Virus record (IMG/VR): IMGVR_UViG_3300010399_000068
Coordinates: 1-32,888 of that record
DNA from: a virus
Direction: 5' to 3' (one strand)
DNA length: 32,888 nucleotides
The position numbers and the translations under genes are program-made. Positions 1 to 32,888 of the stretch are shown here, piece after piece. The notes beneath the pieces were generated by a model. That model did no database searches, was not told where the DNA came from, and saw only the letters and a list, made by a program, of their open reading frames with translations. How positions within the stretch are numbered: position 1 is the first letter of the stretch; each line of letters opens with the position of its first letter.

Positions 1-128
1 CGCGGCTCTACGGCCTCATCACCGGCGGGCCCGTGGTCGACCGCGCGCGCTGCTTCGCCCTCCTTGAGCGCGGTCGCGCACGCGGGCTGCAGCCGAAGCC
101 CCCGAAGGCCTACGAGGCCCTGCGATGA
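1..128 (+). CDS. C-terminal end of an unidentified protein (cut by window edge)
   Basis: An open frame runs in from the left edge (codons in phase from base 3) and ends at TGA 126-128, leaving 41 C-terminal residues that finish PKAYEALR. Codons are strongly G/C-ending like the neighbouring genes, and the stop overlaps the next start as ATGA, so the frame is very likely real. Too little remains to assign a function; no catalytic motif is visible in this tail. Confidence 0.6.
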   Translation, partial: RLYGLITGGPVVDRARCFALLERGRARGLQPKPPKAYEALR

Positions 129-442
129 CGGTCAAGAACCCCGACCACATCGGGGTGTCCTTCGCCGAACTGGATCGCGTCGCCGAGGACTACGGCGCCG
201 ACGACCGGGGCGTCGAGCAGGCGATGCGCCGTCTCTCGGACGCGGTGGAGGCGCTGCGCCGAGCCGACGTGCATCCCGCAGCGGCCGAGTATGCGCTCGG
301 CGCGAACCTCGCGTTCCTGCTGGCGTGTTCACCGCCGCAGCATCGCCACGTGTATGCCGAGCGATTCTTCGACGCGCTCCGGAAGGACTTTCACGCGCAG
401 TGCCTCGCCGTCGACAAACTCGGCGATCAGTGGCTGGCCTGA
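125..442 (+). CDS. hypothetical phage protein, 105 aa
   Basis: The ATG overlaps the stop of the upstream gene (ATGA), which suggests translational coupling. The product is soluble-looking, acidic at the N-terminus and mostly helical by composition (VEQAMRRLSDAVEALRRADVH, then PAAAEYALGANLAFLLA). It has no membrane span, no paired cysteines and no nucleotide-binding motif. I do not recognise the family. Its place in a run of small co-oriented genes suggests an early accessory protein, but that is inference. Confidence 0.6.
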   Translation: MTVKNPDHIGVSFAELDRVAEDYGADDRGVEQAMRRLSDAVEALRRADVHPAAAEYALGANLAFLLACSPPQHRHVYAERFFDALRKDFHAQCLAVDKLGDQWLA

Positions 443-465
443 TCGTGATGAAAGGAGCGGACGCG

Positions 466-663
466 ATGGAGGACCTGACGACGATCCCGGACGAGGAGCT
501 CGAGTTCGCCATGGCGCTCCTCGACACCCTCGAAGGCCTCGAGCAGCGCGGCCTGCTGACGATCGAGGTCAACGACCTGGACGAGATCCGCATCGCGCCT
601 ACCGCCGCAGGCGTCGCCCTGGTGCGGCAGGACGAGGAGGAGGCGCGGCGTGCCGATCGATAA
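466..663 (+). CDS. small acidic hypothetical protein, 65 aa
   Basis: I chose ATG 466 because AAAGGAG at 451-457 lies at good Shine-Dalgarno spacing before it. An in-frame ATG at 448 lacks such a site. The product is acidic (MEDLTTIPDEELEFAMALLDTLEGLEQRG) and reads like a small helical, wHTH-sized protein with a pattern of hydrophobic residues, but I see no diagnostic motif. Its end overlaps the next gene by 14 bases. Function unknown. Confidence 0.6.
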   Translation: MEDLTTIPDEELEFAMALLDTLEGLEQRGLLTIEVNDLDEIRIAPTAAGVALVRQDEEEARRADR

Positions 664-871
664 GCTCTCAGCCGCGCTGCTGCGACGCTTCACCGAGGGC
701 GTCGAATCCGGCGAGTGGCAGGTAATCGCGTTGAGCAGCGGCTCGTCGTTCGTCACGATGCAATCGGCGGCCGCCTCGAACGCGGCGAAGCGCGCCATCA
801 GCGAGTACTTCGGCGTCGACCCGAAGCGCCTCGTGATGCTGGCGGCGATCGCCTCGAAGGACCTGCCGTGA
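650..871 (+). CDS. hypothetical protein, 73 aa
   Basis: Starts at GTG 650 inside the end of the previous gene, with a purine-rich GAGGAGGAGG ribosome-binding site about 5 nt upstream; that site decides the start. The product has an N-terminal helical half and a central SSGSSFVTMQSAAASNAAKRAISEYFGV segment. It has no cysteines or membrane span. Function unknown. It is coupled at its stop (GTGA) to the next gene. Confidence 0.55.
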   Translation: MPIDKLSAALLRRFTEGVESGEWQVIALSSGSSFVTMQSAAASNAAKRAISEYFGVDPKRLVMLAAIASKDLP

Positions 872-1083
872 CGCGTCGGTTCTGTGACCGGTGCGACGCC
901 GAGATCGAAGACGCCGGCGTGCCCCACGTCGATCTCATCGCCGCCAGCGACGAGGACGGCTGCGGCACCATCACCGCCGATTGGGATCTCTGCCCGGCGT
1001 GCGCGAACGCCTTCGACGTGTTTATGAGGCAGCGGCCGACGTCGCCGCCGGCGCCGCCCCTCGGGAATGGCGATGAAGCCTGA
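868..1083 (+). CDS. small zinc-ribbon-like protein, 71 aa
   Basis: Begins at GTG 868, overlapping the previous stop as GTGA. The N-terminus has RFCDRCDAEI and the middle has DLCPACANAF: two CxxC knuckles about 35 residues apart, a typical C4 zinc-ribbon arrangement. The tail is proline-rich. Such small zinc-binding proteins are common in phage early regions and often bind nucleic acid or protein partners, but the partner here is unknown. The gene overlaps the next one by 17 bases. Confidence 0.65.
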   Translation: MTRRFCDRCDAEIEDAGVPHVDLIAASDEDGCGTITADWDLCPACANAFDVFMRQRPTSPPAPPLGNGDEA

Positions 1084-1408
1084 CACGACGTCGCCTCGGT
1101 TCGTCATCTGGTCGATCGAGCATCAGGCGTGGTGGCGCGCGGACTGGCTCGGCTACACGGACACGCTGATGCAGGCCGGCCTCTACGACGAGACGGACAC
1201 CCGCGCGGTGCTCGAGCGCGCGAACCATGTCGCCGTCAACGAGTGCGCGATCCCCGTGCAGACGCTCGGCCTGCGCTACTTGCTACAGCCGCGCGTGAGC
1301 ACTATCGCGGGGTCGATCACGTGCCTGACCTGCTACAAGACGAGCTACCACCCCGGCGACGTCGCCAACAAGTACTGCGGCTACTGTCACACCTTTCACG
1401 AGGACTAA
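1067..1408 (+). CDS. phage protein with C-terminal zinc finger, 113 aa
   Basis: The N-terminal half is tryptophan-rich (FVIWSIEHQAWWRADWLGYTD). The C-terminus carries CLTCYKTSYHPGDVANKYCGYC followed by HTFHED, two CxxC pairs 15 residues apart, a C4 zinc site. This C-terminal zinc segment ending in a His-rich tail is a recurrent feature of small uncharacterised phage proteins. The start is ATG 1067, with ATG 1073 an equally possible alternative. Role unknown; a nucleic-acid or protein adaptor is plausible. Confidence 0.7.
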   Translation: MAMKPDTTSPRFVIWSIEHQAWWRADWLGYTDTLMQAGLYDETDTRAVLERANHVAVNECAIPVQTLGLRYLLQPRVSTIAGSITCLTCYKTSYHPGDVANKYCGYCHTFHED

Positions 1409-1410
1409 CC

Positions 1411-1692
1411 GTGGCTGATCGAACCAGCGACGCGGCGGCCGACGCCGCGTTCAACGACCTGGCGGAAGCGCTCCGGTGCTACCTGGAGGCCAAGGACTGG
1501 AAGGCGCTCGTCGTCGGCCGGCCGCGCATCCAGCAGCAACCCGGCGCGCGCGAGTTCGACTACGAGTTCGTCGTCGAGTTCACGGGCGGCAAGCGGCGAG
1601 GAGCGCCCGGCGATGGCGGCGCCAGCGGCGGCCAGCGCAACGATCGGGTCGTGCGCACACCGGACGATGACGAGGGGGGATCGCAGCGATGA
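1411..1692 (+). CDS. hypothetical protein, 93 aa
   Basis: Start at GTG 1411, two bases after the previous stop. The frame extends further upstream, but a start here avoids overlapping the zinc-finger gene. Residues 1-60 form a compact alpha/beta-looking unit (YLEAKDWKALVVGRPRI, then FDYEFVVEFTGG). The rest is a low-complexity Gly/Asp/Arg tail, probably disordered. Its stop overlaps the following ATG. Function unknown. Confidence 0.5.
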   Translation: MADRTSDAAADAAFNDLAEALRCYLEAKDWKALVVGRPRIQQQPGAREFDYEFVVEFTGGKRRGAPGDGGASGGQRNDRVVRTPDDDEGGSQR

Positions 1693-1964
1693 CGCCCGAC
1701 GCGCATACGCCGTGTCCGGCGTGTCCCGCCACCGTGCGCGCCCTCTACGCGGCCGCACGGCGCGTCCTGGCCGGGACGAATTCGCACTTCCTCAAGCACG
1801 AACGACTCGCGCCGCCGGAGTACGACGAGCTGTATCACGCGTGCGAGGACCTGCGCCCGTTCGTCGAGGCACACCACGCGAACCAGGAACACAGCCTGAG
1901 CCCGGAGCTCGAGGCGGCGCGCCATCCTACCGTCACGGAGGCACCGGCTGAGGAGCCGACATGA
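1689..1964 (+). CDS. hypothetical protein, 91 aa
   Basis: The ATG overlaps the previous stop (ATGA). It has a short CPACP motif near the N-terminus, then helical segments (TVRALYAAARRVLAGTNSHF; YDELYHACEDLRPFVEAHH) and an acidic Pro/Glu tail. A single CxxC is not enough to call a zinc finger by itself, although the His and Cys residues further on could complete a site. Function unknown. Confidence 0.55.
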   Translation: MTPDAHTPCPACPATVRALYAAARRVLAGTNSHFLKHERLAPPEYDELYHACEDLRPFVEAHHANQEHSLSPELEAARHPTVTEAPAEEPT

Positions 1965-2185
1965 CGGACCTGCACGACGACTTCGAGCGCGCCTTCCGTC
2001 GCGTGGCGAATCCGGAGCCCGTCCTCGAGGAGCTCGCGCGCCAGGTTTGTGACCGCCTCGAGCAGTGGAAGGCCGACGGTCTGGTTGTGCGGCTGTCGAC
2101 GGCGATCGCGCTGGCGCGGGAGTTCGGCGTACCGCTCGACTATGTGTTCGCGGAGCGCGAGCGCCGGGTACGGGAGCGTCAGTGA
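1961..2185 (+). CDS. small charged hypothetical protein, 74 aa
   Basis: ATGA overlap with the upstream gene and GTGA overlap with the downstream ATPase gene place it tightly in the same translational unit. The product is rich in Arg and Glu and predicted mostly helical. The segment STAIALAREFGVPLDYVFAERERR resembles the second half of a helix-turn-helix or Xre-like fold, but the match is too weak for a firm call. Because it is coupled to the ATPase, it could be a partner or regulator of it (inference). Confidence 0.55.
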   Translation: MTDLHDDFERAFRRVANPEPVLEELARQVCDRLEQWKADGLVVRLSTAIALAREFGVPLDYVFAERERRVRERQ

Positions 2186-3921
2186 ACGCGCACGTCCTCC
2201 TCGGATTCGAAGTCGGCACGGGCGCCCGCGTCGAAGTCCCGATCGCGCACACGTTCGTGACCGGACAGACGCAGCTCTCCGGCAAGACGACCACGTTGCG
2301 CGCGGTGGTCGAGCGGTCGCAGCGCCGCGCCTTGGCGTTCGTCACCAAACGCGGCGAGTCGTTCCCCGGCCGGCGGATTCCGCCGTACCTCCCGCGTGAG
2401 GGTGAGCAGCCGATTCACTGGCGCCTGGTCGAAACGATCCTGGCCTCCGCGCTCGGGCAGCGAAACATGAAGTGGGAGCGCATCTGGCTGGTGAACGCGG
2501 TGAAGCGGCCCGCCGTCGCGACGTCGCTGGCGACCGTGCGCTCGAACGTCGCGGCGCTGCTCGGCAAGGCGAAGGGCGATCGTAGCGTCGAGGCCTACAC
2601 GCTCATCGGCGAGTACCTCGACCTGGTGCTGCCGGATATGCGGAAGCTCGCGGCCGCCGACGTCCTCGAGCTGCAGCCGGGCCTCAACGTGATGGATCTC
2701 GCCGGCGTCAGCCAGCAGCTGCAGGCGCTCGTGATTCGCGCGTCGCTCGAGCACATCAACCAGCACGAGCGCGATGTGCTCACGGTGTTCCCGGAGGCGT
2801 GGGAGTTTGCGCCTCGGCAGACGAACACGCCGGCGAAGGACGCCGCGATCGCCATGGCGCGCAAGGGCGCGGTCCTCGGCAACTTCCTGCTCTGCGACAG
2901 CCAGGACATCGCCGGCGTCGACACCGTCGTGCGCCAGGCGGCCTCGGTCTGGATCCTCGGGGTGCAGCGCGAGCTCAACGAGCTCAAGCGCACGATTCAA
3001 ACGATTCCGGCGGGCATCACCCGGCCGAAGCCGGAGCAGGTAGCGCAGCTCGAGGTCGGCGAGTTCTTCGCGTGTTGGGGCCGGCACGCGGTGAAGACGT
3101 ACGTGCTGCCGCCGGGTGTCTCGGAGATCGAGGGGCGCGCTGTGGCGCTGGGACAAAAGCCACGACCACGACTGGCGGCGCCGGTGACGTCGGCCGTAAC
3201 GACGGTTCGTGCGCCGAATGTCGCCGCGACCGACCCGCTCATGGAGTTCGCCGCGCGCGGCCTGCGCGCGCAACAGGCCGTCGACCAGGCGATCGACGAG
3301 CACCGAAACGATGCTCGCGAGCAACAAACGGTTGCTCGCACGAAGGGGGGCGAGGACGCGATGAATCCGCAGCAGGAGAGGAAGCTCGACGCGTTGGTCG
3401 ACGCCGTGAAAGGGCAGGCGCCAGCGCTCTCGGCGATCGTGGGCAAGCTGGCGTTGCTCATCGATCGGGTGTCGCTGCCCGGGCCCGCCACGACGACGCC
3501 GGCGAAAGACGGGCCGGTGCCGCGGCGCGAGTACGCGGCGGAGGAGACGATGGACAACGAATCGCTCTACCAGTCGTTCAAGTCGCGGCTGATCGCGGAG
3601 CTCGAATCCGATCCGCGCGTCATGGACATCGTCGTCTCTCGACCGGAGCTGCGCGTGAAAGTGCAGCGGCACGTCGTCGAGGTCGACGGCGACACACTGG
3701 AAGGCCGGCTCGCGCTGCTGATTCACGAAGGGTTTTTCGACCAGGCGAAGACGAGCGGCAACGCGTTCGCCGAAGTGACGACGCGCGGGTTCAAGACCGC
3801 GCATCCGAACGTCTCGCGCGAGCTCGACAACCTGGCGCGCAAAGGCTTCGTCCGACGCTCGAACAAGTGGTACACCGCGGTGCCGGACATGAAGCGGAGC
3901 ATCGTCGAGGCGGACGCGTAG
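2182..3921 (+). CDS. HerA/FtsK-like P-loop ATPase with C-terminal winged-helix-like domain
   Basis: 579 residues from GTG 2182, which overlaps the previous stop. Residues 1-350 form a RecA-like motor of the HerA/FtsK/VirD4 class. Walker A is GQTQLSGKT (28-36). The Walker B strand ends in VFPEAW (E205), and DSQD at 239-242 is a sensor-like motif. This PEAW plus DSQD combination is one I associate with HerA-like translocases. Residues 350-455 are a Pro/Thr/Ala-rich linker. Residues 457-579 look like a winged-helix unit (NVSRELDNLARKGFVRRSNKWYT). It presumably pumps or remodels DNA; the substrate is unknown. In-frame ATG 394 (base 3361) has a purine-rich AAGGGGGGCGAGG stretch just upstream and could give a separate C-terminal product. 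Confidence 0.8.
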   Translation: MNAHVLLGFEVGTGARVEVPIAHTFVTGQTQLSGKTTTLRAVVERSQRRALAFVTKRGESFPGRRIPPYLPREGEQPIHWRLVETILASALGQRNMKWERIWLVNAVKRPAVATSLATVRSNVAALLGKAKGDRSVEAYTLIGEYLDLVLPDMRKLAAADVLELQPGLNVMDLAGVSQQLQALVIRASLEHINQHERDVLTVFPEAWEFAPRQTNTPAKDAAIAMARKGAVLGNFLLCDSQDIAGVDTVVRQAASVWILGVQRELNELKRTIQTIPAGITRPKPEQVAQLEVGEFFACWGRHAVKTYVLPPGVSEIEGRAVALGQKPRPRLAAPVTSAVTTVRAPNVAATDPLMEFAARGLRAQQAVDQAIDEHRNDAREQQTVARTKGGEDAMNPQQERKLDALVDAVKGQAPALSAIVGKLALLIDRVSLPGPATTTPAKDGPVPRREYAAEETMDNESLYQSFKSRLIAELESDPRVMDIVVSRPELRVKVQRHVVEVDGDTLEGRLALLIHEGFFDQAKTSGNAFAEVTTRGFKTAHPNVSRELDNLARKGFVRRSNKWYTAVPDMKRSIVEADA

Positions 3922-3927
3922 GCCGCC

Positions 3928-4161
3928 ATGACGACACTGGACACGCAGGCGATCGCGGAACAGATCTACGGCGAGCTCGAGTCCGCCGCTCGCGCCGACG
4001 GCATCACGTTCGACGACGAGCAGCGCGAGTACATCAAGCAGGCTCTCAGCGATGCGGTCCTCGAAGCCGTTGCCCGCGTGGAGAAGGCGTCGCCCGCCGC
4101 CGCTGTTTCCCGTGGAACCTCCGACGACAAGGGTCCGACAGTCGGACCTGTCGGGGCGTAA
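3928..4161 (+). CDS. small acidic hypothetical protein, 77 aa
   Basis: Starts six bases after the ATPase stop. Residues 1-52 are acidic and helical (IAEQIYGELESAARADGITF, then EYIKQALSDAVLEAVARVEK); the tail is a Gly/Pro/Ser-rich extension. The last codons overlap an inverted repeat (4132-4154) that shares its sequence with direct repeats in the next gene. No known family recognised. Confidence 0.55.
   Translation: MTTLDTQAIAEQIYGELESAARADGITFDDEQREYIKQALSDAVLEAVARVEKASPAAAVSRGTSDDKGPTVGPVGA
4132..4154. repeat. inverted repeat GGTCCGAC-A-GTCGGACC just before the HTH gene
   Basis: Bases 4132-4139 (GGTCCGAC) and 4141-4148 are perfect reverse complements around a single A. CCGACA (4135-4140) is also complementary to TGTCGG (4149-4154). 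The site ends 9 bases before the start codon of the double helix-turn-helix protein. The same 9-mer, GGTCCGACA, recurs three times in tandem inside that gene. The placement fits an operator, possibly autoregulatory, but binding is inference. Confidence 0.5.
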
Positions 4162-4163
4162 CC

Positions 4164-4673
4164 ATGGACGACGACGGCTGGCTGACGAAGGCGGAAGCGG
4201 CGGCCCAGCTCGGCGTCGCCGAGCGCACGGTCGAGCGCCTGGCGGCGCGAGGCGCCCTGACGGCGCGTATGCGTCCCGGGTTCCCGACCATGTACAACCC
4301 CGCCGACGTCTCCAGGGAGGCGGCAGCGGCCCGTACCGTTCACCGGGCGGCCATTTCTCTGGTCGACCGGAACGGCAACGGGCACGACCCACGCACCGCG
4401 CTCGAGCGGGCAGCCTACGCGCCGCCCGGCGACGAGCTGCTCGGGCCAGCGCTTCGGTTCCTCGAGCGGCTCACGGCGTTGCTGCCAGAGGGTCCGACAG
4501 GTCCGACAGGTCCGACAGCGCCGCTGTTCCTGACGGTCGAGGAGGCGGCACTCGAGTCGCATTTGCCGGCGCGCGAGCTGCGTCGGTTCATTCGCGAAGG
4601 GAAGCTCGTGCCGGTATGCGGCCGCAGCGTGCGGACCTGGCGGATCCGCCGGCGCGACCTGGAGGCGCTGTAA
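4164..4673 (+). CDS. double helix-turn-helix (excisionase/MerR-like) DNA-binding protein
   Basis: 169 residues from ATG 4164. Residues 5-55 (WLTKAEAAAQLGVAERTVER, then a short wing ending in YNPADV) match the helix-turn-helix/excisionase family fold. A second, similar unit occupies residues 122-169 (LFLTVEEAALESHLPARELR, with RRFIREGKLVPVCG and a closing RRRDLEAL). Between them is a linker with GPTGPTGPT (110-118) encoded by three exact 9-base repeats. Two such domains would suit binding to paired or repeated sites. It is probably a transcription or replication-initiation type regulator; a recombination directionality factor is an alternative. Confidence 0.7.
   Translation: MDDDGWLTKAEAAAQLGVAERTVERLAARGALTARMRPGFPTMYNPADVSREAAAARTVHRAAISLVDRNGNGHDPRTALERAAYAPPGDELLGPALRFLERLTALLPEGPTGPTGPTAPLFLTVEEAALESHLPARELRRFIREGKLVPVCGRSVRTWRIRRRDLEAL
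4491..4517 (+). repeat. three tandem copies of GGTCCGACA
   Basis: Exact 9-base direct repeats at 4491-4499, 4500-4508 and 4509-4517, in frame and encoding Gly-Pro-Thr three times. The same 9-mer is at 4132-4140, there as part of a palindrome. Tandem in-frame repeats could be simple replication slippage. The matching palindrome upstream of the same gene makes an iteron or operator reading possible. Confidence 0.55.
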
Positions 4674-4677
4674 CGGC

Positions 4678-4836
4678 GTGGAGCTCGTGGCGATCGCCGG
4701 CGTCGGCGCGCTCGTCGGCGTGGCGGTCGTCATCGTCATCATGCTGCTCAATCGCCCGCGCGGGGAGCGGTCGGACTTCAAGGCCGAAAGCCTGCAGCGC
4801 ATCATCGAGCGCCACGAGCGCGACCAGCACGATTGA
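4678..4836 (+). CDS. small single-pass membrane protein, 52 aa
   Basis: GTG 4678 begins four bases after the previous stop and the frame ends at TGA 4834-4836. Residues 2-24 are a continuous hydrophobic stretch of Val, Ile, Ala, Gly and Leu, ending MLLNRPR with positive charges after it. The C-terminus is a charged helix (RIIERHERDQHD). This is an N-terminal transmembrane anchor with a cytoplasmic-type tail. The role is unknown; accessory membrane proteins of this size are frequent in phages. Confidence 0.5.
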   Translation: MELVAIAGVGALVGVAVVIVIMLLNRPRGERSDFKAESLQRIIERHERDQHD

Positions 4837-4848
4837 CCCCGCCTGTCC

Positions 4849-4872
4849 GCAACCTAGGTTCGGATAGGTTGC
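4849..4872 (+). promoter_or_regulatory. hairpin abutting the HNH nuclease start codon
   Basis: GCAACCTA (4849-4856) and TAGGTTGC (4865-4872) pair perfectly over 8 bp with an 8-nt loop, and the stem ends at the base before GTG 4873. The only purine-rich ribosome-binding candidate (GGATAGG) lies partly inside the 3' arm, so the hairpin would hide it. A second AGGTT at 4856-4860 could pair with the same 5' arm. Hairpins that occlude ribosome sites are known for phage homing endonuclease genes; here it is inferred. Confidence 0.45.
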
Positions 4873-5220
4873 GTGGAGCAGTGGGCCGCGATCGCCGAGT
4901 CGCCTGCGTACGAGGTCAGTTCGTGGGGCCGCGTCCGCCGCGGTGAATTCGAGGTCGCGTCCTGGCCCAACGCCAAGGGCTATCACCTGGTCAATCTGGA
5001 AATCGACGGGCGGCCGCGTCTGCGGTACGTGCACCGGCTCGTCTTGACGGCGTTCCGCGGCCGCGACGTGCGCCGTCCACTCGCCAACCACGACGACGGC
5101 CAGAAGGGCCGCAACGTGCTCGAGAACCTGGCTTGGACGACGCCCTCCGCCAACGTGCTGCATGGGCGTCGAGTGCGGCTCGAGCGTGAGTACGGACAAG
5201 GGTCACTTTTCGCACTCTGA
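4873..5220 (+). CDS. HNH homing-type endonuclease (NUMOD4-HNH_3)
   Basis: 115 residues from GTG 4873. Residues 2-23 (EQWAAIAESPAYEVSSWGRV) are a clear NUMOD4 module, the DNA-binding unit of free-standing homing nucleases. It is followed by a YHLVNLEIDG hairpin and the HNH_3 core: VHRLVLTAF (first His), LANHDDGQKGRNV (central Asn-His), NLAWTT (closing motif). The family makes site-specific DNA breaks that spread the gene. It sits beside a NrdR-like zinc-ribbon gene, a pairing repeated 500 bases later. A stem-loop lies over its start. Confidence 0.85.
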   Translation: MEQWAAIAESPAYEVSSWGRVRRGEFEVASWPNAKGYHLVNLEIDGRPRLRYVHRLVLTAFRGRDVRRPLANHDDGQKGRNVLENLAWTTPSANVLHGRRVRLEREYGQGSLFAL

Positions 5221-5259
5221 GCGCAGCAGTTGCCGCGCACCGACGTCCTCGGATGCAAA

Positions 5260-5278
5260 GTGCCACGTGTTTTGGCAC
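5260..5278. other. short inverted repeat between nuclease and zinc-ribbon genes
   Basis: GTGCCA (5260-5265) and TGGCAC (5273-5278) form a 6-bp stem with loop CGTGTTT. It lies in the 108-base gap after the HNH gene. No T-tract follows, so it is not a convincing terminator. It could be an operator or a weak transcript hairpin. Confidence 0.3.
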
Positions 5279-5328
5279 GCTCGTATACGGCTCGGCCCGA
5301 TGGCCCGTACCGTGCAGTTGCCCCATGC

Positions 5329-5595
5329 ATGGACGTCGAACACAACAAGGGGAGTACGGCTCAGCGCGCGCTGTATAAAGGTCCCGACCGCCGGTGCAGG
5401 CGCGACCCCGGCCGCCGTGCGTCCGACGCCCTGCCGAAGGTGCCCTGCCCACATTGCGGCTGCAGCGTCAGCACGGTGAAGAACTCGAGGCCGGTCCTCT
5501 CGAGGAACGGCGTTCGCCGGCGCCGCGTGTGCGACGACTGCGGCGCGCGCTTCACGACCATCGAGATGATCGACTCCGGTCCGCGCCTCCCGTAA
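5329..5595 (+). CDS. NrdR-like zinc-ribbon protein, copy 1
   Basis: 88 residues from ATG 5329; the frame is open further upstream to TTG 5230, so the start is uncertain. Residues 36-77 contain VPCPHCG, NSRPVLSRNGVRRRR, CDDCGARFTTIE, which is the layout of the NrdR N-terminal zinc ribbon (CPxC, SR..., RRRR, CxxCG.RFTT.E). The ATP-cone domain of true NrdR, about 100 residues, is absent, so this is a stand-alone DNA-binding ribbon and not the full repressor. A close paralogue lies at 6082-6336. It may bind DNA as a regulator, target unknown. Confidence 0.7.
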   Translation: MDVEHNKGSTAQRALYKGPDRRCRRDPGRRASDALPKVPCPHCGCSVSTVKNSRPVLSRNGVRRRRVCDDCGARFTTIEMIDSGPRLP

Positions 5596-5620
5596 CCTCC
5601 CGCACCTACCACATCTAGCA

Positions 5621-5636
5621 CTACCACCACTGGTAG
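5621..5636. other. small hairpin after zinc-ribbon gene
   Basis: CTACCA (5621-5626) pairs with TGGTAG (5631-5636) around CCAC, within the 106-base gap before the second HNH gene. The gap is relatively pyrimidine-rich on this strand. No T-run follows the stem, so termination is doubtful. Confidence 0.25.
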
Positions 5637-5701
5637 CAGGGCAGTCGTCGCTCTCTGCCACGCTGTTCCTCGCTCGCGGTTCCACCAACACCTGACTAGG
5701 T

Positions 5702-6085
5702 ATGCCCACGGCTCCGTTGCGGCCTTGTGCCGAGCGCGGCTGCGGCGCGCGTGTCTCCTCCGGCAGATGTCCCGAACATCAACGCGCCCGAGACCGCGAG
5801 CGTGATCGATTCATCGACGCCCATCGTCCGAGCGCCCACCGGCGCGGATACGACCGTCGATGGCAGAAGGCGAGTCGGCTGTTCCTGCAGCGCAATCCGC
5901 TCTGCGTGGACTGCACAGCCGACGGGCGAATCGGGGCGGCAACCGTGGTCGACCACGACGTGCCCCACAAGGGCGATGAGGGGCTGTTTTGGAACGAAGC
6001 CAACTGGCGATCACGCTGCAAGACACATCACGATCGGAAGACAGCGACGCAGGACGGCGGCTTCGGCCGGCCGCACGGTCGTTGA
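5702..6085 (+). CDS. HNH endonuclease of the packaging-associated (HK97 gp74-like) type
   Basis: 127 residues. The N-terminus has a C4-like knuckle set (PCAERGCGARV, GRCPEH). The signature RGYDRRWQKASRLFLQRNPL with CVDC is followed by VVDHDVPHKGDEGLFWNEAN and SRCKTHHDRKT, giving the HNH metal site (DHD, N, H) and a zinc-binding CxxC...CxxHH frame. Small HNH proteins of this kind sit near terminase genes in many phages, where they assist the terminase in processing DNA. Here it lies about 7 kb upstream of terS, so the packaging role is inferred from family. Start ATG 5702 follows a weak AGG. Confidence 0.85.
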   Translation: MPTAPLRPCAERGCGARVSSGRCPEHQRARDRERDRFIDAHRPSAHRRGYDRRWQKASRLFLQRNPLCVDCTADGRIGAATVVDHDVPHKGDEGLFWNEANWRSRCKTHHDRKTATQDGGFGRPHGR

Positions 6086-6336
6086 CGTCGCGCCCCTATC
6101 GTCGTCGCGCCAGCGGCGCGAACACCGACGACCTCGCCCCGAAGGTGCCCTGCCCGCACTGCGGCGGCAGCACCAGCCTCGTCACCAATTCGCGTCCCGT
6201 CATCTCGCGCAACGGCGTGCGGCGACGACGTGAATGCAGTGAGTGCCACGGCCGCTACACCACCATCGAGATCCTCTACGACACCGCAGCTCCGACGAAT
6301 CGCGAGCTCACCGCGGCGATGTCCGCACCCGTGTAA
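6082..6336 (+). CDS. NrdR-like zinc-ribbon protein, copy 2
   Basis: 84 residues if TTG 6082, overlapping the HNH stop (TTGA), is used. The start is not certain; an ATG at 5989 would overlap the nuclease. The core PKVPCPHCG, NSRPVISRNGVRRRR, CSECHGRYTTIE is strongly similar to copy 1, and 17 bases around the first CxxC are identical between the two genes. As in copy 1, the ATP-cone of NrdR is missing. The two ribbon genes each follow an HNH nuclease, suggesting duplication of a nuclease-ribbon pair or repeated capture. Confidence 0.7.
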   Translation: MTSRPYRRRASGANTDDLAPKVPCPHCGGSTSLVTNSRPVISRNGVRRRRECSECHGRYTTIEILYDTAAPTNRELTAAMSAPV

Positions 6337-6343
6337 ACGCACC

Positions 6344-6436
6344 ATGGAACAGCAGTTCACATTCGCAGACTTCATCCGGCAGGTGATGCAGGCGCTCGGC
6401 AGCGTCGTCTCCATCCTCGACGGAACAAGGGACTAG
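6344..6436 (+). CDS. micro-protein, 30 aa
   Basis: A short frame MEQQFTFADFIRQVMQALGS and so on, ending directly before the next ATG (stop 6434-6436, next start 6437). Codon use matches the neighbours. It lies in the small space between two well-supported genes and is predicted to be one amphipathic helix. There is no strong ribosome site, so it could be leader sequence for the next gene. Function unknown. Confidence 0.4.
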   Translation: MEQQFTFADFIRQVMQALGSVVSILDGTRD

Positions 6437-6661
6437 ATGGAACCGACGCTCGGCATGCCCGTGCACTTCTTCCAGGGCGGTCGCTGTTACGCAGCGATCG
6501 TCGTCCGGGTCTGGACGAAGGAATGCGTGAACCTCTACGTGTTGCCGACGGGCAGCGACGAGCCGGTGCCTGGCGCTCTCTCGCACCAGCGCGTGGCGAT
6601 GTCGGTGCCGTTCAACAACAGCGCGCACGTGCGCGATTGGTCCTGGCACTTCGCCGAGTAA
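6437..6661 (+). CDS. conserved small phage protein, 74 aa
   Basis: The pattern MPVHFFQGGRCYAAIVVRVW, then VNLYVLPTGS, SVPFNN and a terminal WSWHFAE is one that recurs in small uncharacterised proteins of actinobacterial and proteobacterial siphoviruses (recognition from memory, not searched). It looks like a small beta-rich domain. No catalytic residues can be assigned. Starts immediately after the preceding stop. Confidence 0.65.
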   Translation: MEPTLGMPVHFFQGGRCYAAIVVRVWTKECVNLYVLPTGSDEPVPGALSHQRVAMSVPFNNSAHVRDWSWHFAE

Positions 6662-6670
6662 CGCAGCGAG

Positions 6671-7072
6671 ATGCCACGCGCGCAGTCACGGCGCCGCCGA
6701 TCGGCGCCACCACCATCACCACCGACACCGCGTCCCGATCGCTGGGTGGTCACCGGTGATCCAGGTGCAGGCAAAAGCACGTGGGTCGCGCAGCAACGGA
6801 GGCCAGGCGACATCGTGTGGGACGTCGACGCCATCGCGCACGCCATCGCCCACGAGCCGCACTATCCGCGTTCGTCCGCGACGCTCTCGCTGCTGTCCGC
6901 GCTGCTCGAGTCGATGGTGCGCTGGCTCGAGGTGATGACGAACGTGCGCGTCTTCCTCATCGTCGGTAACGCCGACGCAGCCATCGCGATCGCCGCGCGC
7001 ATTCGCGCGAACGTTCTTCAGTTGCCGTCGACGTACGCCGTCGATCGGCGTTCACCTTCATCGAAATCGTAA
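6671..7072 (+). CDS. P-loop NTPase, AAA/kinase-like, 133 aa
   Basis: After a disordered Arg/Pro/Ser-rich N-terminus (residues 1-22) comes WVVTGDPGAGKSTWVAQ, a textbook Walker A, then GDIVWDVDAIAHAI, a strand ending in an acidic residue as in phage nucleoside/polynucleotide-kinase-like P-loop proteins, and a later strand VRVFLIVGNAD. It is shorter than a full kinase and lacks a visible lid region. Proteins with this GDPGAGKST plus D-V-W-D layout are common between HNH and terminase genes in phages. The substrate is unknown. Confidence 0.75.
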   Translation: MPRAQSRRRRSAPPPSPPTPRPDRWVVTGDPGAGKSTWVAQQRRPGDIVWDVDAIAHAIAHEPHYPRSSATLSLLSALLESMVRWLEVMTNVRVFLIVGNADAAIAIAARIRANVLQLPSTYAVDRRSPSSKS

Positions 7073-7092
7073 CGGGTAAGGGGGATCACATC

Positions 7093-7194
7093 TTGGAACC
7101 GATCCGCGTGCAGACCGTCCCCGTCTCTCGATTTCCCGCCTTGTCAAAATGGAGAAATTCGCGGGTGAGCCAGCCGGCCAGGAGCGTCCGCTGA
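7093..7194 (+). CDS. possible small leader ORF, 33 aa
   Basis: TTG 7093 is preceded by TAAGGGGGA (7077-7085) at proper ribosome-site spacing, and the frame ends TGA 7192-7194, overlapping ATG 7194 (TGATG). The peptide is basic and Trp-containing (FPALSKWRNSRVSQPARSVR at its end). The good ribosome site and the coupling geometry argue for translation. The small size and TTG start argue against a firm call. It could be a translational leader for the next gene. Confidence 0.35.
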   Translation: MEPIRVQTVPVSRFPALSKWRNSRVSQPARSVR

Positions 7195-7409
7195 TGGCGC
7201 CCGTGCCCCCGACGCCATCGGCCCTCGCCGCCGACTCCCCCGGCACCGCCGCCGCGATCAGCGAGACGCACGGCGGCGTCATCGACGGCGAGGACCTGGT
7301 GGACTCCGCGACGGTAGCACACGCGCACCGCCGGCTACAGCTGTACCGGCGCCGCCGCGCCCGTCGCACCGCGATTGCCCGGGCGAGCCGCGCGAGGAAC
7401 CGGCGATGA
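7194..7409 (+). CDS. hypothetical protein, 71 aa
   Basis: ATG 7194 has CCAGGAG nine bases upstream and overlaps the preceding short frame. An earlier in-frame ATG at 7149 lacks a ribosome site. The product has a Pro/Ala-rich N-terminus, a middle EDLVDSATVAHAHRRLQLYR and a strongly basic C-terminus (RRRRARRTAIARASRARNRR), suggestive of nucleic-acid binding. Not recognised. Its stop overlaps the next start (ATGA). Confidence 0.5.
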   Translation: MAPVPPTPSALAADSPGTAAAISETHGGVIDGEDLVDSATVAHAHRRLQLYRRRRARRTAIARASRARNRR

Positions 7410-7690
7410 AGATCTCGCGCCGCCAGCTCCTCGAGGCCGTCAACAGCATGGTCGTCGCCGGCGGCGCCGCGGCGATCGCCGGCCAGGCCGACGCCGAGCC
7501 CATCCAGGACATCAAGGAACTCGACATCAAGCCTGGCGACACGCTCGTGCTGGAGACACACACGCACCTGTCACGCGACCAGGTCGCCGCGATCGCGAAG
7601 GCCTTCGACGCGTTCCTCCCGGGCGTCCGCATCCTCGTCCTTGACGTCGGCCTCCGCGCGGCCGCGGTCATCAAGGGCTCGCACACGTGA
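7406..7690 (+). CDS. conserved phage protein with Tat-like N-terminus, 94 aa
   Basis: ATGA overlap with the previous gene. Residues 1-32 read ISRRQLLEAVNS, VVAGGAAAIAG, QADAEP: a twin-arginine motif, a hydrophobic stretch and an A-x-A site, closely resembling a Tat signal peptide. The rest, KELDIKPGDTLVLETHTHLS then PGVRILVLDVGLRAAAV, matches a small alpha/beta domain that I recall from phages (PGD.LV...LS.....PG...LVLD.G). In other phages that domain usually lacks a leader. Whether it is exported is unknown. Confidence 0.55.
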   Translation: MKISRRQLLEAVNSMVVAGGAAAIAGQADAEPIQDIKELDIKPGDTLVLETHTHLSRDQVAAIAKAFDAFLPGVRILVLDVGLRAAAVIKGSHT

Positions 7691-7950
7691 TGACGCTCGA
7701 GAAGTACTTCCGCGAGGCGCTCGAGCGCGGCCAGGTGGAGCACCACGTGCGCGTCCAGATGGGCGCCGACGGGCAGCCGCGGTTCTACATCCATCCGTCC
7801 TGGCGGTCCGGGCGCACGGCGGACTTCACCGTCGTCGAGAACGGCCTCACCTGTCTCCACGCCAGCGAGCTGCCGCCGCTCGACGGGTCGACCGTGCGCG
7901 TCGACGTCGTCTGCCTCGACGTGCAGGGTCACGAAATCACCGGTCCGTAG
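7687..7950 (+). CDS. conserved small phage protein, 87 aa
   Basis: GTG 7687 overlaps the previous stop and is better spaced from AAGGGC (7673-7678) than ATG 7690, the alternative. The sequence has VRVQMGADGQPRFYIHPSWR, GRTADFTVVENGLTCL and VDVVCLDVQGHEI, giving a beta-rich fold by eye. No catalytic motif. It lies in the conserved-looking string of small genes upstream of the structural block. Function unknown. Confidence 0.55.
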   Translation: MMTLEKYFREALERGQVEHHVRVQMGADGQPRFYIHPSWRSGRTADFTVVENGLTCLHASELPPLDGSTVRVDVVCLDVQGHEITGP

Positions 7951-7968
7951 AAGGAGAACACGAGACAC

Positions 7969-8248
7969 ATGGAGCTCACCCACACGATTCAGGCCGCGAC
8001 GCGCGTGTGCGCCACGCTGGCCGAAGACGGCGCTGGCCCTCAAGGTCTTCGCCGAAACGGACTACGCGCCGGGGCGCGGCACGACCGCGGAGGTACATCA
8101 GCACGAGCTGCCGCCGGCGGTGCAGGCCGCGATCAAGGCCGCGCTGCAGGCCGCGCTCAGCCACGCCACCGAGCAGCTCGGCGCGCGACTAGCGAAGGCG
8201 GTGCACGTCAGCGCCGACGTCGCGGCGCGCAACGGCGAGCTGAGTTAA
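7969..8248 (+). pseudogene. hypothetical gene with an apparent +1 frameshift near 8029
   Basis: ATG 7969 with AAGGAGA (7951-7957) starts MELTHTIQAATRVCATLAED, with G/C-ending codons up to about 8028. After that this frame loses codon bias. The +1 frame instead continues well as ALALKVFAETDYAPG to AARNGELS and stop TAA 8246-8248, yet it has no start of its own. Removing one G in the GACGGCGC run would join both into about 92 residues. This is either a mutation, a sequencing or assembly error, or a +1 programmed shift. The second half is a helical, Ala-rich protein. Function unknown. Confidence 0.55.
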
Positions 8249-8258
8249 GGGAGACACC

Positions 8259-8960
8259 ATGCGATCCAACAACGTCGTTCGCACGTTTGCGCCGCGCGGC
8301 AGTGTCGCGGCGGTGAAGATTCCGGCGCCACACGGGCCGGTGACCGGCGCCGTGCCGGCGGCGCCCGCCTGGCAGGTGCCCGCGAACCTGGGCTGGCGCG
8401 CGTGGCTGCGCTCGGTCGCCAAGGAAGCGGCGCTGCATGTGCGCGTCGCGGTCAAGGGCTTCACGCGCGGCCTGCTCGCGGGGCAGGGCGTGCTCGGCGT
8501 CGGGCGGCTCGAGGCGACGGTCCTCCGCGCCGACGGCCGTCTCGAGCGGCTGGGCCTCATCTGCACGAAGGTCATCACCGACGCTGGCGTGACGTATCTG
8601 CGCGACGACTTCAACAACAACGCGCAGGACATCACGAACATGAACAACCACGGCTGCGGCACCGGCACCAACGCCGAAGCCGCGGGCGACACGGCGCTGC
8701 AGACCGAGTCGACGACGGCGCTCAATCCTGACAACACGCGCGCGAGCGGCACGCGATCGACGCCGGCCAGCAACCAGTTCCGCAGCGTCGGCACGCTCAC
8801 CTTCGACGCATCGGCGGCGATCACCGAGCACGGCATCTTCAGCCAGTCGGCGACCGGCGACGGCACGCTCTGGGACCGGTCGGTGTTCTCGGCCATCAAC
8901 GTCGCCTCGGGCGATTCGATCCAGTTCACCTACACGCTGACGCTGTCGAGCGGCGGCTAG
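8259..8960 (+). CDS. phage structural protein (tail/fibre-associated), 233 aa
   Basis: Residues 1-50 are basic and Pro/Ala-rich. From about residue 90 the segment VITDAGVTYLRDDFNNNAQD, CGTGTNAEAAGDTALQTEST and LTFDASAAITEHGIFSQSAT with GDSIQFTYTLTLSSGG matches a recurrent phage virion protein pattern (recognised from memory). It is beta-rich with Gly/Ser/Thr/Asn bias. It begins a block of five structural-looking genes upstream of the terminase. RBS AAGGGAGA precedes ATG 8259. Exact role in the virion is unknown. Confidence 0.6.
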   Translation: MRSNNVVRTFAPRGSVAAVKIPAPHGPVTGAVPAAPAWQVPANLGWRAWLRSVAKEAALHVRVAVKGFTRGLLAGQGVLGVGRLEATVLRADGRLERLGLICTKVITDAGVTYLRDDFNNNAQDITNMNNHGCGTGTNAEAAGDTALQTESTTALNPDNTRASGTRSTPASNQFRSVGTLTFDASAAITEHGIFSQSATGDGTLWDRSVFSAINVASGDSIQFTYTLTLSSGG

Positions 8961-8969
8961 TCACGCGCG

Positions 8970-10004
8970 ATGACGCACGTCTACGTAGACACGGCGAGCG
9001 CGGTTGGCGGCGATGGAACGACGTCGGCGACGACGGGCGCCAATCGCGCGTTCAATAGTCTGCTGGACGCGGTCAACTCGCTGCCCGCGACGCTGACCGA
9101 CGCCACGACGATTCACCTGGCGGCGTCGACAGGCGTGGCCGACACGCAGACCGTCGCGAGCACGCCGTGGGACATGACGACGTCGGCGACCAACTACCTC
9201 CTCATTCAGGGCAACAACCGGACGGGGAAGTATCAAACGGCCGCTCCGTATTACCGGATGGAAGTCACCAACCCGGTGACCGGGACCATCTACAACAACA
9301 TCCCGTGCCACTGGCGCATCGACGGCGTCCAGATCAAGGTGACGTGCACGGGCGGCGGCTCCTACATCGGGTTCAAGTCCACCAACGCGAACCAGACGGC
9401 GACCGACATCGACTGCCGCATCTCGAACTGCATCTGCTGGGGCGTGGTGACGTCGGGATCGCTCATCGGCTTCGAGACGCGCTGGCCGGCGACGGGCGCC
9501 AACGGGCGCAACCGCGTCTGGAACTGCCTCGCCATCGACTGCACGACCGGGTTCAACAACGACTTCGGTCCGACCAACGTCGCCTCGGTCACGAGCCCCG
9601 GCGAGTTCTACAACTGCACGGCGGACGGCTGTTCCTTCAGCTACGTCGAGGACGCCGACATGAAGGTCATCAACTGCCTCTCGGCCGCGGCGACGAGCAT
9701 CGGCTTCGTGGGCACGTTCGTGACCGGGTCGGACTACAACGCCGAGGACGACGGCAACGGCGCGCCGGGCGCGCACTCGCGCACGTTGCAGACGTTCACC
9801 TTCGTCAACGCGGCCGCGGACGACTTCCACCTCGCGGCGACCGACGCCGGCGCGCGGGACTTCGGCACGGCCGACCCGTCCGGCGGCATCTTCCTCGACG
9901 ACGTCGACGGCCAGACGCGCGTCGCGCCGTGGGACATCGGGTTCGATGAATACGTCGCGGCGGTTCGCGCGTCGTCGGGCGGCCTGCTGCTGGGGGTCTA
10001 TTGA
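8970..10004 (+). CDS. parallel beta-helix-like structural or tailspike-type protein, 344 aa
   Basis: A Thr/Asn/Gly-rich protein opening with THVYVDTASAVGGDGTTSAT, the usual entry to right-handed beta-helix (pectate-lyase-like) phage proteins. Short repeated strand-turn units follow, with N/C ladders (IDCRISNCICWG, VWNCLAIDCTTG, FYNCTADGCSF, VINCLSAAA), and it closes LDDVDGQTRVAPWDIGFDEY, a classical beta-helix terminal motif. Such folds act as adhesins or depolymerases. No catalytic acid pair can be assigned by eye. Stop overlaps the next ATG (TGATG). Confidence 0.65.
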   Translation: MTHVYVDTASAVGGDGTTSATTGANRAFNSLLDAVNSLPATLTDATTIHLAASTGVADTQTVASTPWDMTTSATNYLLIQGNNRTGKYQTAAPYYRMEVTNPVTGTIYNNIPCHWRIDGVQIKVTCTGGGSYIGFKSTNANQTATDIDCRISNCICWGVVTSGSLIGFETRWPATGANGRNRVWNCLAIDCTTGFNNDFGPTNVASVTSPGEFYNCTADGCSFSYVEDADMKVINCLSAAATSIGFVGTFVTGSDYNAEDDGNGAPGAHSRTLQTFTFVNAAADDFHLAATDAGARDFGTADPSGGIFLDDVDGQTRVAPWDIGFDEYVAAVRASSGGLLLGVY

Positions 10005-10693
10005 TGGCGACTGACTCGTTCGTTCGCGTCGCCGTCGACGGCGCCGGCAAGCGCATCCGCAACCTCGCCATCTGGCTGCCGATCGATCTGGCGGACGGCG
10101 CTGGGCCGAGCCTTGTCCGCACCGAGCAACAGGTCGTCAGCCTCGCGGGCGACGACGGGAAGCTGCTCGACCTCGACATCAAGTCGGTCCTCGAGGCGAT
10201 GCTCCTCGTCCAGCAGGAGACGCTCGAGGCGGTCGGCGGCGGCGCGTGGGGCGAAGCGAAGGCCGGCCGCGTGTGGGGCGGCGCCGCGGCACCGGAGCCG
10301 GGGCAGGCCGGCGCGCTGATCAAGGCGTTCGGGGATCGATCCGGACGTCAGGTCGTCCTGCCGTGGGGCACGCGCGAGATGTTCGGCTCGAACGCGACCG
10401 GGGCGATCACCGGCACCGCGGCGACGACGCTCGTGCCCGCGCAGCCAGGGTTTTACGCGGACCTGGTCGCGCTGTTCATCTCCAACACGTCGGCGTCCAC
10501 CAACGCGCGCGCCGACGTCAGCGACGGGACCAAGACCTACGCCTTCCAAACGATCGGCGGCGGCGGCCCTGTCGGATTCGCAGGCGGCGGCTACATCCTC
10601 CCGGCGTCCAAGCCGGGCACGGAGTGGACGATCACGATGGCGGGCGCGGTGACCGACATCAGGGCAACGGCGATCTTCATCAAACACAAGTAG
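10004..10693 (+). CDS. phage structural protein, 229 aa
   Basis: ATG 10004 overlaps the previous stop; TTG 10001 is an alternative. Residues 1-60 are a typical small virion-protein start (FVRVAVDGAGKRIRNLAIWL). From residue 105 a beta-sandwich-like stretch appears (QVVLPWGTREMFGSNATGAI, then DLVALFISNTSAS, DGTKTYAF, EWTITMAGA, IRATAIFIKHK), resembling surface or fibre-knob jelly-roll proteins. No enzyme motif. Probably exposed on the particle, by context with neighbours. Confidence 0.55.
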   Translation: MATDSFVRVAVDGAGKRIRNLAIWLPIDLADGAGPSLVRTEQQVVSLAGDDGKLLDLDIKSVLEAMLLVQQETLEAVGGGAWGEAKAGRVWGGAAAPEPGQAGALIKAFGDRSGRQVVLPWGTREMFGSNATGAITGTAATTLVPAQPGFYADLVALFISNTSASTNARADVSDGTKTYAFQTIGGGGPVGFAGGGYILPASKPGTEWTITMAGAVTDIRATAIFIKHK

Positions 10694-10708
10694 GGAGCAA
10701 GAGGACCA

Positions 10709-11437
10709 ATGAGCAGCATCAACGTCATCGAAGCGGGCAACGCGCCCTTCTGCCAGCCGGGCATCGAGGCGGCCGTCGACCGGCTGCGCGGCGCGCAGCG
10801 CACGAGCATCAGCCCCGTGGACTACGCGGCTGCCGACGGCAGCGGCGTCTTCGGCTACTACGGCGTGGCGCAAGCGTCGGGCGCGACTGTCTCGCTCGCC
10901 GCGGGCGCGCACCTGGCGTCGCTGCGCTGGTCGGACCTGACGCGCGTCCTCGTGCTGCTCGGTATCCGCGCCGGGTGGACGATCACCGGCGCCGTCACCG
11001 CGGCCACGCCGATGGACCTCCGGGCGATCATCGCGCGCGGGTTTACCGTCGACTTCACCACGGCCTCGACGCCGGCGAACCTCGCGGCGGTGGCGAACAC
11101 CGGCAAGTTCCGGTCGACGATGGGCGCGTCGCTGCTCGGCACGAACGGCCCGCGCATCGCCACGACCGGCGCTATGTCGGGCCAGACGCTGACGGCAGAC
11201 GCCGACGCGTTCGCGATGACGTCGTTCGCCAACCAGCCGTCCGGTAACGCGACGGTGACGCAGGCGGTCGGCGTCGGGCACCCGATGGTCGACCTCTACA
11301 AGTGGGACCCGACCAAGCACCCGATCGTCCTGCAGGCGAACGAGGGCGTTCTCGTGCAGCCGGTGACCGCCGGGCCGACGACGGGTAGCGTGAAGTACTA
11401 CATCGAGTGGCATTGGGCGGAGCTGGCGGGCTTCTGA
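10709..11437 (+). CDS. phage structural protein, 242 aa
   Basis: RBS GGGAGCAAGAGG precedes ATG 10709. The composition is that of a virion protein: Ala/Gly/Thr-rich, few Lys, no cysteine pairs beyond Cys near residue 15. Landmarks are DYAAADGSGVFGYYGVAQAS, GWTITGAVTAATPMDL and HPIVLQANEGVLVQ with a terminal KYYIEWHWAELAGF. That C-terminal motif is seen in phage proteins of unknown role in metagenomic siphoviruses (memory only). It sits between a jelly-roll-like and a repeat-rich fibre protein, so a host-contact or tail-surface role is likely. Confidence 0.55.
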   Translation: MSSINVIEAGNAPFCQPGIEAAVDRLRGAQRTSISPVDYAAADGSGVFGYYGVAQASGATVSLAAGAHLASLRWSDLTRVLVLLGIRAGWTITGAVTAATPMDLRAIIARGFTVDFTTASTPANLAAVANTGKFRSTMGASLLGTNGPRIATTGAMSGQTLTADADAFAMTSFANQPSGNATVTQAVGVGHPMVDLYKWDPTKHPIVLQANEGVLVQPVTAGPTTGSVKYYIEWHWAELAGF

Positions 11438-11447
11438 TCGCTGAGCC

Positions 11448-12245
11448 GTGCTGCTTGACCTGCGGTCGCTCGAAGAAGCGTCAGGGACGCAGTATGCGCA
11501 GTCTCTGGGTGGTGTGCTCGGTAGCTCCGGCGGACTCGCGAAGGGTCCGTCGAAGCTGCTGGCCGGCACGCTGACGTCCGCCGGTGCACTGGCCGCGATC
11601 AAAATCGCGCTCGTCACGGTGGCGGGCACGCTGACGTCGAGCGGGACGCTCATCAAGCAGACCGGGAAGGTCCTGTCCGGGACGCTGACGTCGGCCGGCG
11701 CGCTCGTTCGCCAGGGGCAGAAGACGCTGGCCGGGACGCTGTCGCCGGCGGGCGCGCTCCTGAGGCAGACGAACAAGCTGCTCGCCGGCACGCTGACGAC
11801 CAACGGGGCGCTGGCGGCCGCGAAGGTCGCCCTCAAGTCGGTCGCCGGCACCCTGACCTCGAGCGCCGCGCTCGCGCGACAGACCGGCAAGGTGGTCGCC
11901 GGGAGCCTCGCCTCGAGCGGCGCGCTCGTCAGGCAGACCGCGCACCTGCTGACCGCGACCCTCACGAGCAGCGGCGCCGTCACCAAGCAGACGCGGAAGG
12001 CGTTCGCGGGCACCGTGACGGCGATCGCCGCCGTCGCCAAGCAGACGTCGCGGTTGGTCGCCGGCACGCTGACGATGGCCGGCGCCGCCGTCGGCAACAT
12101 CCTGGCGTTCCTCCTCATCTCGTTTGAGCTGACGACGTTCAACGCGCAGGTGAAGCGCGCGGTGCGCTGGGCCGCGGTGACCAGTCAGACCGTCGCGAAG
12201 TCCGTCGGGCTCACGCGGCAGAAACCCTTCGACTTGGAGCGGTAA
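11448..12245 (+). CDS. repeat-rich fibre-like protein, 265 aa
   Basis: From GTG 11448. Residues 37-214 are about ten tandem units of 18 residues (two of 20) with consensus LLAGTLTSSGALVRQTGK. Each begins with [LV]xAGTLTS and ends in a basic QTxK/R. A hydrophobic segment (AVGNILAFLLISFELTTF, about residues 213-230) and a basic tail follow. Such units suit a repetitive stalk or shaft. The repeat is also visible at DNA level (54-base period), so copy number may change by recombination. The stop overlaps the next start (TAATG). Confidence 0.6.
   Translation: MLLDLRSLEEASGTQYAQSLGGVLGSSGGLAKGPSKLLAGTLTSAGALAAIKIALVTVAGTLTSSGTLIKQTGKVLSGTLTSAGALVRQGQKTLAGTLSPAGALLRQTNKLLAGTLTTNGALAAAKVALKSVAGTLTSSAALARQTGKVVAGSLASSGALVRQTAHLLTATLTSSGAVTKQTRKAFAGTVTAIAAVAKQTSRLVAGTLTMAGAAVGNILAFLLISFELTTFNAQVKRAVRWAAVTSQTVAKSVGLTRQKPFDLER
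11556..12090 (+). repeat. tandem 54/60-base coding repeats
   Basis: About ten adjacent units of 54 bases (two of 60) inside the gene at 11448-12245, encoding AGTLTSSGAL-type repeats. GGCACGCTGACGTC or close variants recur at the start of many units. They are divergent enough to have accumulated over time, but similar enough for slippage or recombination. Confidence 0.6.
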
Positions 12246-13303
12246 TGCGGGCACCCATCAATCTCGGCGACTTCCGACTCGGCCAGACCATCGACTTCAA
12301 GTTCACGTCCGAGAGCGGCGGCGTGCCCGCGGCGCTGGCCGGCTCGCCGTCGGTCACCGTCTACAACGGCAACAGCACGACGCAATCGGCCGCGGGCGTC
12401 ACGCTGACCGTCAACTTCGACGGCGTGACGGGCCTGAACCACGTGCGGATCGTGGCCACCTCCGGCAACGGCTTCGCCAACGCCACCGAATACCAGGTGG
12501 TCGTCGACGCCGGCACGGTCGGCGGCAGCTCGGTCGTCGGCATGGTCGTCGGCAGCTTCTCCATCGGCAACCGGTCGCTGCTCGACGAGCTGATGAGCGG
12601 ACATACGGCGACCGACTCGGTCGGGCAACACCTGGGCAACATCGAGTCCTTCGCGTCGCAGGCTGGCGAGCTGTATCCGCTGCTGAAGGCGCTCCTGCTC
12701 GTGTCGGGCACCGTCGACGCCGGCAGCGACGCGTCGCACCTCGTGGTCCTGCCGAGCCTGACCTACGGCGACGGCGAGTTCAACGGCCACCTGATCGTGG
12801 TGCAGGACGTCAGCACGCTCGAGTATCACGCGCGCTGGATCACCAACTACCTCGCGTCGACGTTCACGTTCACGCTCTCGGGCGCGCTGCCGTTCACGCC
12901 GGAGTCCTTCGACCAGTTCTGGGTCTTCGCCATCCGGCAATACGTGGATACGACCGCGACCTCAGAGGCCCTCGCCGTGGCCAGCGCGATCACCGGTGAG
13001 GTGCACGTCGGCGACGTCGGCACCGTGTTCGAAGCAACGGTCTACGACAGCGACGGCACGGTCGTCGACATCTCGCTCGCCTCGACGCTGCAGATGCTGT
13101 TCCGCAAGCCGAACGGCACCGTGGTCCCGAAGACGGCGACGCGCAGCGGGTCCGGCGTCGACGGCAAGATGCGCTACGTCACCACGCTGGCGAGCGATCT
13201 CGACGTCGCCGGCGGCTGGAGCGTCCAGGGCGTGGTCGCCATCGGGTCGGGCAGCTGGAAGACCAGCATCGTCGAGTTCACGGTCAAGGCGAATCTGCAG
13301 TAG
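12245..13303 (+). CDS. fibre/baseplate-type structural protein with Ig-like C-terminal domain, 352 aa
   Basis: Residues 1-110 (FRLGQTIDFKFTSESGGVPA, VTVYNGNSTTQSAAG) form a beta-sandwich-like domain of the type found at the start of phage fibre proteins. The centre carries NRSLLDELMSGHTATDSVGQ, a helical linker. The end, FEATVYDSDGTVVDISLAST with LQMLFRKPNGTVVPKTATR and GGWSVQGVV, resembles the N-terminal domain of baseplate upper proteins (BppU-like). Probably part of the tail-tip or fibre, but it lies upstream of terminase. ATG 12245 overlaps the previous stop. Confidence 0.6.
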   Translation: MRAPINLGDFRLGQTIDFKFTSESGGVPAALAGSPSVTVYNGNSTTQSAAGVTLTVNFDGVTGLNHVRIVATSGNGFANATEYQVVVDAGTVGGSSVVGMVVGSFSIGNRSLLDELMSGHTATDSVGQHLGNIESFASQAGELYPLLKALLLVSGTVDAGSDASHLVVLPSLTYGDGEFNGHLIVVQDVSTLEYHARWITNYLASTFTFTLSGALPFTPESFDQFWVFAIRQYVDTTATSEALAVASAITGEVHVGDVGTVFEATVYDSDGTVVDISLASTLQMLFRKPNGTVVPKTATRSGSGVDGKMRYVTTLASDLDVAGGWSVQGVVAIGSGSWKTSIVEFTVKANLQ

Positions 13304-13306
13304 CCG

Positions 13307-13861
13307 ATGCCACGCCCCCGGAAACCGACCGCGCAGCACGAGCTCGACGGCACCTTTCGCGCCGATCGGCACGCCGGCGAACCCGAATACCCCGACGGCG
13401 CGCCGCCGCGGCCCGCAAGCGTCGACCTGTACCCGGCCGCGCGCGAGGCGTGGGACTTCTACGTCGCCGAGATGACGAAGTCCGGGGTGCTGACCGTCGT
13501 CGACGGGCCGGTGCTCGCGCATCTCTGCCTGCTGCGCGCGATCGAAGAGGACCTCGTGCAGCAGCTGCACAACGCGGGCTCGATGGTCGTCGTGAAGGAG
13601 CTCGCCGGCGACGGCGAGGAGCCCTCGGGCGGCCAGGCCTCGATGCAGCGGGCGATCACCGTCTCGGTGCACCCGCTCGCGAAAGAACTGCGGTCGCTGA
13701 CGGCCGCCATCCGCGGATGCGCCGCGGACCTTGGATTGACTCCCGTGAGCCGTGGCCGCGCGGGAACCAGTGGACACGGGAACGGGACCAGTGGCGAAGC
13801 CAAACCCACGAGCAAAGTCGCGCAGCTCCAAGCCGCCGGCCGACAGCTCCGCGCCGTCTAG
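13307..13861 (+). CDS. terS: terminase small subunit, P27 family
   Basis: 184 residues starting four bases after the fibre gene. The N-terminus is basic (PRPRKPTAQHELDGTFRADR), the middle is helical (YPAAREAWDFYVAEMTKSGV, LCLLRAIEEDLVQQL), and HPLAKELRSLTAAIRGCAADLGLTPVSRGR is a hallmark end of P27-type small terminases. It recognises phage DNA for packaging and loads the large subunit. It directly precedes, and overlaps, the large terminase gene, confirming the assignment. Confidence 0.85.
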   Translation: MPRPRKPTAQHELDGTFRADRHAGEPEYPDGAPPRPASVDLYPAAREAWDFYVAEMTKSGVLTVVDGPVLAHLCLLRAIEEDLVQQLHNAGSMVVVKELAGDGEEPSGGQASMQRAITVSVHPLAKELRSLTAAIRGCAADLGLTPVSRGRAGTSGHGNGTSGEAKPTSKVAQLQAAGRQLRAV

Positions 13862-15683
13862 CGCGACGGTGACGACGTGGGATGCGTTCACGCATCGCAC
13901 CGACCTCTACGCCCGACGTGTGCTCGGCGACGCCGCCGCCGGCGAGCCGATCGTGGCCGGTCCGTACGTGCGCCTCGCCTGTCAGCGGCATCTCCGCGAT
14001 CGCGAGCTCGCGGCGGCGGCCGCGGCGTGTGGTCACCCCAAAGGATTCTGGTTCAACGAGGTCGCCGCCGACCACATCATCAATTTCTTCGAGCAGGTCC
14101 TCCGGCTGCCCGATACGCGTGACGACGCCGGCCAGGCGCTGCCGTTCCTCCTCGCCCCCGCGCAGGACTTCATCCTCGGCTGCTGCTTCGGCTGGACCAA
14201 GATCGACGGCTATCGTCGTTTCGTAACGGCGTACATCGAGATGGGCAAGGGGAACGGGAAGACCCCGCTCATCGCCGGTATCGGGCTCTATGGCTTGGTG
14301 ATGGACAACGAGTACGCCGCGCAAATCTTCTGCGCGGCGACGTCCGAGGACCAGGCGCTCCTGCTGTGGAACGACGCGAAGAACATCGTCGAGGCCTCGC
14401 CCGAGCTCGCGTCAATCCTCAAAGTGCGGGAAGCGAAGGGGGCTCACAACATCAGCTACCCGGAGCTGAAGTCGTTCTTCCGGCCGTTCACCAAGGAACA
14501 GGCGAAGAAGTCCGGCACGCGGCCGCATATGGGCCTCATCGACGAGCTCCACGAAGATGCCAGCGGCGACGCACCGAAGAAGGTCCGCGCGGGCACGAAG
14601 GGACGCAAGCAGCCGCTGATCTTCGAGATTACGAACTCGGGATTCGATCGCACGACCATCTGTTGGCAGCACCGGGAGCATTCCCGCAGGCTCCTCGAGC
14701 GTGCCGTCGACGACGACGCGTGGTTCGCCTACGTCTGCGCGCTGGACGGTACCTACGGCGAGGAGGGCGCTGACGATCCGCTGACCGACAAGACGTGCTG
14801 GGTCAAGGCGAATCCACTCCTCGGCGTGTCCATCCGCGAGGACTACCTGCAGCGCCAGGTCGAAACGGCGATCAATATCCCTGCGGAGACGAACACCGTC
14901 CTTCGCTTGAACTTCTGCGTGTGGACGCAGGCCATCTCGAGATTCTTCGACCTCCTGAAGTGGGCCGGCTGCAGCGCCTACGTCAGCGACCAGGACCTCA
15001 AGACACCCGGCGTGGTGTGCTACGCCGCGCTCGATGCGGGCCAGACCGACGACTTCACGTCGCTGGTAGGCCTGTTCCTCCTTCCCGACGGCCGCAAAGC
15101 GGTCCGCTGCAAATTCTGGTTGCCTCAGGCGGCGCTCGAGAAATACCCGGAACGTCCCTACGACCAGTGGAAGAAGGCCGAGCTCCTCACGATTACCGAA
15201 GGCGACGTCATCGACTACGACGTCGTCGAGGAAGACGTGTACCAAGCCTGCCGGACGTGGGGCGCGAAGGAACTCGCGTATGACAAGCGGTTCGTCGAGC
15301 AACTCGCGCAGCACCTGGTCGGCAAGGGGATCGATTGCACGGACCAGCCACAAGGTTTCTACCTCAACGAAGGCCTGGGCTTTGTTCGTGATGCCGTGCA
15401 GTCCGCGCAGCTCTGTCACGGCGACCACGCGGTCCTGACGTGGATGGCGAGCAACATGGTCGTGCGGCACGGGCCCAACAAGATGATCCGGCCGGACAAG
15501 GATGCCGCGAAAGACAAGATCGACGGCATCGTCGCCCTCGTCATGGCCGCGCAGCGCGCGTCCGTCGCGCCGAAGCCGGCACAGACGGTCTATGCGACCC
15601 GAGGCGCGTATGTCATCGGCCGCGCCGGCAGCCTGACGCGGCAACCGGTCGACCGCGCCGCGGCCGAATCACCAAAGGAGTAA
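13791..15683 (+). CDS. terL: terminase large subunit (ATPase-nuclease)
   Basis: 630 residues from GTG 13791, overlapping terS by 71 bases; GTG 13752 or GTG 13869 are alternative starts. The ATPase has Walker A GKGNGKT (152-158) and Walker B GLIDELHE (D251-E252). The C-terminal RNase-H-like nuclease shows ALDAGQTDDFTSL (D415) and the closing DKIDGIVALVMA (D578). Motor and nuclease together cut and pump the genome into preformed heads through the portal encoded downstream. Length is typical for the HK97-type family. A small basic N-terminal extension precedes the conserved part. Confidence 0.92.
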   Translation: MAKPNPRAKSRSSKPPADSSAPSSATVTTWDAFTHRTDLYARRVLGDAAAGEPIVAGPYVRLACQRHLRDRELAAAAAACGHPKGFWFNEVAADHIINFFEQVLRLPDTRDDAGQALPFLLAPAQDFILGCCFGWTKIDGYRRFVTAYIEMGKGNGKTPLIAGIGLYGLVMDNEYAAQIFCAATSEDQALLLWNDAKNIVEASPELASILKVREAKGAHNISYPELKSFFRPFTKEQAKKSGTRPHMGLIDELHEDASGDAPKKVRAGTKGRKQPLIFEITNSGFDRTTICWQHREHSRRLLERAVDDDAWFAYVCALDGTYGEEGADDPLTDKTCWVKANPLLGVSIREDYLQRQVETAINIPAETNTVLRLNFCVWTQAISRFFDLLKWAGCSAYVSDQDLKTPGVVCYAALDAGQTDDFTSLVGLFLLPDGRKAVRCKFWLPQAALEKYPERPYDQWKKAELLTITEGDVIDYDVVEEDVYQACRTWGAKELAYDKRFVEQLAQHLVGKGIDCTDQPQGFYLNEGLGFVRDAVQSAQLCHGDHAVLTWMASNMVVRHGPNKMIRPDKDAAKDKIDGIVALVMAAQRASVAPKPAQTVYATRGAYVIGRAGSLTRQPVDRAAAESPKE

Positions 15684-15691
15684 CGCCAGTC

Positions 15692-15925
15692 ATGTCTATT
15701 CGCCGTGTTGTCTCGAGGTCGGCCGCGCGCGTGCGTGCCGTCGCCGGCGCCGTCGCCGAGCGCATCGAACCCTCGATCGTGACGTTCATCGCGGGGCTGC
15801 TGCTCGTCGGCGCCGGTCTCTATCAGCTCGCGCCGCCGGCGGCCTACATCGTCGACGGCGCGATTCTCATTTGGATCGCGCTGCCGCCGGCGGCCGCGGC
15901 GCCGCCTGCCCGGAGGGACGCATGA
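15692..15925 (+). CDS. small membrane protein between terminase and portal, 77 aa
   Basis: RBS AAAGGAG (15673-15679) precedes ATG 15692. The basic N-terminus (SIRRVVSRSAARVRAV) is followed by two hydrophobic stretches: FIAGLLLVGAGLYQLAP (residues about 32-48) and AYIVDGAILIWIALP (51-65). A cytoplasmic, Arg-ended tail follows. Small two-span proteins between terL and the portal gene recur in HK97-like phages. Their role is unknown. The stop overlaps the portal ATG. Confidence 0.65.
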   Translation: MSIRRVVSRSAARVRAVAGAVAERIEPSIVTFIAGLLLVGAGLYQLAPPAAYIVDGAILIWIALPPAAAAPPARRDA

Positions 15926-17466
15926 GCGGGTTCTTTCCACGTCTGCGCGCGGAGGGCACGTCCCCGCGCACGCGTCGAGGTCCACTCGACGACTACTGGT
16001 ACACGCCGCTCTTCGGAAATCTCGGCGACTCCGGGATCCGTCTCACGCCCGACCTGGCGATGACCATTTCGGCGTTCTGGGCGGGCGTCAACTTCCTCGC
16101 GCGCAATCTCGCGTCGCTGCCGCTCATCACCTACCGGGGCCTCGCCGCCGGCGGGAAGGAGCGCGCCCGCGATCTGCCGCTGTACCGCGTGCTGCGGTGG
16201 CAGCCCAACGGCTGGCAGACGTCGCTCGAATACAACGAGATGCTCGTCGGGCACCTGTGCACGCGCGGCAATTTCTACGCGCAGATCCTCGAGGGCCCGC
16301 GCGGCCTCGAGCAGCTCGTCCCCCGACACCCGGATCGCATGCAGGTGGAGCTCGCGCCGAGCGGCCGCAAGGTCTTCACCTGGCTGCAGCCGAACGGCGA
16401 CACGAAGAAGTTCACGCAGGACGAGATGCACCACGTCGCCGGCTTCAGCAGCGACGGCATCACCGGCGTCTCGGTCATCCGCTACGGCGCGCAGTCGCTC
16501 GGCTCGGCCGCGGCCGCGGACAGTTTCGCCGCCCGGTTCTTCAGCCAGGGCGGCGCGCCGGCGTTCGCCGCGATCCACCCGAAGGTGCTCGGCGAGGAGG
16601 GCCGGAAAAATCTGTCGGACTCGATCAACGCCTACACGACGGGCCTGGCGAACGCCCACGGCGTGCTCGTCCTCGAGGAGGACATGAAGGTCTCGCAGCT
16701 GGGCATCAAGCCGCAGGACGCGCAGCTGCTGGCGACGCGCGAACACTCGACCCGCGAGGTGGCGCGGTGGCTGGGTCTGCCGACGATTGTCCTGGCGGAC
16801 AACGGCCAGGCGCCCACGCAGGCCAGCGCCGAGGAGTTCGGCCTGCAGCTGGTGACGTACTCGTTCCGGCCGCTCGCCACGCGCATCGAGATGGCGATCG
16901 GCCGCGATCTGATCGTCGATCCCGAGCAGGTCTATTCCGAGTTCCTGATGGATGCGCTGATGCGCGGGGACTCCGCCGCACGGGCGCAGTTCTACGGCCT
17001 CGGGATCCAGTGGGGGTGGTTCACCCGCGCGGAGGCACGCGAGAAGGAGAACTTGAACCCGATCGACGGGCTCGAGAAGCCGCTGCAGCCGCTGAACATG
17101 ACGACCGACGTCGCGTCGACGACGTCGCCGGCGCCGCGCCAGGCCGATCGCCGCACGCGCGCCACGGCGATCGTCGAGGAGGCGGCCGCGCGGCTCGTGC
17201 GCAAGGAGCTGCTCGCGACGGCGAAGGGTGCGGAGCGCCACGCCGCCAGCCCCGAGGGCTGGAAGACGTTCCTGCGCGAGTTCTACGAGAAGCAGGCACA
17301 CGACATCGCGCGCGATTTGAAGATGTCGCTCGACGTCGCGCGCGACTACGCCGCCCGCCACGGGCTGCTGCTCGAGCAGCGCGGCATTGGCGCCGCGGCC
17401 GATTGGGAATGGCTCGCCGTCGCCGAGCTCACCGAGCTCGCGCTCGAGGAGCCGGTCCAGGGATGA
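15922..17466 (+). CDS. portal protein, HK97 family
   Basis: 514 residues, ATGA overlap with the membrane protein gene; RBS CGGAGGGA upstream. The sequence shows the family landmarks: MTISAFWAGVNFLARNLASL near residue 50, the RPLATRIEMAIGRDLI helix, TREVARWLGLPTIVL, and NPIDGLEKPLQP in the C-terminal clip/crown region. It makes the dodecameric ring at the capsid vertex through which terL pumps DNA and to which the connector binds. Order terL-portal-protease-capsid is canonical. The C-terminal 100 residues are a long helical extension. Confidence 0.92.
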   Translation: MSGFFPRLRAEGTSPRTRRGPLDDYWYTPLFGNLGDSGIRLTPDLAMTISAFWAGVNFLARNLASLPLITYRGLAAGGKERARDLPLYRVLRWQPNGWQTSLEYNEMLVGHLCTRGNFYAQILEGPRGLEQLVPRHPDRMQVELAPSGRKVFTWLQPNGDTKKFTQDEMHHVAGFSSDGITGVSVIRYGAQSLGSAAAADSFAARFFSQGGAPAFAAIHPKVLGEEGRKNLSDSINAYTTGLANAHGVLVLEEDMKVSQLGIKPQDAQLLATREHSTREVARWLGLPTIVLADNGQAPTQASAEEFGLQLVTYSFRPLATRIEMAIGRDLIVDPEQVYSEFLMDALMRGDSAARAQFYGLGIQWGWFTRAEAREKENLNPIDGLEKPLQPLNMTTDVASTTSPAPRQADRRTRATAIVEEAAARLVRKELLATAKGAERHAASPEGWKTFLREFYEKQAHDIARDLKMSLDVARDYAARHGLLLEQRGIGAAADWEWLAVAELTELALEEPVQG

Positions 17467-17489
17467 CCCCGAACAGAGGAGACCTTCAG

Positions 17490-18560
17490 ATGTCCGAACG
17501 ACGACTCGATCGCGTGCTGGCGTACGTCCAGGCGCACCCGTGGGCAATCCTGCCCGAGAAGCTGGCGGAGATCCGCGCCATCCTGGAGCTGCACGTCGCC
17601 GGCAACCGGCTGACGGAGGAGGAGCTGCAGGCGCGCCTCAACGGCGCGGCGCCGGCGCCGCGTGCCGCGTCCCGCACCGGCGCGATCGCCGTCGTGCCGG
17701 TGTTCGGCGTCCTCTCCTACCGCATCAACATGCTGAGCGAGATGAGCGGCGGCACCTCGAGCGAGCGCCTGGCGCAGACGATTCGCAAGTACGCGGCGGA
17801 TCCCGAGGTCGGCACCATCGTGCTCGACGTCGATTCGCCGGGCGGCTGCGTCGCCGGCATCCAGGAGCTGTGGGACGAAATCATGGCGGCCCGGGAGACC
17901 ACGAAGGTGGTCGCCGTGGCGAATGCGCTGATGGCCAGCGCCGCGTACTACCTGGCGTCGGCCGCGGACGAGATTGTCGCGACGCCGTCGGCGTTCGTGG
18001 GCGCGATCGGCGTCTACGACATCCACGTCGACCGGTCCAAGGCCGAGGAGATGGCGGGCGTGAAGACGACGCTGATCGCCGCGGGCAAGTACAAGGTCGA
18101 GGGCAATCCGTTCGAAGCGCTCAGCGACGAGGCGCGTGCCGCGAAACAGGCGCAGGTCGACGAGGCCTACGACATGTTCATCAAAGCGGTGGCGAAGGGC
18201 CGCGGCGTGACCGCCGGCGACGTCCGCAGCGGGTTCGGCGAGGGGCGCGTGCTCAGCGCGAAGGCCGCGAAGGCCGAGGGCATGGTCGATCGCGTCGACA
18301 CGCTCGAGGCGACGCTCACCCGGCTCGCCGGCCGGCGCGGCGCCGCCGTGACGGGCGCCGTCGGCACGGGCGCGCAGGACCTCCGCGCGTCGGCCGACGA
18401 CATCTGTGAGCCGGATGAGGACGGCGAGTGCCCCGACGGCTACACGCTCGGCGAGGACGGGATGTGCCATCTGTCGCCGGCCGCGGCCGCGACGACGACG
18501 GCCGACCTGGAGGCGCTCGACCTGCGCCGGCGGCAGCTCCGGCTGCGGAGGCACGCATGA
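17490..18560 (+). CDS. capsid maturation protease, S49/SppA-like
   Basis: 356 residues. ATG 17490 is favoured by AGAGGAGA (17475-17482); ATG 17463 overlaps the portal stop but has no such site. Residues 64-280 are a ClpP/SppA-type fold: DVDSPGG at 113-119, NALMASAAYYLASAADEIV with catalytic Ser150, and IAAGKYKVEGNPFE with candidate general-base Lys202. The C-terminal 60 residues include ICEPDEDGECPDGYTLGEDG, an acidic Cys-containing segment before a basic end. It should cleave capsid or scaffold during maturation. The capsid gene carries a helical delta-like N-terminal region consistent with processing. Confidence 0.88.
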   Translation: MSERRLDRVLAYVQAHPWAILPEKLAEIRAILELHVAGNRLTEEELQARLNGAAPAPRAASRTGAIAVVPVFGVLSYRINMLSEMSGGTSSERLAQTIRKYAADPEVGTIVLDVDSPGGCVAGIQELWDEIMAARETTKVVAVANALMASAAYYLASAADEIVATPSAFVGAIGVYDIHVDRSKAEEMAGVKTTLIAAGKYKVEGNPFEALSDEARAAKQAQVDEAYDMFIKAVAKGRGVTAGDVRSGFGEGRVLSAKAAKAEGMVDRVDTLEATLTRLAGRRGAAVTGAVGTGAQDLRASADDICEPDEDGECPDGYTLGEDGMCHLSPAAAATTTADLEALDLRRRQLRLRRHA

Positions 18561-18772
18561 TCGCGCTCCTGCAACGCGTCCGCGCGGCGTGGGACCTCTA
18601 CCGGCGGACGCAGCGCGTGCGGCGCCGGTTCCGGCGGCTCGGACCGCTCGGCCAGGCGCAGCTGGTCATCACCGCGATCGAGCGCGATCCGGAACTCCGT
18701 CAGCGCTTCCGTCAGGCCATCGGCATCAACATGGCCGGGCGGCCGCGGCGAGGAAAAGTCACGGTCCCGTAG
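18557..18772 (+). CDS. small basic protein between protease and capsid genes, 71 aa
   Basis: ATGA overlap with the protease stop. The product is highly basic (DLYRRTQRVRRRFRRLGPLG; INMAGRPRRGKVTVP) and helical. It could bind DNA, capsid or the protease; no family is recognised. A hairpin with a T-rich arm (18750-18783) spans its last codons and stop, so transcription or RNA processing may be adjusted here before the non-coding element and the capsid gene. Confidence 0.55.
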   Translation: MIALLQRVRAAWDLYRRTQRVRRRFRRLGPLGQAQLVITAIERDPELRQRFRQAIGINMAGRPRRGKVTVP

Positions 18773-18783
18773 GACTTTTTCTC
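18750..18783 (+). terminator. hairpin with A-arm and T-arm across the stop codon
   Basis: GAGGAAAAGTC (18750-18760) pairs with GACTTTTTCTC (18773-18783) over 11 positions with one G-T wobble. The loop ACGGTCCCGTAG can form a further short stem. The T-run is within the 3' arm, so it acts as a terminator only if the A-T part melts. Bidirectional intrinsic terminators have this A-stem-T layout. It lies two bases before the structured element at 18785. Confidence 0.5.
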
Positions 18784-18784
18784 C

Positions 18785-18985
18785 GCTACCAGATGCGGTA
18801 CAGCGCGGTCCTCATGGTCGCCGTACCGTAGAACACGTATTCAACGGCGCGCCGGCGCGGTGCTCTCTCGAGTGGCCGTCCGACGCGCGACGCAACACGC
18901 GGGTTTCTGTCGAAGCGCGCGGTTGTTGGTCGACTGCACCGGCGCACTCCGGCCAGTCGACCTGCAGCCGCGCGCTTTGTCTTTG
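18785..18985 (+). ncRNA. repeated structured RNA element, copy A (upstream of major capsid gene)
   Basis: No gene is present in 18773-19010. The element starts with the 20-mer GCTACCAGATGCGGTACAGC, identical in copy B at 30129. CTAC (18786-18789) pairs with GTAG (18828-18831), and GGTAC (18797-18801) pairs with GTACC (18823-18827), leaving CAGATGC as a conserved bulge. GCTCTCTCGAG (18862-18872) can form a CTC-TCTC-GAG hairpin, followed by the shared GTCCGACG (18878-18885). The shared block 18905-18926 is the 5' arm of a long terminal hairpin closing at 18977 with a T-rich tail. Position before the capsid gene suggests a regulatory leader; mechanism unknown. Confidence 0.6.
18913..18985 (+). 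terminator. long terminal hairpin with T-rich tail, copy A
   Basis: AAGCGCGCGG (18913-18922) pairs perfectly with CCGCGCGCTT (18968-18977). The helix continues through TTGT/GCAG by wobble pairs, then GGTCGACTG (18928-18936) pairs with CAGTCGACC (18954-18962), and CCGG/CCGG closes the loop. TTTGTCTTTG follows. This is intrinsic-terminator geometry 25 bases before the capsid start codon, so if active it must be read through or regulated for capsid production. Confidence 0.5.
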
Positions 18986-19010
18986 TACGCCGTATCGCAG
19001 GGAGAACGAA

Positions 19011-20309
19011 ATGGACCTGGTCAAGCACCTGAAGGGCCTCAAGCAGAAGAGGACCGACGCGCTTCTCGAGCAGGAGAGGCAGCTCGCCACCGCCGCGCAG
19101 CGCGGCAACGGGCTCACCGACGACGAGAAGCGGCGCGACGACGAGCTGAGCGCCTCGGTCGAGGAGCTCGACGCGGAGATCGCGCGCTATCAGCGCGTCA
19201 TCGGCCGCGACCGTGAAGCGACGCAGCCGCCCGCGCGTGACGACCGGTCCGCCGCGTTCAACGGCGATCGCCGCTGGGGCTACACCGACATCGCGCAGTT
19301 CGCGCGCGACGTTCGCGTGGCGTGCCAGCCCGGCGGCCGCATCCCGGAGCGCCTGGCCGCGATGCAGGCGGCGCTGCAGGCGGCGCCGTCGAACTACATC
19401 CAGGAGGCCAGCGGCGCCGACGGCAGCGGCTACGAAGTGCCGCCGCAGTTCAAGGCCGACATCTTCGAGCTCGTGTTCACCGACGCGGGCCTGCTCGAGG
19501 AAGTCGACAGCGAGCCGACCAATTCCAGCTCGGTCGAGATGGATGCGGACGAGACCACGCCGTGGGGCGCGAGCGGCGTCCAGGCGAAGTGGCGCTCGGA
19601 AGTCGGCCAGATGACGCCGTCGAAGCCGGACACCGACACGCGCCTGGTCAAGGTGCACGACATGTACGCGTTCGTGCTGGCCAGCGAGAACCTGATGAAC
19701 GACGCGCCTCGCCTGGCCTCGCGCATTACCAAGAAGGCGGCGGATGCGATTCGCTACAAGGCGAACGACGCCATCGTCAACGGCACCGGCGCGGGCCAGC
19801 CCCTCGGGTTCATGAACGGGCCCAGCCTCGTCACGCAGACCAAAGAGGGCGGCCAGGCGGCCGCCACGTTCAACGCGAACAACGCCGCCAAGATGTTCGC
19901 GCGACTGCTGCCCGCAGGCCTCGGCCGCTCGGCGTGGTACGTCAACTCGGACGTTCTGCCGCAGCTCTTCACGATGACACTCGGGCAGAACTCCGTGTTC
20001 GTGCCGCCGGCCAGCGGCTTCATCGGAGCGCCGGGCGGTTTCCTGCTCGGACGGCCGGTGCGCCCCGTCGAGCACTGCCAGACGCTCGGCACCAAGGGCG
20101 ACGTCGCGCTCATCGACCCGAAGGGCTACTACGCCCCGCTCAACGGCGGGCTGCAGTACGCCGAATCGATTCACCTCTATTTCGATTACGGCCTGAAGGC
20201 GTTCCGCTGGACCTTCCGCATGGGCGGACAGCCGTACCTCTCGGCCGCGGTGAGCCCCGCGAAGGGCAGCACCACGAAGAGCCATTTCGTGGTCATCGAG
20301 AACCGGTAA
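19011..20309 (+). CDS. major capsid protein, HK97 fold
   Basis: 432 residues; RBS CAGGGAGA precedes ATG 19011. Residues 1-75 are a charged coiled-coil segment (LKQKRTDALLEQERQLATAA, VEELDAEIARYQRVI), the delta/scaffold-like domain expected to be removed by the protease. Core landmarks are SGYEVPPQFKADIFELV, DMYAFVLASENLMNDAP with KANDAIVNGTGAGQPLGFM, ALIDPKGYYAPLNGG, and FRMGGQPYLSAAVSPAKGST. It forms the icosahedral shell. The 5' untranslated region contains the duplicated RNA element, and the stop codon lies in the loop of a hairpin. Confidence 0.93.
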   Translation: MDLVKHLKGLKQKRTDALLEQERQLATAAQRGNGLTDDEKRRDDELSASVEELDAEIARYQRVIGRDREATQPPARDDRSAAFNGDRRWGYTDIAQFARDVRVACQPGGRIPERLAAMQAALQAAPSNYIQEASGADGSGYEVPPQFKADIFELVFTDAGLLEEVDSEPTNSSSVEMDADETTPWGASGVQAKWRSEVGQMTPSKPDTDTRLVKVHDMYAFVLASENLMNDAPRLASRITKKAADAIRYKANDAIVNGTGAGQPLGFMNGPSLVTQTKEGGQAAATFNANNAAKMFARLLPAGLGRSAWYVNSDVLPQLFTMTLGQNSVFVPPASGFIGAPGGFLLGRPVRPVEHCQTLGTKGDVALIDPKGYYAPLNGGLQYAESIHLYFDYGLKAFRWTFRMGGQPYLSAAVSPAKGSTTKSHFVVIENR

Positions 20310-20321
20310 TCCCGGTTCTCG
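20297..20321 (+). other. perfect hairpin with the capsid stop codon in its loop
   Basis: CGAGAACCGG (20297-20306) pairs perfectly over 10 bp with CCGGTTCTCG (20312-20321). The 5-nt loop TAATC contains the capsid stop TAA (20307-20309). No T-tract follows, so it is not a standard terminator. It may stabilise the capsid message, slow terminating ribosomes or limit downstream expression. Confidence 0.5.
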
Positions 20322-20371
20322 CACCAGCGTGAGTCAGCGAGTTTCGTAACAGGAGAGACAGGGAGACGACG

Positions 20372-20821
20372 ATGGGCAATCCGAACATTCGACCCAGCGA
20401 CATCGCGACGGTGCTCGCGCGCATCGATCCGGACGCGCAGGCGGCCAGCACGGTCGATTCGATCTGGGTCGCGGTCAAGGACTACGCGCAGTTCCTCGCC
20501 ATCATCCAGGCGGGTGACCTGGGCGCCAGCGCGACGCTCGACGCGTCCGTGCGGCAGGCGCAGGATGCGTCCGGGACCGGCGCGAAGGCGATCACCGGCA
20601 AGGCGATCACGCAGCTGACGCAGGCGGGCAGCGGCTCGGACAAGATGGCGCTCATCAACGTCCGTCCCGAGGAGCTCGATCTCGACAACAGCTTCACGCA
20701 CATTTCGGTGCGCGTGACGGTCGGGACCGCCACGTCGGAAGTCGGCGCGCTGCTGCTCGGATTCAATCCGCGCTTCGGCCCGGGCTCGCACGTCGCGGCC
20801 GTCGCCGAGGTCCTCAACTAA
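20372..20821 (+). CDS. decoration-like / capsid-accessory protein, 149 aa
   Basis: RBS CAGGAGAGACAGGGAG precedes ATG 20372. The sequence MGNPNIRPSDIATVLARIDP, LGASATLDASVRQAQDASGT, AKAITGKAITQLTQ, LDNSFTHISVRVTVGTA and AALLLGF-like end is a recurring protein placed next to capsid genes in phages. It has a beta-sandwich pattern and no charge bias. The gene lies between two hairpins (20297 and 20838), suggesting an expression unit with the capsid. Function as decoration is inferred from position; a head-fibre or structural accessory role is possible. Confidence 0.6.
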   Translation: MGNPNIRPSDIATVLARIDPDAQAASTVDSIWVAVKDYAQFLAIIQAGDLGASATLDASVRQAQDASGTGAKAITGKAITQLTQAGSGSDKMALINVRPEELDLDNSFTHISVRVTVGTATSEVGALLLGFNPRFGPGSHVAAVAEVLN

Positions 20822-20837
20822 CCGGGGGGTACGACGG

Positions 20838-20877
20838 GAGCGGCGGGCTCTGCGGGCATACCGCACCCCGCCCGCTC
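20838..20877 (+). other. GC-rich hairpin after the decoration-like gene
   Basis: GAGCGG-CGGG (20838-20847) pairs with CCCG(C)CCGCTC (20867-20877) with one bulged base, and TGCGG (20851-20855) pairs with CCGCA (20861-20865) around GCATA. It fills most of the 72-base gap before the connector gene. There is no T-run, so it is not a clear terminator; an attenuating or processing hairpin is plausible. Confidence 0.4.
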
Positions 20878-20893
20878 GCGTAGGCCAACGCGT

Positions 20894-21511
20894 ATGCGGT
20901 GGTTGAACCTCGTCACGCCCCCGGCCGAGGCCGTCGAGCCGGTGACGCTGACGGAGGCCAAGGCCCATCTCCGGATCGACGCCGACATCACGACCTACGA
21001 CCAGCTGGTGACCGATCTCATCGTCGCCGCGCGCGACCGCGCGGAGCTCGAGACGAATCGGCAGTTGCTCACCGCGGGCTACCAGCTCGTGATGGACGCG
21101 TTTCCGTGCGGGCCGATCGAGCTGCCGCGGCCGCCGCTGCAGTCGGTAACCGCCGTCACATACGTCGATGCCGGCGGCCTCACGCAGACCTGGTCGTCCT
21201 CGCTCTACCAGCAGCTCGCACCACGGGGACCCTTCGCGGGCCGCGGCCTGCTGATGCCGGTCTACGGCGAGATCTATCCGGTCACGCGGCCGGAGACGCT
21301 CGCGGCGGTGACCGTGGCGTTCACGGCGGGCTACGGCCTCGCGGCGACCACCGTGCCGCGGTCGATTCGCCAGGCCTGCCTGCTGATGATCGGCGACTGG
21401 TTCCGGATGCCCGAGCAGATGGTGATTGGCGAGAACGCGTTCGCGTTCCCGCTGCCCGTCGGGGCCGCAGCGCTGCTGCGGCCATTCAAGAGCGAGCCCC
21501 TGCAGTGGTAA
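20894..21511 (+). CDS. head-tail connector protein (gp6-like)
   Basis: 205 residues. TPPAEAVEPVTLTEAKAHLR near the N-terminus is the hallmark of the gp6-like/phiE125 gp8 connector family. It is followed by DLIVAARDRAELETNRQLL, FPCGPIELPRPPLQSVTAVT and VPRSIRQACLLMIGDWF helices. These proteins make a ring under the portal that closes the packaged head. Gene order capsid-accessory-connector-adaptor supports it. The next gene starts at a GTG inside its last codons. Confidence 0.85.
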   Translation: MRWLNLVTPPAEAVEPVTLTEAKAHLRIDADITTYDQLVTDLIVAARDRAELETNRQLLTAGYQLVMDAFPCGPIELPRPPLQSVTAVTYVDAGGLTQTWSSSLYQQLAPRGPFAGRGLLMPVYGEIYPVTRPETLAAVTVAFTAGYGLAATTVPRSIRQACLLMIGDWFRMPEQMVIGENAFAFPLPVGAAALLRPFKSEPLQW

Positions 21512-21828
21512 GCGGCAATCTCCGCGAGCGCGTGACGTTCGAGTCGAAGACGCCGGCGAGCGATACGCAGGGCGGTCGCGCGCAAACGTGGACGACGGCG
21601 ATCACCAACGTCGCGGCGTGCGTCGACGTTGAGGATGCCGACAACGAAACGGTCCAGGCCGGGCAGCTGACGACGACGGCGAACTACCGCGTCACCGTCC
21701 GCTATCGCTCGAGCATCACCGCGAAGATGCGCGTCGCCTGGCGCGGCCGGACGCTGCAGATCACGGCGCTGCATGTGCCCGATGCCCGGCGCGAGTGGTT
21801 GACGCTGCGTTGCACATCCGAGGGGTAA
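21505..21828 (+). CDS. head-tail adaptor (head closure, SPP1 gp16-like)
   Basis: 107 residues from GTG 21505, overlapping the connector end by 7 bases. NLRERVTFESKTPASDTQGG, then YRVTVRYRSSITAKMRVAWR and LQITALHVPDARREWLTLRC are the ordered motifs of the phage head-tail joining family: an R-RVT.E strand, a central YRV.VRY, and RREWLTL. Small beta-barrel proteins of this type stop DNA leakage and connect to the tail. Start chosen by overlap; no earlier start avoids the connector gene. Confidence 0.8.
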   Translation: MVSGNLRERVTFESKTPASDTQGGRAQTWTTAITNVAACVDVEDADNETVQAGQLTTTANYRVTVRYRSSITAKMRVAWRGRTLQITALHVPDARREWLTLRCTSEG

Positions 21829-21836
21829 GGGCACCG

Positions 21837-22310
21837 ATGCCACGAAAGAGCTCGAGCACACACGCCATCCGGCTGTCTGGCCTGAAAGAGGCCCTCGCGG
21901 CGGTGGCCGCGCTGCCCGAGATGACCCGCGTGCGTGTGCTCGATGCGACGCGGCAGGCGGCATACCGCACCGCGCAGCGCGCCCGTCCGCTGGTGCCCGT
22001 CCGCTACGGGTTCCTGCGCGACGCGCTCGTGTGGAAGGTCAGCCGCGGCGGCATCGGCGTCGTCGGCATCGCGCGCCGACGGCATGCGCTGCCGGGACGC
22101 GGAGGCAGTGCGCTCGTATCGAAGGGCGCGCGCCTGGCCACCACGACGCAGTACGCGCACCTCGCGCACTTCGGCACACGGCGGTCGCGGGGCGTGCCGT
22201 TCATGACGATCGCCGCGAATGCGGAGCGGCAGGACTTTCAGAAGGACGTGAAGGCGGCGATGAGCGGCATCGGCGCTGACGTGGCGCAGATCGGGATGCC
22301 CAACCTGTGA
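21837..22310 (+). CDS. HK97 gp10-like tail-completion protein, 157 aa
   Basis: ATG 21837 has GAGGGGTAAGG upstream. IRLSGLKEALAAVAALPEMT opens the HK97 gp10-like family pattern (a helix with L..A...LP). RTAQRARPLVPVRYGFLRDA is the middle motif, and QYAHLAHFGTRRSRGVPFMT is the characteristic YA...E/H.GT-like end. It probably sits at the head-tail interface. Basic overall. GTGA overlap with the following gene. Confidence 0.75.
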   Translation: MPRKSSSTHAIRLSGLKEALAAVAALPEMTRVRVLDATRQAAYRTAQRARPLVPVRYGFLRDALVWKVSRGGIGVVGIARRRHALPGRGGSALVSKGARLATTTQYAHLAHFGTRRSRGVPFMTIAANAERQDFQKDVKAAMSGIGADVAQIGMPNL

Positions 22311-22738
22311 CGCCGGCGAAGGACGCCAGCGGACCCGTCGCCGTCGCTGTCTACGCGGCGCTCAACGTCGCCAGCCTGACGGCGCTGGCCACGGGCGGCG
22401 TGTTCGACATGGACGACGTGCCGCAGTCGAGCACCACGCCGTACGTCGGCATCGAAGTCGTCGACGAGCAGTCCGGCGAGATGGACACGATGGGGAAGCA
22501 CGGCGCCGAGGTGCTCGTGCACGTCCACGCGTTCAGCAGGTACGAAGGCGGGAAAGAGGCGCAGGCGATCGTCGGCAAGGCGAAGGAGCTTCTGGATTAC
22601 CAGGCGCTGACCGTGGCGGGCTGGACATTCGAGGCGTGTCAGTGGCGGCGGTCGTTCCGCGTCGATGACGAGATCATCGCTGGCCTCCGGACGCAGCACC
22701 GTGTCGCCGAATTCAACGTGAGGGTGTTCGAAGCATGA
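22307..22738 (+). CDS. tail terminator-like protein (DUF3168 type)
   Basis: 143 residues from GTG 22307. The pattern AVYAALNVASLTALATGGVF, DMDDVPQSSTTPYVGIEVVD, then EVLVHVHAFSR, AKELLDYQAL and FRVDDEIIAGLRTQHRVAEF is that of the DUF3168/gpU-like tail-terminator group: a small alpha/beta fold with P..TPYV and H.WS/AFSR. It would cap the tail tube next to the head. Position between gp10-like and tail-tube genes agrees. Confidence 0.75.
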   Translation: MTPAKDASGPVAVAVYAALNVASLTALATGGVFDMDDVPQSSTTPYVGIEVVDEQSGEMDTMGKHGAEVLVHVHAFSRYEGGKEAQAIVGKAKELLDYQALTVAGWTFEACQWRRSFRVDDEIIAGLRTQHRVAEFNVRVFEA

Positions 22739-23022
22739 CCCAGCCGAAGCCGGAGCACATCGTCGAGTCGTACGCAAACGAAGCGTACCGCTGGTATCTC
22801 GCCGTCGGCGTGCTCATACAGATCGCCGAGGAACTGCGCGGCATCCGCGCGCACCTCGACGCAGCGGCCGCGGCGCCGGCGGAGGTCGATCCGGCGGCCT
22901 GCCCGAAGTGCGGGGCTGACGACGAGCAGCAACGCGACGCGCGGTGCGGCGGCGAGCCGTATCGCTACAGCTGCAGCGTCTGCGACCACGAATACGACCG
23001 GCAGCCTGAGGGAGCGTCGTGA
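22735..23022 (+). CDS. small zinc-ribbon protein in the tail operon, 95 aa
   Basis: ATGA overlap at the start and GTGA at the end. Residues 1-50 are helical (RWYLAVGVLIQIAEELRGIR). Residues 56-90 carry ACPKCGAD and YSCSVCDHEYDRQ, two CxxC pairs of a C4 zinc ribbon with an extra Cys in RCGGEP. A zinc-ribbon gene between terminator and tail-tube genes is unusual for HK97-like phages. Its job is unknown; it may be a late regulator or an assembly factor. Confidence 0.6.
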   Translation: MTQPKPEHIVESYANEAYRWYLAVGVLIQIAEELRGIRAHLDAAAAAPAEVDPAACPKCGADDEQQRDARCGGEPYRYSCSVCDHEYDRQPEGAS

Positions 23023-23747
23023 TTCTCCGTGACCCGAAAATCTGGCTCGGTGAGTACGAGATCGCGTCGTCGCTCGTGAGCGTCGGCATGCCCTGGAAGC
23101 GGCGCGCGGTGGGCGGCACCACGTTCGGCGCCGCGACCGAGGTGAACAACGCCGGCCTCAGCTCGAACGCCTTTGCGCTGGGCGGCATCGTGGAGCTCGG
23201 GACCGGCTCGATCGAGGAGATCCTCGACCAGAAGAAGTTCGTCGACCTGGCGGTCTCCGTCGCGCCGGGCCCGAGCGTCGCCGAAGGCGACTTCGGTCAG
23301 TTCGTGCAGGGGATGGCGCTGGAGATCAGCCCTGCCGGGAAGATCGGCGACAACTACGGCGTCATCGCGAACGGTCAGGGCACCGGCGGCTACAACTCCG
23401 CGCGCGGCCGCGTGATGGGCATTGGTGCGAAGACCGCCACCGGGACGAGCGCCGCCTACCAGGACGGCGCCATCGCGTCGTACCAGCGGTTAATCGCCGC
23501 GCTGCACGTGACGGCAGTCTCGGGCGGGACGCCCAACCTCGTCGTGACGATTGAGAGCGACGACAACGCCGGGTTCTCCTCGCCCACGACACAACTCACC
23601 TTCACCGCCGCGACCGCCAAGACCTCCGAAGTCAAGGTCGCGAGCGGACCCATCACCGACACGTACTGGCGCGCGAAGTGGACGATCTCCGGCTCGACGC
23701 CGAGTTTCACCATCGGCCTGCTCGTCGGCAAGGCCTTCAAAGGATAA
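23019..23747 (+). CDS. tail-tube (major tail) protein, 242 aa
   Basis: GTG 23019 overlaps the previous stop. The protein is beta-rich with few charges: DPKIWLGEYEIASSLVSVGM, NNAGLSSNAFALGGIVELGT, VAEGDFGQFVQGMALEISPA. That arrangement, with a strand-rich core and an Ig-like C-terminus (LVVTIESDDNAGFSSP, DTYWRAKWTISGSTPSFTIG), is usual for siphovirus tail tubes. Position before chaperones and tape measure supports it. A second tail-tube-like gene follows, so which one forms the tube is not certain. Confidence 0.7.
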   Translation: MILRDPKIWLGEYEIASSLVSVGMPWKRRAVGGTTFGAATEVNNAGLSSNAFALGGIVELGTGSIEEILDQKKFVDLAVSVAPGPSVAEGDFGQFVQGMALEISPAGKIGDNYGVIANGQGTGGYNSARGRVMGIGAKTATGTSAAYQDGAIASYQRLIAALHVTAVSGGTPNLVVTIESDDNAGFSSPTTQLTFTAATAKTSEVKVASGPITDTYWRAKWTISGSTPSFTIGLLVGKAFKG

Positions 23748-23751
23748 CGAC

Positions 23752-24162
23752 ATGGTTCTGCGTGACTGTTTCCTCTCGATCAACTCCGTCGACCTGTCCA
23801 ACAAGGTCCGCCAGGTCTCGCTTCCGGAGCAGGTGATGCGCCAGGAGAACACCACGATGGGCGCCACGAGCGAAGACGGCGAGAAGGGCCTGCTGAAGTG
23901 GAAGCTGCAGGTGACGTTCAAGCAGGACTTCTCCGTCGGCAGCGTCGATGACACGCTGAACACGATCAAGGCCAGCGCCACCGGGAAGGCGCCGATCGAG
24001 ATCCGTCCCACGACCGCGGCCGTGGGCACGACGAATCCGAAGCGCACGGGCACCGCGCTCCTGGTCGAGTACGACCCGTTCGGCGGCACGCAGGTCGGTA
24101 ACGAGCTGTTCGTCACCGCGACGTTCGAATGCTCGGGTGACCTGACGCGGGCGACGGCGTAG
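23752..24162 (+). CDS. tail protein, possibly second tube or tail-associated protein, 136 aa
   Basis: ATG 23752 four bases after the previous stop; GATAACGA precedes it. LRDCFLSINSVDLSNKVRQV, KLQVTFKQDFSVGSVDDTLN, and NPKRTGTALLVEYDPFGGTQ with ELFVTATFECSGDL give a compact beta barrel like small tail-tube proteins (SINGVDLS... KVTFLQD). It lies between the larger tube-like protein and the chaperones. Either this is the tube and the larger protein is a spike or tube ornament, or the reverse. Confidence 0.65.
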   Translation: MVLRDCFLSINSVDLSNKVRQVSLPEQVMRQENTTMGATSEDGEKGLLKWKLQVTFKQDFSVGSVDDTLNTIKASATGKAPIEIRPTTAAVGTTNPKRTGTALLVEYDPFGGTQVGNELFVTATFECSGDLTRATA

Positions 24163-24166
24163 CCGC

Positions 24167-24547
24167 ATGGCGACCGTGACGATCGGCGGGCAGTCGCGCG
24201 CGCTGCGGTTCGACGTGTCCGCACTCAGCGAGCTCGAGCTGCGCTCCGACAAACATCTCGGGTGGTTCCTCGAGGAGCTACATCAGCGCCGGTGCGGGCC
24301 GGCGGTCACGCTGTGGCTGCTGTGGGCCGGTCTGCAGTACGAGGCCGCGCCGCCGTCCGTCCAGGACGTGAAAGCGCTGATGGCCGCGCACGTCGCCGGC
24401 GGGGGCCGGATGTTCGATTTCTATGCGCCGTTCGTCACGGCGCTCGGCGAGTCCGAGCTGCTGCGGCCGCCGAAGGGCGGTGAGGCAAACCCTCCGACGC
24501 CGGAAGCCGCATCCCCATCGGCGACTTCCGGTTCCGTGACTGGCTGA
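24167..24547 (+). CDS. tail assembly chaperone, gpG-like
   Basis: 126 residues ending TGA 24545-24547. ATVTIGGQSRALRFDVSALS and AVTLWLLWAGLQYEAAPPS match the small tail-chaperone fold, with a Pro/Ala/Ser tail after residue 105. In lambda-like phages this protein and its frameshifted longer form escort the tape measure during tail assembly. A slippery AAACCCT lies at 24487-24493 inside its 3' part, and an overlapping -1 frame without a start continues past its stop. Confidence 0.8.
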   Translation: MATVTIGGQSRALRFDVSALSELELRSDKHLGWFLEELHQRRCGPAVTLWLLWAGLQYEAAPPSVQDVKALMAAHVAGGGRMFDFYAPFVTALGESELLRPPKGGEANPPTPEAASPSATSGSVTG

Positions 24548-24765
24548 ACGCGCGCAAGCCGGTCCTCTACGGCTTCCACCGGCTGCGGCCATGGGAGGTC
24601 GCGCGGCTGCGACCCGGGGACGTGTACGACCTGGTCGAGGCCTTCGAGTGGGAAACCGAACGCCCGGGCTCGCTCGCCTGGGCGGTCGCGACGTGGCTGC
24701 AATCGACCGGCAGCGCGTTGCCGTGGTCCGCGCGGCTCGTGCTCGGACGGGATCCGCTGGTGTAA
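24167..24765 (+). CDS. tail assembly chaperone gpG-T made by -1 frameshift
   Basis: Reading 24167-24493, then slipping back one base and continuing 24493-24765, gives about 199 residues. The -1 frame is closed just upstream (TGA 24481-24483) and has no usable start, yet it reads well after the slip: IPIGDFRFRDWLNARKPVLY, RLRPWEVARLRPGDVYDLVE, and a Trp-rich end to TAA 24763-24765. This is the conserved G/G-T arrangement. The tape measure starts four bases after its stop, as expected. Confidence 0.78.
24487..24493 (+). promoter_or_regulatory. -1 ribosomal frameshift site AAACCCT
   Basis: In the gpG frame the codons are GCA AAC CCT, so the heptamer A AAC CCT has the X XXY YYZ form. After slipping, AAA and CCC pair well with the same tRNAs. 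It lies four bases after the last -1 frame stop (24481-24483) and before the gpG stop, exactly where the switch is needed. Confidence 0.75.
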
Positions 24766-24768
24766 CGC

Positions 24769-26145
24769 ATGGCTGACACAATTGCTGCCCTCATCGTCAA
24801 GCTGATCGCGGACACCACGGACATGGTGACTGGCACCAAGGCCGCGGAGACGCAGCTGACGGCGGTCGCCGCGGCCGCCGAGAGTACGTCGGGGCGCTTC
24901 AGCAGCCTCGCCACAGGTCTTGGGAACGCGGACAAAACGCTCGCCCTCTTCGGCGTCCATCTCACTCCGCAAATTCACGCGCTGCAGGAGATGTCCGAGG
25001 CGGTCGGCAAGACGACGTCCGATCTCGGGCTGTTCGGAACCGCGTCAGTCGCCGCGGGCGCCGCGCTGGGCGGCTGGTCGCTGGGTCGCTGGATCGCGGA
25101 CCTCACCGGCGCAGACCAGAAGATCGGCGACCTCACCGCGAAGCTCCTCGGTCTGGGCGACGTCGCCGCCGAGACGGCCGCGGCAAAGATGGACGTCCTC
25201 AGGAACGCGACGCAGCTCGCGGGCCGCGAGATCGCCAACTACGACGAAGCGGTACGGATTGTCACTGAACACGCGCAGCAGCTCGCCGCCGCGCTCAATA
25301 CGCCAGAAGCCCGCCTGAAGGCGCTCACCACGGAACTGGCGACGGCCGAGCGCCAATTCCGATCGCTGTCGGACGCGCAGGAGAAAGACATCCTGATGTT
25401 CGTCCAGCATCACGTGTCGATCGACGATCTCGCCAAGGCGTACGGCGTGCTCCCCGACGCGATTCAGCTCGTGATCGACCGGGAGAAGCTGCGGCAGGAC
25501 CAGCAAAAAATCGCGGTCCAACTCCAGAAGCAGGAAACCGACGCGCTCATCCAGGCTACCGAGGGCTGGAAGAAGTTCGCCGACCAGACCGCGCAGATCA
25601 GCAAGCTGCTCACGCAGTCGATCAAGGCCGATAGCCAGGCGCGCATGTTCGCGATGGACCAGGAAATCCTGAAGGTCGCGCAGCTGAAGGCGTCGCTCGA
25701 AGCGTCGTTCGCCTCCATGACCGGCCAGGCGAGCGCCGGCGGCGGCGATTCGTTCACGGCGCGGCAGGACGCGATCAACGGGAAGTACAACGCGATGCTG
25801 CAGCAGGCGCAGGCCGCGCCGGCAAGTCCGCTCCGCGACCAGACGATTGGGCAGCTCGAGCAGAACCGCGCCTTCGAGTTGTCGCAGCTGGCGATCACCG
25901 GCGGCCGCGTGCCCGGCTTCGCCAACGGTGGCATCGGCGATTTCGGTCGGGGCACCCTCGCCGTGCTGCACGGACGTGAAGCCATCATCCCGCTCGACAA
26001 GGTCGGCGGAGGCCTCGGCGGACAGACGGTGCACGTCCACATGAACGGGCTGCTCGTGAGCAACAGTCCCGCGGCGCGCGCGGAGCTCGCCGACTTCATC
26101 AAAGAGGCCGTGTTCTCGGCGGCGCGCGGCTCTCGCAAGTTCTAA
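24769..26145 (+). CDS. tail tape measure protein, 458 aa (short)
   Basis: Starts MADTIAALIVKLIADTTDMV, a typical tape-measure opening with a gap of three bases after the chaperone. Residues 95-115 are hydrophobic (AAGAALGGWSLGRW). The middle is a long helical region (ATAERQFRSLSDAQEKDILM, KLRQDQQKIAVQLQKQETDA), and the end has FANGGIGDFGRGTLAVLHGR followed by EAIIPLDKVGG, the conserved C-terminal glycine-rich motif. Tape-measure length sets tail length; 458 residues predicts a tail of roughly 70 nm, on the short side. No lytic transglycosylase or peptidase domain is visible. Confidence 0.88.
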   Translation: MADTIAALIVKLIADTTDMVTGTKAAETQLTAVAAAAESTSGRFSSLATGLGNADKTLALFGVHLTPQIHALQEMSEAVGKTTSDLGLFGTASVAAGAALGGWSLGRWIADLTGADQKIGDLTAKLLGLGDVAAETAAAKMDVLRNATQLAGREIANYDEAVRIVTEHAQQLAAALNTPEARLKALTTELATAERQFRSLSDAQEKDILMFVQHHVSIDDLAKAYGVLPDAIQLVIDREKLRQDQQKIAVQLQKQETDALIQATEGWKKFADQTAQISKLLTQSIKADSQARMFAMDQEILKVAQLKASLEASFASMTGQASAGGGDSFTARQDAINGKYNAMLQQAQAAPASPLRDQTIGQLEQNRAFELSQLAITGGRVPGFANGGIGDFGRGTLAVLHGREAIIPLDKVGGGLGGQTVHVHMNGLLVSNSPAARAELADFIKEAVFSAARGSRKF

Positions 26146-26157
26146 GTGAGGCGCTAG

Positions 26158-26646
26158 ATGGCAGACGACATTCAAATCACAGCGGGCTCGGGCACCACGG
26201 TCGCGACCGACGACGTCGGCGCCGGCCGCCAGGTGCAGCTCGTCAAACCGGTGTTCGGTGGCGACGGCGTCGCCACGATGCCGGACGCGACGAATCGCTT
26301 TCCCACGGAGGCCACGTTTGCGCGGCCGACGGCGGCGGGCCTCTCGAGCGCGCAGATCAACGAGAGCACGTCGGGTGACCGCACCATCCTCGCGGGCACC
26401 GCGTCGCAGACGGTACGCGTCTTCAAGTTCTTTCTCGAGAACGCCGGCACGGCGCCCGTCAGCATCAAGTTCAAGGACGGCGCGGGGGCCGACTTCCATC
26501 CCGCCATCGTGCTGCAGCCGGGTGGGTCGTTCGCCTTGCCCTTCGACGGCGAACCGTGGTTTGTCACCGCGAGCGGGAATGGTCTCGTGCTGAATCTCTC
26601 GGCGGCCGTCCAGGTCTCGGGCCGGTTCTACTACACGAAGTCGTAA
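26158..26646 (+). CDS. tail-associated structural protein, 162 aa
   Basis: Starts twelve bases after the tape measure stop. IQITAGSGTTVATDDVGAGR, VQLVKPVFGGDGVATMPDAT, then FKFFLENAGTAPVSIKFKDG and PAIVLQPGGSFALPFDGEPW form a beta-sandwich like small phage surface proteins (a strand with LQPGGS....D). No enzyme signature. It precedes the hub protein, so a tail-tip or collar component is likely; the exact name is uncertain. Confidence 0.6.
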   Translation: MADDIQITAGSGTTVATDDVGAGRQVQLVKPVFGGDGVATMPDATNRFPTEATFARPTAAGLSSAQINESTSGDRTILAGTASQTVRVFKFFLENAGTAPVSIKFKDGAGADFHPAIVLQPGGSFALPFDGEPWFVTASGNGLVLNLSAAVQVSGRFYYTKS

Positions 26647-26652
26647 CGCGCG

Positions 26653-29600
26653 ATGTCGCTGCTGCTGCTCCTCGGCGGTCGGGCGGGATTTCTCGGCGCC
26701 GGCGCCGCGGTCCTGTCGCTCTCGGCGCCGACCGCGGGCGTGGTCGCGGGTCCGGTCGTCCTGCAGGCGACGCCGGCGGTGCTCACGCTGTCGGCGCCGA
26801 CGGCGACGCTGCAGCAGACGCTCGCCGCCGGTTCCAACGCGGCGACGTTGACGGCGCCCACCGCGACGCTGGTGTCCTCCGGGACCATCACGCTCGCCGC
26901 CGGGACCAACGTGCTGTCGATGTCGGCGGGCGCCGCGGCGCTGTCGATCGACCTGACGGTCCCGATCGTCCAGATCGGCGGCGTCGACCGCACCGGCGAC
27001 GTGCGGTGGGACAGCCTGGTCATCAACGACGCGCTCAGCATCGAGCAGCCGAACACCTGCAGCTTCCAGATCGCCGGCGCCGCGCCGACCGAATGGCAGG
27101 AAGTCGTCATCGCGCTAGGCGCCGTCAACAACAAGCAGTTCGGGGGCCACATCCGGCGCGTCAGCCAGGTGCACGAGGACCTGCCGGCCAACGTGCTCTA
27201 CACGGTCGAGTGCGTCGACTACACCCGGCTGCTGAACCGCCGGAAGGTGCTCAAGCACTACCCGTCGCAGTCGGCGAGTCTGACGATCGCCGACCTCATC
27301 ACCACGTTCACGTCGGGGTTCACGACGGCGAACGTGGCACCTGGGCTGCCGACCATTGACGCGATCGACTTCGACAACGAGGACGTCTCACGCGCGATCG
27401 CGCAGGTGCTGAAGCTCGCCGGCGCGAAGGGCTACGTCGATTACGACCGCGACGTCCACGCCTTCATCACCGAGACCGTCGATATGCCGACGGACATCAC
27501 GGCGCTGAACATGCCCTTCAACAGCCCTGCGCTGACGAAGGCGGGTGACATCGCGCAGGTGCGCACGCGCGTCATCGTCGAGGCCGAGGCCAGCCAGGCC
27601 AGCGTCGAGGTCGCGCCAGGCGCGACGACGCTGCCAGTCGACGACGCCACACCGTACGCCTCGGCCGGCGGCACGGTGAAGACGGGCGTGCAGAAGGTGA
27701 CGTACACCGGCAAGGTGGCGGGCGGCACCGGCAGCACCGTCCGCAGCATCGACGGACCGGCGAGCGCGCCGACGCCCGCGATCGGCAGCGGCGCCGGCGG
27801 CGTGCTCGGGCCGGTGCGCTACAAGGCTAGCTTCAAGAACAGCGCGGGGGAGACTGTGCCGGGTCCAGCGTCGGGCCTGGTGACCGGCGTCGCGTTCCAG
27901 AAGCCGACACTCGGCCTCACGGTTGCGGCGGCGGCCGGCCTCGGGCGCCTGGTCGGCGGGTTCAATTACAAGACGACGTTCGTCACCGCGCTCGGCGAGA
28001 CGGACCTCGGATCGGTGGCGACCAGCTTCAGCGCCACGGCCGTCGCCGCGCCGACGGCGCCATCACTCGATTACGTGCCCGATGGGTCGAAGCATGCGTA
28101 CGGGCACCTGGTCGGCGCGTACGGCTACAAGGTCACCTACGTCACGCAGTACGGCGAGACCACGCCGAGCAGCGCAGGCACACGCACGGCCGCCGCGGTG
28201 GCGCCGACCGGCACGATCGCGCGCAGCAACCCCTCGACGATCATCGGGGCCCTGGCCGTCGGCGCGAGCGGGTACCACTACCAGTGCACCTGGATCGACG
28301 GGGAGGGGCGCGAGACCGTCGGCGGCGCCGATACCGCCATGGCCACGGTCAACGCGTCGACGCTGACGCCGGCGACGCCGTCGGGCGTGTTTGTCGCCGG
28401 CGGCGCGCTCGATGCCTCGGCAAGCTATGGCTGGAAGGTGTCCTTCATCGATCGTCACGGCCGCGAGTCGGCGCTCTCCGCCGCGACCACAGGTTCGACC
28501 ACCGGCACGAACAAAGCGCTCTCGCTCACGACTCCCGTCAGCAGCGCGACCGGTATCGTCGGCCGACGCATCTATCGCACGCTCGGCGGCGGGTCCACGT
28601 ACTACCTCGTCGCGGAGATCGCCGACAACACGACGACCGCCTTCCTCGACCAGGCGCCCGACGAGAACCTTGGACTGCTGGCGCCGAGCGTGGTGACGCT
28701 GTCCGACTCGTATCGATTGAGCCTGCCGTCGGGCCCGACCGGCACCACGGCGCGGCGCCTGTATCGGACGAAGAGCACTGGCGGTGCCTATTACTTCGTC
28801 GGCCAGGTCAACGACAACGGCGCGACGACGATCGACGACCTGCTTGGCGACGAGGACCTGGTGGACGGGATCCCGCTGGCCTCGACGGTCGGCGAACAGC
28901 ACACCGTCACGATCCCGACGGGCCCGACCGGCACGCTGGCGCGACGCATCTACCGGACCGCCGCCGGCGGCGCCGATTACAAGCTGCTCGCGGAGGTCCA
29001 GGACAACACGACGACGACGGCCGTCGACAACATCCCCGACAGCGGCCTGGCGTCGCAGGGGCCGCCGCTGTTGAACACGGCGGGCGGCCAGAACGCCGCG
29101 CTGTCGTCGATCCCGATCGGGCCGACCGGGACGACGGCCAGGCGCGTGTACCGCACGAAAGCCGGCGGGACTGAGTACTTCCTGTGCGGGCAGATCTCGG
29201 ACAACACGACGACGATCTTCACCGACTCGAAGAAGGACGAGGAACTCGGGGCCTCGTCGCCGCTGGTCAATGACGCCGGCGCCTCGACCGTGAGCCTGAC
29301 GAGCATTCCGCTCGGCGGCACGGGCATCACCGCGAGGCGTCTGTACCGCACGGAGAACGGCGGCTCGACATATCGCTTCCTGGTCGAGATCAAGGACAAC
29401 ACGACGACGACCTACACCGATTCGAAGAGCGACAACGATCTCGGCGACGTCGCGCCCGATGTCGGCACCATCGGTGCGCTCGCCGGCGACACGTCCCTGC
29501 GGGTGGAATCGACCAGTAACTTCCTCGCGGCCGGCGGCTGGGCGCAGCTCGACTCCCAGACGCTTCGGTACACCGGCCTGAGCGGCGGAAACACGCTGAC

Positions 29601-30129
29601 GGGGATTCCGTCCTCCGGCGCCGGTGCAATTCAGACGACCGTGAAGGCCGGCGTCGCCGTTATTGGCGCGCCGCATCTGACGGGCGTCCCCTCCGGCGGC
29701 GCCGGGGCGGTCGTCAACACCATCCCGAAGGGTGAGGCGGTCGACCTGTACGTCCAGCGCGACAACACGAGCCAGCAGGCGGCGATCGCCGCGCTCGAGG
29801 GCGGAGACGGCGTGCACGAACATGTCATCCCCGCCGGACGCATGACGGCCGCATCGGCCCAGAACCTGGCCGACGCCGACCTCGCGCTCTTCTCCGACAA
29901 GGAGAGCGTTGTCACCTTCGTCAGCCGGGACACGAAGCTGCGCAGCGGCAAGTCCATCACCGTGACGCTCGGCGCGCCGACGAACATCTCCGGCACCTTC
30001 ACGATTCAGCGCGTGACCCACACCGGCTACGGCGTGCCGCACCAGTACCCGCGCCGCAGCGTCGTGGCGTCGAGCTATCTGCTGACGGTGGACGACATCT
30101 TCCGCCGCCTTGAGCTCGCGGCCGCGTAG
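26653..30129 (+). CDS. tail hub / host-contact protein with inserted repeat modules, 1158 aa
   Basis: Residues 1-105 are low-complexity (LSLSAPTA, TLTAPTATL repeats). Residues 106-310 look like a gp27/Tal-like hub half: VQIGGVDRTGDVRWDSLVIN, LYTVECVDYTRLLNRRKVL, DFDNEDVSRAIAQVLKLAGA. Residues 375-620 hold four FN3/Ig-like units (YKVTYVTQYGETTPSS type), and 627-940 hold five units of about 64 residues with GPTGTxARRxYRT...DNTTT. The last 160 residues (DKESVVTFVSRDTKLRSGKS, SYLLTVDDIFRRLEL) look like the other hub half. The hub appears split by a long repeat insert probably exposed at the tail tip. RNA element copy B starts at its stop codon. Confidence 0.75.
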   Translation: MSLLLLLGGRAGFLGAGAAVLSLSAPTAGVVAGPVVLQATPAVLTLSAPTATLQQTLAAGSNAATLTAPTATLVSSGTITLAAGTNVLSMSAGAAALSIDLTVPIVQIGGVDRTGDVRWDSLVINDALSIEQPNTCSFQIAGAAPTEWQEVVIALGAVNNKQFGGHIRRVSQVHEDLPANVLYTVECVDYTRLLNRRKVLKHYPSQSASLTIADLITTFTSGFTTANVAPGLPTIDAIDFDNEDVSRAIAQVLKLAGAKGYVDYDRDVHAFITETVDMPTDITALNMPFNSPALTKAGDIAQVRTRVIVEAEASQASVEVAPGATTLPVDDATPYASAGGTVKTGVQKVTYTGKVAGGTGSTVRSIDGPASAPTPAIGSGAGGVLGPVRYKASFKNSAGETVPGPASGLVTGVAFQKPTLGLTVAAAAGLGRLVGGFNYKTTFVTALGETDLGSVATSFSATAVAAPTAPSLDYVPDGSKHAYGHLVGAYGYKVTYVTQYGETTPSSAGTRTAAAVAPTGTIARSNPSTIIGALAVGASGYHYQCTWIDGEGRETVGGADTAMATVNASTLTPATPSGVFVAGGALDASASYGWKVSFIDRHGRESALSAATTGSTTGTNKALSLTTPVSSATGIVGRRIYRTLGGGSTYYLVAEIADNTTTAFLDQAPDENLGLLAPSVVTLSDSYRLSLPSGPTGTTARRLYRTKSTGGAYYFVGQVNDNGATTIDDLLGDEDLVDGIPLASTVGEQHTVTIPTGPTGTLARRIYRTAAGGADYKLLAEVQDNTTTTAVDNIPDSGLASQGPPLLNTAGGQNAALSSIPIGPTGTTARRVYRTKAGGTEYFLCGQISDNTTTIFTDSKKDEELGASSPLVNDAGASTVSLTSIPLGGTGITARRLYRTENGGSTYRFLVEIKDNTTTTYTDSKSDNDLGDVAPDVGTIGALAGDTSLRVESTSNFLAAGGWAQLDSQTLRYTGLSGGNTLTGIPSSGAGAIQTTVKAGVAVIGAPHLTGVPSGGAGAVVNTIPKGEAVDLYVQRDNTSQQAAIAALEGGDGVHEHVIPAGRMTAASAQNLADADLALFSDKESVVTFVSRDTKLRSGKSITVTLGAPTNISGTFTIQRVTHTGYGVPHQYPRRSVVASSYLLTVDDIFRRLELAAA
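28531..29470 (+). repeat. five tandem coding repeats of about 190-200 bases in the hub gene
   Basis: Units start near 28531, 28726, 28915, 29107 and 29305 and encode GPTGTTARRLYRT, then SGG..Y.....I.DNTTT. They have diverged in sequence but remain aligned, as expected for expansion followed by drift. They lie in the region between the two hub halves and may vary among related phages. Confidence 0.6.
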
Positions 30130-30333
30130 CTACCAGATGCGGTACAGCCGATCGCGTGGTCCGGGCGTACCGTAGAGACTCCTGACCAACAGGCGGCGTC
30201 GGGCGCCGGCGCTCTCTCGAGCGCGGGTCCGACGAGCGCGCAACCAGCGGCCTTCTATCGAAGCGCGCGGTTGTCCGTCCTCGGGCGTGTGTGAACCACG
30301 TGAACGCCGAGGCGCACAGCTGCGCGCTTTTTT
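30129..30333 (+). ncRNA. repeated structured RNA element, copy B (after hub gene)
   Basis: No gene is present in 30130-30357. The 20-mer GCTACCAGATGCGGTACAGC starts on the last base of the hub stop codon. CTAC (30130-30133) pairs with GTAG (30172-30175) and GGTAC (30141-30145) with GTACC (30167-30171), again leaving the CAGATGC bulge. GCGCTC-TCTC-GAGCGC (30209-30224) is a perfect 6-bp hairpin where copy A uses wobble pairs. GTCCGACG (30227-30234) and the block 30253-30274 match copy A. A long terminal hairpin with a T6 run ends the element 24 bases before the next start codon. Not recognised as any RNA family I know. Confidence 0.65.
30261..30333 (+). terminator. intrinsic terminator hairpin of RNA element copy B
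   Basis: AAGCGCGCGGTTGT (30261-30274) pairs over 14 positions with ACAGCTGCGCGCTT (30316-30329), two of them G-T wobbles. CCTCGG (30279-30284) pairs with CCGAGG (30307-30312), with three more pairs beyond a bulged G. T6 at 30328-30333 follows the GC-rich stem. This is a strong intrinsic terminator by geometry. It fits the end of the hub transcript, or the end of a small RNA. Confidence 0.72.
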
Positions 30334-30357
30334 GTCGTTACCCGGGCGATGTGAGCC

Positions 30358-30798
30358 ATGAACCTGATTTACAACGAGGCGAAGAAGCAGATCCTCAACG
30401 GCTCCATCGACCTCGACACGAGCACGTTGAAGGTGATGCTCGTCAAGAGCACCTACACCGCCGACGCTGACCACGCCGCGATCGACGACGGCACCGGCGG
30501 CGACCCGCAGAGCCACGAAATCAGCGTCAGCGGCTACGCCCGGCAGGCGCTGGCCAGCCGCGTCGTCGACAAGGACAACACGGGCGACTTTGGCTACCTG
30601 GACGCCGACGACACGGTCTTTGCGTCGCTCGCGACCGGCGAGACGATTGGCGGCGCCATCATCTTCAAAGACACCGGCGTCGATTCCACCAGCATCCCGA
30701 TTGCCTTCTACGACCTGACGGACACACCGACCAACGGCAGCACCATCACGGTCCAGTGGGCGGCCGTCGCCAGCGGCGGCGTCATCAAGGCGGCGTAA
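30358..30798 (+). CDS. phage structural protein, 146 aa
   Basis: MNLIYNEAKKQILNGSIDLD, TLKVMLVKSTYTADADH, SGYARQALASRVVDKDN, GGAIIFKDTGVDSTSIPIAF and STITVQWAAVASGGVIKA form a beta-sandwich phage protein often found beside fibre genes. The first start available after RNA element copy B is ATG 30358; only weak purine-rich sequence precedes it. No enzymatic residue is evident. Probably a tail-tip or fibre-base component. Confidence 0.65.
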   Translation: MNLIYNEAKKQILNGSIDLDTSTLKVMLVKSTYTADADHAAIDDGTGGDPQSHEISVSGYARQALASRVVDKDNTGDFGYLDADDTVFASLATGETIGGAIIFKDTGVDSTSIPIAFYDLTDTPTNGSTITVQWAAVASGGVIKAA

Positions 30799-30804
30799 AC
30801 CACC

Positions 30805-31539
30805 GTGCTCGGGATCAGCAATCCGGTCGTCCCGACGACGTTCCTGTCGAAGACGGGGTCGTTCACCGTGGCCGTCACGGACGGCGTCGATGTCACGTAC
30901 TTTGTCGACGCCTCGGGCGGGGCGGTGACCGTCACGCTGCCGACGGCGGTCGGCAACCTGCAGCGGCTCACCGTCATCAAGGTCGATTCGAGCGCCAACG
31001 CCGTGACCATCGATCCGAACAGCACCGAGACGATCGGCGGCGAGACGACGCTGAAGTGCTACCGGCAGCGCGACTTTATTGCGTTCGTCCCGGACGGCAC
31101 CAACTGGCAGGTCGTCGCCGAGAAGGTGACAATCTACGCCCGCGTATACCGCAACACCTCGGCGCAGGTGGTGGCGACCGGAACGGTCACCAAGGTGCAG
31201 TGCAACGGCGAGACGGAAGACTCGGCCGCCGCGTTCGACAGCGCCACGAACTACAACTTCACCTGCCCCCGCGCGGGGCGGTATAGCGCGACGGGGGCTG
31301 GCAACATCAGCGGCGCGAACAGCCTCTCCATTGGCTACGTCTACAAGAACGGCGCCGAAGTCGCCCGCGGCGGCGACGCCCAGACGAGCGGCGATGCTTT
31401 CCCGCGGGCGTCTGACGAGATCCGATGCGCGGTGAACGACACCCTTGACTTCCGCGTGCGGCATGATCGCGGGTCCGATGCCAACCTAAATGAAGGATCG
31501 ACCCTAACCTACTTCACGGTCAGGTACGTGGGGAACTGA
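30805..31539 (+). CDS. fibre-type protein with C1q/TNF-like C-terminal head, 244 aa
   Basis: GTG 30805 follows seven bases after the previous stop. Residues 1-105 include VTYFVDASGGAVTVTLPTAV, NAVTIDPNSTETIGG and DGTNWQVVAE, the small beta-prism-like shaft domain common in phage fibres. Residues 106-244 (YARVYRNTSAQVVATGTVTK, SATNYNFTCPRAGRYSATGA, NTLDFRVRHDRGSDANL-type end) match a C1q-like jelly-roll head with the FD..TNY.FTCP..GRY motif. It probably binds the host surface as a trimer. Confidence 0.65.
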   Translation: MLGISNPVVPTTFLSKTGSFTVAVTDGVDVTYFVDASGGAVTVTLPTAVGNLQRLTVIKVDSSANAVTIDPNSTETIGGETTLKCYRQRDFIAFVPDGTNWQVVAEKVTIYARVYRNTSAQVVATGTVTKVQCNGETEDSAAAFDSATNYNFTCPRAGRYSATGAGNISGANSLSIGYVYKNGAEVARGGDAQTSGDAFPRASDEIRCAVNDTLDFRVRHDRGSDANLNEGSTLTYFTVRYVGN

Positions 31540-31541
31540 TC

Positions 31542-31892
31542 ATGCTCCACGGGAAGATTCTCAAGATCCTCAGCGACCGCGGCATCACCGCATTCTCGAC
31601 GTCGTTCGAGTTGCGCGATGACGGCGCCGGGCCCTACATCGCCTTCTGGCGCACCGCCGATCTCGGGCCGGTTCCCACGGCCGCCGAACTGGCCGCGGTC
31701 ACCGATCAACAGGCGCTCGATATGGAACGAGCGACGCTCGCGAACAGCGTCGACGGCAACTTGCTCATGCAAGCCGTCGCGCAACTCGACTACGAGGAGC
31801 GGCAAAAGCTGCAGGTGAAGGCCGGGCAGACGCTGCTGACGCCGGCGGAGTGCAAGGCGCGCATCAAAGCGATCTATCGAGGTCTGCTGTGA
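31542..31892 (+). CDS. hypothetical tail-region protein, 116 aa
   Basis: ATG 31542 is two bases after the fibre gene stop. The sequence MLHGKILKILSDRGITAFST and DLGPVPTAAELAAVTDQQAL are followed by a charged helical C-terminus (VAQLDYEERQKLQVKAGQTL, CKARIKAIYRGLL). Proteins of this size after fibres are often assembly factors, but I cannot recognise the family. The stop overlaps the next GTG. Confidence 0.6.
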   Translation: MLHGKILKILSDRGITAFSTSFELRDDGAGPYIAFWRTADLGPVPTAAELAAVTDQQALDMERATLANSVDGNLLMQAVAQLDYEERQKLQVKAGQTLLTPAECKARIKAIYRGLL

Positions 31893-32101
31893 CGCGCTTC
31901 TGGACCGTCTGGGGCGGCCTGCTCATGTGGCTGGTCGGCGGACTCGTGAGCATCGCGATGGTCGCGCTGTACGCCTACCACGACTTCGATAAGCGACTCA
32001 CCGTCGTCGAGGTCGTGATGTCGCGCATCGAACGCAAGCTCGACACCGCGGCAGGCGTGTCGCCGGCCGCGCAGGTGACGTCGACGTCGGGGACCCGGTG
32101 A
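31889..32101 (+). CDS. holin-like or small membrane protein, 70 aa
   Basis: GTG 31889 overlaps the previous stop (GTGA). A single hydrophobic span occupies residues 5-29 (WTVWGGLLMWLVGGLVSIAM then VALYAY), followed by a charged helical segment (KRLTVVEVVMSRIERKLDTA) and a Ser/Thr-rich end. One span plus a coiled C-terminus resembles class III holins or hemolysin-XhlA-type proteins. Holin is an inference from location and topology; no endolysin gene is visible next to it. Confidence 0.5.
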   Translation: MTRFWTVWGGLLMWLVGGLVSIAMVALYAYHDFDKRLTVVEVVMSRIERKLDTAAGVSPAAQVTSTSGTR

Positions 32102-32541
32102 TCGCGCGGGCGATGGACGCGGCGGTCCCGGGCAGCTTCCTGGCGCCGCTGCGCCACGAGCACGAGGGCGGGCGTCGGTGGATGGTCGTCGAGGAGTTCA
32201 CGTACCTCACGCGCGCCGGCGAGCTAATCGTCGTCCCCGCGGGTTTTGTCACGGACGGGGCGTCGGTGCCGCGGCTTTTGTGGTGGTTGTTTCCGCCGTT
32301 CGGTGGGAACTATGACGAGGCCGCGGTCATCCACGATCACCTCTACAGTGAGGCCGAGCTCTACGCCGGCGATGATGACGGTCACGTGAGCCGGGCGCAC
32401 GCCGACACGTTGATGCTCGAAGCGATGGGTGTCAAGGGCGTCGACATTGTCGATGCCAGGCTCATCTATCGGGGTGTGCGCCTGGGGGGCTGGTGGGCGT
32501 GGCGTCGCCATCGGGCCGCCGCGCGCCGCCGTCGACCATGA
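32098..32541 (+). CDS. DUF1353-type phage protein, 147 aa
   Basis: GTG 32098 overlaps the previous stop. The core VVEEFTYLTRAGELIVVPAG, FVTDGASVPRLLWWLFPPFG, YDEAAVIHDHLYSE and HADTLMLEAMGV is the DUF1353 signature: GF.TDGAS.P, then AA..HD.LY. This family is frequent near the lysis/tail end of phage genomes. Its biochemical function is not established. The Arg-rich tail (WRRHRAAARRRRP) is unusual. The next gene starts within its last codon. Confidence 0.8.
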   Translation: MIARAMDAAVPGSFLAPLRHEHEGGRRWMVVEEFTYLTRAGELIVVPAGFVTDGASVPRLLWWLFPPFGGNYDEAAVIHDHLYSEAELYAGDDDGHVSRAHADTLMLEAMGVKGVDIVDARLIYRGVRLGGWWAWRRHRAAARRRRP

Positions 32542-32723
32542 TGAACGACACGGATCAAAGCGAGCCGAAGTGCCGTCGCTGCCGCGCCGCCATTCCCCGG
32601 CCCGAGCCGCGCGTCGTCGACCACGACGGCGTCGTCTGCCTGGTGTGCCTCGCCTTCGACAACCGACTGACGGACCACGACCGTCGGTTCCTGCGCGCGT
32701 TGCGCATCGCGGTCAGCGATTAG
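32538..32723 (+). CDS. small zinc-binding protein, 61 aa
   Basis: ATG 32538 overlaps the previous stop, with ATG 32541 as the alternative. Two CxxC pairs, KCRRCRAAI and VCLVCLAF, are separated by 20 residues and enclose PEPRVVDHDGV, giving a C4 zinc-knuckle. The remainder is a charged helix (RLTDHDRRFLRALRIAV). Function unknown; it is another of the window's several CxxC micro-proteins. Confidence 0.55.
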   Translation: MMNDTDQSEPKCRRCRAAIPRPEPRVVDHDGVVCLVCLAFDNRLTDHDRRFLRALRIAVSD

Positions 32724-32761
32724 CTGCTGCGCGCAGGCGACAAATCCTTCATACTCGCGCG

Positions 32762-32875
32762 ATGGCACACTCCACACCTCGTACCGGCATCAAGCGCACG
32801 TCGTCGTCGACCGCGAAGCCGAGGAAGCCCGCGCGGGCAGGCGCGGCGAAGCCCGCGAAGCGCGGCGCGCGCTGA
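32762..32875 (+). CDS. very basic Ala/Lys/Pro micro-protein, 37 aa
   Basis: MAHSTPRTGIKRTSSSTAKP then RKPARAGAAKPAKRGAR: no hydrophobic core, repeated KP and AK motifs, like the tails of histone-H1-like and other DNA-compacting proteins. No Shine-Dalgarno is present. CATACT (32750-32755) lies at -10-like distance from the ATG, so a leaderless transcript is possible though there is no clear -35. Real but uncertain; role as a DNA- or RNA-binding peptide is inference. Confidence 0.45.
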   Translation: MAHSTPRTGIKRTSSSTAKPRKPARAGAAKPAKRGAR

Positions 32876-32888
32876 TCGAGCGGCCAGC

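Follow-up and report, generated by a model that had tools for sequence, protein, structure and literature searches.

Zinc ribbons and HNH nuclease domains are joined in one protein in the zinc-ribbon HNH nicking endonucleases, the phage Gamma HNH type. The zinc ribbon of the repressor NrdR lies at its N terminus, and its mode of DNA binding has been described for S. coelicolor NrdR (PMC9110341). By that account, the grip on the phosphate backbone is provided by residues R12, R26-R29 and R37, and D15 and R17 read the bases (PMC9110341). Binding was reported to be abolished by R17A, whereas the D15A protein bound strongly and less selectively (PMC9110341). Pairing between ribbons forms the DNA-binding unit, and each NrdR box is kinked by nearly 90 degrees (PMC9110341). 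Another small zinc protein of phages, Ogr, is described with the cysteine pattern CX2CX22CX4C (PMC3931495). Here we analyse a viral locus in which two genes for stand-alone NrdR-type zinc ribbons lie next to two HNH genes.

Gene organization of the locus

The DNA analysed, referred to below as the window, is a complete IMG/VR record (IMGVR_UViG_3300010399_000068) of 32,888 bases with a G+C content of 64-71%. Matches to terminase, to a portal (phrog_12, PF04860) and to a major head protein (phrog_10; gene start at 19011) indicate that this uncultured phage is tailed. A search for near-identical DNA in annotated phages gave none for window positions 1-25000. The features considered below are as follows.

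4873..5220, + strand: HNH1, free-standing NUMOD4-type HNH endonuclease (phrog_959/phrog_59)
5329..5595, + strand: ribbon 1, stand-alone NrdR-type zinc ribbon, 88 aa from ATG (PF22811, 50.2 bits)
5621..5636, no strand: CTACCA-CCAC-TGGTAG, perfect 16-bp palindrome between ribbon 1 and HNH2
5702..6085, + strand: HNH2, packaging-type (HK97 gp74-like) HNH (phrog_144, E 3e-33)
6082..6336, + strand: ribbon 2, stand-alone NrdR-type zinc ribbon, 84 aa from TTG (PF22811, 51.8 bits)
6671..7072, + strand: P-loop protein, AAA_33-like (under the Pfam cut-off), matching part of phrog_4581
13307..13861, + strand: small terminase, TerS (phrog_83, E 8e-19)
13908..15605, + strand: large terminase, TerL, matched part of ORF 13752-15683 (phrog_9, E 2e-141 and 6e-139)

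The order of a NUMOD4-type HNH, ribbon 1, a gp74-type HNH and ribbon 2, given in a preliminary description made from the sequence alone, was found with all four genes in place, and the two nucleases indeed belong to different HNH subtypes. HNH1 matched phrog_959 (E 9e-22) and phrog_59 (E 8e-20), and stayed under the Pfam thresholds for NUMOD4 (22.1 bits against 23.4) and HNH_3 (18.1 against 24.8). One relative of HNH1 was found, on a contig without a ribbon; HNH1 is probably an incidental mobile gene and an incidental neighbour of the ribbons. HNH2, assigned by phrog_144, scored 15.5 bits with Pfam HNH, under the cut-off of 21.4. Among 13 loci of HNH2 relatives read by eye (L021 and L022 lie outside this set), 11 were closely followed by genes resembling TerS and/or TerL, the exceptions being L011 and L024. 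HNH2 in the window is flanked on both sides by ribbon genes, and TerS follows after about 7.2 kb of other genes. The family phrog_4581 combines an HNH part with a P-loop part; HNH2 corresponds to one half of it and the P-loop gene at 6671-7072 to the other. In L014 this fused form is a single gene upstream of TerS-TerL. The annotation of phrog_4581 as 'terminase small subunit' looks like a misnomer.

Two further features of the window were observed. The gene at 11448-12245 contains GCCGGCACGCTGAC three times, its translation is repetitive, and it probably encodes a fibre-like protein. An element of about 140 nt occurs twice with a mean column identity of 76%, at 18786-18925 a short distance before the major head gene and at 30130-30275 a short distance before the gene at 30358. 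Its perfectly conserved blocks, CTACCAGATGCGGTACAGC and CGTACCGTAGA, pair in the predicted fold of both copies, the loops differing. With z scores of −0.3 and −1.1 the folding energies are ordinary, no match to an Rfam family passed its threshold, and the copy at 18786-18925 partly overlaps a listed ORF. The sole exact match elsewhere to an 18-mer of the element was in L112, inside a coding frame.

Identity of the ribbon domain

As the preliminary description had proposed, both small proteins are NrdR-type zinc ribbons; each is complete, and the scores of 50.2 and 51.8 bits lie well over the PF22811 cut-off of 27.2. The lack of an ATP-cone, also noted there, was confirmed in that neither ribbon gave a Pfam ATP-cone match at E <= 1. 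Both have the CxxC...CxxC and RRRR elements of the NrdR N-terminal zinc ribbon, with the cysteine pattern CX2CX24CX2C. Against the NrdR equivalog TIGR00244 they reached 37.0 and 41.7 bits, compared with a cut-off of 124.65, and covered positions 2-45 of 147. PF22811 was matched by all 35 ribbon proteins tested, and the top PHROG families matching the ribbons are without assigned function.

An AlphaFold model of ribbon 2 had a mean pLDDT of 77, rising to about 90 or more in the ribbon part. With this model, NrdR chains ranked first in Foldseek, and VIA-align gave Z scores of 5.5-6.6 for NrdR entries, the best unrelated fold reaching 4.5. Superposition on four of the NrdR entries, with Z 5.8-6.6, gave 1.6-1.8 A over 45 residues.

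The start codons of both genes are uncertain. Since the similarity between the copies begins 6 nt upstream of an in-frame GTG (5440 in ribbon 1, 6145 in ribbon 2), and several relatives begin directly at the ribbon (MKCP...), the N-terminal extensions are possibly untranslated, and translation may in fact begin at 5440 and 6145. If ribbon 2 starts from TTG at 6082, it would overlap the HNH2 stop by 4 nt (TTGA).

Duplication of the ribbon genes

The ribbon repeat extends over 141 nt (5434-5574 and 6139-6279) with 73% identity. The 17 identical bases pointed out before (CCGAAGGTGCCCTGCCC) were confirmed, and the longest match in 200 codon-shuffled pairs was 12. The two proteins share 33 of 44 core residues, and between the genes dN was 0.20 and dS 0.90, giving a dN/dS of about 0.23. 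Each ribbon is the closest to the other, with 72% identity over 40 core positions; with the next sequence, ribbon 1 reaches 61% and ribbon 2 reaches 55%. In the tree, which is largely unresolved and whose bootstrap did not converge, the two form sister rows with support of 95/90. As the copies are mutually closest and sisters in the tree, these comparisons indicate that the ribbon gene was duplicated within this lineage; purifying selection acts on both copies.

The preliminary description had suggested a duplicated regulator split by nuclease invasion. The duplication holds, but a split gene was rejected, as ribbon 1 and ribbon 2 are each complete and under purifying selection. Nor are two HNH-ribbon pairs a duplicated unit, since HNH1 and HNH2 come from different families.

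Tandem ribbons were detected elsewhere in two of 34 other contigs: in G032 the two matches are about 0.7 kb apart, and in G047 the second match is partial and near the contig end. L040 carries two ribbon genes about 0.5 kb apart (4181-4417 and 4920-5234), the first of them more divergent (34.0 bits). We infer that ribbon 1 occupies the position seen in relatives, upstream of an HNH gene, and that ribbon 2 is the extra copy. The location of ribbon 2, between HNH2 and a P-loop gene that are fused elsewhere, suggests that it was the later arrival.

Association of ribbons with HNH genes

By profile search of IMG/VR with five ribbons, 33 ribbon loci were collected, and a wider profile added one (L105). 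HNH genes were counted with phrog_144, phrog_59 and PF01844, leaving out the duplicates G025, G039 and G046 and retaining both near-copies G017 and G018. An HNH gene was located within 1.5 kb of the ribbon in four of the 30 non-duplicate viral contigs (G022, G026, G030 and G044), compared with 2.36 expected by random placement (P 0.17). Thus HNH-ribbon neighbours do recur in other phages, but not above chance, and an HNH-ribbon travelling unit was rejected as a candidate.

The idea that the ribbon travels with HNH genes is mostly unsupported also for the reason that in three of these four contigs the HNH belongs to an HNH-TerS-TerL block, the HNH being followed by TerS and TerL in G022, G026 and G044 (in G044 as seen through its near-copy G046). 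A strong phrog_9 terminase was present in exactly these ribbon contigs, together with G046 and the window. An HNH gene was near the ribbon in all three phrog_9 contigs against one of 27 others (Fisher P 0.001). In the reverse search, of 16 contigs fetched with HNH1 or HNH2 two had a ribbon match at E <= 0.01, which exceeded the cut-off in one contig, and none had a ribbon within 2.5 kb of the HNH gene (0/16). The close HNH genes of the phrog_9 contigs and the few ribbons in HNH contigs show that HNH presence tracks terminase type, not the ribbon. HNH2 would then be the first gene of an HNH-TerS-TerL block, which would explain its adjacency to the ribbons.

Position of ribbons relative to the terminase

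TerL was located by phrog_2 or phrog_9. In 11 of 21 non-duplicate contigs the ribbon had the orientation of TerL and lay no more than 5 kb upstream of it, compared with 3.98 expected (P 0.0002). The expectation assumes uniform placement, and clustering upstream of TerL may be a general property of small early genes. This count leaves out G025, G035 and G044, the TerL match of G044 being at the opposite end of its contig. Among contigs of 15 kb or more the number was 7 of 17 (2.07 expected, P 0.002), and with phrog_2 alone, leaving out the duplicates G025 and G039, it was 9 of 19 (3.17 expected, P 0.001). The ribbon was not near TerL in 10 of the 21, and was on the opposite strand in four. The window itself, with a ribbon-TerL gap of 7.6 kb, falls outside the 5-kb class. 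At the other extreme, the ribbon gene and the start of TerL have a 4-nt overlap in L041.

The neighbours of the ribbon include several regulators. A NusG-type antiterminator lies directly 3' of the ribbon in L034, a phrog_36 regulator overlaps the ribbon stop in L052/L054, and further neighbours in this region are a phrog_36 regulator in L036 and a DnaA-type helix-turn-helix protein in L045; in L038 the ribbon is fused to a helix-turn-helix. Mutual exclusion between ribbon and late regulator was considered and not seen, as phrog_36 was detected in four of 35 contigs (one weakly), each with a ribbon. Since a dedicated regulator co-occurs with the ribbon in L036, L052 and L054, the ribbon need not be the late activator. 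A different architecture was observed in L025 (4851-5225), where the ribbon protein has an additional N-terminal CxxC...CxxC segment, which we take to resemble the zinc segment preceding some HNH nucleases. Taken over all contigs, the ribbons appear to belong to a scattered phage family that tends to the early/late boundary, just upstream of packaging genes.

DNA-contact residues and possible sites

Conservation of the DNA-contact residues was examined for 34 distinct ribbons including both window copies, using S. coelicolor NrdR numbering; 33 of 34 loci entered the alignment, L055 being left out because the motif did not frame it. R27, R28 and R37 were present in 34 of 34 ribbons, a conservation that is partly selected around R37 and TT.E, which were included in the pattern used to find the loci. 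Position 29 was Arg in 31 and Lys in three, R17 was retained as Arg in 32, and R26 in 24. The remaining contacts were more variable: D15 was Asp in 17, Glu in eight and Asn in four, and R12 was Arg in 11. Both window ribbons have Asn at D15, and R12 is absent from both. From these residues, the ribbons are likely to be DNA-binding and probably DNA-bending proteins with their own or a relaxed specificity.

An NrdR box was not found within 3 mismatches across the window, and a sigma-70 promoter scan detected none near the ribbons. The window contains 20 perfect 6-4-6 inverted repeats, and the palindrome at 5621-5636 is among them. When up to 3 mismatches were allowed, it had 11 matches, compared with 3.4 expected and at most eight in 100 shuffles; three of the 11 overlap at one place, some others are inside genes, and two are part of an unrelated repeated element. 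The palindrome could, speculatively, be a candidate operator.

Possible roles of the ribbons

Because similar lone ribbons lie near packaging genes elsewhere, small gene-control or DNA-bending proteins are likelier than HNH partners. We tentatively favour, at somewhat less than even confidence, the reading that the ribbons are duplicated stand-alone DNA-binding proteins, probably regulating late or packaging genes. As in NrdR, the ribbons would pair through a ribbon-ribbon interface. The pair would bind and kink a short site, with specificity altered or relaxed by the replacement of D15 by Asn, and would regulate a late or packaging transcript.

An unlikely alternative gives the ribbons an accessory role in packaging, in which the ribbon pair bends DNA at or near cos and assists HNH and terminase in site choice or cleavage. 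The tight upstream linkage to TerL in 11 of 21 contigs, extending to overlap in L041, is consistent with such a role, as are the nearly 90-degree bend at each box described for NrdR ribbons (PMC9110341) and the stimulation of cos cleavage described for the HNH2 family (PMC9410871). In addition, every ribbon phage in which a strong phrog_9 terminase was detected has ribbon and HNH close together. However, ribbons were far from TerL in 10 of 21 contigs, 26 of 30 had no HNH within 1.5 kb, and 14 of 16 HNH contigs carried no ribbon.

A rather improbable reading is that the ribbons are neutral hitch-hikers: small genes, mobile or in decay, that pile up in the early region and have no fixed role. 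Their variable tails and neighbours, among which no conserved partner gene was found, would fit this, but the dN/dS between the copies and the strict conservation of cysteines and DNA-contact arginines in the 34 sequences (found partly via the motif) argue against it.

A further role, which we consider improbable, is mimicry of NrdR: a lone ribbon would occupy host NrdR boxes or pair with host NrdR, and thereby derepress ribonucleotide reductase genes. Ribbon-ribbon pairing does form the NrdR DNA-binding unit (PMC9110341), and R17 and most backbone arginines are retained. Nevertheless, position 15 is Asn in both copies and variable across the family, no NrdR box within 3 mismatches was seen in the window, and the location near packaging genes would be left unexplained. 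Equally improbable is an IHF-like architectural factor: free of nucleotide sensing and of the D15 specificity brake, the lone-ribbon family would kink DNA at a late promoter or cos, bending it for HNH-terminase or for late transcription.

Least probable is that each ribbon is the DNA-targeting subunit of its adjacent nuclease, a split zinc-ribbon HNH enzyme, for although both HNH-ribbon pairs are adjacent in the window, HNH2 and ribbon 2 may be translationally coupled through the TTGA overlap, ribbons lie near HNH in L030, L034 and L052/L054, and fused zinc-ribbon HNH nickases reportedly exist (Xu and Gupta are said to have described them in 2013), HNH genes within 1.5 kb (4/30) are not above chance, 14 of 16 HNH-fetched contigs lack a ribbon, and the two HNH genes are from different families.

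Comparison with known systems

The window ribbons have the four cysteines, RRRR, R17, R37 and TT.E in common with the NrdR zinc-ribbon domain (PF22811; PDB 7p37, 9fxk and 9gex), but unlike NrdR they are without ATP-cone and nucleotide sensing, and R12 and D15 are replaced. The Ogr/Delta late activators of P2-like phages (PF04606) are likewise small single-zinc phage proteins. Ribbon 1 scored 24.0 bits with PF04606, under the cut-off of 26.3, and ribbon 2 was not listed, the NrdR profile being far stronger; PF04606 was matched by seven of 35 ribbons at E <= 0.01. In spacing, too, the CX2CX24CX2C of the window ribbons differs from the CX2CX22CX4C of Ogr. HNH2 is of the same family (phrog_144) as the packaging HNH of the HK97 gp74 type, yet lies about 7.2 kb from TerS. 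In contrast to the zinc-ribbon HNH nickases, ribbon and HNH in the window are in separate reading frames, and the ribbon is of the NrdR type.

Searching annotated phages with the ribbons gave 18 and 21 records, and of five examined (H16, H6, H10, H9 and H3), the first three were plain NrdR-length genes. A genome collection scan gave five loci. Three of them (L107-L109) encode NrdR-length proteins whose tails look ATP-cone-like by eye, L111 encodes a stand-alone ribbon, and L110 could not be framed by the motif. Earlier annotation has named phage genes with this ribbon 'NrdR', an example being ORF 28 of S-SRP02 (PMC8790148), which may be a lone ribbon or a longer protein. In the open-access literature we found no description of stand-alone NrdR-type ribbons upstream of terminases.

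Where a phage gene is named 'NrdR' solely for its zinc ribbon, it cannot encode an NrdR repressor, because the nucleotide-sensing half is missing. The tempting HNH-ribbon association is corrected here as weak. By its conserved DNA-grip and its tendency to lie upstream of the terminase, the ribbon family provides candidate small phage regulators or DNA-bending proteins, of which the window ribbons are a natural paralogue pair.

Follow-up and report, generated by a model that had tools for sequence, protein, structure and literature searches.

Late-gene control is known in detail for only a few model phages. Four systems come closest to the leader described here. The put RNA of phage HK022 is a phage RNA of two stem-loops that affects termination. 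The RAT sequence recognised by regulators of the BglG/SacY/LicT type is a single larger, imperfect stem, which overlaps the 5' arm of a terminator and is stabilised by an RNA-binding protein. In ANTAR-target RNAs, an operon is preceded by two small hairpins that resemble each other and are read through their loops by one dimeric protein (PMC3369931); these loops are hexanucleotides with A at position 1 and G at position 4 (PMC3369931, PMC8164766), and the linker between the two hairpins measures 2-25 nt (PMC8164766). At the late promoter of lambda, finally, the Q protein is loaded at a promoter-proximal pause (PMC7171158).

The cassette considered here occurs in an IMG/VR virus contig of 32,888 bases (hereafter the window, meaning this whole stretch), whose terminase, portal, protease and HK97-type capsid genes point to a siphovirus-like phage. 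Behind a putative promoter, its leader carries in order a small hairpin (H1), a look-alike hairpin (H2) and a long intrinsic-terminator-like stem directly 5' of a start codon. It thus resembles the ANTAR-target RNAs (EutV, AmiR, NasR) in having tandem hairpins of which the second overlaps a terminator, but its loops are tetra- or pentaloops (UCUC, UGUC, UAUC, CGAGA, CGAGU, CCAA, CGUU and others) that do not follow the ANTAR rule, and its hairpin cores start 41-45 nt apart, leaving about 31-35 nt between them, more than the ANTAR linker. With RAT it shares a hairpin laid over the terminator 5' arm, although here as one of a pair, and unlike HK022 put, which acts directly on the polymerase, it is built over a terminator. 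A search of 14 records, many of them fragments, gave no ANTAR domain over the cut-off and no CAT_RBD (BglG-type) domain, and a protein of the latter kind could be supplied by the host. By analogy, we propose that the cassette works like ANTAR dual-hairpin or BglG antitermination.

The two copies in the window, A (18785-18983) and B (30129-30335), are homologous, lie on the + strand and are free of genes (Table 1). A preliminary description had reported two copies in the same orientation, with five blocks in a fixed order, in gene-free gaps of 238 and 228 nt, and all of this is borne out: the gaps extend over 18773-19010 and 30130-30357, and the blocks begin, in A and B respectively, at 18785 and 30129 (a 20-mer), 18822 and 30166 (CGTACCGTAGA), 18862 and 30211 (GCTCTCTCGAG), and 18878 and 30227 (GTCCGACG), followed by a last block, TTCT[G/A]TCGAAGCGCGCGGTTGT, with a single mismatch between the copies. 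The 20-mer occurs only these two times in the record, even if 2 mismatches are allowed. When copy A was compared with the window by blastn, it matched at 79% over 149 nt with E = 1e-23, a likeness not attributable to chance, yet the linkers between the blocks are unrelated in sequence and nearly equal in length. Copy A stands before the major capsid gene, whereas copy B is preceded by a 1158-aa tail-region ORF and followed by the gene of a 146-aa protein, after which comes an ORF with weak tail-fibre likeness. The 71-aa ORF that precedes copy A runs at its stop codon into a terminator-like hairpin, which would fit the end of an upstream unit there and a new transcription unit beginning at copy A.

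Table 1 Coordinates of the two cassettes and adjoining features in the window
Feature	Position	Strand	Basis or remark
Intrinsic-terminator-like hairpin AAAAGTC-N12-GACTTTT	18754..18780	+	sequence; terminator scan match at 18763
Copy A block 1, 20-mer with dyad TACC-N6-GGTA (18787-18800)	18785..18804	+	identical in copy B
Copy A block 2 with predicted -10 TAGAAC (18829-18834)	18822..18834	+	34-35 nt 5' of H1
Copy A H1, apical core CTC-TCTC-GAG at 18863-18872	18847..18888	+	fold; layout scan
Copy A H2, core TTC-TGTC-GAA at 18905-18914	18899..18920	+	fold; layout scan
Copy A terminator-like stem, 16 bp basal plus apical hairpin	18911..18983	+	fold; layout scan
Major capsid protein (HK97 type), gene after copy A	19011..20309	+	phrog_10, E 2.5e-46
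Copy B block 1	30129..30148	+	first base is the final base of the 1158-aa ORF's stop codon
Copy B block 2 with predicted -10 TAGAGA (30173-30178)	30166..30178	+	39-40 nt 5' of H1
Copy B H1, apical core CTC-TCTC-GAG at 30212-30221	30197..30234	+	fold; layout scan
Copy B H2, core TTC-TATC-GAA at 30253-30262	30247..30268	+	layout scan
Copy B terminator-like stem with TTTTTT tail	30260..30335	+	terminator scan, fold, layout scan
146-aa protein, gene after copy B, among tail genes	30358..30798	+	phrog_644

Read from its sequence, the 3' part of each copy, about 145 nt, is the leader RNA of the capsid gene (A) and of the 146-aa gene (B). Folding supports both the TCTC-loop hairpin (H1) and the long terminal hairpin with a T-rich end that had been noted before, and adds H2, the second small hairpin overlapping the terminator, which the preliminary description had missed. 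H1 and H2 are spaced 41-42 nt apart in the two window copies, and their loops are similar without being identical (UCUC in H1 vs UGUC or UAUC in H2). In copy A, GAAGCGCG is common to H2 and the terminator 5' arm, and the stem ends in an interrupted T tract, TTTGTCTTT. Sequence and fold agree with what defines an attenuator in general, namely a hairpin and an intrinsic terminator that are mutually exclusive within a leader, and H2 of copy A would be the antiterminator. Since the terminator state is favoured over the H2-enforced state by about 7 kcal/mol in A and 3 kcal/mol in B, switching would need a factor. Most leaders have interrupted T tracts and may therefore terminate in part only. Such interrupted tracts, like the position of long stems immediately before a highly expressed gene's ribosome-binding site, would also be expected if the leader, with its 5' hairpins and RNase III-type long stem, served in stabilisation or processing and raised capsid mRNA stability or translation without any switch; this, however, explains neither why the T tails persist nor why the loops of H1 and H2 match within each phage, and we regard it as quite unlikely. 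Tracts interrupted in the same way (TTTNNNTTTG) often follow the pre-capsid stem in other records (L028, L031, L035, L037, L069, L132, L166), and are perhaps tuned partial terminators.

Searches among cultured phages (DNA search and megablast) gave no match to the element. Because no cultured phage in the collection carries it, relatives were gathered from viral contigs, most of them fragments, through their terminase and capsid genes. Among the cultured capsid relatives inspected, the gap 5' of the capsid gene does not exceed about 100 nt, and capsid relatives L018-L026 mostly have short gaps or unrelated terminators. A 16-mer pattern scan of viral contigs returned 15 matches, none with the rest of the element, and a pattern combining H2 and the terminator returned none. 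What recurs in pre-capsid gaps is a layout, consisting of a TTGACA-N16-19-TANNNT-like promoter, then about 130 nt, and towards the 3' end a small hairpin set directly against a long stem rich in GC, then a T-rich tail, a ribosome site and the capsid start. Scanning for YUC-N3/4-GAR abutting a stem gave 23 unique matches in 1.9 Mb, 10 of them in the window or upstream of a capsid gene and all ten with matched stem ends (CUC with GAG, UUC with GAA), compared with 3 in 0.79 Mb of shuffled sequence. The same fixed motif found little in a second set of capsid loci, because the stems differ among phages, and the pairs emerged once it was dropped. A scan of both strands of 3.04 Mb for the full layout, that is, two similar hairpins 40-46 nt apart with the second on a stem of at least 8 bp with a T tail, produced 30 matches vs 8 in shuffles. 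Apart from copy A, the full layout stands 5' of the capsid gene in L132, L136, L170, L171, L176, L178, L179, L180 and L181, directly adjoining it in all but L181, where one small gene intervenes; L046 also has it before the capsid gene, though its pair is looser. Copy B is an additional site, not before a capsid gene.

The hairpin sequence is matched within one phage and differs among phages. Five relatives have exact repeats, 11-mers in L170 (TCACGAGATGA), L180 (TCACGAGTTGA) and both L171 and L176 (CTACGAGATAG), and a 10-mer in L178 (CTCCCAAGAG). The paired cores read UCA-CGAGA-UGA (L170), UCA-CGAGU-UGA (L180), CUA-CGAGA-UAG (L171 and L176), CUC-CCAA-GAG (L178), CUC-CGUU/CGUA-GAG (L181) and CUC-CGAU/CGAA-GAG (L136), with looser pairs in L132, L179 and copies A and B. 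The spacing of core starts, 41-45 nt across phages, narrows to 43-45 nt in the closest capsid relatives, and the 3' arm of H2 is the terminator 5' arm in every case. A lack of homologues with compensatory changes would, by the preliminary description, have refuted the structure; instead, nine other phage records have homologous layouts whose stem ends change in a matched way (CUC/GAG, UUC/GAA, AUC/GAU, UCA/UGA and CUA/UAG). Being dyads (TCA-N5-TGA, CTA-N5-TAG, CTC-N4-GAG) at 41-45 bp, about four helical turns, just 3' of a promoter, the cores might instead be operators in the DNA, bound by a dimeric regulator. With 3 bp, however, the half sites are short for this, and the second repeat always coincides with a terminator arm; moreover, extended stems contain G-U pairs (L170 GCGUUCA/UGAGCGC, L180 GCUUCA/UGAGGC), and on their 3' side an additional A is found at a recurrent place (L132, L136, L179, L171, L176), so that RNA fits better than DNA operators, which we hold to be distinctly improbable.

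As a wider finder of the paired RNA hairpins, the pattern TACGAGATRG occurring twice was rejected, as its matches are real only in L171, L176 and L177 and otherwise lie in unrelated contexts. One leader of L178 (1764-1873) has the CTCCCAAGAG hairpin three times rather than twice (starts 1764, 1820 and 1864), and L050 has diverged direct repeats of about 33-35 nt (GAGCGAGCC...GAGAGAACCG) 5' of its capsid gene, at about 14555-14660, and also elsewhere in the record. Judged from the records compared, the phage of the window is unusual in carrying the cassette twice; the covered parts of L028, L037/38, L069, L170 and L181 gave no second one.

The 5' third of each copy, about 50 bp holding the two most conserved blocks, had been described as a hairpin with a CAGATGC bulge. 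As RNA this hairpin finds no support: the divergent 17 nt in its interior do not outdo shuffled or random inserts in folding (p 0.17-0.47), and in relatives the place is taken by a promoter. The spacer between blocks 1 and 2 is 17 nt long in both copies, with unrelated sequence. Since nine relatives have a sigma70-like promoter at the corresponding place, this third should most probably be read as a promoter that has a dyad or binding site upstream of it. TTGACA is exact in eight of the nine (L181 has TTGATT); in seven it lies 60-65 nt 5' of H1, and in L178 it precedes the first hairpin, against a background of about 2e-4 per base, and the -10 hexamers lie about 37-46 nt 5' of H1. The window copies have no -35 consensus, and block 1, with its dyad, extends over the -35 region and further upstream. 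A predicted -10 without a -35 consensus, the cover of block 1 over -35 and the inner hairpin's failure to outdo random inserts together lead us to infer an activator-dependent promoter in blocks 1-2, with block 1 as the activator site. The structured non-coding element in two copies therefore stands, though not as one RNA of about 200 nt, but as a probable promoter plus upstream binding site, about 50 bp together, joined to the leader. On the + strand of the whole 32.9-kb window TTGACA is absent, although in close relatives it serves as the -35 element for the capsid gene. Elsewhere, a promoter-like motif (TTGA/TTGC ... GGGCGCATGTTGA) occurs three times in the genome of one relative, on the strand of the capsid gene (L035 8622-8650; L083 1054-1072 and 3418-3438).

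A test for hairpin pairs in 34 leaders against shuffles gave a Fisher p of 1.6e-9 (1.3e-8 without the window), values that are optimistic because the spacing of 40-46 nt was picked after the first pairs had been seen and some leaders were included because of the motif; copies A and B taken alone reach modest values (p 0.03 and 0.05). Both copies were also turned into a covariance model, as the preliminary description had advised; it finds relatives weakly, with full-length matches in the pre-capsid gap of several, but the reverse fails, as the relatives-only model (R2) did not recover the window copies. An alignment of seven relatives has changes on both sides in 11 of 32 pairs, with a covariation energy that is slightly unfavourable because loops and spacing differ. 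In gapped alignment to A and B, the L132 leader scores above every control or nearly every one (p about 0.002-0.004, the lowest that 500 trials allow). With blastn, the leader core gave no significant match to L132, its best match being to L066 (E 4e-6). That match, 84% over 43 nt between L066 10387-10429 and the H1 region of copy B, lies away from the contig's capsid gene and may reflect coding sequence or chance. What links the window to the relatives is a common layout and position, together with a single good gapped alignment, that to L132. Terminator-like hairpins are common before capsid genes in the collected loci, and one could thus imagine a chance likeness among generic promoter-terminator regions of GC-rich phages, with A and B simply duplicated; but the copies share blocks across unrelated linkers of nearly equal length, the layout scan and the pair test exceed shuffles, and the promoter stands at a fixed distance, which makes this hardly credible. 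The earlier statement that the element belongs to no named RNA family agrees with an Rfam scan of the window and 12 relatives, in which nothing exceeded the gathering threshold and only weak miRNA-like matches, to the copy A stem, appeared.

As a layout, the cassette has good support: the two copies, the promoter position in relatives, the matched hairpins at fixed spacing, the overlap with the terminator and the position before capsid genes are all seen in the sequence, and a single scheme could accommodate them. We think it fairly probable that each copy is a late-gene attenuator composed of promoter, twin-hairpin leader and terminator, in which a predicted factor holds the hairpins and prevents termination. 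Transcription would start at the promoter in blocks 1 and 2 of each late-operon cassette, and the leader would terminate by default, directly before the first gene. As H2 takes the terminator 5' arm as its own 3' arm, H2 and the terminator would not both form fully. A factor, most likely a phage RNA-binding protein and possibly dimeric, would read both H1 and H2; with both held, the terminator base beside the U tract could not close, and the polymerase would continue into the capsid operon (A) or the 146-aa/tail operon (B). More tentatively, and with rather more doubt than belief, we suggest a new phage antitermination system, in which a phage-encoded RNA-binding protein reads a lineage-specific 'address' in both hairpins and licenses transcription of capsid and, here, tail-region genes, the match within and variation between phages reflecting protein-RNA co-evolution. 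If true, the recurrence of a capsid-gene attenuator in some ten lineages of uncultured phages would suggest a new antitermination factor, and hairpins matched within but variable between phages offer a directly testable reporter design. In the open-access literature we found no leader of this kind before phage capsid genes, which does not prove its absence.

The order of late promoter, short terminated leader and late genes is that of lambda PR'-6S RNA-tR' (PMC7171158), although Q acts at DNA and polymerase whereas the cassette has paired leader hairpins, precedes a capsid gene and is used twice. It could accordingly be speculated that the short terminated transcript is itself the product, a trans-acting small RNA like the lambdoid leader, with the downstream gene reached by read-through or through a Q-type antiterminator and the hairpins forming no switch; the U6 of the copy B terminator would suit this, and conserved block 1 could be the DNA site of a Q-type factor. 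Yet this does not explain why matched hairpins stand at a fixed spacing and why H2 always overlaps the terminator, and no Q family match was found among the ORFs tested, in a record that may be a fragment. We consider this unlikely, and favour the attenuator.

Three further genes of the window may be recorded. A 579-aa ORF (2182-3921), which has a Walker-A-like GQTQLSGKTT stretch at its start and no Pfam or PHROG match, is possibly a HerA/FtsK-like ATPase. The early region holds an HNH endonuclease (4873-5220, phrog_959), and a DUF1353 protein (PF07087, phrog_1158) lies near the right end, at 32098-32541.
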